Shown here: piece after piece, positions 1 through 52,240 of the stretch
How the letters are laid out: every line of letters starts with the position of its first letter
Position numbering within the stretch: the stretch's first letter is position 1
The notes under the pieces: generated by a model
What the model was told of the DNA's origin: nothing
The model's database searches: none
The model's input: only the letters and a program-made list of their open reading frames with translations
Program-made: the position numbers and the translations under genes
Assembly: GCA_017420535.1 (NCBI GenBank)
Contig: JAFOIV010000026.1
Location: 1 to 52,240, forward strand
Length of the DNA: 52,240 nucleotides
Reading direction: 5' to 3'
DNA from: Eubacterium sp.
Lineage (GTDB): Bacteria; Bacillota; Clostridia; Lachnospirales; Lachnospiraceae

Positions 1-837
1 AATAGAGTGTACATCGGAGATACTATCCATTTCTCCTGAGAATAATACATATTCTCCATTTGTGTCTGTGAGGTTGATAGTGCCAAGCTTTTCTCCAGCA
101 GGACCACCGAGTCTTACTTCAAGTTCGCCTTCGCCTTCTGATTTAGCGATGATATTAAGCTTTGTGAGACCTTCTCTGAAATCAATGTCATAAACCTGAT
201 AGTAGTCAGTAGGTTCAAGAGATGAAACAACAGTTTTATCTCCTTCTTTTACTTCTTCAATTCCACATCCGTCACAGTGGTAATTGGCTAACAGAGGTCT
301 GTATGGATTAAGTGGACGAGGAGATCTGCTAAGATCTGTATTTTCACGAACTATCTTATAATCTTCAGGTGCTGTTAAATACCAGCTGTCAATGTCCATA
401 TCACCTAATTCACATGAGAAATAAAGAGTTGTGTCTTCTCCTGAAATGCTGCTTATCTTGCTTGAAAAAGTCTTGTATTCACCACGAGTATCGTTAACTT
501 TAATAGCTCCGAGATATTTTCCGTTAGCGTCATTTTCATAAACATTGATAAGTGAAGCTCCAAAAGACTTAACGTTTACATTGATGGTATCAATTCCCTG
601 ATAAATGTTGAGGGAATCAACGCTGAAGGAATCACCTTTTTCAAATTCTGTAATATAGCGGCTTCCATCTGCAGCGTCTGCTAAAAATACTCCATTAAGG
701 TTTGAAGCATTTGTGGCAGCAACTGTTCGATATGGATTGATGTTTGCCATTGTTGAAGCATTGGCGTTTAATGATGGGCTGGCTATTAATCCGGTAAGTA
801 ACATAAGTGATAAAGCTATTGGTGTTTTCTGTCTCAT
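1..837 (-). CDS. Secreted protein with CBM6-like domains (partial, 3' end missing)
   Basis: I translated this on the - strand from the ATG at 837-835; the frame stays open to the window edge (279 codons), so the C-terminus is missing. An AAAGGAG ribosome site lies just upstream of the start. Residues 1-28 form a basic start, a hydrophobic core and an A-rich end, a typical signal peptide. Two similar beta-rich stretches follow (about residues 58-155 and 215-279), each with a pattern of the type LG-x-I-x-(V/L)-x-D-T-x-G-E-Y as in CBM6/carbohydrate-binding jelly-roll modules. Two cysteines, in the segment CDGCG near residue 192, separate them. The protein is probably exported and binds plant or fungal polysaccharide; a catalytic domain may lie beyond the edge. 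The family is recognised from pattern only. Confidence 0.72.
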   Translation of the reverse strand, partial: MRQKTPIALSLMLLTGLIASPSLNANASTMANINPYRTVAATNASNLNGVFLADAADGSRYITEFEKGDSFSVDSLNIYQGIDTINVNVKSFGASLINVYENDANGKYLGAIKVNDTRGEYKTFSSKISSISGEDTTLYFSCELGDMDIDSWYLTAPEDYKIVRENTDLSRSPRPLNPYRPLLANYHCDGCGIEEVKEGDKTVVSSLEPTDYYQVYDIDFREGLTKLNIIAKSEGEGELEVRLGGPAGEKLGTINLTDTNGEYVLFSGEMDSISDVHSI

Positions 838-1181
838 TTGTATAAAACTCCTTTGTGCATTTGTGTTTTGTGTGTAAATTGTATTTAGCTCGAGCATTTA
901 AACTTTAACATCAATTTGGATAAAATGCAACAATCTAATTTCCTGAATTGTGTAAAATGCTGAAATACTAGGAGCGCAATAAGGTTTACAGTTGCGCAAA
1001 CGGATTCACGAAACTGGAAAGAGAATTCGCTCTGATTTTGCAGGGATTTTATTATATTTGGCTTGATGAGAAGAGGGCGCTGCATTAAACTAGATGTTAG
1101 GGTAACAGTAAACTGGTCTGTTTTTAGGTTTTAGGCCAGGCTTAAAAAATGATTGATCATATTGATCAGGAGGAGGTTTAA
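838..1181. other. Divergent intergenic region
   Basis: This 344-base spacer lies between two genes that point away from each other, so it must hold both promoters. I see a reasonable - strand -10 (TACAAT, 883-878) but no good -35 for it. An inverted repeat GCGCAA (974-979) / TTGCGC (992-997) lies in the middle. A doubled ATTGATCA (1152-1159 and 1161-1168) sits right before the ribosome site of the + strand gene. I see no convincing ORF or RNA gene here. Confidence 0.4.
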
Positions 1182-2771
1182 ATGGTAAAGGATCAAAAAA
1201 TCTGGATCGGAAATAATGAGCAGGGAGAGAATGTTTTTATCAATCCTAAAATGGCTAACAGACATGGGCTGATTGCCGGTGCTACAGGAACAGGTAAGAC
1301 TGTAACCTTAAAGGTATTGGCGGAAGCATTTAGTGATATGGGAGTTCCTGTTTTTCTCGCGGATGTTAAGGGAGACCTGGCTGGAATGGCAGCTGAGGGA
1401 GCTGATTCAGAAGACATGCAAAAGAGGATCGCTAAATTTTCTCTTTTAGAATCAGGGTTTAAGTATCAGAGATATCCTGTAACCTTTTGGGATGTATTCG
1501 GAACTAAGGGGATTCCTCTTAGAACCACAGTATCAGAGATGGGGCCTTTGCTTTTAGGAAGGATCCTGGGATTAAATGACCTTCAGAGAGACATTTTAAC
1601 AATAGCTTTTAAGATTGCGGATGACAACGAGCTTCTGCTTATTGATACCAAGGACTTAAAGGCGCTCCTTAATTATATATCTGAAAATGGTGCTGATTTT
1701 GCTGCTCAGTATGGAAATATCAGCAAGGTTTCTGTTGCGGCAATAGTAAGGGCAATAGTTTCTTTGGAAATTGCCGGGGGAGATAAGTTCTTTTCAGAAC
1801 CTGCGCTTAATGTAAGGGACTTTTTTACAACGGGTTTAGATGGAAGAGGAATGATAAATATCTTAGACAGTACAAGTCTGATAAATAACGGAACTCTTTA
1901 TGCTGTATTCCTTTTATGGCTTATGTCAGAACTTTTTGAGATGCTTCCTGAAGTGGGAGATTTAGACAGACCTAAGATGGTATTTTTCTTTGATGAGGCT
2001 CATCTTCTCTTTAATGATGCGCCAAAGCTTCTTATGGAAAAAATAGAGCAGGTGGTTAAGCTGATCAGATCAAAAGGTGTGGGAATATATTTTGTAACTC
2101 AAAATCCAAGAGATATTCCAGATGGGGTCCTGGCTCAGTTAGGTAACAGGATACAGCATGCTTTACATGCCTATACACCATCAGATATGAAGGCGGTAAA
2201 GGCTGCTGCAGATTCATTTAGAGAAAATCCTGCATTTAAGACTATAGATATGATCCAGCAGCTGGGAACAGGTGAAGCCATATGCTCATTCCTTGATGAA
2301 ACAGGAACACCATCATTGTGTGATAAGATAAATATCCTTCCACCACAGTCTTATATGGGAGCTATTTCAGAAGAAACAAGGGATAGAGAGATAAAGCAGA
2401 GCGTCCTTTATACAAAATATTTTGAGGCGGTTGATCCAGATTCGGCTTATGAATTCTTTGAAAGAAAAGGCATAGCTGATATGGAAGAAAAGGCTGCAGC
2501 ACTCAGGGAAAAAGAGGCAGCGGCTCAGGCTAAACTTCAGGAAAAAGAAGCAGCGGCAGCATTTAAAGAGGCTGAAAGAAAGAGGGCCCAGGAAGCAAGA
2601 GAAAAACAAAGAGTAGTTAAAAGTGTTGGTAATTCAGTAGCTGGAACTGTAGGTCGTGAGGTTGGAAAGAATTTTGGAGGCCAGTTCGGCAAGTTTGGAA
2701 AGACTCTTGGAGGAAATCTTGGAGCAAGCTTGGGAAGAGGACTTCTCTCAACTTTCTTAAAAGGTAAATAA
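1182..2771 (+). CDS. HerA/YjgR-like ATPase (DUF853 family)
   Basis: This 529-residue protein has a P-loop GATGTGKT at residues 33-40 and a Walker B FFFDEAH near residues 268-274. Between them is the layout of the bacterial HerA-like C-terminal helicase family to which E. coli YjgR belongs. An Arg-containing segment QLGNRIQHALHAY follows Walker B, as in that family. Residues about 425-480 are a Glu/Lys/Ala-rich coiled coil, and the tail (490-529) is rich in glycine with GxxxG spacing, unusual for a soluble ATPase and typical of YjgR proteins. The start follows AGGAGGAGG. The protein is a cytoplasmic ATPase of unknown precise role; DNA translocation is assumed from the family. It ends at a strong terminator, so it is probably transcribed alone. 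Confidence 0.85.
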   Translation: MVKDQKIWIGNNEQGENVFINPKMANRHGLIAGATGTGKTVTLKVLAEAFSDMGVPVFLADVKGDLAGMAAEGADSEDMQKRIAKFSLLESGFKYQRYPVTFWDVFGTKGIPLRTTVSEMGPLLLGRILGLNDLQRDILTIAFKIADDNELLLIDTKDLKALLNYISENGADFAAQYGNISKVSVAAIVRAIVSLEIAGGDKFFSEPALNVRDFFTTGLDGRGMINILDSTSLINNGTLYAVFLLWLMSELFEMLPEVGDLDRPKMVFFFDEAHLLFNDAPKLLMEKIEQVVKLIRSKGVGIYFVTQNPRDIPDGVLAQLGNRIQHALHAYTPSDMKAVKAAADSFRENPAFKTIDMIQQLGTGEAICSFLDETGTPSLCDKINILPPQSYMGAISEETRDREIKQSVLYTKYFEAVDPDSAYEFFERKGIADMEEKAAALREKEAAAQAKLQEKEAAAAFKEAERKRAQEAREKQRVVKSVGNSVAGTVGREVGKNFGGQFGKFGKTLGGNLGASLGRGLLSTFLKGK

Positions 2772-2781
2772 AGATAGATTA

Positions 2782-2829
2782 AAAAGAAGAGATTATATTT
2801 GACATTTGTCTGATATAATCTCTTCTTTT
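2782..2829 (+). terminator. Strong intrinsic terminator (bidirectional in form)
   Basis: A 17-bp perfect stem (2782-2798 with 2813-2829) closes a loop that holds a second short stem GACA/TGTC. It begins 10 bases after the stop codon of the YjgR-like gene. The arm is A-rich on the left and T-rich on the right, so the U-tract is part of the stem. Confidence 0.85.
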
Positions 2830-2887
2830 ATATATTGATAGGAAAAAACTAATCAAATTTTAACAAGAAACTAGAATGATAATGGAT

Positions 2888-2930
2888 GGTTTCAAAAACA
2901 CTATTTGTGAACGATTTGTGAAGTGAAACC
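2888..2930. other. Inverted repeat enclosing a doubled 8-mer, upstream of pepF
   Basis: Arms GGTTTCA (2888-2894) and TGAAACC (2924-2930) enclose two copies of ATTTGTGA (2903-2910 and 2914-2921). The element lies in the 244-base spacer between the terminator and pepF. It could be an operator or a 5'UTR hairpin. Nothing else is evident in this spacer. Confidence 0.3.
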
Positions 2931-3073
2931 AAAGGCTGATGTATGGAAACTGATACAATTTTTGCTGATTTAGTGATTTAAAGCGATAGCCAAATGAAGC
3001 GTGAGATGTTATAGTGTTAGCTGTATCGATTTTAAGTTTAAAAATCGAATGTAACTTAAGGAGTAATTTGTTA

Positions 3074-4786
3074 ATGTCAAATAAGGTTTTATTTCAGGAT
3101 ATGGAATATTCTCGACTTAGCCTGGATGAATTAAAAGAAACAATCGAGAATCATACTAAGAGTTTTAAAGAGGCTGCATCCTTTGAAGAGGCAGACAGGA
3201 TATTTATAGAAACAGATGATTATTTTAAACATCTTTCTACAAAGGTAGAACTTGCATCTATTCATCATTCTATTGATACAAGAGATAAATATTGGGAAGA
3301 AGAAAAGAATTACTGGGATGAACTTCTTCCATCACTGCAGGAAATAAACAATAAGTGGCAGGAAGCATTTTTAAATAGTAGATTTGCTAAAGAATTTGAA
3401 GAAAAGTATGGAAATGTACTTTTCCTTAACGGAAAGATTGAGTTGCGTAGTTTTAAACCGGAACTTGTTCCATATATGCAGGAAGAGAATAAACTTGTTA
3501 CTGAATATGAGAAGCTTCTTGCTTCAGCTCAGATCCCATTTAATGGAAAGACGTATACTCTTTCCCAGATCACACCACTTAAGTCAGATGCTGATGATGA
3601 AGTGCGTCTTGCAGCATGGAAGGCAGAGGGACAGTGGTATAAGGATAATCAGGAAGCACTTGATGAGCTTTATGATAAATTAGTTAAGAATCGTGATGCT
3701 CAGGGAAAAGTTATGGGTTATGAAAACTATATTCCTTTGGGATACGACCGTATGAAAAGAAACTGCTACGATAAGAACGATATAGAGAAGTTCAGGGCAG
3801 CAGTTGTAAAATATTTAGTTCCTGTAGCTGATAGTATTTTTAGAGAACAGGCAAAGCGTTTAGGTAAGGAATATCCTATGAGTTTTGCTGACAATGCTCT
3901 GGAATTCCGTTCGGGAAATCCAAGACCAGAAGGCTCTGCAGAAGATATCCTTGCAGCGGCAAAGAAGTTCTATGAAGAACTTTCTCCTGAAACAGGAAGA
4001 TTCTTTAATACCATGTTAGACCAGAATCTTCTTGATGTTTTATCAACTGAAGGTAAGCAGGCGGGAGGATATTGTACAGGAATAGATGATTATAAAGTCC
4101 CATTTATTTTTGCTAATTTTAATGGAACACAAGGGGACGTGGAAGTTGTGACTCATGAAGCAGGGCATGCTTTTGCTTATTATATGAATACACAGCGCCC
4201 ATCAGACCTTGCATGGCCTAGCATGGAAGGATGTGAAGTCCATTCTATGTCTATGGAATTTTTAGCATGGCCATGGGAAGAAGGCTTCTTTGGTAAGGAT
4301 ACTAATAAGTTTTTATACAGCCATCTCACTGGGGCACTTAAATTTATCCCATATGGAACAATGGTAGACCATTTCCAGCATAGTGTATATGAGAACCCTG
4401 AGTGGACCAAGAGACAGCGCCACGATGAGTGGAAGCGTTTGCTTGGAATTTATATGCCATGGCAGAGGATAGATGGGGAGATACCATTCTATAGTGATGG
4501 TGAGGGCTGGCAGAGACAGCATCATATCTATTCTTTCCCATTCTATTATATTGACTATTGTCTGGCTCAGACTGTAGCTCTAGAAATCTGGGAATTACAG
4601 CAGAAGGATCAAAAGGATGCTTTCCGTCATTATATGGATTATACAGTACAGGGCGGAAACCGTGTGTTTACTGAGATAGTTGAGAATGCAGGTCTTATCA
4701 GTCCTTTTAACGAGGAATGCTTAAAGGGTGTATGCCAGCGGGCTAAGGAATGGCTGGATAATTTTGACCTTACAGGAATAGAGTAA
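3074..4786 (+). CDS. pepF: M3-family oligoendopeptidase (PepF-like)
   Basis: A zinc metallopeptidase that cleaves short peptides in the cytoplasm. The catalytic HExxH is HEAGH at residues 361-365, in the context VVTHEAGHAFAYY. The C-terminal segment DGEGWQRQHHIYSFPFYYIDY supplies the substrate-binding His/Tyr motif conserved in M3B peptidases. The length of 570 residues is close to the usual 560-600. I chose the ATG at 3074 because AAGGAG lies just before it; an in-frame ATG 60 bases upstream has no ribosome site. The stop overlaps the next start by one base (TAATG), so the two genes are translationally coupled. A peptide importer downstream fits a peptide-using lifestyle. Confidence 0.9.
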   Translation: MSNKVLFQDMEYSRLSLDELKETIENHTKSFKEAASFEEADRIFIETDDYFKHLSTKVELASIHHSIDTRDKYWEEEKNYWDELLPSLQEINNKWQEAFLNSRFAKEFEEKYGNVLFLNGKIELRSFKPELVPYMQEENKLVTEYEKLLASAQIPFNGKTYTLSQITPLKSDADDEVRLAAWKAEGQWYKDNQEALDELYDKLVKNRDAQGKVMGYENYIPLGYDRMKRNCYDKNDIEKFRAAVVKYLVPVADSIFREQAKRLGKEYPMSFADNALEFRSGNPRPEGSAEDILAAAKKFYEELSPETGRFFNTMLDQNLLDVLSTEGKQAGGYCTGIDDYKVPFIFANFNGTQGDVEVVTHEAGHAFAYYMNTQRPSDLAWPSMEGCEVHSMSMEFLAWPWEEGFFGKDTNKFLYSHLTGALKFIPYGTMVDHFQHSVYENPEWTKRQRHDEWKRLLGIYMPWQRIDGEIPFYSDGEGWQRQHHIYSFPFYYIDYCLAQTVALEIWELQQKDQKDAFRHYMDYTVQGGNRVFTEIVENAGLISPFNEECLKGVCQRAKEWLDNFDLTGIE

Positions 4787-5289
4787 TGGATAAGAAGCAT
4801 TTAAAGGATATTCGTCTCAATTCTGAGAATAAATACGAATATATGGGAGATGTCTTTACATGGGAAAGCACTCCGAAAAACATTGTTTTGTTATGTGTTT
4901 TTTCAGCAGTATGCTTTTTAGCAGAAGTTGCTGCTGGACTAGTTCCTGATTCAGGAGCAGATGGACGACCATGGATCATGATACCATTTATCATAGCCAT
5001 GATCATGTCGGTTATTTTAGTTTGGAGGGTGGGGAGCCTTTTCTTTGTTAAAAAGAAGGGAGCAAAAGCCTTCATAAAGAATAAGATTGAGAACTGGTTG
5101 CCTGCATCATCATTCTTAGTGGGATTAAATGGTGCAATATGTGTTATAGCTTCACTTATTATAGGCAAAGTTAGTTGGTTATTTCTTGTCTGCCAGATAC
5201 TGGCATTTGTTTCAGGCGTCGGCGCAAAAATTTTGGTAAAGAAGATTGTTTGGAAAAAAAATTTTAAAAAAGGCGAAGAAAATAATTGA
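4786..5289 (+). CDS. Four-helix membrane protein of unknown function
   Basis: A 167-residue protein with about four hydrophobic segments (near residues 33-53, 65-84, 107-127 and 130-150), charged N- and C-termini and a KKNFKKGEENN tail. It starts within the stop codon of pepF (TAATG), so it is co-translated with it. I do not recognise the family; it resembles the small uncharacterised membrane proteins often found in Lachnospiraceae. The last codons overlap the -35 element of the opp promoter. Confidence 0.7.
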   Translation: MDKKHLKDIRLNSENKYEYMGDVFTWESTPKNIVLLCVFSAVCFLAEVAAGLVPDSGADGRPWIMIPFIIAMIMSVILVWRVGSLFFVKKKGAKAFIKNKIENWLPASSFLVGLNGAICVIASLIIGKVSWLFLVCQILAFVSGVGAKILVKKIVWKKNFKKGEENN

Positions 5290-5314
5290 CGATAAAGTTC
5301 AAATTAACTAAAAT
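5286..5314 (+). promoter_or_regulatory. Sigma-A type promoter for opp operon
   Basis: TTGACG (5286-5291), 17-base spacer, TAAAAT (5309-5314). The -35 overlaps the stop codon of the preceding gene. The predicted transcript has a leader of about 150 bases before oppA; the region just before the oppA start holds AAAGGAGG. Confidence 0.65.
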
Positions 5315-5470
5315 ATGAAAATAAAATTGTTTAACCTTCTATTAAGATCCATTGCGGGAAGGGTTTGAATAATTAAACTTGTGACAAAAAAATACTCATT
5401 TAGTTGCAAGTAAAAGTTGGTGATCTCTCAGGATGTTGCACCTGGGATATGCCAAAAGGAGGTAATTTAT

Positions 5471-7774
5471 ATGAAAAAAAGAAAGCAGTTGATCGCTCTT
5501 CTTTTAGCCGCAACAACAACACTCAGCTTCACAGCTTGTGGTAATAAGGCTAATAACGGAGACAACAACAACGGCAACAATGGTAACAATAACAAGAGTA
5601 CTGCTAGCGATGCTAATGCTACACCAAAGTCATCATCTGATACTTTAGTTGCAGACGCAAGTGGATTTGAATCAAAGTTCTCTCCATTCTTTGCACAGAA
5701 CGTTGATGACGTTCATATCGGTGCTGATTATACACAGGTTCAGATTTTAGGTCTTGACCGTGTTGGTAACCCAGTACTTCAGGGTATTGAAGGTGAGACT
5801 CGTGAGTACAATGGTACAGAGTACACATACTATGGTGCATCTGATGTTACTATTACTGAAAATTCAAATGGAACAGTTGATTATGATATTAAGTTAAGAG
5901 ATGATATCAAGTTTACAGATGGTGAGCCACTTACAGCAGACGATGTTATCTTCTCATTATATGTATATTCAGATCCAACATACGATGGATCAACAACAAT
6001 TTATTCTCAGCCAATCGCTGGTATGGATGAGTATAGAAATGGTATGTCAACACTTTCTGCATTAATAGGTGCAGCTGGTGAAGAAAATACAGATTATAAA
6101 TTCTGGACAGAAGATCAGCAGAAGGCTTTCTGGGATGCAGTAAACGATGGTGGTGTTAAGTTTGCACAGGAAATCGTTGATTATATGGTATCTGACCAGG
6201 GTTCACCTGAAGGTGATGTAAAGGCAGCAGCAGCAGGTTGGGGCTTTGATCTTAAGGATGGAGCAACAGCTAAGGATTTCTTCCTTGCAATCGCAGAAGC
6301 TTATGGATGGAACTTCTCAGCTATGGAAAAGGAAACAGCAGGAACTGCTCTTTCAACATTAATTTCTGAAGAAGTTTACAACTATCCTACAGTTGGTGTA
6401 TCAACTGGTGAATCAGCAAAGAATATCTCTGGTATCGTAAAGACTGGCGATTACAGCTTAAAGATCACAACATCTAAGCTTGATGCTACATTCATCTATC
6501 AGTTAGCAATGCCAATAGCTCCACTTCACTACTATGGTGATAAGAGCAAGTATGATTATGATAATAACCAGTTCGGTTTTGATAAGGGTGATCTTTCAGT
6601 AGTTCGTTCAAAGACAACAAAGCCACTTGGTGCTGGTCCATTCATTTTCAAGAACTATGCAGATGGTACAGTTTACATGGATGCTAATCCAGATTACTTC
6701 CTTGGTGCTCCAAAGATCGCTCACCTTAATGTTAAGGAGACACAGGAAGCTGATAAGTTAACTGGTGTTCAGACAGGTACACTTGACGTTGCAAATCCTT
6801 CATACTCAAGCGAAGTTGCAAAGCAGATCGCTGAGATCAATGGTTCAGAGGAATTAAGAGGCAGCGTTATCGATACAGAATTAATTGACTTCCGTGGTTA
6901 CGGTTATGTTGGTATCAGTGCCGAGAATGTAAAGGTTGGAAATGATCCTGCTTCAGAGCAGTCAAAGAACCTTCGTAAGGCTATCAACACAGTAATCGCT
7001 GCTTATAGAGATGAGGGTATCGATTCTTACTATGGTGCAACAGCAACAGTAATCAACTACCCAATTTCTAATACATCATGGGCAGCTCCACAGGTAACAG
7101 ATGACGGATACCAGATCGCTTACTCAAAGAAGCTTGATGGTTCAGATATCTATACATCATCAATGACAGCTGATGAAAAGTATAAGGCAGCTCTTGATGC
7201 AGCTTTAGAGTATTTCCAGGCAGCTGGTTATACAGTAACAGATGGTAAGTTAACAGCAGCTCCAGAAGGTGCTAAACTTGAGTACACAGTAAATATCGGT
7301 GCCGGTGGTGCTGGTGATCATCCTACATTCTTAATCCTTAAGAATGCAGCAGACGCTTTCAAGTCAATTGGATTTACATTAACTGTTAACGATTTAACTC
7401 AGGCATCAGACCTCTATGCAAGCTACCAGTCAGGTGTTGCAGAGATGTGGTGTGCAGCTTGGCAGGCAGGTGGAGATCCTGATATGTATCAGCTTTACCA
7501 CAGCCAGGGATCAACAAACTACTACAAGATAGCTGATAAAGACTTAGATGAGCTTATTATGCAGGGCCGTGAGTCAACAAATCAGACTTATCGTAAGGGC
7601 TTATATAAGGCCGCAATGGAAATCATTATGGATTGGGGTGTTGAGCTCCCAGTATATCAGAGATCTGAAGCTATCATCGTTTCTTCAGAGAGAGTTAACA
7701 TTGACACTCTTCCTAAGGATATGACTCCATATTGGTCATGGTATGCAGAACTTGAGAAACTTGAGTTAAAGTAA
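5471..7774 (+). CDS. oppA: Oligopeptide ABC transporter substrate-binding lipoprotein
   Basis: A family 5 extracytoplasmic solute-binding protein of 767 residues, longer than the usual 530-600. The signal peptide ends in the lipobox FTAC with the modified cysteine at residue 23, followed by an Asn/Gly-rich flexible linker that tethers the protein to the membrane. The SBP_bac_5 signature is visible in the stretch that includes [19 protein letters not shown]. The middle (roughly residues 170-290) is an insertion that may reflect adaptation to a longer peptide. The ATG at 5471 follows AAAGGAGG; an in-frame upstream ATG at 5417 would bury the signal peptide. First gene of oppABCDF. Confidence 0.92.
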
Positions 7775-7876
7775 TTTTAGAAAAGAGTCAAGATTCAAAA
7801 ATGTGAAAAAAGATTGAAAATGAGTAAAAAATAAATATTATTTCACTATCAATTTTTGATCAAATGATGTACAATG

Positions 7877-7920
7877 GTAGAGCTGTTTTATAATTAAAAT
7901 GGGACAGCTCTACTTTTTTT
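7877..7920 (+). terminator. Hairpin with U-tract between oppA and oppB
   Basis: GTAGAGCTGT (7877-7886) pairs with ACAGCTCTAC (7904-7913), followed by a run of T. It lies inside the operon, so it probably acts as a partial terminator or 3'-end stabiliser, giving more binding protein than permease. Confidence 0.75.
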
Positions 7921-7942
7921 ATATTTACGGGAGCATGAAAAG

Positions 7943-8929
7943 ATGCGGAAATTTTTATTGAAGAGAATCGGATTATCAGTTCTGATTCTGGCATGTGTTA
8001 CTTTCATCATTTACGCATTGATGCGTAGCTTGCCGGCCTCTTATGTTGAGACTATGGCAATGCAGTTGTCACAGGCACCGGGTTCTAAGCCATATAGTGA
8101 GTGGATTGCTCAGCTTAATAAGCAGTATGGAATGGATAAAGGTGTTGTCGCAGGTTATTTCGTATGGCTTAAGGACGCAGTTCGTTTAAACTTTGGAGAT
8201 AGCTGGAAATATACAATACCAGTTACACAGAAGTTTGGAGAAGTTATCTGGGTATCTTTCTTCATGGGTTTAATAGCCTTTATTATCGAGCTTTTAATTG
8301 CAATCCCTCTTGGTGTTATTGCAGCTACAAAGCAGTATTCTAGAGCAGACTATGCTATTACAGCTGGTGCTTTAGTAGGTATTTCATTACCAACATTCTT
8401 TTTCGCTACATTATTAAAATTGTTATTCTCTGTTAAACTGGGATGGTTTGACCTCTATGGTCTGGTTGGGCGAAATTATGCAAAACTGGATGCTATGGGA
8501 CAATTCTGGGATAAGGCTAATCATTTAGTCCTTCCAATTCTTACTCTTGTAATTGTATCTATAGGTTCACTGATGCGTTACACTCGTACTAATATGTTAG
8601 AGGTACTTAATTCAGACTATATCCGTACAGCAAGAGCTAAGGGACTTTCAGAACGTAAGGTTATATTCCATCATGCCTTCCGTAACACTCTTATTCCTTT
8701 AGTAACCATCGTTGGTGGTTCACTTCCGGGACTCTTCGCTGGTGCGCTCATTACCGAATCCTTATTTATGATTCCAGGAATCGGTTATACATCATATACA
8801 GCCATGACATCAGGAGATATTCCATTCTCAATGTTCTATCTTACATTTATGGCTATCTTAACATTAGCTGGTAATCTGATTTCAGATATCTTGTACGCAG
8901 TAGTTGATCCTCGCGTACGTATTGAGTAG
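7943..8929 (+). CDS. oppB: Oligopeptide ABC transporter permease, OppB type
   Basis: 328 residues, the usual length. The N-terminal transmembrane helix is followed by an extracytoplasmic segment and five further helices. The binding-protein-dependent permease EAA loop is visible as YIRTARAKGLSERKVIFHHA before ILIPLV-type helices. It forms the membrane channel with OppC. ATG 7943 follows CGGGAG at a good distance. The gene is separated from oppA by the internal hairpin. Confidence 0.92.
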   Translation: MRKFLLKRIGLSVLILACVTFIIYALMRSLPASYVETMAMQLSQAPGSKPYSEWIAQLNKQYGMDKGVVAGYFVWLKDAVRLNFGDSWKYTIPVTQKFGEVIWVSFFMGLIAFIIELLIAIPLGVIAATKQYSRADYAITAGALVGISLPTFFFATLLKLLFSVKLGWFDLYGLVGRNYAKLDAMGQFWDKANHLVLPILTLVIVSIGSLMRYTRTNMLEVLNSDYIRTARAKGLSERKVIFHHAFRNTLIPLVTIVGGSLPGLFAGALITESLFMIPGIGYTSYTAMTSGDIPFSMFYLTFMAILTLAGNLISDILYAVVDPRVRIE

Positions 8930-8942
8930 AAAGGAGACAGTC

Positions 8943-10478
8943 GTGAGCGATTTACAGAATACTGAAAAAATAGATAAAGAAGAGCTGTCTCTGAATGATG
9001 ATCGTCGCGTAAAGACATTATCTCCAGGAGCATTGGTTGCACAGCGCTTTTTCCGTAATAAACTTGCAGTTATTGGAATGGCGATGCTTATATTTATGTT
9101 TATATTTTCCTTCATTGGAGGACTTATAAGCCCATATCGTCAGGATCAGCAGTTTTATACATATACAAGCTTAAAGAAGGAATATGCAGGTGTTACTCAG
9201 AATGATGATTTCCGTTATCTCAGCGCAGATGGACAGAAGTTTGATTCTATGGCACAGGCAAAATTCTTACTTGCTCAGACAACAGGTAAAGATTCATTTG
9301 AAGCTAAAGATACTGTGTATCAGCTTGTTGAAGAAGGTACAGATTTATACCAGATCACTTCAAATGGAACTGTTGTAGCTATAGCATTTAAAGATGTAGT
9401 AAATAAGACAGGAGATATGAGCTTTGATGAGATTCATGCTTCTCTTGTTGCTTATACAAATAAGAAAGATAAATTTAATGTTTCTGGCGCTGATTATTCT
9501 TTAGATAAAGATGGAAACATCTTAAAAGGAAATGAGACAGTAGGTTATATCTCACGTTTCATTGTTTCTTCAGCAAAGGGCGACGTTGTTATCTCAAGAG
9601 AATTTGGTGAGACTGCAGCTGCTGCTATTGCCGCAAATGAGAAGGACTTTAAGTTCATAGATGAGTCTGGTGAAGAAAGTCAGTATCAGATCAGTTATGA
9701 TGCAACATCTAAGGTTTGGTCAATTACACAGTTTAAAGAGACTTATGTATATGACAGCTATGCTAAGCCAAGCCGTGCACACTGGTTAGGAACAGATACA
9801 AACGGTATGGATATGTTAACACGTTTAATGTATGGTGGCCGAGTATCTCTTATCATTGGATTTATCGTTGTATTCATTGAAGCATTCCTTGGAATCATCC
9901 TCGGTGGTATCAGTGGTTACTTTGGTGGATGGGTTGATAACCTTATCATGAGAATAGTAGATATCTTCTATTGTATCCCATCACTTCCGCTTATTATCAT
10001 TTTAGGTGCGGCTATGGATGCTATGAAGCTTGATCCTCAGGTTCGTATGCTTTATCTTATGCTTATCCTTGGTTTCCTTGGATGGCCTGGTATTGCACGT
10101 ATGGTACGTGGACAGATCCTTTCTCTTCGTGAGCAGGAATTCATGACAGCTACAGAAGCTTGTGGTATACGTACAAGTAAGCGTATCTTTAAGCATCTTA
10201 TTCCAAATGTTATTCCACAGCTTATCGTAATCTGTACTATGAGCCTTGGTTCAACAATCATTACAGAAGCAACCTTATCTTTCCTTGGACTTGGTGTTAA
10301 GTTCCCATTTGCTTCATGGGGAAATATCATAAATGATGTAAATAATAATGCATTCGTTATGACACACTATTGGTTCGTTTGGATTCCAGCGGGAATCTGT
10401 TTACTTATTGCAGTATTAGGATTTAACTTCGTAGGTGATGGCCTTCGTGATGCCTTCGACCCACGTATGAAGAGATAA
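8943..10478 (+). CDS. oppC: Oligopeptide ABC transporter permease, OppC type, with large inserted domain
   Basis: 511 residues, against about 300 for ordinary OppC. After the first membrane helix (about residues 36-58, ending PYRQDQQ as in OppC) comes a region of roughly 200 residues (about 60-275) with no membrane helix and alternating short beta-like strands. The normal OppC core then resumes with HWLGTDTNGMDMLTRLMYGG. The EAA loop reads EFMTATEACGIRTSKRIFKHL. The start is GTG 8943, preceded by AAAGGAG; an upstream in-frame ATG inside oppB has no ribosome site. The insert must face the outside and may contact OppA. Confidence 0.9.
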   Translation: MSDLQNTEKIDKEELSLNDDRRVKTLSPGALVAQRFFRNKLAVIGMAMLIFMFIFSFIGGLISPYRQDQQFYTYTSLKKEYAGVTQNDDFRYLSADGQKFDSMAQAKFLLAQTTGKDSFEAKDTVYQLVEEGTDLYQITSNGTVVAIAFKDVVNKTGDMSFDEIHASLVAYTNKKDKFNVSGADYSLDKDGNILKGNETVGYISRFIVSSAKGDVVISREFGETAAAAIAANEKDFKFIDESGEESQYQISYDATSKVWSITQFKETYVYDSYAKPSRAHWLGTDTNGMDMLTRLMYGGRVSLIIGFIVVFIEAFLGIILGGISGYFGGWVDNLIMRIVDIFYCIPSLPLIIILGAAMDAMKLDPQVRMLYLMLILGFLGWPGIARMVRGQILSLREQEFMTATEACGIRTSKRIFKHLIPNVIPQLIVICTMSLGSTIITEATLSFLGLGVKFPFASWGNIINDVNNNAFVMTHYWFVWIPAGICLLIAVLGFNFVGDGLRDAFDPRMKR

Positions 10479-10488
10479 GGTGGTAATT

Positions 10489-11637
10489 ATGGCTAAGAAA
10501 CAAGAAGGTTATCTTACAGCCAAAGAAGCTAGAAAAATCTCTAAGGCAAATCGTAAGATAACAAAAGAATTAGAAAAGAAAAGAAAACGTAAAAATGTTC
10601 CTAAGTCTGAGTATTTATCAGAAATGAAGGATTCAAACAACGCTGTTGAATTTGATGATCTTCATACATACTTCTTTACAGATGCAGGTACAGTAAAGTC
10701 AGTTGATGGCGTATCATTTGAAGTTCCAATTGGTAAGACTGTAGGTGTAGTAGGAGAGTCAGGCTGTGGTAAGTCTGTAACATCTCTTTCACTTATGCAG
10801 TTATTACAGCGTCCACATGGACAGATAGTATCTGGTGCTATTCGCCTTAATTTAGGTGAAGGTAAGGTTTATGATATCTCTAAGACACCACAGGAAGCAA
10901 TGCAGAAGATCCGTGGTAATCAGGTATCTATGATCTTCCAGGAGCCAATGACTTCTTTAAACCCTGTTTTCCGTATCGGTGAGCAGATAAATGAAGTTAT
11001 AGAGCTTCATGACGGCGAAGGAAAGACAAAAGAGCAGATCAAGACTCGTACAATTGAATTATTAGAGCAGGTTGGAATCGCAAACAGTGAGGGTGTTTAT
11101 AACATGTTCCCTCATGAGTTATCAGGTGGTATGCGTCAGCGTATCGTTATTGCCATGGCTCTTGCTTGTAATCCAAAGGTTATCATTGCGGATGAACCTA
11201 CAACAGCATTAGACGTTACTATTCAGGCTCAGATCCTTGACCTTCTCCGTAACTTAAAGGATAAGATCAATTCTTCTATCATGCTGATCACTCATGACCT
11301 GGGTGTTATCGCAGAGATGGCTGACTATGTAGTTGTTATGTATGCTGGTCGTGTAGTTGAAAAAGGTACTGCAGAAGATATCTTCGAGCATCCTTCTCAC
11401 CCATATACGATCGGACTTATGGCTTCAAAGCCGGTAGTTGGTAAGCAGGTTGATGAGCTTTACTCAATTCCAGGTAAGGTTCCAAATCCTATCAATATGC
11501 CAAATTATTGCTATTTTAAGGATAGATGTGACAAGTGTGTCGAAGCTTGTAATGGCGAATATCCTTGTGAGATATCATTATCTGAGACACATAAGGTAAG
11601 CTGCTATCGTTACTATGATCATAAGGAGGACAAATAA
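10489..11637 (+). CDS. oppD: Oligopeptide ABC transporter ATPase, OppD type
   Basis: 382 residues. Walker A GESGCGKS, signature LSGGMRQR and Walker B VIIADEPTTALD are intact. The C-terminal oligopeptide-ATPase extension has the cysteine cluster (CYFKDRCDKC...C...C) that binds an Fe-S cluster in several OppD/DppD proteins. An N-terminal extension of about 45 residues rich in Lys/Arg/Glu precedes the usual start of the fold (VEFDDLHTYFF). ATG 10489 follows AAGGTGG. Confidence 0.92.
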   Translation: MAKKQEGYLTAKEARKISKANRKITKELEKKRKRKNVPKSEYLSEMKDSNNAVEFDDLHTYFFTDAGTVKSVDGVSFEVPIGKTVGVVGESGCGKSVTSLSLMQLLQRPHGQIVSGAIRLNLGEGKVYDISKTPQEAMQKIRGNQVSMIFQEPMTSLNPVFRIGEQINEVIELHDGEGKTKEQIKTRTIELLEQVGIANSEGVYNMFPHELSGGMRQRIVIAMALACNPKVIIADEPTTALDVTIQAQILDLLRNLKDKINSSIMLITHDLGVIAEMADYVVVMYAGRVVEKGTAEDIFEHPSHPYTIGLMASKPVVGKQVDELYSIPGKVPNPINMPNYCYFKDRCDKCVEACNGEYPCEISLSETHKVSCYRYYDHKEDK

Positions 11638-11638
11638 G

Positions 11639-12670
11639 ATGGCAAAAAAGTCTAAAATTGTCACACCTGATGATTTTACTCCGGTTACTTATGATCCAGA
11701 GTATATACTGATGGTCAATCAGTTAAAGAAATATTTCCCTATAAAGGGAGGTATGCTTGGCGGCGAGACTGGTGCAGTTAAGGCTGTCGATGGTGTTACA
11801 TTTAATTTAAAACGTGGTACTACAATGGGACTTGTTGGTGAGTCAGGATGTGGTAAGACAACAACAGGCCGTGTAATTCTTCGTTTATCAGGAGAAAAGA
11901 CAGGCGGACAGGTACTTTTCAATGGTAAAGAAGTTTATGATATGTCTAAGAAAGAGATGCGTGAACTTCGTACAAAGATGCAGATCATCTTCCAGGATCC
12001 ATTTTCATCACTTTCACCAAGACTTCCAGTAGGAGAGATCATTGGTGAAGCAGTAAAGGAACATGGAATTGTACCTAAGAATGAATATGAAGATTATATC
12101 GATAAGGTTATGGATGAATGCGGACTTCAGTCATTCCATAAGGCACGTTATCCTCATGAATTCTCAGGTGGACAGCGTCAGCGTATCTGTATCGCAAGAG
12201 CTCTTGCGCTTAATCCTGAATTTGTTGTATGTGATGAGCCGGTTTCAGCTCTTGACGTTTCAATTCAGGCACAGATCATCAACCTTTTAAATAGACTTCA
12301 GGAAGAACGTAAGTTAACATACCTCTTTATCTCTCATGACTTATCAGTTGTTGAGCATATCTCAGATACTGTAGGTGTTATGTACTTAGGTAACCTGGTT
12401 GAGTATGGTGATAAGAAGGATATTTTCAAGAATCCATTACATCCTTATACAAAGGCTCTTTTCTCTGCCATTCCTATTCCGGATCCAAAGGCAAAGATGA
12501 ACCGTATTGTATTAGAGGGAAGTATTCCATCACCTGCAAACCCACCAAAGGGTTGTAAATTCCATACACGCTGTCCTTATGCAACAGAGCGTTGTAAGGT
12601 TGAAGCACCTAAGCAGGTTGAGGTTGAAAAGGGTCATTATTGTGTATGTCACTTATTTGATCAGATGTAA
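11639..12670 (+). CDS. oppF: Oligopeptide ABC transporter ATPase, OppF type
   Basis: 343 residues. Walker A GESGCGKT, signature FSGGQRQR, Walker B FVVCDEPVSALD, and the C-terminal oligopeptide extension CKFHTRCPYATERCKVE. It pairs with OppD to drive uptake. ATG 11639 lies one base after the oppD stop, with AAGGAGG inside the end of oppD. A terminator follows, closing the operon. Confidence 0.92.
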   Translation: MAKKSKIVTPDDFTPVTYDPEYILMVNQLKKYFPIKGGMLGGETGAVKAVDGVTFNLKRGTTMGLVGESGCGKTTTGRVILRLSGEKTGGQVLFNGKEVYDMSKKEMRELRTKMQIIFQDPFSSLSPRLPVGEIIGEAVKEHGIVPKNEYEDYIDKVMDECGLQSFHKARYPHEFSGGQRQRICIARALALNPEFVVCDEPVSALDVSIQAQIINLLNRLQEERKLTYLFISHDLSVVEHISDTVGVMYLGNLVEYGDKKDIFKNPLHPYTKALFSAIPIPDPKAKMNRIVLEGSIPSPANPPKGCKFHTRCPYATERCKVEAPKQVEVEKGHYCVCHLFDQM

Positions 12671-12684
12671 ATATTAAAGATAAG

Positions 12685-12714
12685 CCCACAGGATATTTAA
12701 GTCCTGTGGGTTTT
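12685..12714 (+). terminator. Intrinsic terminator of opp operon
   Basis: CCCACAGGA (12685-12693) pairs with TCCTGTGGG (12702-12710), then TTTT. Confidence 0.85.
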
Positions 12715-12739
12715 ATATATGTATTTGGGAGGAAGTTTA

Positions 12740-13330
12740 ATGATTTATTGTTTAATAGAGTTAGGACTCATTATTACTTTTAACATTATTGCAAAGAATA
12801 AAACTACTAAGGTAATATCAGGTGGAAAACAGTTTGGAATAGTATTAGTTTCAATTCTTCTTGTTTTAGTTCATTTTCCAATTTTTAATATATTGCTTAA
12901 TAATCTGGTAACAAGTTCTGTAGAAAATAATACGGATAATCTTATACCAATTAGCCTTATAATTTTTGGTGGAGGTTTACTTCCAATCATTGCCATTATT
13001 TTAATTGCAAAATTATCAGGTATTCATAAGACAGATGCTTCTACTATGTTAGTTATAGTGATTGGCATTGTAATAACTGTATTAGCAGGCTTTTATTATG
13101 CTATTTTTATAACAGAATCAATGATTACATATATGGAGGCATATAGAACTATGCAGGCCGGCAATCTGTCTAGCTTGCTTTATGATTGGTCAGAGATGGA
13201 TAGAATAACAAAAGAAGAAAGTACACGTGTTATGATATCTAATGGTGCAGATATTATTGCATGTATCATGCTTATGATCCGTTACAGTTTTTCAGCAAAG
13301 CAGATTGCTGAAACGAGTAATGTAGAATAA
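12740..13330 (+). CDS. Hypothetical multi-pass membrane protein
   Basis: 196 residues from the ATG at 12740, which follows GGGAGGAA. About five hydrophobic segments (near residues 1-18, 32-53, 72-97, 107-130 and 170-188). One extracytoplasmic stretch carries LVTSSVENNTDN. I do not recognise a family and see no catalytic motif. It lies alone between the opp terminator and the promoter of the MFS leader. Confidence 0.65.
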   Translation: MIYCLIELGLIITFNIIAKNKTTKVISGGKQFGIVLVSILLVLVHFPIFNILLNNLVTSSVENNTDNLIPISLIIFGGGLLPIIAIILIAKLSGIHKTDASTMLVIVIGIVITVLAGFYYAIFITESMITYMEAYRTMQAGNLSSLLYDWSEMDRITKEESTRVMISNGADIIACIMLMIRYSFSAKQIAETSNVE

Positions 13331-13343
13331 ATAAAATAATCAG

Positions 13344-13373
13344 TTGACGTAGAGAAAATTAATGTGTTAGTAT
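13344..13373 (+). promoter_or_regulatory. Promoter for the MFS leader transcript
   Basis: TTGACG (13344-13349), 18-base spacer, TAGTAT (13368-13373). Transcription would begin near 13380 and run through the 28-codon leader ORF and two terminators. Confidence 0.5.
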
Positions 13374-13423
13374 AAACATTGTTGAAATCAATTTAAAATA
13401 TTAAGAAAGGAGGACGCATCACA

Positions 13424-13510
13424 ATGGTTAAATATAAAAACTATTTAAAAGAAACTATTTCATATGGAAATTTTACTTTAAGACTTGATGCGCTCTCTTT
13501 GTGTAGATAA
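13424..13510 (+). CDS. 28-residue leader peptide upstream of MFS pump
   Basis: ATG 13424 follows AAAGGAGG (13406-13413) at 10 bases, one of the strongest ribosome sites in the window. The peptide is MVKYKNYLKETISYGNFTLR followed by LDALSLCR and a stop at 13508-13510. It is followed at once by two tandem terminators and then the MFS transporter gene. Short, well-translated leader ORFs before terminators are the known arrangement for ribosome-mediated attenuation of antibiotic-resistance genes, where a drug-stalled ribosome changes RNA folding. GATGCG inside the ORF (13487-13492) can pair with CGCATC next to the ribosome site (13415-13420) or with GCATC just after the stop (13513-13517). No protein family is recognised. 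Confidence 0.65.
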   Translation: MVKYKNYLKETISYGNFTLRLDALSLCR

Positions 13511-13533
13511 AAGCATCGGATATTGAATATCTG

Positions 13534-13571
13534 ACCCTTGAAGTAAATGATTACTTCAAGGGTTTTTGTTT
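13534..13571 (+). terminator. Leader terminator 1
   Basis: A 13-bp perfect stem (13534-13546 with 13551-13563), a 4-base loop and a T-rich tail. It lies 23 bases after the leader stop codon. Confidence 0.85.
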
Positions 13572-13576
13572 TATTT

Positions 13577-13607
13577 AAAACTGTGCCCTTACGGTGCAGT
13601 TTTTTTA
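13577..13607 (+). terminator. Leader terminator 2
   Basis: AAAACTG pairs with CAGTTTT, extended inward by TGCC/GGTG with two G-U pairs, loop CTTAC, then T-run. It is the second of two terminators before the MFS gene. The remaining 98 bases to the MFS start show only a GGGAGGA ribosome site. Confidence 0.75.
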
Positions 13608-13704
13608 TTTCCATTATTTACTTAGACCTTTTTGTTGAAAATAGATTTTGGAAAGAAAGACACGAAAGAGAAGCGTTTTGGTTTGACTTGCATGGGAGGA
13701 CATT

Positions 13705-15003
13705 ATGACTGAATGTACTATTTCAGAAACTAAACAAGGAAATAAAAAGAAAGAAACTTTATGGACCAGGGATTTTACAATAATAACTATAGGTAGTGTA
13801 ATATCCATGCTGGGAAATTCACTGGTGGGGTTTGCCATGAGCCTTATGGTACTGGATTATACCAGCTCATCAATGTTATATGCTATTTATATTGTGGCGT
13901 TTACTTTTCCACAGCTGGTTACTCCGATAGTTTCAGGGGCCATTCTGGATAGATTTTCCAGAAAGAAGATGATATATACACTGGATTTTATCAGCGCAGG
14001 TATTTATCTTGGGATGGCATTATTATTATGGAGCGGAATGTTTAACTTTGTATTATTTGCTGTTATATGCTTCATTTTAGGGGCAATCAACAGTACATAT
14101 ATGGTGGCTTATGACAGTTTTTATCCGTTGCTTATTCCAAAGGGATTTTATCAGAAGGCCTATTCTATTTCAGGGATGCTGGAGACTATGACTGCTGTAA
14201 TGGTACCTGTGGCAACAGTTATCTATAATATGATAGGTATAGCGCCACTAATGATATTAAATGCGGTTACATTTTTAGCTGCGGCTATATTTGAGACTCA
14301 GATAAGACAAAAAGAGGAATACATTGAAACTCAGGCAAAGAATCTTGAAGAATCAGAGAGTGATAAAAAGAAAAGTTCAGTTAAAAGAACCTTGTCAGAT
14401 ATTAAAGAAGGGTTAAAGTTCCTTAAGAGTGAGAAGGGACTTCTTGCCATTACCTGTTATTTCTTCTTTAGTATGATGGTTTCAGGCTCGGAAAATGTTA
14501 TAGCTCTTCCTTACTATAAGAATCATTTTAAAAATGGTGAGTATATTTTTATTATAGTTACCGGAATGATGTTATTCGGAAGAGTTGTTGGTGGGGGAAT
14601 CCATTATAAGACTAAGATCCCGGCTAAATATAAATATAGAATGGCAATGATTATTTATATGATCGTAAATATCGTCGATGGTATATTTATGTTTTTACCT
14701 ATTAAGCTTGCTATGATGGTATGCTTCATAAACGGTATGTGTGGAGTTACAAGCTATACTATAAGGATTTCTTCAACCCAGAATTATGTTCCTGATGAAA
14801 AGAAGGGAAGATTCAATGGAATATTTATCCTTCTTACAACTGTAGGATCGTTGATAGGTCAAATAACGTCTGGAGCTTTAGGTGAGATAATGGATGCGAG
14901 ACTTGCTCATTTAGGGATAAGTACTTTAGCACTTGTTATGGCATTTATATTTATAGGTGGAAACCATAAGGAAGTATCTAAAATCTATAATACAGATAAC
15001 TAA
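13705..15003 (+). CDS. MFS transporter, macrolide-efflux type
   Basis: 432 residues with about 12 hydrophobic helices and the loop 2-3 motif GAILDRFSRKKMIY, the MFS signature. A charged cytoplasmic loop (about residues 205-235) lies between the two halves. The overall style matches drug-efflux MFS proteins of the MefA-like group in Firmicutes. ATG 13705 follows GGGAGGA. The upstream leader peptide and terminators suggest induction by ribosome-acting antibiotics. It is followed after 32 bases by an ABC exporter, so both may be induced together. The substrate is not known. Confidence 0.8.
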   Translation: MTECTISETKQGNKKKETLWTRDFTIITIGSVISMLGNSLVGFAMSLMVLDYTSSSMLYAIYIVAFTFPQLVTPIVSGAILDRFSRKKMIYTLDFISAGIYLGMALLLWSGMFNFVLFAVICFILGAINSTYMVAYDSFYPLLIPKGFYQKAYSISGMLETMTAVMVPVATVIYNMIGIAPLMILNAVTFLAAAIFETQIRQKEEYIETQAKNLEESESDKKKSSVKRTLSDIKEGLKFLKSEKGLLAITCYFFFSMMVSGSENVIALPYYKNHFKNGEYIFIIVTGMMLFGRVVGGGIHYKTKIPAKYKYRMAMIIYMIVNIVDGIFMFLPIKLAMMVCFINGMCGVTSYTIRISSTQNYVPDEKKGRFNGIFILLTTVGSLIGQITSGALGEIMDARLAHLGISTLALVMAFIFIGGNHKEVSKIYNTDN

Positions 15004-15035
15004 AAATACTTATAAAAATGTGACAGGAGGGAAAA

Positions 15036-16766
15036 ATGAAAGAAAATATCAGGAAAATGGTTAGTTATTACAGGCCATATAAAAAGGTATTCTTTTTGGA
15101 TATGTTTTTTGCTTTTCTTTTATCAGTCATCAGTCTGGTAATCCCATTAGCAGTAAGATATATCACAGGTAGTATAGGAAGCCTGGATAAAGATGCAGCA
15201 TTTCACAGGGTGATATGGATAGGCTGCGGACTTATAGTATTGGTTATCCTGCAGTTTGGTTCGAATTACTATGTAGGAACTGTTGGACATATCATGGGAG
15301 CAAAGATTGAATATGATATGAGACAGGAAATCTTTTCGCATTATCAGAAATTATCTTTTTCATTTTACGATGAGCAAAAAGTCGGACAGTTAATGAGCCG
15401 TATAACATCAGATCTTTTTGATATTTCAGAGCTGCTTCATCATGGACCTGAAAATCTGGCGATTTCATTTATAAAGATCATAGGTGCATTTATAATACTC
15501 ATTAATATTAGCGGATATCTTACACTTGCGGCTTTTATCCTGCTTCCTCTGATGTTTCTTTATGCTTATTTTATCAATAAGAGAATGAGAAGAGCTTTTA
15601 GGGAAAATCGTGTGCAGATAGCGGAAATCAATGCAAGGATTGAGGATAATCTGTCAGGTATAAGAGTGGTAAAGTCATTTGCAAATGAGGATCTTGAGAG
15701 AGAGAAGTTTAAGACAGGAAATGACGGCTTTCTTCGTGCCAAGAAAGAAAGTTATATCTATATGGGCTTCTTTCAGGCAGGTATGACAGCGTTTACTTTA
15801 CTTATAAATGTATGCGTTATCATGTTAGGCGGAATTCTTATAACAAAAGATCTGGTGAAAATTCCGGACTTTGTTACATTTTTACTTTATATAAATGTAT
15901 TTACGGATCCTGTAAGAACACTTATCGATTTTACTGAGTCTTTTCAGAGAGGCTATTCGGGCTTTGAGAGATTCACGGAAATACTTGCTATCGAGCCGGA
16001 TATAAAGGATAAAGATGGGGCCGTGGAATTAACTCAAGTTAAGGGAGATATTGAATTTAAGGATGTTTCATTTAAATATAATGATACAGCTCACAGGGTT
16101 CTTAAGCATATTGATCTTAAGGTTTCAGCTGGGGAATATGTGGCTCTTGTTGGCTCATCCGGCGGTGGAAAGACAACTCTATGCAGTCTGATTCCAAGAT
16201 TTTATGAAGTTACAAAGGGCAGCATCGCCATCGATGGAAAGGATGTAAGAGACGTAACTTTAAAGAGTCTTAGAGAAAATATAGGAATTGTCCAGCAGGA
16301 TGTTTATCTTTTTGCGGGAACAGTATATGACAATATTAAGTATGGAAGGCCGGATGCGACAAGAGATGAGATAATCGAGGCGGCAAAGCGGGCCAATGCC
16401 CATGATTTTATCATGGGACTTCCGAAGGGCTATGAGACAGATATCGGGCAGAGAGGTATAAAACTTTCAGGCGGGCAGAAGCAGAGACTTTCCATTGCCA
16501 GAGTTTTCCTTAAAAATCCACCGATACTGATATTTGATGAAGCAACCAGCGCCTTAGATAATGAGAGCGAAAATATTGTTAAAGAGTCTTTGGAAAAGTT
16601 AGCAAAGAATAGAACTACTTTTGTTATTGCCCACAGACTTACAACAATAAAAAATGCTGAGAATATTTTAGTACTTACAGAAAAAGGAATCGAAGAGTCA
16701 GGAACTCATGATGAGTTAATGGCAAAGGACGGAGTCTATGCCGGACTCTACAAGTGGAATCATTAA
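15036..16766 (+). CDS. ABC exporter, fused membrane and ATPase domains
   Basis: 576 residues. Six-helix type I exporter domain (residues about 1-310) followed by an ATPase domain with Walker A GSSGGGKTT, signature LSGGQKQR, Walker B ILIFDEATSALD and the H-loop IAHRLTT. It is of the MsbA/LmrA half-transporter type and probably works as a homodimer. ATG 15036 follows CAGGAGGG. The gene is cotranscribed with the MFS pump in all likelihood and is closed by a palindromic repeat that can serve as terminator. Confidence 0.88.
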   Translation: MKENIRKMVSYYRPYKKVFFLDMFFAFLLSVISLVIPLAVRYITGSIGSLDKDAAFHRVIWIGCGLIVLVILQFGSNYYVGTVGHIMGAKIEYDMRQEIFSHYQKLSFSFYDEQKVGQLMSRITSDLFDISELLHHGPENLAISFIKIIGAFIILINISGYLTLAAFILLPLMFLYAYFINKRMRRAFRENRVQIAEINARIEDNLSGIRVVKSFANEDLEREKFKTGNDGFLRAKKESYIYMGFFQAGMTAFTLLINVCVIMLGGILITKDLVKIPDFVTFLLYINVFTDPVRTLIDFTESFQRGYSGFERFTEILAIEPDIKDKDGAVELTQVKGDIEFKDVSFKYNDTAHRVLKHIDLKVSAGEYVALVGSSGGGKTTLCSLIPRFYEVTKGSIAIDGKDVRDVTLKSLRENIGIVQQDVYLFAGTVYDNIKYGRPDATRDEIIEAAKRANAHDFIMGLPKGYETDIGQRGIKLSGGQKQRLSIARVFLKNPPILIFDEATSALDNESENIVKESLEKLAKNRTTFVIAHRLTTIKNAENILVLTEKGIEESGTHDELMAKDGVYAGLYKWNH

Positions 16767-16767
16767 A

Positions 16768-16820
16768 TTAGTTAACATAAAAATGGACCTATGCCCCCGG
16801 GACTATGGTCCATTTTTTTT
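16768..16820 (+). repeat. Palindromic intergenic repeat, copy A
   Basis: TTAGTTAACATAAAAATGGA begins two bases after the stop of the ABC exporter. AAAATGGACC pairs with GGTCCATTTT (16807-16816) around a GC-rich core (TATGCCCCCGGGACTA). The T-run after the hairpin makes this copy a good terminator. One of six copies in the window. Confidence 0.85.
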
Positions 16821-16896
16821 GTGCATAAAAAATAAAGAAAGTTATTGATAATATTTGAGTAAAGAGTGAAAATATTGTGAAGGGAGAATAAGAAGA

Positions 16897-17799
16897 ATGG
16901 GAAGTATATTTGTGGAAAACAATAATTTACTAGAGATTAAAAATGTAATAAAAAAATATGGTGATAAGCTGGTCATAAATAATTTGACTATGTCTATTAA
17001 GAAAAATCAGATATATGGTTTGATAGGAGAAAATGGTTCTGGTAAAACCACATTATTAAAAATGATATCAGATATAGTTGATTATGACAGTGGGACGATT
17101 TCATTTTTTGATAAAAAATGCTCTATTGGACTTGTATTAGATGAAAATGGCTTATATTCTCAATATTCAGTATGGTTTAATTTGGAATTTTTTGCAAGAC
17201 TCTATGGCGTTTATGAAAAAGAATATGTAAAAAAATATATAAATATGGTTGATTTGCAAGAATATGAAAAAGTTCCAATAAACAAATTATCAAAAGGATT
17301 AAAAAGAAGAGTTGTTTTAGCAAGAGCTTTGATGATAAAGCCAAATCTATTATTACTTGATGAGGCATATGATGGCTTAGATATTAAATCTAGAACTATA
17401 ATTTCCAAATGCATACAAAACTGGGTGAAAAATGGAGATAATAGTGCCATTTTTGTATCTCATAATATAGATGAAATTGTAGATTTATGTAGCCGGGTTG
17501 GAATTATCAGAAATGGGGTAATTGCATTTGAAGGTGAAATAGATAACATAGAACGAATGAAGTATAAACATTTAGAGTTAGTTGTTCAGAACAATGATAT
17601 CATTAAAGAAATATTAGAAAACGAAAAATTACAGTATGAATTTGATGGTGAAAGATTTAAGGTAAAATCAAGTGAAGCTGAGGCTGATAATTTGATAGAA
17701 ATGATACAAAATAATCGGATTATCATTAGAGAATTAACAAAAAAATATTTTAATCTAAAGGAAATATATTTAAAAGTATATGAAGGACAAAATTTTTAA
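16897..17799 (+). CDS. ABC transporter ATPase (BcrA/CcmA-like)
   Basis: 300 residues with Walker A GENGSGKTT, a variant signature LSKGLKRR in place of LSGGQ, Walker B LLLLDEAYDGLD and H-loop VSHN. The variant signature is usual for drug or peptide export ATPases of the BcrA/NatA type. The gene is more AT-rich than its neighbours, with many AAA/ATA/TTA codons, which suggests separate acquisition. It overlaps the downstream permease gene by 20 bases, so the two form one transporter. Substrate unknown; bacteriocin or lantibiotic immunity is possible. Confidence 0.8.
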   Translation: MGSIFVENNNLLEIKNVIKKYGDKLVINNLTMSIKKNQIYGLIGENGSGKTTLLKMISDIVDYDSGTISFFDKKCSIGLVLDENGLYSQYSVWFNLEFFARLYGVYEKEYVKKYINMVDLQEYEKVPINKLSKGLKRRVVLARALMIKPNLLLLDEAYDGLDIKSRTIISKCIQNWVKNGDNSAIFVSHNIDEIVDLCSRVGIIRNGVIAFEGEIDNIERMKYKHLELVVQNNDIIKEILENEKLQYEFDGERFKVKSSEAEADNLIEMIQNNRIIIRELTKKYFNLKEIYLKVYEGQNF

Positions 17800-18463
17800 A
17801 ACAATAATATGGAAAGAAAACAGAATCTTTTTTAAATCATGCCTTCCGATTTGCATTCTTTATTTTGGTATGGAGTTATATTTTTTTCTGAATAATATTA
17901 GTAATGTTATATTTATCAATGAAGATTTATTGAGAGGCCAGTTATTTACTTTTACCTGCGTTAATATAGCGCTGGTCGGTAGTCTTGTTTCAAGTTTTAA
18001 CATGGGATTTGATTTAAAAGCAAAGATACTGCCTGTGTTATTGGGAATGACAAAAAAGAAAGAAATAATATGGCTGGCAAAAACTATATATAGTTTTATA
18101 GTTGGCGTTGCTTTTTCTTTTATAGGTATAGTTGCTATGATTTTTACATATAGTAAAAAAGGCAATTTAAATAATATTATGTCAGATTTTGAATATGTAT
18201 TAGCAGGGGTTATAGTTGGACTGGCATTTATTACAATAAACATGTTTTTTTTATGGATAATTAAGTATGAAGTAATTATGACATTGATGTCATTGATATT
18301 ACCAGTTGTATTAATAGTTGCAATTGTTAATCTTCTAGATTATCTCCAAAAGCTGTCTTTTATTGTGATAGGAATTACAACAATAATAAGTATTGCGTTA
18401 ATCTTTGGTTCGGTTTTCTTAATTAAGAAGATACCAAATTCATTATTTGTGGATAAGGTATAA
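17780..18463 (+). CDS. ABC transporter membrane subunit (six helices)
   Basis: 227 residues with six hydrophobic segments and no ATPase motifs, the usual form of ABC-2 type permeases paired with BcrA-like ATPases. It starts inside the end of the ATPase gene. Base use is as AT-rich as that gene. It ends 37 bases before a response regulator, so the pair could belong to the same transcript as the two-component system. Confidence 0.7.
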   Translation: MKDKIFKTIIWKENRIFFKSCLPICILYFGMELYFFLNNISNVIFINEDLLRGQLFTFTCVNIALVGSLVSSFNMGFDLKAKILPVLLGMTKKKEIIWLAKTIYSFIVGVAFSFIGIVAMIFTYSKKGNLNNIMSDFEYVLAGVIVGLAFITINMFFLWIIKYEVIMTLMSLILPVVLIVAIVNLLDYLQKLSFIVIGITTIISIALIFGSVFLIKKIPNSLFVDKV

Positions 18464-18500
18464 ATATCGAAGATACAACAATAATTTGACGGGGGAAAAT

Positions 18501-19163
18501 ATGTTAGACATTTTGATCGTAGAAGATAATAAGGAAATAGGGCAGTTATTGCAGAACTTCCTTCGGAAGGAAAACTACGTGGTCAGCATTGCTGAAAGCG
18601 GAGAAAAAGCCTTGGAAATATTCGATAGATATGGGGCAAAACTTGTAATACTAGATCTTATGCTGCCTGGTATGGATGGCTTTTCTGTCTGTTCAAAGAT
18701 AAGGGAAGATTCCAATGCCCATATTCTTATAGCCAGCGCAAAAACTGAGAAAGATGATAAACTTAAAGGCCTTAATCTTGGAGCAGATGACTATATCGAA
18801 AAACCTTATGATATCGATATCCTGATAGCAAAGATCAATGGCATATTTAAGAGAAAGTACGCCAGAGAAGAGATAGTGGAGGGAAATCTAAAGCTTAACA
18901 CTGTTACCAAAAGCCTTACTGTATCAGGAAAGTCAGTGGAAGTAACCGTCAAAGAATTCGAACTTCTGAAACTTCTTATTGAGAATAAGAATGTTACTTT
19001 GAAGAAAGATTATATCTTCAATACAATATGGGGAAGCGATAGTGAGTCGGAATTACAAACCCTTACTGTACATATAAAATGGCTTCGTGAAAAGATTGAA
19101 GAAGATCCAAAGAAACCTACACATATAATAACTGTTTGGGGCGTGGGATACCGCTTCGAGTAA
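18501..19163 (+). CDS. OmpR-family response regulator
   Basis: 220 residues from the ATG at 18501, which follows GGGGGAA; the in-frame codons before it have no ribosome site. Receiver domain with acidic pocket ED (8-9), phospho-acceptor D52 in LDLMLPGMDG, S79 and K101. The C-terminal half is a winged helix DNA-binding domain (TVHIKWLREKIEEDP, GVGYRFE). It is followed by repeat B and then by its histidine kinase. With the FtsX permease and ATPase downstream, the arrangement resembles antimicrobial-peptide sensing systems. Confidence 0.9.
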   Translation: MLDILIVEDNKEIGQLLQNFLRKENYVVSIAESGEKALEIFDRYGAKLVILDLMLPGMDGFSVCSKIREDSNAHILIASAKTEKDDKLKGLNLGADDYIEKPYDIDILIAKINGIFKRKYAREEIVEGNLKLNTVTKSLTVSGKSVEVTVKEFELLKLLIENKNVTLKKDYIFNTIWGSDSESELQTLTVHIKWLREKIEEDPKKPTHIITVWGVGYRFE

Positions 19164-19213
19164 TTAGTTAACATAAAAGTGGACCTAGGGGCCTGGACCC
19201 TTGGCTCATTTTG
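19164..19213 (+). repeat. Palindromic intergenic repeat, copy B
   Basis: Begins directly after the response-regulator stop with TTAGTTAACATAAAAGTGGA. The core is AGGGGCCTGGACCCTT and the right arm is partly decayed (GGCTCATTTT). It sits between two genes of one operon and supplies part of the kinase leader; it reads open in the kinase frame. Confidence 0.8.
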
Positions 19214-19226
19214 GGGGAGAAAGATT

Positions 19227-20495
19227 TTGAGCAAATTTAAAAAAGCCTCAGGGCTGATAATCTTATTAGAAATAATATTAATAGCGGGAATAGATTTCTT
19301 CTACATTATAAATAGATCTGATGAAAAGGGATATCATAAAGTGGATGTGGAAAGGATCATCTATCTTCTGGAAAATGAAGCAAAAAGCCAGAATGATTCA
19401 GAATCCCAGAGTAAGTCCGATCTAATTAATAGTATTAATAAAATCGACTTAAGCCAGTATGAAACTGTGATCAGTATCAGTCCTTTTGATCCAGATGAAA
19501 TCTGCAATAATGAATATGTGGTAGAAGAAGTAAATGGTACCCTCCTTAGATTTGAATATAAGGAATCGGATGAAAAATCAGGACTTCTTCCTATGAATAT
19601 CGGACTTGTAGTAATGTTTTTAGCCACAGTTATATTGCTTAATTATATAAGGATAAAGGTGGTAGCGCCATTTACAAAAATGTCAGATATGACAGTGGAA
19701 TTAGCTAAGGGAAATCTTTCAACTCCAATAAAGGAAGAAAAAAGCAGATTCTTTGGCAAGTTCCTCTGGGGAATGGACATGCTGAGGGAAAACTTAGAAG
19801 ACAGCAAAGCTAAGGAACTTGAATATCAGAAAGAAAAAAAGACCATGCTGCTTTCTCTTTCACATGATATTAAGACGCCTCTTTCAGCAATTCAGCTTTA
19901 TACCAAAGCCATGTCAGAGGGACTCTATGATACTGAAGAAAAAAAGCAGGAAGCCTATGCCGGGATACTTAACAATACAAAGCAGATAAAGACATACTGC
20001 GATGAAATCTATAAGTTATCCAGAGAAGATTTTATGGAACTTAGTGTAAATGTGGGAGAAGTTTATCTGTCCCAGGTTCTTGATAAGGTCAGTGATTATT
20101 ACAGGGATAAACTTTCTGTGCTGCATACAGAATTTAAGCTTTCTGAATATGATGACTGCCTTCTTTCGGCAGATAAAGACAGGTTAGAGGAAGCCCTGCA
20201 GAATCTTATGGAAAATGCCATTAAGTACGGGGATGGTAAAGAAATAAGCATTTCATTTTCGGATGAAGAGGATTGCAAGCTTGTCACTGTATCCAATACA
20301 GGTTGCAGTTTAGAAGAAAATGATATCAGTAACATTTTCGATTCTTTCTATAGAGGAAGCAATACCAAAAACATTGGCGGAAATGGACTTGGCCTCTATA
20401 TAGTAAAGCAGCTTATGAAAAAAATGGATGGAGATGTATTTGCTGAAATATCTAAAGATAGATTTAATATAACGCTTGTGTTAAGAAAAGCGTAA
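19227..20495 (+). CDS. Sensor histidine kinase
   Basis: 422 residues from TTG 19227, which follows GGGGGAGAAAG; the frame is open further upstream but that part is the repeat. Two membrane helices (about 8-27 and 118-138) flank an extracytoplasmic sensor of about 90 residues. A HAMP-like linker is followed by the H-box SLSHDIKTPLSAIQ with phospho-acceptor H213, then N-box LMENAIKYGDG and G-box GGNGLGLYIVKQL. It phosphorylates the upstream regulator. The sensor is larger than the very short loop of BceS kinases, so it may sense a ligand directly. Confidence 0.88.
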   Translation: MSKFKKASGLIILLEIILIAGIDFFYIINRSDEKGYHKVDVERIIYLLENEAKSQNDSESQSKSDLINSINKIDLSQYETVISISPFDPDEICNNEYVVEEVNGTLLRFEYKESDEKSGLLPMNIGLVVMFLATVILLNYIRIKVVAPFTKMSDMTVELAKGNLSTPIKEEKSRFFGKFLWGMDMLRENLEDSKAKELEYQKEKKTMLLSLSHDIKTPLSAIQLYTKAMSEGLYDTEEKKQEAYAGILNNTKQIKTYCDEIYKLSREDFMELSVNVGEVYLSQVLDKVSDYYRDKLSVLHTEFKLSEYDDCLLSADKDRLEEALQNLMENAIKYGDGKEISISFSDEEDCKLVTVSNTGCSLEENDISNIFDSFYRGSNTKNIGGNGLGLYIVKQLMKKMDGDVFAEISKDRFNITLVLRKA

Positions 20496-20729
20496 TCAAT
20501 ATAAAAGTGCGATATATGATATCTGGTACGTACTAAATAAACTCACAGTTTAACAATTATAATTTTATTATTTATGGTACATTCTTTATTCCGATGCCTT
20601 TCTTCCTATAGCTTCATATATCTTGGGGTATCTTTTTAGATAATCTGATTTTAATCAATATCCCAATTTAATGATTATTTAATAATTGATATTTTATCAT
20701 ATAGCTACAATAAAAAAATATGTTTTTTA

Positions 20730-20757
20730 TTGAGATGATATTTATAGAAGTTATATA
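20730..20757 (+). promoter_or_regulatory. Candidate promoter for FtsX permease
   Basis: TTGAGA (20730-20735), 16-base spacer, TATATA (20752-20757), close to the ATG at 20776. The 280-base spacer upstream (20496-20729) is very AT-rich and is the likely place for the response-regulator box, but I cannot define it. Confidence 0.4.
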
Positions 20758-20775
20758 TAGAGAAAGGGCTATTAT

Positions 20776-23187
20776 ATGTTTTTGAAAATACTGAAAAAAG
20801 ATATAAAGAGAAATAAGACCATGAATCTTATTCTTTTCCTCTTTATCATACTTGCCACGGTGTTTGTTTCCAGTGGGCTTAATAATCTTATATCAGTTTT
20901 AAATGGAACTGACTATTACTTAGATACTGCTGGAGTTGGAGATTATTTTGCCATCACTTTATGTGGTAAAGACGACACAAAGGTAAAGGAAGTATTAGAT
21001 AAAGGGGACGGAATTAAAAGTTATAAGATGGACAGGATCCTTATCGGAAGTGAGGATGTAGAAAATGATAAGAAGGAACGTTTTAAGACAAATTCTTATA
21101 TGATGCAGTCCATTGAAGACAGTAAGATAAAATTCTATGACATAAATAATAAGGTTATAAATAGTGTAGAGAAGGGGCATATCTATGTTACAAGAAATTT
21201 TCTTGCAACAAATGGATTTAAAGAAGGAGATAAGATCTATCTTACATTTAAAGGTTATAAAAAAGCTTTCATTGTAGACGGAAAGGCGAAAGACGCATTT
21301 CTTGGTTCTAATTTTATGGGAAATACCAGATTCCTTCTTAATGACGAGGATATGGAGGATCTTTACAGCCAGCCGGAGTCAGATAATTTTGAGGGAAGAG
21401 TCATTTATATTGAAACAGATGATGCAAATGCAGTAAGAGGAGTTATAAGTAATATTGATAAGGTTCAGTTTTCAGAATCCAGAAAGATAATAATTCTTAC
21501 TTACATATTGGATATGATAATCGCCTTTGTAATAGTTATCCTTAGTATCTGCCTTATCATAGTATCATTTGTAATTCTTAAATTCTCCATTGGATTTACT
21601 ATCCAGGACGATTATCGAGAGATTGGCGTTATGAAGGCCATCGGCATCAGAAATAGAAAGATCAGAAGCCTTTATATGGTTAAGTATATAGCCATTGCGG
21701 CGGTGGGAGCTCTAGTGGGACTTTTTATCAGTTTTCCTTTTGGTAACATGCTGATGAAGAGCGTAACAGAGAATATGGTGCTGGGAAATAATTACGGCAA
21801 ATATCTGAATATCTTAGGTGCGTGTCTTGTATTCCTTGTTATTGTGGGACTTTCTTATCTTTCAACAGGCAAACTTAAGAAGATGACACCTGTCGACGCA
21901 ATAAGAAGTGGTGAGATCGGAGAAAGATTCAGGAAAAAAAGAGGTATCAGGATAAGCCGAAGTCATGCAAAGAATTATCTTTATCTTGCATGGAATGATA
22001 TAGTAAGCAGCCCTAAGAGGTTTTTAAATATCATCATTTCATTTACCCTCTGTACCCTGTTTGTGCTCATACTTTCAAACACTACAGCCAGCATGGACAG
22101 TAATGTATTTATCGATGCGCTGGCTACAAGAGCAGACCTTTATCTAAAATCAGAGAAGGTAAATGGAATCGACCCGACAGAACTGGGCCTTCCGGAGGAT
22201 ACAGATAAGATTGAATTCTTTAATTTTATGTTCAGGGAGGATGGAAGAGCTGACTACGAAAAGTACCTTAAAATGTTAGAGGATTATCTTAAAACAGAAG
22301 GCTTTGATTGTAAGGTGTCAAATGAGATCACCTATACTTACAAGATAAGATTTAACGGAGCAGAATATAGCTACAAGATGCTTCAGCCACTGGATCCATC
22401 AACTCCTGATTATCCGGTAAAAGAAGGAAGTTTTCCTCAGAATAAAAATGAGATCATGATAACTCCGGCGGTGGCTGATAGTATCGGCGCAAAAATCGGT
22501 GATACAGTGGAGATTGATTTTGGCACATCCGTTGAAAAATGTACCATTTCCGGAATTTATGAATCCATGAATAATTTAGGGCAGATGATAAAGCTTCACA
22601 GTGATGCGCCAACAAGCTTTAAATATGCCACATATTCAAGCCATAAGCATATTTATTTTAATGATTCTCCTTCAGAGAAGGAATTACAAAGAAGAAAAGA
22701 AAAGTTAAGAGTAATTTATGGTGAAGAGGATGTAATAGATCAAAGAGACCTTTGTGTAAGTGAGATGAATGCTCTGGATACCATTAAGAAGGTTGAATAT
22801 CTTCTCTTAATAATAACTATCATCGTCATACTCTTAGTAACAGTAATGATGGAAAGAACATTTATATCAGATGAGAAAAAACAGATTGCAATCCTTAAAG
22901 CTGTGGGCTTTAGAGATATAGAAGTTATGAAATGGCAGATCATGAGATTTACTCTACTTGCAGTAATATCTGGAGTTATAGCAGCTATTCTTTCAATACC
23001 AGTAACTCCGGTGGCTCTAAAACCAATATTTGGAAATCTTGGCCTGTCACATTTTGATGTAGTTTACAATTTTATAAGTCTTGCGAAATATCCGATCATA
23101 ATTGTCGGATGCACAGTGTTTTTTGCAGGACTTACAGCCCTTCATTCAAGAAAGATAAAGGCTAGAGATACAGCATCGATTGAATAA
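20776..23187 (+). CDS. FtsX-like ABC transporter permease
   Basis: 803 residues. One N-terminal helix, an extracytoplasmic region of about 200 residues, three helices (about 240-370), a fourth near 410, a second extracytoplasmic region, and three final helices (about 675-800). Two FtsX modules are recognisable from the segments YREIGVMKAIGIRNRKIRSL and KKQIAILKAVGFRDIEVMKW. This is the large permease of lipoprotein or antimicrobial-peptide transporters. It lies between the two-component system and its ATPase, and is probably controlled by that regulator. Confidence 0.85.
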   Translation: MFLKILKKDIKRNKTMNLILFLFIILATVFVSSGLNNLISVLNGTDYYLDTAGVGDYFAITLCGKDDTKVKEVLDKGDGIKSYKMDRILIGSEDVENDKKERFKTNSYMMQSIEDSKIKFYDINNKVINSVEKGHIYVTRNFLATNGFKEGDKIYLTFKGYKKAFIVDGKAKDAFLGSNFMGNTRFLLNDEDMEDLYSQPESDNFEGRVIYIETDDANAVRGVISNIDKVQFSESRKIIILTYILDMIIAFVIVILSICLIIVSFVILKFSIGFTIQDDYREIGVMKAIGIRNRKIRSLYMVKYIAIAAVGALVGLFISFPFGNMLMKSVTENMVLGNNYGKYLNILGACLVFLVIVGLSYLSTGKLKKMTPVDAIRSGEIGERFRKKRGIRISRSHAKNYLYLAWNDIVSSPKRFLNIIISFTLCTLFVLILSNTTASMDSNVFIDALATRADLYLKSEKVNGIDPTELGLPEDTDKIEFFNFMFREDGRADYEKYLKMLEDYLKTEGFDCKVSNEITYTYKIRFNGAEYSYKMLQPLDPSTPDYPVKEGSFPQNKNEIMITPAVADSIGAKIGDTVEIDFGTSVEKCTISGIYESMNNLGQMIKLHSDAPTSFKYATYSSHKHIYFNDSPSEKELQRRKEKLRVIYGEEDVIDQRDLCVSEMNALDTIKKVEYLLLIITIIVILLVTVMMERTFISDEKKQIAILKAVGFRDIEVMKWQIMRFTLLAVISGVIAAILSIPVTPVALKPIFGNLGLSHFDVVYNFISLAKYPIIIVGCTVFFAGLTALHSRKIKARDTASIE

Positions 23188-23273
23188 TAGGATTGATTTA
23201 GATTAAGATCCGCAATGGACTAAGAAAAAATATATGCGGTAGAGTGGTGATCAGATCGTGAAAGGAGAAATAT

Positions 23274-24032
23274 ATGGCAGTTGTTTTAGATGTTAAAGAT
23301 TTATGCAAAACATATGTATTAGATAAAAGACAGAATAATGTACTTAAAAATGTATCATTTAAGGTGGAAGAAGGGGAAATGGTAGCTATTATGGGGCCTT
23401 CAGCTTCTGGTAAATCAACTCTTCTTTATAGTGTGTCGGGAATGGACAGCGCCACCAGCGGCAGAGTTTTATTTGGAGATAGAGACATCACAAAAATGAA
23501 GAAAAATGAGTTGGCGGATGTAAGATTAGATGAGATGGGTTTTATATTCCAGCAGATGTTTATGATGAAGAATCTTACAATCTTAGATAACATACTTCTT
23601 CCGGGACTTCAGAGTAAGAAGCTTAAAAGAAGCAGGAAAGAAGTGACAGAGTTCGGGGAAGAACTTATGAGAAAACTGGGGATTATAGAAGCGGCAGATC
23701 ATGATATAAACGAAGTGTCCGGTGGACAGCTGCAGCGGGCCTGCATCTGCAGAAGTATGATAAATAAGCCAAGGCTGCTTTTTGCAGACGAACCAACAGG
23801 AGCCTTAAACCGCACTTCTTCAAACGAAGTAATGGAGGAGCTGATAAAGATCAATAAAGAAGGCACTACCATAATGATGGTAACCCACGATGCAAAGGTA
23901 GCAGCGAAATGCTCAAGAGTGCTTTACATAGTAGACGGAAATATCAAGGGCGAATTCTACAACAGCAATGAAAAAACGGAGAAAGAAAGAGAGCGCCTAT
24001 TAAATGACTGGCTCATGGATCTGGGCTGGTAG
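23274..24032 (+). CDS. ABC transporter ATPase (LolD/BceA-like)
   Basis: 252 residues. Walker A GPSASGKST, signature VSGGQLQR, Walker B LLFADEPTGALN and H-loop VTHD. The ADEPTGALN form is typical of the MacB/LolD/BceA family that partners FtsX permeases. ATG follows AAAGGAG. The gene ends at repeat C, the most perfect bidirectional hairpin of the family. Confidence 0.9.
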   Translation: MAVVLDVKDLCKTYVLDKRQNNVLKNVSFKVEEGEMVAIMGPSASGKSTLLYSVSGMDSATSGRVLFGDRDITKMKKNELADVRLDEMGFIFQQMFMMKNLTILDNILLPGLQSKKLKRSRKEVTEFGEELMRKLGIIEAADHDINEVSGGQLQRACICRSMINKPRLLFADEPTGALNRTSSNEVMEELIKINKEGTTIMMVTHDAKVAAKCSRVLYIVDGNIKGEFYNSNEKTEKERERLLNDWLMDLGW

Positions 24033-24079
24033 ACATAAAAATGGACCTATGCCCCCGGGACCTAGGTCCATTTTTATGT
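24033..24079 (+). repeat. Palindromic intergenic repeat, copy C
   Basis: Begins on the base after the stop codon. ACATAAAAATGGACCT (24033-24048) pairs perfectly with AGGTCCATTTTTATGT (24064-24079); the core is the same CCCCCGGGAC type as copies A and D. It separates the export region from the sulfur region and can act as terminator on both strands. Confidence 0.88.
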
Positions 24080-24133
24080 CCGTAAAAGTTCATTCCGGGG
24101 TTCTAGATTTTGCCTATAAGTGGCCATAACAAT

Positions 24134-24186
24134 TTGAGATTATTAGCCTTCTTCCTTTATATGTTACTATCAAAAAAAGTAGTAAC
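24134..24186 (+). promoter_or_regulatory. Candidate promoter and operator of the trans-sulfuration gene
   Basis: TTGAGA (24134-24139) and TATATG (24158-24163) at 18 bases form a possible promoter. Directly after it, GTTACTA (24163-24169) and TAGTAAC (24180-24186) form an inverted repeat around the predicted transcription start, a good place for a repressor. Confidence 0.4.
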
Positions 24187-24216
24187 TAGTAATTTAAATA
24201 TAAAAGGAAGAGGTAT

Positions 24217-25389
24217 ATGGAACTTAGTATTGAAACAAAGTGTATATACGGAAATAATCAGGGGAAAGCTGTTGATAATACAGGCTCAATCACTTTTCCT
24301 ATTTACCAGACAGCAACCTACGCGCATCCAGAAGTAGGAAAAAGCACTGGTTTTGATTATTCCCGTTTACAGAACCCAACAAGAGAAAAACTTGAAAATG
24401 TAGTAGCTTCACTGGAAAAAGGAAAGGATGCATTAGCGTTTTCCAGTGGAATGGCAGCAATCACTGCCTTAATGGAAATCTTTAAGCCGGGAGACCATAT
24501 AATAACGGACTCCGATCTTTATGGCGGAAGTATACGCCTTTTCAATAGCATCAACAAGAAAAATGGCATCGACTTTTCTAGAGTTAATTGTGCCAAAGAT
24601 GACGTTGAAGCAGAAATAAATCCCAACACAAAAGCAATATATATTGAAACTCCGACAAATCCTATGATGAATGTAGTGGATATAAGGAAAATGGCAGAAA
24701 TAGCCAAAAAACATGATCTGCTTCTTATAGTAGATAATACATTCCTTTCACCATATTTTCAGAATCCACTGGAATTAGGAGCAGATATAGTGATCCACAG
24801 TGGAACCAAATTCCTTGGGGGACATAATGATACCCTGGCTGGTTTTCTTATTACAAATAGAGAGGATCTTTCAGAAAAACTTAGATTTATAATAAAAACT
24901 GTAGGCTCAGGACTGGCACCATTTGACAGCTGGCTTATATTAAGAGGAATAAAGACTCTTCCTATCAGAATGGAAAGAGCAGAGGAAAATGCCAAAGCGA
25001 TAGTAGAATTCCTTTTAAACGAACCTAAGGTAAAAAAGGTTTATTACCCTGGAATAGAAGGTACAGAAGGCTATGAGATAAGTAAGAAGCAGTCCAGAGG
25101 CTTTGGTTCTATGCTTACCTTTGAATTAGAAAGCCCAGAACTGGCAAGACACATTTTAAAATATACAAAGCTTATACCTTTTGCAGAAAGTCTAGGAGGA
25201 GTTGAGACCTTGCTCACATATCCTTTTACTCAGACTCACGCTGATGTGCCAGAGGAAATAAGGATTGCAAATGGTATTACAGAAAGTGTTCTTAGAATGT
25301 CTACAGGAATCGAGGCAAAGGAGGATCTTATAAAAGACTTAAAAGATGCCATAGATTCTTATGATGGATATAAGGCGCAGTATATATAA
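24217..25389 (+). CDS. PLP-dependent trans-sulfuration enzyme (cystathionine gamma-synthase/lyase family)
   Basis: 390 residues of the Cys/Met metabolism PLP family. The PLP lysine is K198 in SGTKFLGGHND. The N-terminal YSRLQNPTR motif and SSGMAAI loop that bind PLP phosphate across the dimer are present. The family covers cystathionine gamma-synthase, gamma- and beta-lyases, O-acetylhomoserine sulfhydrylase relatives and methionine gamma-lyase, and sequence reading alone does not separate them. The next gene is a second C-S lyase type enzyme. Together they open a region rich in sulfur genes. ATG 24217 follows AAAGGAAGAGG. Confidence 0.88.
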   Translation: MELSIETKCIYGNNQGKAVDNTGSITFPIYQTATYAHPEVGKSTGFDYSRLQNPTREKLENVVASLEKGKDALAFSSGMAAITALMEIFKPGDHIITDSDLYGGSIRLFNSINKKNGIDFSRVNCAKDDVEAEINPNTKAIYIETPTNPMMNVVDIRKMAEIAKKHDLLLIVDNTFLSPYFQNPLELGADIVIHSGTKFLGGHNDTLAGFLITNREDLSEKLRFIIKTVGSGLAPFDSWLILRGIKTLPIRMERAEENAKAIVEFLLNEPKVKKVYYPGIEGTEGYEISKKQSRGFGSMLTFELESPELARHILKYTKLIPFAESLGGVETLLTYPFTQTHADVPEEIRIANGITESVLRMSTGIEAKEDLIKDLKDAIDSYDGYKAQYI

Positions 25390-25432
25390 TGCCACCGCAT
25401 AATACAACGTGAAATAAAGGTTTGGATAATAT

Positions 25433-26608
25433 ATGTCAGAGAGAAATTTGAATTTTAATGAAATAATAAACAGGAAAGATACAGACTGTTTAAAATATGA
25501 TTTTGCCTTAAGAAGGGGACTTCCTGAGGATGTACTGCCTCTTTGGGTGGCGGATATGGATTTTAAAACCTCTTCATATATTGAGGATGCTCTTAAACAA
25601 AGAGTTGAACATGGTATTTTTGGATATAGTGAATCAAGGGATAGATATTTTAATGCACTTTCTTCCTGGATGAAAAGACATCATGATTGGGATATAGATA
25701 GAAGATGGCTGATAAAGACTCCCGGAGTTGTCTTTGCTCTTGCGATGGCTGTTAAGGCATTTACTGAAGTGGGAGATGCGGTGCTGATACAGCAGCCGGT
25801 GTATTATCCATTTTCTGAAGTGATAGAAGATAATAAAAGAAGGATAGTCAGCAATGATCTTATATTAGGTGATGATGAGAGATATTATATAGATTTTGAT
25901 GACTTTGAAAAAAAGATAATTGAAAATGATATCCGTCTTTTTCTTTTATGTAATCCTCACAATCCATCCGGACGTGTGTTTAAAAGAGAAGAATTAGAAA
26001 AGATAGGGAATATATGCTTAAAACACAAAGTTATAGTGGTAAGTGATGAGATCCACAATGATTTTGATTTTTACGGGAAACATACAGTGTTTGCAAATAT
26101 AAAGAAAGAATTTGCAGATATATCCATAACCTGTACTTCTGCAAGTAAGACTTTTAATTTAGCAAGTATGCTTATCTCAAATATTTTGATCCCGGATCAG
26201 AAGTTAAGAAGGACATTTAAGGCTGAGGTAAATGCCGCCGGCATAAGTCAGCTTTCTGTCCTTGGACTTGTGGCCACAGAGGCTGCATATACATATGGAG
26301 ATGAGTGGTATTTTGCCATGAAAGAATATGTAAAGGCAAATATCGAATATGTAAGAGATTATGTTGAAAAAGAACTTCCAGGAGTAAAGATGGTAAGGGG
26401 AGAAGGCACTTATCTCGTATGGCTGGATTTTAGAGGAACTGGAATTAATGCAGAAGAACTGGATAGAAGGATCATTTATGAGGCAAAACTCTGGCTGGAT
26501 AGCGGAAAGATATTCGGAAAGACCGGAGCAGGTTTTCAGAGGATAAATGTTGCTACCCCAAGAAGCATACTTGAAGAATGCTTAAGACGAATTAAAGATG
26601 TGTTATAG
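25433..26608 (+). CDS. MalY/PatB-type aminotransferase, cystathionine beta-lyase
   Basis: 391 residues, fold type I PLP enzyme. Motifs: LPLWVADMDF near residue 37 and NPHNPSGRVF near 176, both marks of the MalY/PatB group; PLP lysine K239 in SASKTFNLAS. Members cleave cystathionine or cysteine-like C-S bonds to give thiol or sulfide, pyruvate and ammonia. It follows the trans-sulfuration gene by 43 bases and is surely in the same operon. It could release sulfide or methanethiol from thioether amino acids. Confidence 0.88.
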   Translation: MSERNLNFNEIINRKDTDCLKYDFALRRGLPEDVLPLWVADMDFKTSSYIEDALKQRVEHGIFGYSESRDRYFNALSSWMKRHHDWDIDRRWLIKTPGVVFALAMAVKAFTEVGDAVLIQQPVYYPFSEVIEDNKRRIVSNDLILGDDERYYIDFDDFEKKIIENDIRLFLLCNPHNPSGRVFKREELEKIGNICLKHKVIVVSDEIHNDFDFYGKHTVFANIKKEFADISITCTSASKTFNLASMLISNILIPDQKLRRTFKAEVNAAGISQLSVLGLVATEAAYTYGDEWYFAMKEYVKANIEYVRDYVEKELPGVKMVRGEGTYLVWLDFRGTGINAEELDRRIIYEAKLWLDSGKIFGKTGAGFQRINVATPRSILEECLRRIKDVL

Positions 26609-26707
26609 CTAAAAGTTATCACTAATAAGAGATTATAAGAATTATACAGAACAAGATACTGATGCTAGAATTAGAAACCGTAAAGAATAAAAAAAGAGGT
26701 GATAACT

Positions 26708-27343
26708 GTGAATCAGATATTATGTTTTGGAGATTCAAATACCTGGGGGTATGATCCCATTACTAAACAAAGATTTTCAACTGGGATCAGATGGACAGGA
26801 CGACTTAGAGATAAGCTTTCAGAGCAGAATATAAAAGTGCTTGAAGATGGACTTTGTGGAAGAACAACAGTCTATGAAGATGAAACAAGACCCGGTAGAA
26901 AAGGGATTGACTCAATCAGGGAAGTGTTCAATAAGAAAAATGATATAGATGCAGTTGTTATCATGTTAGGAACAAATGACTGTAAGACTTATAACAGGAG
27001 CAGTGCCGTAAGCATTGCAAATGGAATGAATGACTGTCTTGATATAGTTTTAGAACATGTGGATGCAAAAAATGTTTTACTTTTGTCACCTATTCATCTG
27101 GGAAAATATGTATGGCATGAAGGATATGATATAGAATTCTGTAAGGATTCGGTAGAAGTATCAAAGGGACTTAAAGAAGAATATAAAAAGATTGCTGAAA
27201 AGCGTGGTGTGAATTTCTTATCAGCATCGGATTATGTAGTCCCAAGCAGAGAAGATCAGGAACATATAAATGAACTTGGACATAAGGTGTTAGCTGATGT
27301 TATCTATAAAAAAATTATTCAGATGAACTCAAATTGCGCATAG
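26708..27343 (+). CDS. SGNH/GDSL-type hydrolase
   Basis: 211 residues from GTG 26708, which follows AAAGAGGTGA; a GTG nine bases earlier overlaps the ribosome site. Block I GDSNTWGYDP supplies the serine; GTND (block III) and a C-terminal DQEHINELGH supply the Asn/Asp/His. It has no signal peptide, so it acts in the cytoplasm as an esterase or deacetylase. A role in removing an acetyl or acyl group from a sulfur metabolite is possible but not shown. A terminator follows. Confidence 0.82.
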   Translation: MNQILCFGDSNTWGYDPITKQRFSTGIRWTGRLRDKLSEQNIKVLEDGLCGRTTVYEDETRPGRKGIDSIREVFNKKNDIDAVVIMLGTNDCKTYNRSSAVSIANGMNDCLDIVLEHVDAKNVLLLSPIHLGKYVWHEGYDIEFCKDSVEVSKGLKEEYKKIAEKRGVNFLSASDYVVPSREDQEHINELGHKVLADVIYKKIIQMNSNCA

Positions 27344-27387
27344 GCTTGCACGGTTCTCACTGAACCGGAATAATTATTACTGACTGG

Positions 27388-27425
27388 AAAAACCAGAGGG
27401 AAAATTAAAACCTCTGGTTTTTTTG
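27388..27425 (+). terminator. Intrinsic terminator before the ABC importer
   Basis: AAAAACCAGAGG (27388-27399) pairs with CCTCTGGTTTTT (27411-27422) and continues in T. A smaller hairpin CGGTTC/GAACCG lies 20 bases upstream. The same ACTGACTGGAAA...CCAGAGG opening occurs at 33841, so this terminator belongs to a second small repeat family. Confidence 0.85.
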
Positions 27426-27480
27426 CGTAGATATCGAGCCGCCAGGCGAGATGCAAATTATATATATGGAGGAATTTAAA

Positions 27481-28536
27481 ATGAAAAAATTAAGAAGAAT
27501 AGGCAGTTTATTACTTACAGTATCTATGATGCTAGGAGCATTTACAGCCTGTGGAAAAAAAGAAGATAAAGCAAGTAATGACAGACCTGACGTGATAATA
27601 GGAACTGCCAATGGTTCTCTTTGTTTAGCTCCACTTCACGTTGCCATAGATAATGGATATTTTGAAGAAGAATTCAAAGCAGCTGGCATTAGCTGGAGAG
27701 TAGAAGAAATCGATATGGGTAATATCAGTGATCTTGTGGCCTCTAATAAGATAGATGCATCTACTCAGCTGGCAGGTTCTATGATACCTCAGATCGATAA
27801 TGGACTTGAGATAACATTTACTGCAGGAATGCATACAGGCTGTACCAAAATCTACACTAAACAGGATTCAGGCATAAATTCAGTTTCAGATCTTAAGGGA
27901 AAAAAGATTGGCGTTCCATCATTAGGAGATTCTTCTGTAGTTGCATTAAAGAGAGCTTTATTTGATGAGGGTATTGGTGTTACAACAGATAACCTTGAAG
28001 TAGAGTGGGTGGTATATGGACTTACAGATCTTCCTATTGCTCTTGAAAATGGAGCTGTGGACGTTGTTGCATTACATGACCCGGTAGCTTATAACGCCGA
28101 GATAGAATATAACTTTAAAAAGATCTTAGATCTTAGTACTGATTCAAAATTTGCAGGTGAATATTGCTGTATGTCATTTGTAACTTCAAGACTTGCAAAA
28201 GAGAATCCAAAGGCAGCAGCGGCATATACAAGAGCTATCTTAAAGGCATCAGCTTTTGTTCAGGCAAATCCTGAAGAAGCAGCTAAGTTACAGATTGATA
28301 ATAATCAGTGTTCAGGAGATTTAGAGACAAATGCAAGTCTTTTAAGATCATATAATTATTCACCATCAGTAAATATAGCTTCAGATACTATCCATAACGC
28401 AGCCTCTGAGCTTATAAGAATAGGGGAATTAAAGGCATCAGATCCGGATGTATTTGTAGATAAAGCATTCTCAAAATTTGAGGGTGTGCCAGATTCATAT
28501 GTATATGAAAATGGTGAATTTAAGGAAGTTAATTAG
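27481..28536 (+). CDS. NitT/TauT-type ABC substrate-binding lipoprotein
   Basis: 351 residues from ATG 27481 after GGAGGAA. Signal peptide with lipobox FTAC, cysteine at residue 24. The fold is the NMT1/SsuA-like two-lobe protein: PLHVAIDNGYFEEEFK near residue 50, then DLKGKKIGVPSLGDSS near 140. Relatives bind taurine, alkanesulfonates, nitrate, thiamine precursors or aromatic acids. The surrounding sulfur genes favour an organosulfur ligand; this is inference. First gene of a three-gene importer. Confidence 0.85.
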   Translation: MKKLRRIGSLLLTVSMMLGAFTACGKKEDKASNDRPDVIIGTANGSLCLAPLHVAIDNGYFEEEFKAAGISWRVEEIDMGNISDLVASNKIDASTQLAGSMIPQIDNGLEITFTAGMHTGCTKIYTKQDSGINSVSDLKGKKIGVPSLGDSSVVALKRALFDEGIGVTTDNLEVEWVVYGLTDLPIALENGAVDVVALHDPVAYNAEIEYNFKKILDLSTDSKFAGEYCCMSFVTSRLAKENPKAAAAYTRAILKASAFVQANPEEAAKLQIDNNQCSGDLETNASLLRSYNYSPSVNIASDTIHNAASELIRIGELKASDPDVFVDKAFSKFEGVPDSYVYENGEFKEVN

Positions 28537-28550
28537 TAAGTGGAGGGAAA

Positions 28551-29513
28551 ATGAAAAGAAAGTTAATATCAATACTTAAACTGATATTTCCTTTTGTGGT
28601 AATAGCACTTTCGTTTCTTGTTTATTACAAGGTAGCGGATAACGGTAAGCAAAAGATAACTAAGCATCCTTATTATCTTTATTTCATTGTTGCTATTGGA
28701 ATAGTGATCCTTATTGAGATAATTATAGGAGTCTTTATTAGAAGTATCAGAGAAAAGATTTTATATAAAGCACCGCTTTTAAGCGGAATCATAATTTTTT
28801 TACTGTTATTAAATTATATAATTACTAAAACAACCTTATTGCCTACATTATATTTTCCATCCTTAGACAGGGTGATAGGACTAATAGTAGAGCAAAGAGT
28901 GTTCCTTATAAGTAATGTGTTAGATTCATTTAAGCTGCTTATATCAGGCTTTTTATGGGGAGCAACAGTAGGATTTTTAACAGGACTTGCCCTTGGTTAT
29001 TTTAAGAAAGTAGGTTATTGGCTTAATCCTGTAACTAAGGTTATAGGACCAATACCAACAACCGCCTGGATACCGCTTGTTTTATCAACATTTCCAACTA
29101 CACAGAGCGCCAATATCTTTCTTATAGCTTTTGCGGTATGGTTCCCTGTTACTCTTATGACCAGCAGTGGTATTCAGAGTGTAAGTAATGTGAATTTTGA
29201 AGTATCAAGAACCTTGGGTGCTTCCACATTATATCAGATCTTACATGTAGCCATTCCTGCGGCGATGCCTAGCATTTTTCTTGGAGTATTCTATGGAACA
29301 GTATCTTCTTTTTCAACTTTAATGGCAGTTGAAATGAATGGTAACTCCAGTGGAATAGGCTGGTATATAAACTGGCAGAAATCAGTAATGATGTATGACG
29401 GAGTATATGCGGGACTTATAATCATTGCCACAATATGTTCTCTTACTCTTACTGTATTATTCAGAGTCAGGGACAAAGTTCTTATCTGGCAGAAGGGAGT
29501 GATCAAATGGTAG
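28551..29513 (+). CDS. ABC permease, NitT/TauT (SsuC) type
   Basis: 320 residues. Three extra N-terminal helices (about residues 8-110) precede the normal six-helix permease, which is about 60 residues longer than usual. The EAA-type loop reads EVSRTLGASTLYQILHVAIP. It forms the channel for the upstream binding protein. ATG follows GTGGAGGG; the 3' end overlaps the ATPase start by seven bases. Confidence 0.87.
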   Translation: MKRKLISILKLIFPFVVIALSFLVYYKVADNGKQKITKHPYYLYFIVAIGIVILIEIIIGVFIRSIREKILYKAPLLSGIIIFLLLLNYIITKTTLLPTLYFPSLDRVIGLIVEQRVFLISNVLDSFKLLISGFLWGATVGFLTGLALGYFKKVGYWLNPVTKVIGPIPTTAWIPLVLSTFPTTQSANIFLIAFAVWFPVTLMTSSGIQSVSNVNFEVSRTLGASTLYQILHVAIPAAMPSIFLGVFYGTVSSFSTLMAVEMNGNSSGIGWYINWQKSVMMYDGVYAGLIIIATICSLTLTVLFRVRDKVLIWQKGVIKW

Positions 29514-30292
29514 GAGAAATTAGTATTAAAAATGTCAGCAAGAAGTTTGAAGCGTTGGATTCTTCAAGAGAAGAAGTACTGGCCTTAAATGACTTTAACC
29601 TGAATATAAAACCAGGATCTTTCGTCAGCCTTATAGGTCCTTCGGGATGTGGTAAGTCGACTCTTTTAAGAATAATCGGAGGTCTTGAAACAGCAAGCAG
29701 CGGCAGCATATTTTTGGATGGAAAAGAGATAAAGAAACCTGGAAGTGACAGGGGGTTTGCATTCCAGGGATCAAATCTTTTTCCATGGCTTACAGTTGAA
29801 AAGAATATAGCCTTTGGTCTGAAGGCAAGACACATTTACAAGGAAAAAAAGCAGGATGTACAGGAGTATATAAAGCTGGTGGGACTTGAAGGCTTTGAAA
29901 AATCATATCCTCATCATCTGTCAGGAGGAATGCAGCAAAGAGTTTCTCTTGCAAGAGCTCTGGTGGGACATCCGGCAGTGCTGCTTTTAGATGAGCCTTT
30001 GGGAGCACTGGATGCTTTTACCAGGATCAATCTTCAGGATGAGATCTTAAGAATTTGGAAAACATATAATATGACAATGGTAATGGTAACTCATGATGTA
30101 GATGAGGCTATATACATGTCAGATCAGGTAGTGGTTATGGCCGCAAGACCTTCTAAAGTAAAGGCTGTGATAGATATTGATCTTCCTCGTCCAAGAGCAA
30201 GGGCACAGGATACTTTCCAGGAATACAGGACTAAGATCCTTAATGTGCTTGATATTGGCGGAAAGATAGATGAAGTAGAGTATTATCTATAG
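29507..30292 (+). CDS. ABC ATPase, NitT/TauT (SsuB) type
   Basis: 261 residues from ATG 29507, inside the end of the permease gene and after AGGGAG. Walker A GPSGCGKST, Q-loop FQGSNLFPWLTV typical of SsuB/TauB, signature LSGGMQQR, Walker B VLLLDEPLGALD, H-loop VTHDVDEA. It energises the importer. Confidence 0.9.
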   Translation: MVGEISIKNVSKKFEALDSSREEVLALNDFNLNIKPGSFVSLIGPSGCGKSTLLRIIGGLETASSGSIFLDGKEIKKPGSDRGFAFQGSNLFPWLTVEKNIAFGLKARHIYKEKKQDVQEYIKLVGLEGFEKSYPHHLSGGMQQRVSLARALVGHPAVLLLDEPLGALDAFTRINLQDEILRIWKTYNMTMVMVTHDVDEAIYMSDQVVVMAARPSKVKAVIDIDLPRPRARAQDTFQEYRTKILNVLDIGGKIDEVEYYL

Positions 30293-30353
30293 ATTATAAG
30301 GCTGCATAGCCTTTTGATAAAAAATAATTATTACATAAGTAAGGAGACACAAA

Positions 30354-30788
30354 ATGAAAAACAGAGTAACAGTAGCAACTTTAAACGTTATCCTTGGAGC
30401 ATTTATTGCCCTTATACCATTTGTTTTATTTCCGGTATGCAACCATGATGAAAAGAGGATGGCTTGCTATTTCACGGGTAAGGCAGAAGTTGTGACAGGT
30501 ATAGCTGTAGCAGTTCTTGGTATCGTATATCTGGTTAGCAAATGCAAAGGAATAAGAATCGGTATTACAATTGCTGAAATTGTAAATGCTGTGGTAGTAA
30601 TATCATTTATCAAAGTTATCGGCCTTTGTAAGATGGCTACAATGGCTTGCCAGGTAAAGACTAAGCCGGCTCTTATTGTTGCTTCTATAATTCTTTTAGT
30701 AGTACAGATAGCAAATCTTGTAGTTTTATCAAAAGGACATAATGATGAAAAAAACAGTGAAATACATAGTAAAGAGGATAAAGAGTAA
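30354..30788 (+). CDS. DUF4418 family membrane protein
   Basis: 144 residues with four hydrophobic segments. The pattern PVCNHDEKRMACYFTGKAEV after the first helix, with a second pair of cysteines (LCKMATMAC) after the third, is the DUF4418 hallmark. The cysteines next to Met/His could bind a metal or heme; this is not proven. It follows the NitT/TauT importer and overlaps the next permease gene by 47 bases, so it is tied to that transporter. ATG follows AAGGAGAC. Confidence 0.78.
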   Translation: MKNRVTVATLNVILGAFIALIPFVLFPVCNHDEKRMACYFTGKAEVVTGIAVAVLGIVYLVSKCKGIRIGITIAEIVNAVVVISFIKVIGLCKMATMACQVKTKPALIVASIILLVVQIANLVVLSKGHNDEKNSEIHSKEDKE

Positions 30789-31944
30789 TAAGAAAGATGC
30801 GCTTATACTTGGCTTTTTAGCAATCATTTTCAGCTTAACTTTATTTGCCGGAATCCTGGTTAGTTACAGCTTAAAAAAAGGAATTGATAATACTGCAAAA
30901 AGATTAGGAGCTGACGTAATGTTAGTTCCTAAGGGAGCCAAGGAAAATGCAGAAAATCTGATGCTGACAGGCCAGAGAAGTACATTTTACTTTGAAAATG
31001 AGAACTATGAAAAGTTAAAAGATATCTCAGGCATAAAGGAAATAACAGCTCAGTGTTTTCTTAAATCCCTTTCGGCAGACTGCTGTGCAGCAGAAGTTGA
31101 GATAGTATTCTTTGATAAAGATACAGATTTTATAATCAGTCCATGGATTGAAAATAAATATAAAGACAAACTGGGTAAAAATGAAGTGATAGTAGGTTAT
31201 GGAATTAGTCTGGAAGATAATTCCATAAAACTTTTTGGGGATGAATATAAGGTTGTGGCCCAGATGGCAAAGACCGGTACAAGCCTTGATAATTCAGTTT
31301 ATTTTTCTTCGGAATCTAAAAAAGAACTTGTTCTAAAGGCCCTGGAGAAGGGATCATTTTTAACGGAGGAACAAAAAAAGGAGGATCTTATTTCCTCTAT
31401 TTTTTTCAATGTTGATGATAAAAGCAGCGTAAGTGAGATACTAAAGGAATGCCATAAAAGAATAGGAGATTCATTTGATATTGTATATCCTAAAGAGTTA
31501 AATGAATCTTTTATTGAGAATCTTGGAATCATAAAAAAGATTATTGAAAATTCTGGCATTATAGGAGGGGGCTTACTGTTTTTATTATTACTTGTCACAG
31601 AACATCTTTCTATCTGGAAAAGAAGAAAAGAAGTGGCACTTATGAGGATACTGGGGAATAAAAAGAAAAGTATCATAAAAGCAATGCTTGGCGAAAATTT
31701 GATAGTGGGACTTACTGGAGGGCTGATAGGGATTTTTATTGGAAGTCTGATACTTATTCCTTTTAGCAACTGGCTGGGAATCCTTCTTAAGATGCCGTAT
31801 TTAGGACCAGGTCTTTTGGAATATCTGATCATTATAGTTGTGATACTTATCGTTATATCTCTGGTTATATGTTTTACATCAATTTTATCTATTCTTTCTG
31901 TTGTAAAACTAGAACCATATCAGGCACTAAGGAGGGAAGCTTAA
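30742..31944 (+). CDS. FtsX-like ABC permease linked to DUF4418
   Basis: 400 residues. One helix at residues 20-41, an extracytoplasmic domain of about 230 residues that begins GADVMLVPKGAKENAENLML, then three C-terminal helices with the FtsX loop KEVALMRILGNKKKSIIKAM. This is the MacB-like single-module permease. The start lies inside the DUF4418 gene, after AAAAGGA. With the ATPase that follows by one base it makes a complete transporter, probably moving a compound out of the membrane rather than importing a solute. The substrate is unknown. Confidence 0.8.
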   Translation: MMKKTVKYIVKRIKSNKKDALILGFLAIIFSLTLFAGILVSYSLKKGIDNTAKRLGADVMLVPKGAKENAENLMLTGQRSTFYFENENYEKLKDISGIKEITAQCFLKSLSADCCAAEVEIVFFDKDTDFIISPWIENKYKDKLGKNEVIVGYGISLEDNSIKLFGDEYKVVAQMAKTGTSLDNSVYFSSESKKELVLKALEKGSFLTEEQKKEDLISSIFFNVDDKSSVSEILKECHKRIGDSFDIVYPKELNESFIENLGIIKKIIENSGIIGGGLLFLLLLVTEHLSIWKRRKEVALMRILGNKKKSIIKAMLGENLIVGLTGGLIGIFIGSLILIPFSNWLGILLKMPYLGPGLLEYLIIIVVILIVISLVICFTSILSILSVVKLEPYQALRREA

Positions 31945-32583
31945 ATGATACTTAAAGCAGACCATATAAATAAAAGTTTTGGAAAAAGAACTGTATTATT
32001 GGACCTTAGTTATGAGTTTTCAAAAGGAAAGATTTATGTTGTAAGGGGAGAATCTGGTGCAGGAAAGAGCACTTTACTTGCAATCCTGGCGGGGTTTTTA
32101 AGGCCTGATGGGGGAGATGTATTTTTTAAAGGGGTGGACATATTCGGTTTAAAAGATGAGGAATATTATAAGATCCATCAAAAAGAAGGTTATGTTCCCC
32201 AAAGCAATATTCTAATGAAGAATCTTACGGTTTTAGAAAACATAACGGTTCCGTTTTTATTAGAAGAAGATAAGGATGAGGAATATTTAAATGAAACAGC
32301 AATCTCTTATCTGGAAAGATTGGGAATATCAGATTTAAAAGATAAATATCCATATGAAATCTCTGGAGGAGAGTCAAAAAGAGTATCTATAATAAGGGCC
32401 CTTCTTAATGAGCCGGAAATCCTTATATTAGATGAACCTACTACAGGACTTGATAAAAAAACTGGAAAGATAATTCTTGATTTTATTGATGAATATGTAA
32501 AAAAAGGTAATACAGCCATAATAGCCAGTCATGATGATTTGATTGAAAACTATGGCGGGGAGACCATTACTCTGGGGAAATGA
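31945..32583 (+). CDS. ABC ATPase partner of FtsX permease
   Basis: 212 residues. Walker A GESGAGKST, signature ISGGESKR, Walker B ILILDEPTTGLD, H-loop ASHD. The ATG follows the permease stop directly (TAAATG), with GGGAAG before it. The signature with ESKR instead of QQQR is typical of this LolD-like group. It ends the transporter operon. Confidence 0.88.
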   Translation: MILKADHINKSFGKRTVLLDLSYEFSKGKIYVVRGESGAGKSTLLAILAGFLRPDGGDVFFKGVDIFGLKDEEYYKIHQKEGYVPQSNILMKNLTVLENITVPFLLEEDKDEEYLNETAISYLERLGISDLKDKYPYEISGGESKRVSIIRALLNEPEILILDEPTTGLDKKTGKIILDFIDEYVKKGNTAIIASHDDLIENYGGETITLGK

Positions 32584-32592
32584 AAAGATCAT

Positions 32593-32613
32593 GTTATAAG
32601 ATTAAACTATAAC
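32593..32613 (+). promoter_or_regulatory. Inverted repeat upstream of cysK promoter
   Basis: GTTATA (32593-32598) and TATAAC (32608-32613) at 9 bases. It resembles the GTTACTA/TAGTAAC pair before the trans-sulfuration gene at 24163. Candidate regulator site upstream of the -35. Confidence 0.3.
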
Positions 32614-32632
32614 AAATCATAAACTATATCGA

Positions 32633-32662
32633 TTATTCAAATAAATAATTATGTGGTAATAT
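32633..32662 (+). promoter_or_regulatory. Candidate extended -10 promoter of first cysK
   Basis: TTATTC (32633-32638), 18 bases, TAATAT (32657-32662) preceded by TGG (extended -10 TGN). It lies 52 bases before the cysteine synthase start. Confidence 0.4.
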
Positions 32663-32714
32663 CTTCTCAACAAGAAAAAAACAAATAAAAAAATAAATCA
32701 GGAGGAAGATAACA

Positions 32715-33650
32715 ATGAGTGAAATCAAACAGAGTGCATTAGAGTTAATCGGAGGAACACCAATCTTACAGTTAAATGGTTATTCAAAGAAGAGAGAGAT
32801 TACTGAAGCAACAGTTCTTGCGAAACTTGAATACTTAAATCCTGCTGGATCAGTTAAAGATAGAGTTGCTCTTGCAATGATCGAAGATGCAGAAGCAAAG
32901 GGATTATTAAAGCCGGGGGCTACAATAATCGAGCCAACAAGTGGTAATACAGGTATAGGACTTGCAGCTGTAGCAGCAGCAAAGGGATATAAGGCAATAC
33001 TTACTCTTCCTGATACCATGAGCGTAGAAAGAAGAAATCTCTTAAAAGCTTATGGCGCTGAGATCGTTCTTACAGAAGGTGCTAAGGGTATGAAGGGAGC
33101 AATTTCTAAGGCTGAAGAGCTTAACAAAGAAATCCCTGGTTCAATCATCCTTGGACAGTTCATCAATCAGGCAAATCCAAAGGCTCATAGAGAAACAACA
33201 GGACCAGAAATCTGGAAGCAGACAGAAGGAAAGGTTGATATCTTTGTTGCAGGTGTTGGAACAGGTGGAACAGTTACAGGTGTTGGAGAATACTTAAAAG
33301 AGCAGAATCCAAATGTTAAGATTGTAGCAGTTGAGCCAGCAACAAGCCCTGTTCTTTCAACAGGAAATGCAGGACCTCATAAGATTCAGGGAATCGGTGC
33401 AGGATTTGTTCCGGAAGTATTAAATACAAAGGTGTATGATGAAATCATCACAATCGAAAATGAAGATGCATTTGCAGAAGGAAAAGCATTTGCAGTATCA
33501 GAAGGTATCTTAGTAGGTATTTCATCAGGTGCCGCTCTTAAGGCTGCTGAGATCTTAGCTAAGAGACCAGAGAATAAGGGAAAGGTAATCGTTGCATTGC
33601 TTCCTGATTCAGGAGATCGTTATCTTTCAACTCCTTTATTTAACTCATAA
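32715..33650 (+). CDS. cysK: Cysteine synthase (O-acetylserine sulfhydrylase)
   Basis: 311 residues, the usual length. PLP lysine K48 in NPAGSVKDR, substrate loop [11 protein letters not shown] (about 74-84), glycine-rich phosphate loop [12 protein letters not shown] and C-terminal [13 protein letters not shown]. It makes cysteine from O-acetylserine and sulfide. ATG follows CAGGAGGAAG. It is followed by the YezD gene and, after a terminator, by the nitrogenase-like operon. It matches canonical CysK more closely than the paralogue at 36269. Confidence 0.92.
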
Positions 33651-33702
33651 TCTAGAATGATGGCTTGTATTATCACATGTGATATTAAAAGGAGTGATAT
33701 TT

Positions 33703-33840
33703 TTGTCAGATAATAATAAAGAAAAATATCTGGAGCTTATTTCTAAATATGTAAAAGAACTAAAGTATGGAAACATAGTTCTTGTGATACAGGATGGAAA
33801 AGTAATCCAGATAGATAAAACTGAAAAAATACGATTATAA
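33703..33840 (+). CDS. yezD: YezD family (DUF2292) small protein
   Basis: 45 residues, TTG start 33703 after AAAAGGAG (33687-33694). The C-terminal segment KYGNIVLVIQDGKVIQIDKT ends EKIRL, the signature of DUF2292/YezD proteins, where a short helix is followed by a two-strand beta hairpin. Such proteins are commonly encoded beside sulfate, sulfonate or cysteine genes; their biochemical role is not established. Here it follows cysK by 52 bases, in the same transcript, and is closed by the hairpin at 33854. The non-ATG start is clear from the ribosome site. Confidence 0.85.
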   Translation: MSDNNKEKYLELISKYVKELKYGNIVLVIQDGKVIQIDKTEKIRL

Positions 33841-33853
33841 ACTGACTGGAAAG

Positions 33854-33920
33854 ACCAGAGGTTTTTGCGAAGAAAAAGACAAACACTTAAATGCTTTGCA
33901 TAGACCTCTGGTATTTTTGT
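33854..33920 (+). terminator. Long two-part terminator after cysK-yezD
   Basis: ACCAGAGGTTT pairs with its partner ending at 33912 (11 bp with one G-U), and an inner stem TGCGAAG (33866-33872) / CTTTGCA (33894-33900) extends it; ATTTTTGT follows. It shares the ACTGACTGGAAA(R)ACCAGAGG opening with the terminator at 27388. Confidence 0.7.
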
Positions 33921-33922
33921 CT

Positions 33923-33992
33923 GATGCTGTAGCCGCTGGTAGGGCATAGGTTCGCAAAACCGAAGTTGGTGGTTCGAATCCGCCCAGTATCG
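33923..33992 (+). tRNA. Degenerate tRNA-Cys-like sequence (anticodon GCA)
   Basis: A 70-base cloverleaf can be drawn. Acceptor GATGCTG (33923-33929) pairs with CAGTATC (33985-33991), one G-U. The D stem GCC/GGC has a GG-containing loop. The anticodon arm (33947-33963) has one A-G mismatch and loop TCGCAAA, which puts GCA (Cys) at the anticodon. The T arm GGTGG/CCGCC has the classic loop TTCGAAT. The discriminator is G and no CCA is encoded. Departures from a normal tRNA are a 3-bp D stem, missing A14, C instead of U33 and the mismatch. It may be a tRNA-Cys relic, a tRNA-like regulatory element, or an unusual functional tRNA. It lies 91 bases before the nifB start. Confidence 0.5.
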
Positions 33993-34000
33993 TTTTATTA

Positions 34001-34064
34001 GTAACTAACTTACTTTACATAGTTTAAGTTAGACTTGGTAACTAACTCACTTTTTGTAGTTTAA
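34001..34064 (+). promoter_or_regulatory. Direct and inverted repeats before the nitrogenase-like operon
   Basis: Two 27-base direct repeats (34001-34027 and 34038-34064) begin GTAACTAACTYACTTT and end TAGTTTAA, 37 bases apart. Overlapping the first is a perfect 8-bp inverted repeat CTAACTTA (34005-34012) / TAAGTTAG (34025-34032). Repeat spacing near 3.5 helical turns suggests cooperative protein binding. I could not settle a convincing -35/-10 pair. The operator role is inference. Confidence 0.45.
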
Positions 34065-34083
34065 TATGAAAGAAGGAATTTCT

Positions 34084-34956
34084 ATGAGTAACACATACAA
34101 AGATCTTCAGAACTCACATCCCTGCTTCGGGGGACATAGAAATAATGCAGGTAGGATACATCTTCCTGTAAGTCCAGGATGCAATATAGCATGTCGTTTT
34201 TGCGACAGAAGTATAAATGATGTAGAAGAAAGACCGGGCGTTACATCTAAAGTGATAAAACCGGAAGAATCAGTAGAAATATTAAATAAGGCATTGGAAA
34301 TATGTCCAGATATCAAAGTTGCCGGAATCGCCGGCCCTGGAGATACCCTTGCCAGTGATAATGCTTTAAACACTTTTAAGATCATAAAAGAAAAATTCCC
34401 AGATTTAATTAAATGCATGAGTACCAATGGTCTTCTGCTTAATGAAAGAGCAGAGGATGTAATAGAGGTGGGCATTGATTCCCTTACGGTTACGGTAAAT
34501 GCAGTTGATCCGGAAATTGAAAGTAAATTAAATGATTTCATTATCTATCATGGTAAAAAAATTGAAGGTGTAGAAGCAGCAAAGATTCTTATTGAAAACC
34601 AGTTAGCCGGTATAAGAAAAGTTGCTGCAGCAGGCATAACAGTAAAGGTAAATACAGTATTTGTTCCTGAGATAAATGGTGATCATATAGAAGAGATAGC
34701 ACGTACTGTTAAAGAAGCTGGTGCAAGTATCTATAACATAATACCACTTATACCTCAGCATAAATTAAAAGACTGCAAAGCTCCTACATGTTTAGAGATA
34801 GATGGAGTAAGAACAAAAGCATCAAAGTATATAGATGTCTTCAGACATTGTCAGCATTGCAGAGCTGATGCGGTTGGAGTTCCAGGCAAATCAGAATTTG
34901 GAGATCAGATTTATCAGAGAAGATTAAAGGTTAAGGAGACATTTTCTCATGGATAA
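34084..34956 (+). CDS. nifB: NifB-like radical SAM cofactor-assembly protein
   Basis: 290 residues from ATG 34084 after AGAAGGA; an in-frame ATG 18 bases earlier overlaps the ribosome site. NifB signatures are all present: HPCFGG at the N-terminus, radical SAM CNIACRFCDR (CxxxCxxC), ERPGV, AGPGD and the C-terminal CQHCRADAVG. It lacks the NifX-like C-terminal domain; a separate NifX-like gene overlaps its end by eight bases. NifB makes the Fe8S9C core (NifB-co) of nitrogenase cofactors, so its presence implies that the downstream NifD/K-like pair binds a complex iron-sulfur-carbide cluster. Confidence 0.9.
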   Translation: MSNTYKDLQNSHPCFGGHRNNAGRIHLPVSPGCNIACRFCDRSINDVEERPGVTSKVIKPEESVEILNKALEICPDIKVAGIAGPGDTLASDNALNTFKIIKEKFPDLIKCMSTNGLLLNERAEDVIEVGIDSLTVTVNAVDPEIESKLNDFIIYHGKKIEGVEAAKILIENQLAGIRKVAAAGITVKVNTVFVPEINGDHIEEIARTVKEAGASIYNIIPLIPQHKLKDCKAPTCLEIDGVRTKASKYIDVFRHCQHCRADAVGVPGKSEFGDQIYQRRLKVKETFSHG

Positions 34957-35305
34957 GGTAAAGGGAAGGATTGCTGTAGCATCCAGTGACGGTATTGTAG
35001 TAAACAGTCACTTTGGCAGAACTGCCAAGTTCTATATTTATGATGAATCTGATGAAAAATATGAATTTATAGAAGAAAGAGATGCCGATGTGGTTTGTGA
35101 TAAAGGAAACCACGATGAAAATTCTTTATTAAATAAGGTGAAAAGTATTGCTGATTGTGACTTCCTTTTGGTAAGTAAGATTGGCGACGGAGCCTTGAGA
35201 GTTGTTGAAGAATACGGGATTGAGGCATACGAAATACCTGGAATCATAGATGATTCCATCAAAAAATTAACCCAGTTTATTAAATTAAAAGATTTATTTT
35301 TATAG
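34949..35305 (+). CDS. NifX/NafY-like cofactor-binding protein
   Basis: 118 residues of the dinitrogenase iron-molybdenum cofactor family, with IAVASSDGIVVNSHFGRTAKFYIY at the N-terminus and a central phosphate-loop-like KIGDGALRVVEEYGIEAYEI. Its cysteines (C50 and C68) and H20 could hold the cofactor. It starts within the end of nifB, so the two act together: NifB makes the cluster, this protein probably carries it to the NifD/K-like pair. The length equals the NifX domain alone. Confidence 0.82.
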   Translation: MDKVKGRIAVASSDGIVVNSHFGRTAKFYIYDESDEKYEFIEERDADVVCDKGNHDENSLLNKVKSIADCDFLLVSKIGDGALRVVEEYGIEAYEIPGIIDDSIKKLTQFIKLKDLFL

Positions 35306-35317
35306 GAAGGAAACTAA

Positions 35318-36169
<852 letters not shown>

Positions 36170-36268
36170 TAAAAAACGCTTTATATAAAAGCAGATAATG
36201 TTACGTTAATTGACTGACTAGACAACTGGAGGTTAGTAAATCTTAAGATAAGAAAGGAAATAGAAATT

Positions 36269-37255
36269 ATGGGAAAAATAAATCAGTCAATCACAGAATT
36301 AGTAGGAAGAACACCATTACTTCAGTTAAATGGATATGAAAAAAAACATGATATAAATGCAAATATCATAGCTAAGCTTGAGTATTTTAATCCTAACCAG
36401 AGTGTTAAGGATCGTATAGCTCTGGCAATGATCGAGGATGCAGAATCAAAGGGACTTTTAAAACCTGGAGATACTATTGTTGAAACTACAAGTGGAAATA
36501 CAGGTATCGGACTTGCAGCAATTGCGGCATCAAAGGGATACCCTTTCAGAGTTTATATTCAGGATCAGGTAAGTGAGGAACGTTTCAAGGTTATAAGAGC
36601 CTTCGGTGGTGTTCCGATTAAACTTACAGAAGAGCCAACTATTGCTAAAACATTAAAGGAAACAAATGGTGATTTCGTTGCGGCAATTAAGAGCCTTAAG
36701 GAAGAAGTACTCAGCAAGGAAGAAAATGTATTCTTTGTTGATCAGTGCTCAAACCCGGCAAACCCAGCAGTTCATAAGAGAACTACAGGACCTGAGATCT
36801 GGGAGGATACAGATGGTAAGGTAGATATCTTGGTTGCAGCAGCAGGTACAGGTGGAACTATTTCAGGAACAGGAGCTTTCCTTAAGGAGAAAAATCCAAA
36901 TATTAAGATCGTTGGTGTTCAGCCAGGACCAAATTCTATTCCAAGTGATGATGTGCCACAGCCAGAACATGAAATAACAGGCGTACATCCATTTGTAGGG
37001 GTGCCAGATAATCTTATCCCATCAACACTGGATAGAAACATTTACGATGAATATGTAGCAGTTGAAGCTCTTGATGCATATGAAGCTGTTCGCGAAGTTG
37101 CAAAGACAGATGGAATACTTGTTGGTGAATCATCAGGTGCAGCACTTTTTGCAGCAAGACAGATCGCATCTAAGGAAGAAAATAAGGGAAAGAATATTGT
37201 TGTGATTTTCCCTGATACAGGACTCAGATATCTTTCAACAGGACTTTTTGATTAG
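36269..37255 (+). CDS. CysK-family PLP enzyme embedded in the nitrogenase-like operon
   Basis: 328 residues, with PLP lysine K47 in NPNQSVKDR and substrate loop [12 protein letters not shown] (the usual PTSGNTG has a TT change). Compared with the CysK at 32715 it carries extra residues in the segment after VYIQDQVSEERF (about residues 92-165) that shape the active-site entrance, and a long C-terminal loop TGVHPFVGVPDNLIPSTLD. It could be a cysteine synthase, a cystathionine beta-synthase or an S-alkylcysteine synthase that uses a thiol released by the neighbouring reductase. ATG follows AAAGGAAAT. It lies between nifH and nifD-like with only ten bases before the latter. Confidence 0.85.
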   Translation: MGKINQSITELVGRTPLLQLNGYEKKHDINANIIAKLEYFNPNQSVKDRIALAMIEDAESKGLLKPGDTIVETTSGNTGIGLAAIAASKGYPFRVYIQDQVSEERFKVIRAFGGVPIKLTEEPTIAKTLKETNGDFVAAIKSLKEEVLSKEENVFFVDQCSNPANPAVHKRTTGPEIWEDTDGKVDILVAAAGTGGTISGTGAFLKEKNPNIKIVGVQPGPNSIPSDDVPQPEHEITGVHPFVGVPDNLIPSTLDRNIYDEYVAVEALDAYEAVREVAKTDGILVGESSGAALFAARQIASKEENKGKNIVVIFPDTGLRYLSTGLFD

Positions 37256-37265
37256 GAGGACCTAA

Positions 37266-38732
37266 ATGGCTATTAATACTACAAGTTCTAATCTTGCAAC
37301 CAGAGAGAACAGAATTGGTTCAATTACAGGTTACGTTGGAACATTAAAAGACTTAGCAACACAGAGTGAGTGTGGAACATTAAAGGGATGTTCAAGATGC
37401 TTTTCCCAGTCCAGTACTTGTCTTTCAAGCTGCGGACTTGGACAGTTATCAGCAATCAGAGATGTAGCTGTAATTCATCATGGACCAGCTGGATGTTCTG
37501 TAGCCGGAGCCGGAGCTTATTACATGTCTCGTGTAATGGCAAAGAAGAGAGGCGTTACAAGTGATACTATTTACGTTGGAACAGATATGAATGAAAATGA
37601 TACCATTTTCGGTTCAACAGCTACCCTTCGTAACGTTATCCTTGAAGTAAATAAGAGATATAAGCCAAAGGCAATATTTGTATCAAGTTCCTGTGCGACA
37701 GGTATCATTGGTGAAGATATAGACAGTATAGTAGATGAAGTTCGCGATGAAGTTGGAGTTCCTATTGTTGCTGTTCATTGTGAAGGCTTTAAATCAAGAA
37801 TCTGGGCTACTGGATTTGATATTGCAGATCATGCGGTTCTTCAGTCTATCGTACAGCCTCCAAGAGAAGGGGTTAAGACTAATAAGATCAACTTCAAGAA
37901 TTTCTTTGAAAGTGCAAGACCAGAGATAATAGAGATTTTTAAGAGATTCGATCTTGAACCAGTTTTCCTTTACTGTAACTCGACAGTTGAAGAGCTTTCT
38001 CATATTTCTGAAAGCCTTGCAACTACTTGTATCTGCGGTACTTTAGGTAACTATTTAGGTAATGCCCTTGAAGAAAAATACAATGTACCATATGTAAGAA
38101 GTATTAATCAGTGTGGTATCAAAGGTTTTGAAACATGGCTCCGTGAGATTGGTAAGGTAACTAACAGAAGCGAAGCTGTTGAAAAGTATATTGAAGAACA
38201 AAGAGCAATCTATCTTCCACAGATTGAGGAAGTTAAGAAAGAATTAAAGGGACTTACTGCAGTTCTTGGAATGGGTCCTGGATATACATTTGAAGTATCA
38301 AGAGTTCTTGATGAACTTGGTATCAAGGTAGTTTGGGCTCTGGCTTGGCATTATGATAAGAAATATGAAAATGGAGATGTTCCTCCATCAATGAAATATC
38401 TTCTTGATAATGATATTGATTTTGAAGCCAGCGTTGCAGATCAGCAGAATTATGAGGTTATGAATATCCTCAATAAATATAAGCCGGATATGTACCTTTC
38501 ACGTCATCCTGGTTCAACAGTATGGGCGATCAAGAATGGTACACCAGCAATCTACGTAGCAGATGAATATATGATCTTTGGTTACAAGCATACACTTGAA
38601 TTTGCAAAGACTATTCTTGATGCGATTAAGAACAGAAGCTTTGAAGAGAATCTTGCTAAACGTTCAAAACTTCCATATACAGATTGGTGGTATAAGCAGG
38701 ATGTGGATAAATTCTTAGAGGAGGCAAAATAG
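37266..38732 (+). CDS. NifD-like catalytic subunit (nitrogenase-like alpha)
   Basis: 488 residues of the oxidoreductase/nitrogenase component 1 family. By eye alignment, P-cluster cysteines are C56 (SSCGLGQLS), C77 (HHGPAGCS) and C143 (SSSCATGIIGEDI). C257 (CICGTLGNYL before EEKYNVP) falls at the position of cofactor ligand Cys275 of NifD. The cofactor histidine His442 has no match at its place; the region reads NGTPAIYVADEYMIFGYKH. Four further cysteines (36, 42, 45, 52) crowd the N-terminus, which true NifD lacks. Probable reductive catalytic subunit, not a standard dinitrogenase. ATG follows AGGAGGACC. Confidence 0.87.
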   Translation: MAINTTSSNLATRENRIGSITGYVGTLKDLATQSECGTLKGCSRCFSQSSTCLSSCGLGQLSAIRDVAVIHHGPAGCSVAGAGAYYMSRVMAKKRGVTSDTIYVGTDMNENDTIFGSTATLRNVILEVNKRYKPKAIFVSSSCATGIIGEDIDSIVDEVRDEVGVPIVAVHCEGFKSRIWATGFDIADHAVLQSIVQPPREGVKTNKINFKNFFESARPEIIEIFKRFDLEPVFLYCNSTVEELSHISESLATTCICGTLGNYLGNALEEKYNVPYVRSINQCGIKGFETWLREIGKVTNRSEAVEKYIEEQRAIYLPQIEEVKKELKGLTAVLGMGPGYTFEVSRVLDELGIKVVWALAWHYDKKYENGDVPPSMKYLLDNDIDFEASVADQQNYEVMNILNKYKPDMYLSRHPGSTVWAIKNGTPAIYVADEYMIFGYKHTLEFAKTILDAIKNRSFEENLAKRSKLPYTDWWYKQDVDKFLEEAK

Positions 38733-38733
38733 G

Positions 38734-40032
38734 ATGGCAAAGCTATTAGATAAACAGAGATATAAATGTGCTCTTGGGGCAATGCAGACAGTTCAGGCTA
38801 TTACAAGAGCTCTGCCTATTCTTCATTCTGGTCCTGGTTGTGCACAGAAACTTTCAGAGTCAACTGGAAGTTCAGGTTATTTTTCACCCAATATCTTTCC
38901 TTGTACAAGTATCAATGAGAAAGATGTAGTATTCGGTGGAGTTAAGAAACTTAATTCAACAATAGAAAATGCTTTAAAGGTTATAGATGCAGATCTTTAT
39001 GTTGTTCTTACAGGCTGCATTCCTGAAATCGTAGGAGATGATTCAGGAGAAGTTGTATCAAGATTTGAAGATGCAGAAAAGCCTGTAATATATGCTCCAA
39101 CAGCCGGATTTAAAGGAAACAACTATAAGGGACATGAACAGGTTGTTGATGCCATAATCGATCAGTACTTAAAGAAGTCTGATAAGAAACAGAAAGGACT
39201 TGTTAATATCTGGGCAGATGTTCCATATCAGGATCTTTTCTGGTTAGGAAACATCAGAGAATTAGAAAAGTTAGTAAGTGAACTTGGTCTTACACCAAAT
39301 ACTATATTTGGTTATAAGAGAGGAATTGAAAATATCAATAAGATTCCTGAAGCAGAATTTAATCTTCTTGTTTCTCCTTGGGTAGGACTTGGAAATGTAA
39401 AGAAGCTGGAAAGAAAGTTTGGAACACCATATCTTCATTATCCAACTCTTCCAATAGGAGCAACAGAAACAAGCAAATTCCTTAGAGCTGTTGGTGAGTT
39501 CGCAGGAGTTGACAAGGATAAAGTAGAAGCTGTCATTAAGGAGCATGAGGATTACTATTATTATCTCATTGAAAGATATGCAGATCTTTTCCTTGAAAAT
39601 CGTGTTATCAATAAGCAGTTTACAGTTGTGGCAGATGCCCAGTATTCACTTGGAATCACAAAGTTCTTGGTAAATGATCTTGGACTTGTACCAGCTAAGC
39701 AGTTTGTAACAGATGATACACCAAAGAACTATAGAGATAAGATCATAGAAGAATTTAAGAATCTTAACTTCGGTTTAGAGGCTGAGGTTTCATTTGAAAC
39801 TGATGGTTATAAGATTCATGAAGAAATTAAGAATCATGATTATCATGGTTATCCACTTGTATTAGGTGGCTATTATGAAAAAGAGGTTACAGAGAGCCTT
39901 AAGGGTAATTTCCTTAATATTTCATGGCCAGTTCAGGATAAGGTGGTGCTTGATGACACTTATGTCGGATACTCAGGTGGTATAAGACTTATCGAAAATA
40001 TTTATACAGTTGCTGTATCAAGATTTAACTAG
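38734..40032 (+). CDS. NifK-like subunit (nitrogenase-like beta)
   Basis: 432 residues, shorter than true NifK (about 520) because the long N-terminal extension is absent. P-cluster cysteines C12 (KCALGAMQ), C36 (HSGPGCAQ) and C95 (LTGCIPEIVGDD) match NifK Cys70, Cys95 and Cys153. It completes a P-cluster with the NifD-like chain and shares its nitrogenase-fold layout. The gene starts one base after the nifD-like stop, after GAGGAGG, so equal amounts of both subunits are made. Confidence 0.87.
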   Translation: MAKLLDKQRYKCALGAMQTVQAITRALPILHSGPGCAQKLSESTGSSGYFSPNIFPCTSINEKDVVFGGVKKLNSTIENALKVIDADLYVVLTGCIPEIVGDDSGEVVSRFEDAEKPVIYAPTAGFKGNNYKGHEQVVDAIIDQYLKKSDKKQKGLVNIWADVPYQDLFWLGNIRELEKLVSELGLTPNTIFGYKRGIENINKIPEAEFNLLVSPWVGLGNVKKLERKFGTPYLHYPTLPIGATETSKFLRAVGEFAGVDKDKVEAVIKEHEDYYYYLIERYADLFLENRVINKQFTVVADAQYSLGITKFLVNDLGLVPAKQFVTDDTPKNYRDKIIEEFKNLNFGLEAEVSFETDGYKIHEEIKNHDYHGYPLVLGGYYEKEVTESLKGNFLNISWPVQDKVVLDDTYVGYSGGIRLIENIYTVAVSRFN

Positions 40033-40076
40033 TATAGCAGGTTAGTTGCTGTATCAATTATTAAGCAGTATGTTAG

Positions 40077-40109
40077 GGACAAAGGTTATATATGACTTTT
40101 GTCCTTTTT
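40077..40109 (+). terminator. Hairpin between nifK-like and the NifX-like gene
   Basis: GGACAAA (40077-40083) pairs with TTTGTCC (40098-40104), then TTTTT. Possibly a partial terminator that lowers expression of the downstream gene. Confidence 0.5.
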
Positions 40110-40128
40110 AAGAATAGAGAGGAAATTT

Positions 40129-40617
40129 ATGGCATATAAGATAGCAGTGGGATCATCCGATGAAGTTAAGGTTGATCTTAAATTTGGAGAAGTAGAGGAA
40201 TTTCTTATATATGAGATTGAAGGAAGAGAAGCTGGACTTGTAGAAAAAAGAAAGGTTTCTTCTTCAGACAGCAATTCCACTGGCAGCGGTGATGATAAGG
40301 CTGGTAGCGATGAGAATAAGGCTGGCAGCGGCGATGATCTGGGTTGTGGTGGAAACGGTAAGGGCTGCGGAGAAAATGCTCAGGGCTGCGGCGGAAATGG
40401 CCAGGGCTGCAGCGGTCCGAAAGATGTAACTGAAAAAATTGAAGTGATAAAGGATTGCAGAGCGGTGCTTTGTAAGAAAGTTGGATTTCAGGCACAAAAG
40501 CAGTTTGAAAAGAAGGCTATATCAGTGTTTGATATTGAATGCGACATTAAAGATGCACTTGATAAGATATCATTTTATTACGACAGGATTGATAAAAAAC
40601 AGTCACTTAGAAAATGA
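40129..40617 (+). CDS. NifX-like protein with Gly/Cys heptad linker
   Basis: 162 residues from ATG 40129 after AGAGGAAA. The two halves of a NifX-type (dinitrogenase iron-molybdenum cofactor) fold, IAVGSSDEVKVDLKFGEVEEFLIYEI and the C-terminal CRAVLCKKVGFQAQKQFEKK, are split by about 60 residues. That insert starts acidic and Ser/Gly-rich and ends with four cysteines exactly seven residues apart in CGxNxxG units. A poly-Gly/Cys segment of this sort could hold a metal or an iron-sulfur cluster close to the cofactor site. It lies after the nifK-like gene and is probably part of the same system. Confidence 0.78.
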   Translation: MAYKIAVGSSDEVKVDLKFGEVEEFLIYEIEGREAGLVEKRKVSSSDSNSTGSGDDKAGSDENKAGSGDDLGCGGNGKGCGENAQGCGGNGQGCSGPKDVTEKIEVIKDCRAVLCKKVGFQAQKQFEKKAISVFDIECDIKDALDKISFYYDRIDKKQSLRK

Positions 40618-40641
40618 TAGAAATGTTTAGGATTAAGGAAG

Positions 40642-41136
40642 ATGGAAATTAAATTTAGAAATGTAACTTTGCAGGATGCAAAAGAAGTGGCGGAATTAGA
40701 AAGAAAATGTTTCCCTGAGGCTGAGGCTGCAGATTATAAAAGTTTTGTAGAAAGAATCGGGGCTTATGGGAGTCATTTTCTGGCTGCAGAATATGAAGGA
40801 AAGATCATAGGTCTTGTAGATGGACTTGTGACTGATGAAAAAGATTTAGTGGATGAAATGTATGAAGATGTTGCATTTCATAATGAAGATGGAAGATGGC
40901 AGATGATCTTTGGAGTTGAAACTGATCCAGACTTTCAGAAGAAAGGGGTTGCATCTAAGACTTTAGAGAGATTTATAGAGATCGCAAAGCAGGAAAAAAG
41001 GCAGGGGCTGGTGCTTACCTGTAAAGAAAAATTAATACCATTTTATGAAAGATTTGGCTTTTTAAATGAGGGGATTTCAGTCTCTAAACATGGCAATGTT
41101 AGCTGGTATCAGATGAGACTTAGTTTTTTCCTATAA
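40642..41136 (+). CDS. GNAT-family N-acetyltransferase
   Basis: 164 residues with the acetyl-CoA loop VETDPDFQKKGVASKTLERF (motif A, Q/RxxGxG/A) and a C-terminal YERFGFLNEG. It transfers an acetyl group from acetyl-CoA to an amine, substrate unknown. It follows the NifX-like gene by 24 bases with AAGGAAG as ribosome site, so it may be cotranscribed with the nitrogenase-like operon. There is no direct sign of a sulfur role. Confidence 0.82.
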   Translation: MEIKFRNVTLQDAKEVAELERKCFPEAEAADYKSFVERIGAYGSHFLAAEYEGKIIGLVDGLVTDEKDLVDEMYEDVAFHNEDGRWQMIFGVETDPDFQKKGVASKTLERFIEIAKQEKRQGLVLTCKEKLIPFYERFGFLNEGISVSKHGNVSWYQMRLSFFL

Positions 41137-41162
41137 CAGGTAATAATTATTTGTTGTTATAA

Positions 41163-41197
41163 AACCTATTGACATGGTAGGTTAATAGTTGTAGTAT
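41163..41197 (+). promoter_or_regulatory. Promoter with operator for cysteine-leader transcript
   Basis: TTGACA (41169-41174), 17 bases, TAGTAT (41192-41197), an excellent sigma-A promoter. AACCTA (41163-41168) and TAGGTT (41178-41183) form an inverted repeat over the -35, a likely repressor site. Transcription should start near 41204. Confidence 0.7.
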
Positions 41198-41228
41198 TAG
41201 CAACATCAAAAACAAAGGAGGCGTGGAA

Positions 41229-41360
41229 ATGCTTAATATTAATAATATTAAAGTTAATAGTTGCTGTTGTCGAATGCAGATCTCCCGGGCATATAAAATG
41301 ACTGGCGGGCATTTGTGTCGATGTCTGCGCCAAAAATTCGGATTAGTTAAAACATACTGA
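41229..41360 (+). CDS. Cysteine-rich leader peptide (43 residues)
   Basis: ATG 41229 follows AAAGGAGGCG at the right distance. The peptide has CCC at residues 12-14 (TGC TGT TGT), then CRC at 30-32, and a basic tail ending KTY. Codons 18-21 lie on the 5' arm of a long RNA helix whose 3' arm overlaps a terminator, as described for 41281-41425. A run of codons for the regulated amino acid in a short leader is the classic layout for transcription attenuation by that aminoacyl-tRNA. The downstream genes encode a cyst(e)ine-type importer, which fits. I do not recognise it as an enzyme or toxin. Confidence 0.82.
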   Translation: MLNINNIKVNSCCCRMQISRAYKMTGGHLCRCLRQKFGLVKTY

Positions 41361-41398
41361 TTAACTAGATTCGTATAGAGTGTCATTTGCCCGGGAGA
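41281..41398 (+). promoter_or_regulatory. Antiterminator helix of the cysteine leader
   Basis: TCTCCCGGGCA (41281-41291, codons 18-21 of the leader) pairs with TGCCCGGGAGA (41388-41398), and AATGAC (41297-41302) extends it against GTCATT (41382-41387). The 3' arm is also the 5' arm of the terminator, so the two structures exclude each other. A stalled ribosome on the CCC codons would leave the 5' arm free and give read-through. Between the arms TGGCG/CGCCA forms a further hairpin. Confidence 0.75.
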
Positions 41399-41425
41399 AA
41401 TTATGATCTTTCGGGTGTTTTTTTT
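41390..41425 (+). terminator. Attenuator terminator before the importer
   Basis: CCCGGGAGA (41390-41398) pairs with TCTTTCGGG (41407-41415) with two G-U pairs, then TG and eight T. It lies 30 bases after the leader stop codon and 110 bases before the binding-protein gene. The rest of the region to 41534 shows only an AGAGGAAA ribosome site. Confidence 0.8.
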
Positions 41426-41534
41426 GCCGATAATGAGTAAGGTTTGAGTCCATGGCCAAGGCTCAACCAAAAGCAAAGAAACAAAATAAAAATGAAGATA
41501 ATATCCAAAGGAAAAAAGAAAAGAGGAAATTAAT

Positions 41535-42458
41535 ATGAGAAAAGGATTTTTAAAGAAATTTGTAGGACTTGCTGTTGCTGTATCACTTGTAGGAGCATCA
41601 CTTACAGGATGCGCAGGAAAGAACACTGTTAAGGACTCAGAAAATAAGCAGTCTTCATCAACAGCAGAAGAAAAGAAAGTTGAAAATAATACTGATGATA
41701 AAAAAGTATATAGAACTTTAGATGAGATAAAAGAAAGTGGAACCATAAACATTGGTGTATTTTCTGACAAGAGTCCATTTGGATATGTAAATGAAAATGG
41801 AGAATATGCAGGATATGACGTTTATCTTGCAGAGAGAATCGCTAAAGATCTGGATGTAAAGGTTAATTACGTATCAACAGAAGCTGCCAACAGAATTGAA
41901 TATCTTCAGACTGGAAAAGTAGATATTATTCTTGCAAACTTTACAGTAACTAAAGAAAGAGCAGAGGAAGTAGACTTTGCACTTCCATACATGAATGTAG
42001 CTTTAGGTGTCATTTCTCCTGATTCAAGAGTTATTAAATCTCTTGACGAAGTAACAAAGGATGATCAGATCATTGTTATTTCTGGTACAACTGCTGAGAC
42101 TTATCTTGAAAAGAATTATCCTGATATCAAGCTTCAGAAGTATGACGCTTATGCAGAAGCAAAGACAGCTTTTGAAAATGGAAATGCAGCAGCATGGGCA
42201 AATGACAACACAGAAGTTATTGCATTTTCACTTGAAAATAAAGGCTTCACAGTAGGTATTCCTTCACTGGGAGATGCTGATACTATCGCTCCAGCTGTAA
42301 CAAAGGGAAATGAGTCTCTCCTTAACTGGCTTAATGATGAGATCACTAATTTAGGAAATGAGAAGTTCTTCCATGCAGATTATGAAGCAACTCTTCTTGA
42401 TACATATGGCGCAGATTATGAAGATACACTTGTAGTAGAGGGTGGAAAGGTTCAGTAA
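41535..42458 (+). CDS. Amino-acid (probably cystine) ABC substrate-binding lipoprotein
   Basis: 307 residues of the family 3 solute-binding proteins. Lipobox LTGC with modified cysteine at residue 26, followed by a Ser/Lys/Glu linker. Family signatures: GTINIGVFSDKSPFGYVNENGEYAGYDVYLAERIA and FTVTKERAEEVDFALPYM. The arginine that holds the ligand carboxylate lies in the second. It is closest in form to cystine or polar amino-acid receptors, and the Cys leader upstream points to cyst(e)ine. First gene of a four-gene importer. Confidence 0.85.
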   Translation: MRKGFLKKFVGLAVAVSLVGASLTGCAGKNTVKDSENKQSSSTAEEKKVENNTDDKKVYRTLDEIKESGTINIGVFSDKSPFGYVNENGEYAGYDVYLAERIAKDLDVKVNYVSTEAANRIEYLQTGKVDIILANFTVTKERAEEVDFALPYMNVALGVISPDSRVIKSLDEVTKDDQIIVISGTTAETYLEKNYPDIKLQKYDAYAEAKTAFENGNAAAWANDNTEVIAFSLENKGFTVGIPSLGDADTIAPAVTKGNESLLNWLNDEITNLGNEKFFHADYEATLLDTYGADYEDTLVVEGGKVQ

Positions 42459-43117
42459 TGGATTTTGAGACTATAAAAGAATACCTGCCTAGATTTTATG
42501 AAGCGCTCCTGTTAACCCTTAAGATAGGCTGGTTGGGAATACTTCTTGCTTTCGTACTGGGAATCATAGGAGCCGCTATTATATATTTTAAAATTCCGAT
42601 AATAAGAAGGATAGTATCATTTTATATTGAATTATTCAGAAATACACCGCTTTTGGTTCAGTTATTTTTTATCTACTTTGCCCTTCCAAAGATTGGAATA
42701 AAAATAACAGCTGAAAAGTGTGGAATCATAGGACTTGGACTTTTGGGTGGAGCTTATATGATCGAAACTCTTAGAAGTGGTCTCGATGCTGTTGAAAAGG
42801 TTCAGTATGAAAGTGCTATGTCCCTTGGGATGACAAGGTTACAGGTATTCTTTTATATAATTCTGCCGCAGGCTTTCACAAGAAGTATCACAGGTCTTGT
42901 GGCAAATGTCATTTTCCTGCTGAAGGAAACATCGGTTTTTTCTACTATAAGCCTTATGGATCTGATGTTTACCGCTAAAGATCTTATAGGAATGTACGCA
43001 AAGACTATTGAATGTCTTTCACTGCTGGTTGTTTTTTATCTTATAATGCTGCTTCCTGTATCTATACTTGGAACTGTGATAGAAAGGAGAGCGAGATATG
43101 CAGAGTTTGGGGCTTGA
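42458..43117 (+). CDS. Amino-acid ABC permease 1
   Basis: 219 residues, HisM/GlnP type with five helices. The conserved ELFRNTPLLVQLFFIYFALP and EAA loop ESAMSLGMTRLQVFFYIILPQA are present. The start overlaps the binding-protein stop by one base (TAATG). It pairs with the next permease, which overlaps its end by 20 bases, to form a heteromeric channel. Confidence 0.88.
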   Translation: MDFETIKEYLPRFYEALLLTLKIGWLGILLAFVLGIIGAAIIYFKIPIIRRIVSFYIELFRNTPLLVQLFFIYFALPKIGIKITAEKCGIIGLGLLGGAYMIETLRSGLDAVEKVQYESAMSLGMTRLQVFFYIILPQAFTRSITGLVANVIFLLKETSVFSTISLMDLMFTAKDLIGMYAKTIECLSLLVVFYLIMLLPVSILGTVIERRARYAEFGA

Positions 43118-43772
43118 TGTTCTCTTTAAAGGAATTAATTTTATAAGATTATTAAAAGGTCTTTGGGTATCGGTGAGGATCAGTCTCATTTCCGTATCGA
43201 TCAGTATCGTTTTAGGACTTATATGCGGAGTGCTTATGACATCGAAAAGAAGGATCATAAGAGGCGTATTTCGTGTATATCTTGAGATAGTGAGGATTAT
43301 TCCTCAGATGGTGCTGCTTTTTATTGTTTATTTTGGAAGCACAAGAGCACTGAATATAAATATTACTGCTGAATTGTCAGCTATTATAGTTTTTGTTTTC
43401 TGGGGAACTATAGAAATGGGAGATCTTGTAAGAGGTGCCATTTCTTCAATCCCTAAGGTTCAATATGAATCTTCTTATGCTTTAGGCTTAAATAAATTTC
43501 AGGTTTATTTTTATATTATTCTGCCACAGACTTTAAGAAGGCTGATACCATTGTCTATTAATCTGGTAACCAGGATGGTAAAGACCACGTCACTGGTGCT
43601 TATGATAGGAATTGTGGAAGTATTTAAGGTGGCACAGCAGATAATTGAAGCCAATAGAAGAACGTCACCTAATGCAGCGTTTGGAATATTTGCAGTGGTT
43701 TTTTTGATGTATTTCCTGGTATGTTGGCCTATCAGTAAGCTAGCGAACCATTTAGAAAAGAAGTGGGCATGA
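43098..43772 (+). CDS. Amino-acid ABC permease 2
   Basis: 224 residues with five helices. The LEIVRIIPQMVLLFIVYFGS and ESSYALGLNKFQVYFYIILP motifs are of the HisQ/M type. It starts inside permease 1 after AAAGGAGAGCG. Two different permeases are normal for cystine and histidine importers. Confidence 0.88.
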   Translation: MQSLGLDVLFKGINFIRLLKGLWVSVRISLISVSISIVLGLICGVLMTSKRRIIRGVFRVYLEIVRIIPQMVLLFIVYFGSTRALNINITAELSAIIVFVFWGTIEMGDLVRGAISSIPKVQYESSYALGLNKFQVYFYIILPQTLRRLIPLSINLVTRMVKTTSLVLMIGIVEVFKVAQQIIEANRRTSPNAAFGIFAVVFLMYFLVCWPISKLANHLEKKWA

Positions 43773-43814
43773 AATCAGGATTGGCACACATTTAGAGAAA
43801 GGTTTTGAATTAAT

Positions 43815-44558
43815 ATGAGCAGTCTTGTTAAAGTTACGGATTTAAATAAAAAATACGGAGATAATACAGTATTAAATAATATCAACCTTTCTGTGGATAA
43901 AGGTGAAGTGGTTGTAATAATCGGCCCATCAGGATGTGGCAAAAGTACATTCCTTAGATGTCTCAATGGACTTGAAACTATAAACTCTGGATCAGTTGAA
44001 ATTGATGGGGAGAGAGTAGATCCGAGGGATAGAAGCATTTTCAAGTTAAGACAAAAAGTTGGAATGGTGTTTCAGTCCTATGAATTATTTCCTCATAAGA
44101 CTGTGCTGCAAAATATCATCCTGGCACCTATAAAGGTTCAAAAAAGAAAGAAGGATGAAGTAATAAAGGAGGCTTTGGAATTACTGAAAAAAGTAGGGCT
44201 TGAAGATAAAAAGGATTATTATCCAAGACAGCTGTCTGGCGGACAAAAGCAGAGAGTTGCCATTGTAAGGGCCCTTATAATGAATCCGGAAATACTACTT
44301 TTTGATGAGGTTACAGCGGCCCTTGATCCGGAAATGGTCCATGAAGTACTAGAAACTATGCTTAGTCTGGCGCGGGAAGGCTCAACCATGGTGATAGTGA
44401 CTCATGAGATGGCATTTGCAAAAGCAGTTGCAGACAGGATAGTATTTTTCGATAATGGTGACATTGTAGAAGAATCAAGGGATGTAAAACAGTTTTTCCA
44501 AAATCCATCCACTGAAAGAGCAAAGAAATTCCTAAGCACATTTACATACGAGGAATAA
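43815..44558 (+). CDS. Amino-acid ABC ATPase
   Basis: 247 residues. Walker A GPSGCGKST, signature LSGGQKQR, Walker B ILLFDEVTAALDPEMV typical of polar amino-acid ATPases, H-loop VTHEMAFA. It energises the importer encoded upstream. Repeat D lies just after its stop. The 42-base spacer before it has AGAAAGG as ribosome site. Confidence 0.9.
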   Translation: MSSLVKVTDLNKKYGDNTVLNNINLSVDKGEVVVIIGPSGCGKSTFLRCLNGLETINSGSVEIDGERVDPRDRSIFKLRQKVGMVFQSYELFPHKTVLQNIILAPIKVQKRKKDEVIKEALELLKKVGLEDKKDYYPRQLSGGQKQRVAIVRALIMNPEILLFDEVTAALDPEMVHEVLETMLSLAREGSTMVIVTHEMAFAKAVADRIVFFDNGDIVEESRDVKQFFQNPSTERAKKFLSTFTYEE

Positions 44559-44564
44559 GAAGAG

Positions 44565-44623
44565 AATGGTCCATGAAATGGTCCATGGTCCCGGGGGCTG
44601 TGGTTCACTTTTATGTCAACTAA
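44565..44623 (-). repeat. Palindromic intergenic repeat, copy D (inverted)
   Basis: Read on the - strand it begins TTAGTTGACATAAAAGTG and has the CCCCCGGGAC core of copies A and C. The other arm holds AATGGTCCAT twice (44569 and 44580 region), a local duplication. It starts seven bases after the ATPase stop. Confidence 0.8.
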
Positions 44624-44730
44624 AAGTTTGGGGATATCTATAGAGAAGGCTTGACCCGGTGAGCTGTGCATAATAGAATTTTAGATAGCGAATATTTAAT
44701 GAAGATATCATTGAAAGGAGCAGATATTTA

Positions 44731-45123
44731 ATGGAAAGAGTTTATAATTTTTTAAAGGATGCAGGAACATATTTCCTTGCTACAGTTGATAAGGATCAGC
44801 CAAGAGTAAGGCCTTTCGGAACAGTGAATATTTTTGAAGGAAAGTTATATATCCAGACTGGAAAAGTTAAGGATGTTTCAAAACAGATCCACGCTAATCC
44901 AAAGGTTGAAATATCAGCTTTTAAGGATGGCAAATGGATCCGTGTAGCCGGAGAACTTGTAGCAGATGAAAGAAGAGAAGCAAAGCAGTCAATGCTTGAT
45001 GCTTATCCACAGCTTGCTGGAATGTATTCTGCAGATGATGATAATACAGAAGTGCTTTATTTTAAAAATGCCACAGCTACATTTTCATCATTTACCAGCG
45101 CACCTGAAGTAGTGGAATTTTAA
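44731..45123 (+). CDS. Pyridoxamine 5'-phosphate oxidase-fold flavoprotein
   Basis: 130 residues of the split-barrel FMN-binding PNPOx-like group: FLATVDKDQPRVRPFGTVNIFEGKLYIQTGK at the N-terminus, PKVEISAF and WIRVAGELV in the centre. These small proteins bind FMN or F420 and are often annotated as NimC/NimA-like or general stress proteins. ATG follows GAAAGGAG. It has no obvious link with its neighbours. A small hairpin AATGTGT/ACACATT begins at its stop codon. Confidence 0.85.
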   Translation: MERVYNFLKDAGTYFLATVDKDQPRVRPFGTVNIFEGKLYIQTGKVKDVSKQIHANPKVEISAFKDGKWIRVAGELVADERREAKQSMLDAYPQLAGMYSADDDNTEVLYFKNATATFSSFTSAPEVVEF

Positions 45124-45250
45124 TGTGTCAGCTACACATTATTGTGGTGGAATATTGATGAATTTGGCCCGGGTTGAGATATTTGGTTCATTACAAGTAT
45201 TTCATCTGCGGGCTTTATTTTTTTGCTTTTTCAGATTAAAATAAAATGGC

Positions 45251-45511
45251 GTGTTTATTACACAGAATATAAATGAACAAAAATTGAGGGGAAATGTAAC
45301 TTATGGAGAAAGAAAAAAAGAGAAAAAGGAAAAAGTAGTAAAAAGACCAACAAAAAAGAACATTATCATATACTTTGTTCTGGCTGTGTTTTTCATATAT
45401 GCGATATATGGTAGTGCTACCTATACAAAAAATCCGGACCATAAAGATAATCTGTTTATAAATGATGCAATCTATGTGGGGGATGGAAAGATTCATCCTG
45501 AAAATGAATAA
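45251..45511 (+). CDS. Small basic single-helix membrane protein with uncertain start
   Basis: Up to 86 residues in this frame (GTG 45251, no visible ribosome site), with a Lys/Glu-rich start, one membrane helix (IIIYFVLAVFFIYAIYGSAT) and a polar C-terminus. An ATG at 45303 in another frame has a GGGGAA site 10 bases before it and leads into GAA AAA AAG, the A-AAA-AAG slippery heptamer; a -1 shift there enters this frame. Either the start is GTG/TTG, or the gene uses frameshifting, or the seven-A run carries an indel. Function unknown. Confidence 0.5.
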   Translation: MFITQNINEQKLRGNVTYGERKKEKKEKVVKRPTKKNIIIYFVLAVFFIYAIYGSATYTKNPDHKDNLFINDAIYVGDGKIHPENE

Positions 45512-45513
45512 AA

Positions 45514-45565
45514 TTAGTTAACATAAAAGTGTACCACGTTGGTGCCAGGCACCATGGCTCATTTT
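45514..45565 (+). repeat. Palindromic intergenic repeat, copy E
   Basis: Starts two bases after the preceding stop with TTAGTTAACATAAAAGTG. The core is a nested palindrome TTGGTGCC-A-GGCACCAT, as in copy F; the outer arms are partly decayed (GTGTACCA / TGGCTCAT). It lies in front of tldD, while copy F lies after tldE, so the pair brackets that operon. Confidence 0.8.
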
Positions 45566-45596
45566 AGGTATGAAAGATGTTTAAAGGAGGAAGAGA

Positions 45597-46982
45597 ATGC
45601 TAGAAGATATTTTACAGAAACACAAGGTCCTTTTTGAGACTGGAATGACTTCAGTTTTAAGAGGGCAGGAGAACAGAAGGAGAATAATCGTAATACAGAA
45701 CGGTAATCTGGTTCAAAACGAACGTTCATCTGAGAAAGGAATATGCGCAAGAGTAGCTTTAAATGGCTCTTATGGTTTTGCATCTAATGCAGAGTATTCA
45801 GATGATGCAGCAATTAAAACTATTAAGGCTGCTACAGAAAATGCTAAATTCCTTGCAAAATACAATAAAGAAAGCAAAGCTTTTAGTAATGTGGCTGCGG
45901 GTAATTACATCAGATCAAAGAGAATGATCATTGATTTTGAGCAGAAAAGACTTATAGATCTTTGTAAGGAAATCGATGCATATCTTGAAAAGACCTATAA
46001 GGACCTCATCAGCAGAACTATTGTATATAGAGAAGATACAATGGAAAAAATCATAGTTACATCAGATGCAAATGATGGCCATGTAGCTTATCCTAGATGT
46101 ACCATTTATGTAATGATGACTAAGTTATCCAAGGACGGCAATCCAGTAGAAAGAACAAAGTCATTTAGTGGTTGTGGAAATATTGAGGATAACTTCGCTA
46201 ATCTTAGCGAGATGTTTGAAAAAATCGATAAGCAGTATAAAGAATTAAGCGACAAGGCAGAAGGTGTTTACGCCGAGGCAGGAGTTAAATCCGTAATACT
46301 TGATCCAAATATTGCCGGAATGATAGCCCATGAAGCGGTAGGACATACTGTTGAAGCAGATTTAGTTTTGGGTGGTTCCGTGGCAGGACCATTTTTAGGT
46401 AAGCGCGTGGCATCAGATTTAGTAAGCATTGTGGACTATGCCAGCACTGCCTTTGGTAAGGAAGCACCACTTCCTGTTTATATTGATGATGAAGGCATTG
46501 AAGCAAAAGACGCTGTCCTTGTGGAAAATGGAATCCTTAAGGGCTACATGCATGACCGCGAAAGTGCGGATCATTTTGGTGTAAGTCCTGCAGGAAATGC
46601 CAGAGGATATGCATTTTCCGATGAACCTCTTATCAGAATGAGAAATACTACAGTACTTCCAGGAAAGGACAAACTTGAAGATATGATAGCTGCAGTGGAT
46701 GATGGATATTATCTTGTTGCATCTGGAAATGGCCAGGCGGACCTGACCGGAGAATTCATGTTTGGCGTTACTATGGGATACGAGATCAAAAAGGGTAAGC
46801 TGGGCAGAGCAATTTTAGATACAACAGTTTCAGGTGTTGCATTTGACATGATGAAGACTGTTGATATGGTTTCAGATTCTGTAACCTGGTCAGCAGGTGG
46901 TACCTGCGGCAAAAAGCAAATGATGCCAGTATCCATGGGTGGACCTGCTATTAAATGTGAGATTATGATAGGAGGAAGATAA
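45597..46982 (+). CDS. tldD: TldD-type metalloprotease
   Basis: 461 residues. The TldD zinc motif HExxxH is HEAVGH at residues 245-250, in AHEAVGHTVEAD, and the C-terminal GTCGKKQMMPVSMGGPAIKC gives the cysteine-bearing end of the family. TldD forms a heterodimer with TldE (PmbA) in the cytoplasm and processes unfolded peptides, including leader removal of modified peptides such as microcin B17. ATG follows AAAGGAGGAAG. It lies two bases before tldE. Repeat E precedes it. Confidence 0.9.
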   Translation: MLEDILQKHKVLFETGMTSVLRGQENRRRIIVIQNGNLVQNERSSEKGICARVALNGSYGFASNAEYSDDAAIKTIKAATENAKFLAKYNKESKAFSNVAAGNYIRSKRMIIDFEQKRLIDLCKEIDAYLEKTYKDLISRTIVYREDTMEKIIVTSDANDGHVAYPRCTIYVMMTKLSKDGNPVERTKSFSGCGNIEDNFANLSEMFEKIDKQYKELSDKAEGVYAEAGVKSVILDPNIAGMIAHEAVGHTVEADLVLGGSVAGPFLGKRVASDLVSIVDYASTAFGKEAPLPVYIDDEGIEAKDAVLVENGILKGYMHDRESADHFGVSPAGNARGYAFSDEPLIRMRNTTVLPGKDKLEDMIAAVDDGYYLVASGNGQADLTGEFMFGVTMGYEIKKGKLGRAILDTTVSGVAFDMMKTVDMVSDSVTWSAGGTCGKKQMMPVSMGGPAIKCEIMIGGR

Positions 46983-46983
46983 G

Positions 46984-48282
46984 ATGGCTACAATCAGTGA
47001 AATTTCTAAAAATGCAATAGATTATCTAAAAAGTAAGGAAGGGGTAAAAGGCGATATAAATGTGTCATTTACTGAGCAGCATGAAGTCACAATAAAAGAC
47101 GGAAAACTTACCCTTCTTAGAACCTTATTTGATAACGATATTAATATAAAAGTTATTAAAGACAGTAAGTTAGGCAAGGTCAGATTAAATGATCCTAGCG
47201 ACGAGTCTATAAAAAATGGGATCGATGATGCGATAAAAACTGCTGAATCAGGAAATGAAGATGAAGCTTTTGATATTGCACCTGGAATGGAACCGGAAAC
47301 ATTTAAGATTGGCGTTATTGAGCCGGATATAGAAAAGCTTATTGAAAGAACTATAGAGCTTTCAGAAGAAATAAAGACAAAACATAAAAATGTTAAAGTA
47401 ATGGAAATGTTTGCCAATCACATCAAGGGCCATAGCATTTTCGCAAATACTTTTGGAACGAGAGACGAAACAGAGTACGGTTATTATGAGCTGGTTTTAG
47501 AATATGCCGGAAATGATGGAGAAAAAACTGGCGGAATTTGTTTTTCACAGACAGCTATAAAAGATTTAGATAAGCCATTTATTGAATTAGGAAGTATTGA
47601 TAAGGATCTTTCAGATGCTGAAAATTCAATTGAGCCAATATCTGTATCAGACAAATTTGAAGGAGATGTAATATTTACTCCGGATTGTTCAAAGAAGATG
47701 CTTAATTTCCTTTTAGGAAATACTATTGATGATTCAGTTGTTTTAGAAAAAACCAGCTTATGGCTTGAAAAATTAGGCCAGCAGGTAGTTTCTCCGAAGC
47801 TTACTATTTCTTCAAAGCCTTGGGACGATAGAATTGTTGATTTTGAAGTGCACACCAGCGATGGCTTTAGATCTAAGGATTATACCGCCATTGAAAATGG
47901 TATCTTAAAGAGCTTTGCAGTAAGTCAGTACACTTCTAATAAAACAGGAATTAAGAGAGCAGATAATTCAGCTTTAAGCTTTGTGGTGGAGCCAGGTGAC
48001 ATTTCCTATGAGGAAATGATAAAAGGCGTTAAGAAAGGCCTTATCGTAGGTGACGTTTCCTGCGGTTATCCAGGCATAAACTGCGAGATCTCAGGAGTTG
48101 CAAAGAATGCATTCTTAGTTGAGGATGGAAAGATTGTTGGTGCTGTAAAGGAAACTATGGTCAGCGGAAATCTTATTGATATGTTTAACAATGTTAAGGC
48201 CATATCAAAGGAGCAGATCTCTAGTGGATACACAGTAATCCCTTATATTCAGGTTGGCGGCGTAACAATATCCGGCAGTTAA
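46984..48282 (+). CDS. pmbA: TldE/PmbA protease partner
   Basis: 432 residues of the same fold as TldD but without HExxxH, as expected of the non-catalytic partner. The C-terminal DVSCGYPGINCEISGVAKNAFLVEDGKIVG is the family motif. It starts two bases after the tldD stop with AGGAGG inside the end of tldD. Its stop codon TAA is part of repeat F (GTTAAC), so the insertion of the repeat fixed the C-terminus. Confidence 0.9.
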   Translation: MATISEISKNAIDYLKSKEGVKGDINVSFTEQHEVTIKDGKLTLLRTLFDNDINIKVIKDSKLGKVRLNDPSDESIKNGIDDAIKTAESGNEDEAFDIAPGMEPETFKIGVIEPDIEKLIERTIELSEEIKTKHKNVKVMEMFANHIKGHSIFANTFGTRDETEYGYYELVLEYAGNDGEKTGGICFSQTAIKDLDKPFIELGSIDKDLSDAENSIEPISVSDKFEGDVIFTPDCSKKMLNFLLGNTIDDSVVLEKTSLWLEKLGQQVVSPKLTISSKPWDDRIVDFEVHTSDGFRSKDYTAIENGILKSFAVSQYTSNKTGIKRADNSALSFVVEPGDISYEEMIKGVKKGLIVGDVSCGYPGINCEISGVAKNAFLVEDGKIVGAVKETMVSGNLIDMFNNVKAISKEQISSGYTVIPYIQVGGVTISGS

Positions 48283-48324
48283 CATAAAAGTGGACCATGG
48301 TGCCTGGCACCATGGTCCACTTTT
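48278..48324 (+). repeat. Palindromic intergenic repeat, copy F
   Basis: GTTAACATAAAAGTGGACC opens the copy. The 19-base arms 48286-48304 and 48306-48324 are perfectly complementary around one T, the tightest hairpin in the family. The core is GGTGCC-T-GGCACC, matching copy E. The stop codon of tldE lies inside it. Confidence 0.88.
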
Positions 48325-48379
48325 GAATATGGTCTATTTTGGGCTGTGGCGCATTTTTCTTTAAAAATAGATAGATATT

Positions 48380-48453
48380 ATCATTCGAATGTTGTAGAAT
48401 GATTTAGCAACAGGCAATGATGTCCTTTAACGGGGCACATTGTCTGTTTTTTT
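48380..48453 (+). terminator. Hairpin and terminator before nadE
   Basis: ATCATTC (48380-48386) pairs with GAATGAT (48397-48403). It is followed by a long terminator: ACAGGCAATG (48410) with CATTGTCTGT (48438-48447), extended inward by TGTCC/GGGCA with G-U pairs, then T-run. No ORF lies between repeat F and this structure, so it looks like an attenuator of the nadE transcript or an orphan terminator. The remaining 116 bases hold nothing clear besides the ribosome site. Confidence 0.65.
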
Positions 48454-48569
48454 GTTGTCAGGGCCAGGCGAAGTACCATAGCAAAATCGGTAAAATATAG
48501 CCTCCCGGACAATGCAGTCTTCTGAATAAAAATAATCTAAATAAAATTTGTATGAAGAGAGGAAATAAT

Positions 48570-50528
48570 ATGAAGGATGGATATATAAAAGTTGCAGCTA
48601 TTACCCCAGCTCTTAAGGTGGCGGATGTTAAATATAATCTTGATATGATATGTAAAAATATTGATATGGCGGCGAAGGAGGGAGCAAAGCTTATGGTTTT
48701 TCCAGAGCTTTCAATTACAGGATACAGCTGTCAGGATCTATTCTTACAGGACTGCCTGATAGAGGAAGCATTTAAAGCACTTTTAGAGCTTGCGGGTTAC
48801 AGTAGAGAATATGATGCGCTTATATTTGTGGGACTTCCGCTTATGGTAAAGGGAAAGCTTTACAATGTGGCAGCGGCTATAAAGGGGGGGGAGATATTGG
48901 GCTTTGTTCCAAAGACCTATCTTCCAAACTATAATGAATTCTATGAAGTAAGACATTTTTATTCTGGCAGGGACTTAGATAGCAGTATAGAAATAAATGG
49001 GGAGAAAATCCCTGTATCAAGAAAAATGATATTTGCAGCAAAGAATATGCAGGACCTAAGGGTGGGAGCCGAGCTTTGCGAGGATCTCTGGGTTGCGGCT
49101 CCGCCAAGTACATTCCTTTGCCTTGCTGGAGCTGATATAATAGTCAATCTTTCTGCATCAAATCAGATAGTCGGAAAGGAAAGTTACAGGAGAAATCTGG
49201 TAAGCAGTCAGTCTGCAAGAAGCATCTGTGGTTATATCTATGCATCAGCCGGAAGTGATGAATCCAGCCAGGATATAGTATTTTCAGGCCATGATCTTAT
49301 AGCCGAAAATGGCAGGATCCTAAAGGAATCTCCATTGTTTTCCAAAGGTATTATTATCAGTGAGATTGATCTTAAATATCTCGCAGCTGAAAGAAGAAGG
49401 ATGACAACATTTGAGGATACATCCTTAAGTGAAAATGAATATAGGGAAGTTACATTTGAAATAAATATTGAAGAGACGAAGCTTACGAGATATGTGGATC
49501 CGCAGCCATTTGTTCCTGCTGGACAGAGTAACCTGGATAAGAGATGTAGTGAGATAATTGAGATTCAGGCCATGGGACTTAAAAAGAGACTGGAACATAT
49601 CGGATGCAAAAAGGCGGTGATCGGAATTTCAGGAGGCCTTGATTCAACCCTGGCTCTTCTTGTGACGGCAAGGGCTTTTGATTATCTGAAGCTGGACAGG
49701 AAAGGCATTATCGCTGTCACCATGCCGGGTTTCGGAACCAGCGACAGGACCTATCGTAATGCGGTTAATCTGATAAATGAAATCGGGGCCGATTATAGAG
49801 AAATCAGTATTGTGGATTCGGTAAAGCAGCATTTTAAAGATATAGGGCAGGATATTAATAAACATGACATCTGCTATGAAAACAGTCAGGCCCGGGAAAG
49901 GACACAGATACTTATGGATCTTTCCAATAAAGAAAATGCCATAGTGATCGGAACCGGGGATATGTCGGAGCTGGCTCTGGGGTGGGCTACTTACAATGGG
50001 GATCACATGTCCATGTATGCGGTAAATGCCTCTATCCCTAAGACTCTGGTGAGATATCTGGTGGATCATTTTGCCAAGACTCTGGAAAATGATACCAGGA
50101 AGGAAAAAACAAGTGCGAACTCAAGTGGGAATTTGAAAGAAACGTTACAGGATATTTTAGCAACTCCTGTATCGCCAGAGCTGCTGCCATTAAACCAGGG
50201 AAAGATTGTTCAAAAAACAGAAGATTTAGTGGGGCCTTATGAGCTTCATGATTTCTTCCTTTACCACGCCTTAAGATTTGGGCAGGATCCAGAAAAAATC
50301 TTTAGACTATCGAAGATAGCCTTTAAGGATAAATTTGAAGAAAAAGAAATATTAAAGTGGGAAGAGACATTTTATAGGAGATTCTTCTCCCAGCAGTTTA
50401 AACGTTCATGCCTGCCGGATGGACCAAAGGTAGGATCAGTGGCCCTTTCTCCAAGAGGAGATTTAAGAATGCCATCAGATGCCGCAAGCCGCCTCTGGCT
50501 TGAGAGACTAAAAAAAGAAGAGGCATAA
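48570..50528 (+). CDS. nadE: Glutamine-dependent NAD+ synthetase
   Basis: 652 residues, fused glutaminase and synthetase. The N-terminal nitrilase-fold domain supplies the Glu-Lys-Cys triad (E in FPELSITGYSCQD, K in PKTYLPNY, C in GAELCEDLW). The C-terminal synthetase has the P-loop SGGLDSTLAL and GTGDMSELALGW. It makes NAD+ from deamido-NAD+ with glutamine nitrogen. ATG 48570 follows AGAGGAAA; an in-frame ATG 18 bases upstream overlaps that site. It stands alone. Confidence 0.93.
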   Translation: MKDGYIKVAAITPALKVADVKYNLDMICKNIDMAAKEGAKLMVFPELSITGYSCQDLFLQDCLIEEAFKALLELAGYSREYDALIFVGLPLMVKGKLYNVAAAIKGGEILGFVPKTYLPNYNEFYEVRHFYSGRDLDSSIEINGEKIPVSRKMIFAAKNMQDLRVGAELCEDLWVAAPPSTFLCLAGADIIVNLSASNQIVGKESYRRNLVSSQSARSICGYIYASAGSDESSQDIVFSGHDLIAENGRILKESPLFSKGIIISEIDLKYLAAERRRMTTFEDTSLSENEYREVTFEINIEETKLTRYVDPQPFVPAGQSNLDKRCSEIIEIQAMGLKKRLEHIGCKKAVIGISGGLDSTLALLVTARAFDYLKLDRKGIIAVTMPGFGTSDRTYRNAVNLINEIGADYREISIVDSVKQHFKDIGQDINKHDICYENSQARERTQILMDLSNKENAIVIGTGDMSELALGWATYNGDHMSMYAVNASIPKTLVRYLVDHFAKTLENDTRKEKTSANSSGNLKETLQDILATPVSPELLPLNQGKIVQKTEDLVGPYELHDFFLYHALRFGQDPEKIFRLSKIAFKDKFEEKEILKWEETFYRRFFSQQFKRSCLPDGPKVGSVALSPRGDLRMPSDAASRLWLERLKKEEA

Positions 50529-50544
50529 AAAGTAAGATAGATGC

Positions 50545-50574
50545 TTGCATGACATGATACATTTGTGGTAGATA
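50545..50574 (+). promoter_or_regulatory. Candidate promoter of the DMT transporter
   Basis: TTGCAT (50545-50550), 18 bases, TAGATA (50569-50574). The tandem repeat at 50587 would then fall in the 5'UTR. A TTGACA at 50581-50586 has no matching -10. Confidence 0.35.
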
Positions 50575-50586
50575 TTTTTATTGACA

Positions 50587-50654
50587 GAGGATTACTCTGG
50601 GCCGCGGTACGTAGAAAAAATCTGAGGATTACTCTGGACCGCGGTACGTAGAAA
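50587..50654 (+). repeat. Two tandem 31-base repeats with 37-base period
   Basis: Copies at 50587-50617 and 50624-50654 begin GAGGATTACTCTGG and end CCGCGGTACGTAGAAA; they differ at one base (G or A after CTGG). They are much richer in G+C than the surroundings and hold the palindrome CCGCGG. They lie 36 bases before the DMT transporter start. Function unknown. Confidence 0.75.
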
Positions 50655-50689
50655 GCGTGCATATTTTTGGGGAAAGACTGGTTAATTAA

Positions 50690-51607
50690 ATGAAAAATTT
50701 ACTTAAAGATGATCGTTATAAGGTTTTCTTTGCCATATTATGTGCCACAGGATGGTCGCTGGCATATCCATTTATAAAGATTGGCTACCAGGGATTTGGA
50801 ATAAAAGGAAATGACCTGGGAGGCAAGATACTTTTTGCAGGAATCAGGTTCTTTATTGCAGGAATCCTGGTATCATTTATCTGCATCTTTAAAGGGAAAA
50901 AACTGAATATAAAAAACAAAAAAGATTATGGCTGGCTCATTCTTCTGGCCCTTGTAAATACAACTTTACACTATATGTTTGCCTACATTGGACTGGGAAA
51001 TAATTCCAGCGGAAGATCCACAATCCTTGATTCGCTGGGGGGCTTTTTTCTAATAGCCTTATCTACGCTTTTTTTTAAGGACGATAAAATGACTCTAAGA
51101 AAGGCTCTTGGTTCAGGCCTGGGAGTCCTTGGAATCGTGATAATAAATATAGATTTTAGCGGTCATTTCTTTGATAATATCACATTTGCCGGGGATGGGA
51201 TGATCCTGCTTAACGCCCTTTGTGCCGGGTTTGGTGGTATAATTACAAGGATAGTTTCAAGAAAAATGAATATCCTTGCGGCTACTGGTCACAGCATGAC
51301 TATAGGTGGAGCCTGCCTGATTGCAACAGGGATGGTGATAGGAAAGAAAAATCCGTGGAATATTAATTTTACGAATATTCTGGTACTTATTCTTTTGATA
51401 CTTATTTCTGCTGTCTGTTTTGCGATTTATAATGCCCTTTTAAAGTATCATCCCATCAGCGAGATCGCTATATATAACGCCCTTATCCCGGTTTTAGGGG
51501 TTATCTTTGCCACCCTGTTTTTGGGAGAAAGCCTTAAGTGGCAGTATTTTATTGCAGTGATCCTGGTTGCTTTTGGTATCAGAATAGTAAATGGAAAGAA
51601 TAGATAA
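50690..51607 (+). CDS. DMT/EamA-family transporter
   Basis: 305 residues with ten hydrophobic helices in two EamA repeats of five. The second repeat ends YNALIPVLGVIFATLFLGESLKW, the usual EamA form. It probably exports an amino acid or other small metabolite; the substrate cannot be told from sequence. The ATG at 50690 has only GGGGAAAG at 17 bases upstream, so translation may be weak. The next gene follows by three bases. Confidence 0.85.
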   Translation: MKNLLKDDRYKVFFAILCATGWSLAYPFIKIGYQGFGIKGNDLGGKILFAGIRFFIAGILVSFICIFKGKKLNIKNKKDYGWLILLALVNTTLHYMFAYIGLGNNSSGRSTILDSLGGFFLIALSTLFFKDDKMTLRKALGSGLGVLGIVIINIDFSGHFFDNITFAGDGMILLNALCAGFGGIITRIVSRKMNILAATGHSMTIGGACLIATGMVIGKKNPWNINFTNILVLILLILISAVCFAIYNALLKYHPISEIAIYNALIPVLGVIFATLFLGESLKWQYFIAVILVAFGIRIVNGKNR

Positions 51608-51610
51608 AAT

Positions 51611-52240
51611 ATGAAATTATTAGTATGTGATGAAGTTTTAAATGAAAAGCATAAAGAAAAAATAGCCGAGCTTTCTAACAGGCTAGGGATAGAGCTTGGA
51701 TTTACAAGTTCTGCAGAAATAGTTCCTGAAGGCTTTAAAGATGCAGATATTGTTTATGGTTATGGTTTTAATCTGACCAAAGCAACGGAAATAAGAAATA
51801 GCGAGAATCTAAAATGGGCCGCAGTTACTTCAGCGGGAGTAGATTTCATGTTAAAACCCGATATGTTTAAGAATGATAATCTGCTTATCACCAACTCGTC
51901 CGGTTCTTATGGCGTGACTATTGCGGAACATATTGTGGCGGTGTCTATCATGATGATGAGAAAGCTGGATTCATTTTTGGCAGATTCTTTGCAGGGAAAA
52001 TGGGGCCATCCAACACAGCAAAGAAATATAAAGGGCAGCAATATCACAGTCCTTGGAACAGGCGATATTGGAAAATGTTTCGCTAGAAGGATAAAGGCAT
52101 TTGAGCCGGAAAGTATAGTAGGAATATCTAGAAGTGGCATTTCAGAGGAAGAGTCATTTGACAGGATGCTTGCGGTAGATAGACTTGATGAGGTGCTTCC
52201 TGAAACTGATCTTTTGGTTATGAGCCTTCCGGAAACGCCT
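51611..52240 (+). CDS. D-2-hydroxyacid dehydrogenase (partial, 3' end missing)
   Basis: 210 codons open to the window edge. N-terminal half begins MKLLVCDEVLNEKHKEKIAE and leads to the catalytic-domain end ITNSSGSYGVTIAEHIVAV, then the Rossmann motif LGTGDIG (about residues 145-151). The family reduces 2-keto acids to D-2-hydroxyacids with NAD(P)H. The Arg and Glu/His catalytic residues lie beyond the edge. It starts three bases after the transporter stop, so the two are cotranscribed. Confidence 0.87.
   Translation, partial: MKLLVCDEVLNEKHKEKIAELSNRLGIELGFTSSAEIVPEGFKDADIVYGYGFNLTKATEIRNSENLKWAAVTSAGVDFMLKPDMFKNDNLLITNSSGSYGVTIAEHIVAVSIMMMRKLDSFLADSLQGKWGHPTQQRNIKGSNITVLGTGDIGKCFARRIKAFEPESIVGISRSGISEEESFDRMLAVDRLDEVLPETDLLVMSLPETP

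Follow-up and report, generated by a model that had tools for sequence, protein, structure and literature searches.

A gene cluster in a 52,240-nucleotide contig of Eubacterium sp. (the whole stretch analysed, hereafter the window) probably encodes a group-IV nitrogenase-like reductase of the methylthio-alkane reductase (Mar) type, which would cleave a C-S bond of an imported organosulfur compound and leave the released sulfide to be captured by CysK. We assign this reading a probability of roughly 0.7. The cluster (positions 32715-40617) comprises cysK, yezD, nifB, a nifX-like gene, nifH, a second cysK-type gene, the nifD- and nifK-like genes D1 and K1, and a second nifX-like gene. The original prediction had proposed a sulfur-salvage reductase of the Mar kind coupled to CysK, and this proposal draws support from best database matches, a conserved Arg-His loop, ligand cysteines, tree topology, the lack of nifE matches above cut-off, a recurrent cysK-type neighbour and the lack of sulfite or PAPS reductase matches, all set out below. 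The genes it named are open, intact reading frames with family matches far beyond chance. The locus it described is real, although that description missed a second nifDK-like pair on another contig of the same genome (D2 and K2), a tRNA-Cys-like element, and a sulfur-gene neighbourhood that reaches back upstream of the cluster to about position 24217.

The NifB match to TIGR01290 spans the radical-SAM part only and stays below the cut-off of 344 bits; its reading frame opens at 34066, and in our reading ATG 34084 is the preferable start for its better ribosome site. NifH exceeds the true-nifH cut-off of 394 bits with TIGR01287 and is the only NifH in the genome above 100 bits in a PF00142 search. 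CysK2 scores 332.8 against TIGR01136, under the cut-off of 344. The frame of the second NifX-like protein opens at TTG 40099, its conserved start lies at 40129, and its Cys/Gly-rich insert is also present in relatives. The ATPase of the NitT/TauT-type importer was named from sequence rather than by family scan. So were the two permeases and the ATPase that accompany the family 3 binding protein of the polar amino-acid-type importer, whose gene order is the same in locus L060.

Table 1. Features of the cluster and its surroundings in the window.
Feature	Position	Strand	Evidence
MetC/cystathionine gamma-type PLP enzyme (Cys/Met metabolism)	24217..25389	+	PF01053, 474 bits
PatB-family C-S lyase	25433..26608	+	TIGR04350, 449 bits, cut-off 340
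NitT/TauT (SsuABC)-type importer: binding protein, permease, ATPase	27451..30292	+	PF09084, PF00528
DUF4418 protein, FtsX-type permease and its ATPase	30354..32583	+	PF14387, PF02687
CysK1, cysteine synthase A	32715..33650	+	TIGR01139, 449.5 bits, cut-off 351
YezD/DUF2292 small protein, TTG start	33703..33840	+	PF10055, E 1.7e-17
Long hairpin with T run, terminator-like	33854..33912	+	directly 5' of tRNA-Cys-like element
tRNA-Cys(GCA)-like element	33923..33992	+	Rfam tRNA 42.2 bits, ARAGORN
NifB, radical-SAM domain only	34084..34956	+	TIGR01290 265 bits, PF04055
NifX-like protein 1	34949..35305	+	PF02579, 71 bits
NifH-type iron protein	35321..36169	+	PF00142 436 bits; TIGR01287 467 bits
CysK2, divergent cysteine-synthase-type PLP enzyme	36269..37255	+	PF00291 236 bits
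D1, NifD-like catalytic subunit, Mar-type Arg-His loop	37266..38732	+	PF00148 238 bits
K1, NifK-like catalytic subunit	38734..40032	+	PF00148 244 bits; best PDB match MarK
NifX-like protein 2, Cys/Gly-rich insert	40129..40617	+	PF02579
Polar amino-acid-type importer	41535..44558	+	binding protein PF00497

Judged by sequence, D1 and K1 are group-IV nitrogenase-like proteins. The closest PDB match of D1 is a Mar chain (9fmg_A, E 1e-86), while nitrogenase alpha chains reach 7e-35 at best, and K1 matches MarK at E 4e-114. Ranks 1-3 of a fold search with D1 were likewise all Mar, for a query model with a mean pLDDT of only 63.9; because confidence in this AlphaFold model is also low at the active site, its geometry was not used as evidence. 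The Arg428-His429 loop, a proposed hallmark of Mar (PMC12552129), corresponds to R413-H414 in D1 and is kept in all 21 D1-type rows of the alignment, as are the equivalents of MarD W195, F199 and H375 and of the cysteines C66, C91, C158 and C270. In D1 the cofactor cysteine is C257 (equivalent to MarD Cys270) and the P-cluster cysteines are C52, C77 and C143, the P-cluster columns being read from NifD rows within the same alignment. Three cysteines of K1 align pairwise with MarK, and we assign them as putative P-cluster ligands.

This kinship with Mar (MarBHDK of Rhodospirillum rubrum; PDB 9fmg, 9d9u; PMC12552129) extends to the set of nifB-like, nifH, nifD and nifK genes, to a presumed role in sulfur metabolism, and to the predicted ligands of the P-cluster and the [Fe8S9C] cluster. 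D1 could accordingly be imagined to be a true methylthio-alkane reductase, converting methylthioethers to methanethiol and a hydrocarbon with the methanethiol going on to methionine, since among solved structures Mar comes nearest in both sequence and fold, and its hallmark loop is retained. However, D1 shares only 34% identity with MarD, and whereas the pocket residue Q74 is kept in 20 of the 21 rows, none has Cys at the position of C73 and every one has Ile or Val in place of H194. In the best tree, D1 and MarD occupy one superclade (100/98) apart from NifD and NifE, within which D1 forms a clade of its own (100/99); MarD instead groups with two further proteins of genome G278 (one of them, L149_4902, at 58% identity), a genome that also carries D1. 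D1 combines the ligand cysteines and loop of Mar with a changed pocket, and we consider identity with Mar rather unlikely, even though a topology holding the D1 and MarD clades together was not rejected at 0.05 (p-AU 0.072). Long branches and an unusual residue composition of MarD are caveats of the tree.

The same tree bears on nitrogen fixation. A NifEN-less group-IV nitrogenase has been proposed for Endomicrobium proavitum, and N2 fixation by such a group-IV enzyme is reported in the available text of PMC9147875; the Nfa systems described there (E. proavitum, Heliophilum) resemble the present cluster in having NifB, NifH and a DK pair without NifEN. The presence of NifB, NifX and a NifH above the nifH cut-off would suit such a function. 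Grouping of D1 with NifD was nevertheless rejected (p-AU 1e-6, with three NifD rows and NfaD absent from the tree), so that, as the original prediction implied, the D subunit does not cluster with true NifD. NifD Q191 and H195 correspond to W180 and F184 in D1, which is the Mar pattern, the ligand loop is of the Mar type, and the neighbours are sulfur genes, whereas the E. proavitum protein is predicted, in the available text of the same paper, to keep its N2-reduction ligands. Nitrogen fixation by D1K1 is therefore highly improbable.

NifE appears to be missing, as originally noted: the genome encodes four PF00148 proteins in all (D1, K1, D2 and K2), and none of the 21 genomes with D1 has a match above the nifE cut-off. 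The two DK pairs share one NifH, and D2 (at least 72% identity) occurs in 12 of the 21 genomes with D1 but in none of the 278 others, the latter judged from matches to a D1 query rather than from a D2 search. D1K1 might on these grounds serve mainly as a cofactor scaffold for D2K2 and not as a reductase. We give this almost no weight, as nine of the 21 D1 genomes lack D2, and it is D1, not D2, that has the full ligand set, D2 being without the Arg-His loop.

The neighbourhood of D1 points to sulfur. In 63 of 77 scored loci, drawn from three phyla, the gene immediately upstream of D1 is of the cysK type (49/59 in Firmicutes, 5/9 in Bacteroidota and 9/9 in Spirochaetota; three of the 80 loci were not scored), and these genes belong to two different paralogue types. 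The exceptions have NifH (nine loci) or another frame or nothing (five loci) in this position. By comparison, MetY-like genes accompany three of nine loci of the Mar-like 36-40% group, so that the dedicated cysK-type neighbour is a further point against Mar proper. Of 31 well-flanked Firmicutes loci, 21 encode a close relative of the MetC-type enzyme no more than about 10 kb from D1; a PatB-family lyase is found near D1 in 21/31 Firmicutes and 3/6 Bacteroidota loci, and relatives of the NitT/TauT-type ATPase and of the ATPase of the FtsX-type permease in 15 and nine of the 31 Firmicutes loci, respectively. MetY-like genes occur near D1 in three of 31 Firmicutes and three of six Spirochaetota loci.

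Import beside a group-IV enzyme also recalls Isr (IsrBHDK of Rhodobacter capsulatus), a sulfur-acquisition enzyme that stands beside an SsuABC importer and is proposed to release sulfite (available text of PMC11423573). An isethionate- or sulfonate-type reductase of this kind would agree with the NitT/TauT-type importer upstream, as Isr works with SsuCAB in that account. But according to the same text IsrD has a single P-cluster cysteine, lacking two others as well as the cofactor cysteine Cys275 and His442, whereas D1 has equivalents of Cys62, Cys154 and Cys275. IsrB is described there as a radical-SAM protein not close to NifB, while the partner in the present cluster is NifB-like. Isr-like D proteins of the same family, moreover, form another clade (three rows), and the genome has no sulfite reductase match with which sulfite could be used. 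An Isr-like activity is thus a very remote prospect. Neither PF01077 (sulfite reductase) nor PF01507 (PAPS reductase) has a match in this genome, and PF01077 is found in three of 21 genomes with D1 but in 143 of the 278 others (Fisher p 0.001, an optimistic value because the genomes are related); genome G151, whose D1 is partial, was placed with the others, and counting it as a D1 genome gives 4/22 and p 0.003.

From this gene content, the homologies, ligand residues and neighbourhood, and the lack of a sulfite reductase match, we infer the cluster type, substrate, product and flow of sulfur in the preferred C-S reductase reading as follows. NifB would make a cluster of the [Fe8S9C] type, the NifX-like proteins would carry it, and D1K1 would hold it together with a P-cluster while NifH feeds in electrons at the expense of ATP. 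D1K1 would reductively cut a C-S bond of an organosulfur compound brought in by a neighbouring importer, and the sulfide, or possibly a small thiol, would be fixed at once into cysteine by CysK2 and CysK1, from which the MetC and PatB enzymes may hand sulfur on to homocysteine. The MetY-like genes near some D1 loci would suit a thiol product. Importers vary among D1 loci, being of the SsuABC or the amino-acid type, so a single common substrate is not assured.

The tRNA-Cys-like element before nifB is new in the present analysis. It has covariation support and holds the same place in relatives: in 21 of 23 named loci, 5-147 nt separate its 3' end from the called start of nifB. Three genomes that lack D1 also have it, there in front of operons for organosulfur import. 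The whole cloverleaf is kept, with a fixed A-G mismatch, a five-pair T-stem and a four-base variable loop, and the element reads as 7/5. The anticodon is GCA in 32 of 33 copies, and with a 7-bp acceptor stem position 73 is A or G in all 33; the other tRNA-Cys of the genome has U73. CysRS needs both U73 and the GCA anticodon in a functional tRNA-Cys (PMC7609411). An 8-bp acceptor stem, as drawn by ARAGORN for the window, was rejected in favour of the 7-bp reading because the extra pair, possible in 21 copies, is impossible in 12; with eight pairs, the stem would be followed by T in 24 copies, by C in eight and by G in one. The selC* tRNA-Cys are likewise extra, unusual tRNA-Cys of anaerobic bacteria including Firmicutes, but their body is 8/4, their variable arm is longer and they carry U73 (PMC7609411).

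The region 33841-33995 folds with a z-score of -3.96, and a stem of at least eight stacked pairs with a T run precedes the element in 18 of 33 copies. A promoter and terminator scan found no more than in shuffled sequence, and missed the hairpin of the window because it allows loops of 3-8 only. No sulfur-specific Rfam riboswitch reached gathering score in the window or seven other loci. A cysteine T-box was considered as a partner and discarded: the genome has five T-boxes (one below gathering score), and the downstream proteins, which we take by eye to be LeuA, ThrS, PheS, AspS and TrpE, include no cysteine gene.

We tentatively suggest that the element regulates the operon as a dedicated non-translating tRNA-Cys mimic controlling organosulfur acquisition, a possibility to which we give less than even odds. 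Such a mimic might let the cell sense the state of its cysteine or tRNA-Cys pool, perhaps through binding to CysRS or to a tRNA-processing enzyme, and then switch on the nitrogenase-like C-S reductase. If so, it would represent a new way to read cysteine supply. No report of the element was found in a search of open-licence papers.

The association of such enzymes with cysteine synthase has precedents. Nitrogenase-like sequences with a Cys275 equivalent commonly adjoin O-acetylhomoserine sulfhydrylase or cysteine synthase, a kind of neighbourhood noted in 2012 for R. rubrum, Clostridium beijerinckii and Geobacter (available text of PMC3464626). For this reason the novelty originally claimed for the system holds only in part, the tRNA-Cys-like element being its new component; that element, the Mar-type loop and the gut and rumen clade spanning phyla are not given in the available text of that paper. 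Relative to Mar, the embedded cysK-type gene, the NifX-like genes, the importers and the tRNA-like element set the present cluster apart. The label of a Firmicute version proved too narrow, as close relatives of D1 occur in Bacteroidota and Spirochaetota records, and the system has apparently been transferred among these two phyla and the Bacillota.

These genes would represent a branch of the nitrogenase superfamily that scavenges sulfur. The branch is common among bacteria of the rumen and gut, and its genes can readily pass for nitrogen-fixation genes. Because its NifH scores above the curated cut-off, nifH surveys will count bacteria with the D1 system as nitrogen fixers, and some gut nitrogen-fixation signals may stem from it. 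A "cluster III" NifH type from the human gut is 98% identical to that of Lachnospira multipara and 97% to that of Butyrivibrio (available text of PMC4995403). In six Lachnospiraceae strain genomes (five Butyrivibrio and Lachnobacterium bovis), the sole full-length NifH is of the D1-system kind.

Genes with family matches lie where the original prediction had placed a nitrogenase-like gene set within a sulfur-assimilation cluster, confirming that the cluster is real. The contig (52,240 bases) comes from a 2.67 Mb draft genome of a Lachnospiraceae bacterium that is 98% complete, and the closest named record to its NifD-like subunit (D1) among the matches listed, from MAG UBA3772, is 100% identical. 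Genes for a MetC-type enzyme, a PatB-type enzyme and a NitT/TauT-type importer lie 5′ of the cluster, and those for an acetyltransferase and an amino-acid-type importer lie 3′ of it. In the second NifX-like protein, a Cys/Gly-rich insert with CGGNGxGC-type repeats, also present in relatives, perhaps serves as a metal-cluster store.

Features of the nitrogenase-like cluster (window positions; K1, NifK-like subunit; CysK2, divergent cysteine-synthase-type PLP enzyme)
Feature	Position
cysK1 (cysteine synthase A)	32715-33650
yezD	33703-33840
tRNA-Cys-like element	33923-33992
nifB	34084-34956
nifX-like (first)	34949-35305
nifH	35321-36169
cysK2	36269-37255
D1	37266-38732
K1	38734-40032
nifX-like (second)	40129-40617

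Among solved structures, D1 is best matched by the methylthio-alkane reductase (Mar) of R. rubrum (E = 1e-86), with nitrogenase alpha chains at 7e-35 or weaker; K1 likewise matches MarK at 4e-114 versus 4e-25 for the best NifK. When an AlphaFold model of modest quality (mean pLDDT 63.9) was used as the fold-search query for D1, Mar came out at ranks 1-3, followed by nitrogenases. According to PMC12552129, Arg428-His429 of MarD may be a hallmark and Cys270 ligates the cofactor; their equivalents in D1 are R413-H414 and C257. D1 also retains all three P-cluster cysteines and has counterparts of MarD W195, F199 and H375. However, the MarD C73 position is never Cys in D1 rows, and H194 is replaced by Ile or Val (both 21/21).

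A tree of 69 D-type proteins (70 before removal of one mislabelled NifN row) recovers a D1 clade of 21 rows (support 100/99) within a superclade that joins D1 and MarD (100/98) and leaves NifD, NifE and an Isr-like group outside, although the program warned of long branches and of odd make-up in MarD. The “Isr-like” label reflects residues published for isethionate reductase (PMC11423573, in excerpt) that are seen in three rows. Grouping of D1 with NifD was rejected (p-AU 1e-6); a constrained D1 plus MarD clade was not rejected at 0.05 (p 0.072). One genome, G278, encodes D1 alongside a member of the MarD clade that is 58% identical to R. rubrum MarD, which suggests that the two act on different substrates. 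The D-type proteins of two loci (L153 and L154, genes at 5376 and 4292) form a two-row clade with Arg-Ala in place of the Arg-His loop. These genes adjoin nifB, nifH and an SsuABC-type importer, and the clade is possibly a further substrate class.

Matches to D1 at E 0.001 or better occur in 70 of 299 family genomes, most of them distant. By our reading of the match list, a full D1 at 65% or more is present in 20 of the 299, and partial copies are present in G151 and G221; “D1 genomes” hereafter are these 20 plus G221 unless stated otherwise. Judged by their record titles, the best 80 of 557 relatives in named genomes fall into Bacillota (62 loci), Bacteroidota (9) and Spirochaetota (9). In the tree, a seven-row group (100/99) places three Bacteroidota copies among those of Lachnospiraceae, which points to transfer. 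All nine Bacteroidota loci are from metagenome bins and may be mis-binned, but their own gene order recurs. Treponema sp. C6A8, whose record carries no bin label, encodes a D1 at 85%. Plasmid pTS2 of Treponema saccharophilum encodes a D1 relative at 60% and, about 6-11 kb 5′ of it, MetY-type, cysK, NifB-like, NifX-like and nifH genes, indicating that the system can travel by plasmid. The same plasmid (L147:1386-20382) bears a second DK pair with the Mar loop.

Neighbors could be scored for 77 of these 80 loci (three gave no score). A cysK-type gene directly precedes D1 in 63 of them (Firmicutes 49/59, Bacteroidota 5/9, Spirochaetota 9/9). Among the 63 genes, 46 closely resemble the CysK2 of the window, and the other 17 belong to a second type only 41-45% identical. 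That two differing enzymes fill this slot suggests that a cysK-type step is required there. In the remaining 14 loci, the slot before D1 holds NifH in nine and a different frame in four (all Bacteroidota), and it is empty in one. CysK2 lies within all six well-flanked Bacteroidota loci, where nifH is not nearby. Of 31 well-flanked Firmicutes loci, 21 have MetC near D1, 21 have PatB there and 15 an SsuB-type ATPase.

Sulfide as product fits these cysK neighbors, and a thiol is possible. A family search of the window's genome found no match to sulfite reductase (PF01077) or PAPS reductase (PF01507) families, found by the same search in 11/14 and 14/14 control genomes, respectively. PF01077 occurs in 3/21 D1 genomes versus 143/278 others (Fisher p 0.001; 4/22 and p 0.003 with G151 moved to the D1 side), values that serve only as a guide since the genomes compared are related. 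This absence and rarity make sulfite an unlikely product.

The genome encodes a second nifDK-like pair, D2/K2, on contig 31 (L008:12073-14819) beside an amino-acid-type importer; its cysteines are kept and the Arg-His loop is absent. D2 at 72% identity or more occurs in 12/21 D1 genomes and 0/278 others, the latter assessed by their hits to the D1 query. In one genome (L183), D2 occupies D1's slot behind CysK2; D2/K2 is therefore probably a second reductase, though it may act as a scaffold.

The window's NifH scores 467 against a true-NifH cut-off of 394. Five Butyrivibrio strains and Lachnobacterium bovis each have a single NifH above 100 bits, which is of the D1-system kind. It adjoins D1 in five of these six genomes; in the sixth, AE3009, the two lie on separate contigs. 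Two of the ten genomes searched are exceptions, Konateibacter massiliensis, with three NifH above 300 bits, and Ruminiclostridium hungatei, in which we noted seven such NifH-type proteins. PMC4995403 describes a gut “cluster III” NifH with identities of 98% (Lachnospira multipara) and 97% (Butyrivibrio), and itself cites doubt about such bacteria because a NifD histidine is missing.

The suggestion that this system may be undescribed holds in part. Excerpts of earlier reports show its kind to be known: cysteine synthase and O-acetylhomoserine sulfhydrylase beside nitrogenase-like genes in 2012 (PMC3464626), Mar-like pairs in heliobacteria (PMC9147875), nifK/nifD with cysteine synthase in a termite-gut spirochete (PMC13067680), and group-IV genes together with sulfur genes (PMC10418091). 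New relative to these excerpts are the D1 clade, its cysK slot, its occurrence in gut bacteria of several phyla, and the tRNA-like element.

This element is the only tRNA found in the window by Rfam and ARAGORN, scoring 42.2 bits as tRNA-Cys versus 60.9 for the genome's normal tRNA-Cys. ARAGORN also reported tRNA-Cys in 26 of 60 other loci. We aligned 24 copies (the window and ARAGORN-positive loci, without the dissimilar L053 and without L074 and L083, copies of L067 and L048). In this alignment 95% of cells pair, 9/20 pairs change on both sides, and cells with both-side changes number 35 versus 9.7 ± 2.5 in shuffles and 0-3 in slid versions, although selection by tRNA folding biases the copies toward paired cells. 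Across 33 copies, position 33 is C in place of T in five; to our knowledge, U33 is otherwise near-universal in tRNA. All 33 have an A-G mismatch at 28:42 and A or G at position 73, and 32 have GCA; CysRS determinants include U73 and GCA, according to an excerpt of PMC7609411. A terminator-like hairpin lies 5′ of the element in 18/33. The element is a putative regulator of the operon.

A model of the 24 copies scores at least 90 bits in 13/299 genomes (next 62.7, the rest about 55 or less), in a search whose strict filters and 16 scored candidates per genome may have caused misses; D1 genomes account for ten of these 13 (Fisher p 7e-11). In the three without D1 (L211, L212, L213), the element precedes YezD or other genes and then SsuABC-type importers. 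Where nifB and 400 nt upstream were available, the element occurs in 23/45 named Firmicutes loci and in 0/6 Bacteroidota and Spirochaetota loci. Thus, the element belongs to Bacillota organosulfur operons and not to D1 as such. Its end lies 5-147 nt 5′ of the called nifB start in 21/23 loci; in the other two, the called start is upstream of that end. In G014 the first gene after the element is presumably MetK, as recognized by eye. Between the element and nifB in the window (33993-34083) are two near-repeats of the GTAACTAACT type, which are possible regulator sites.
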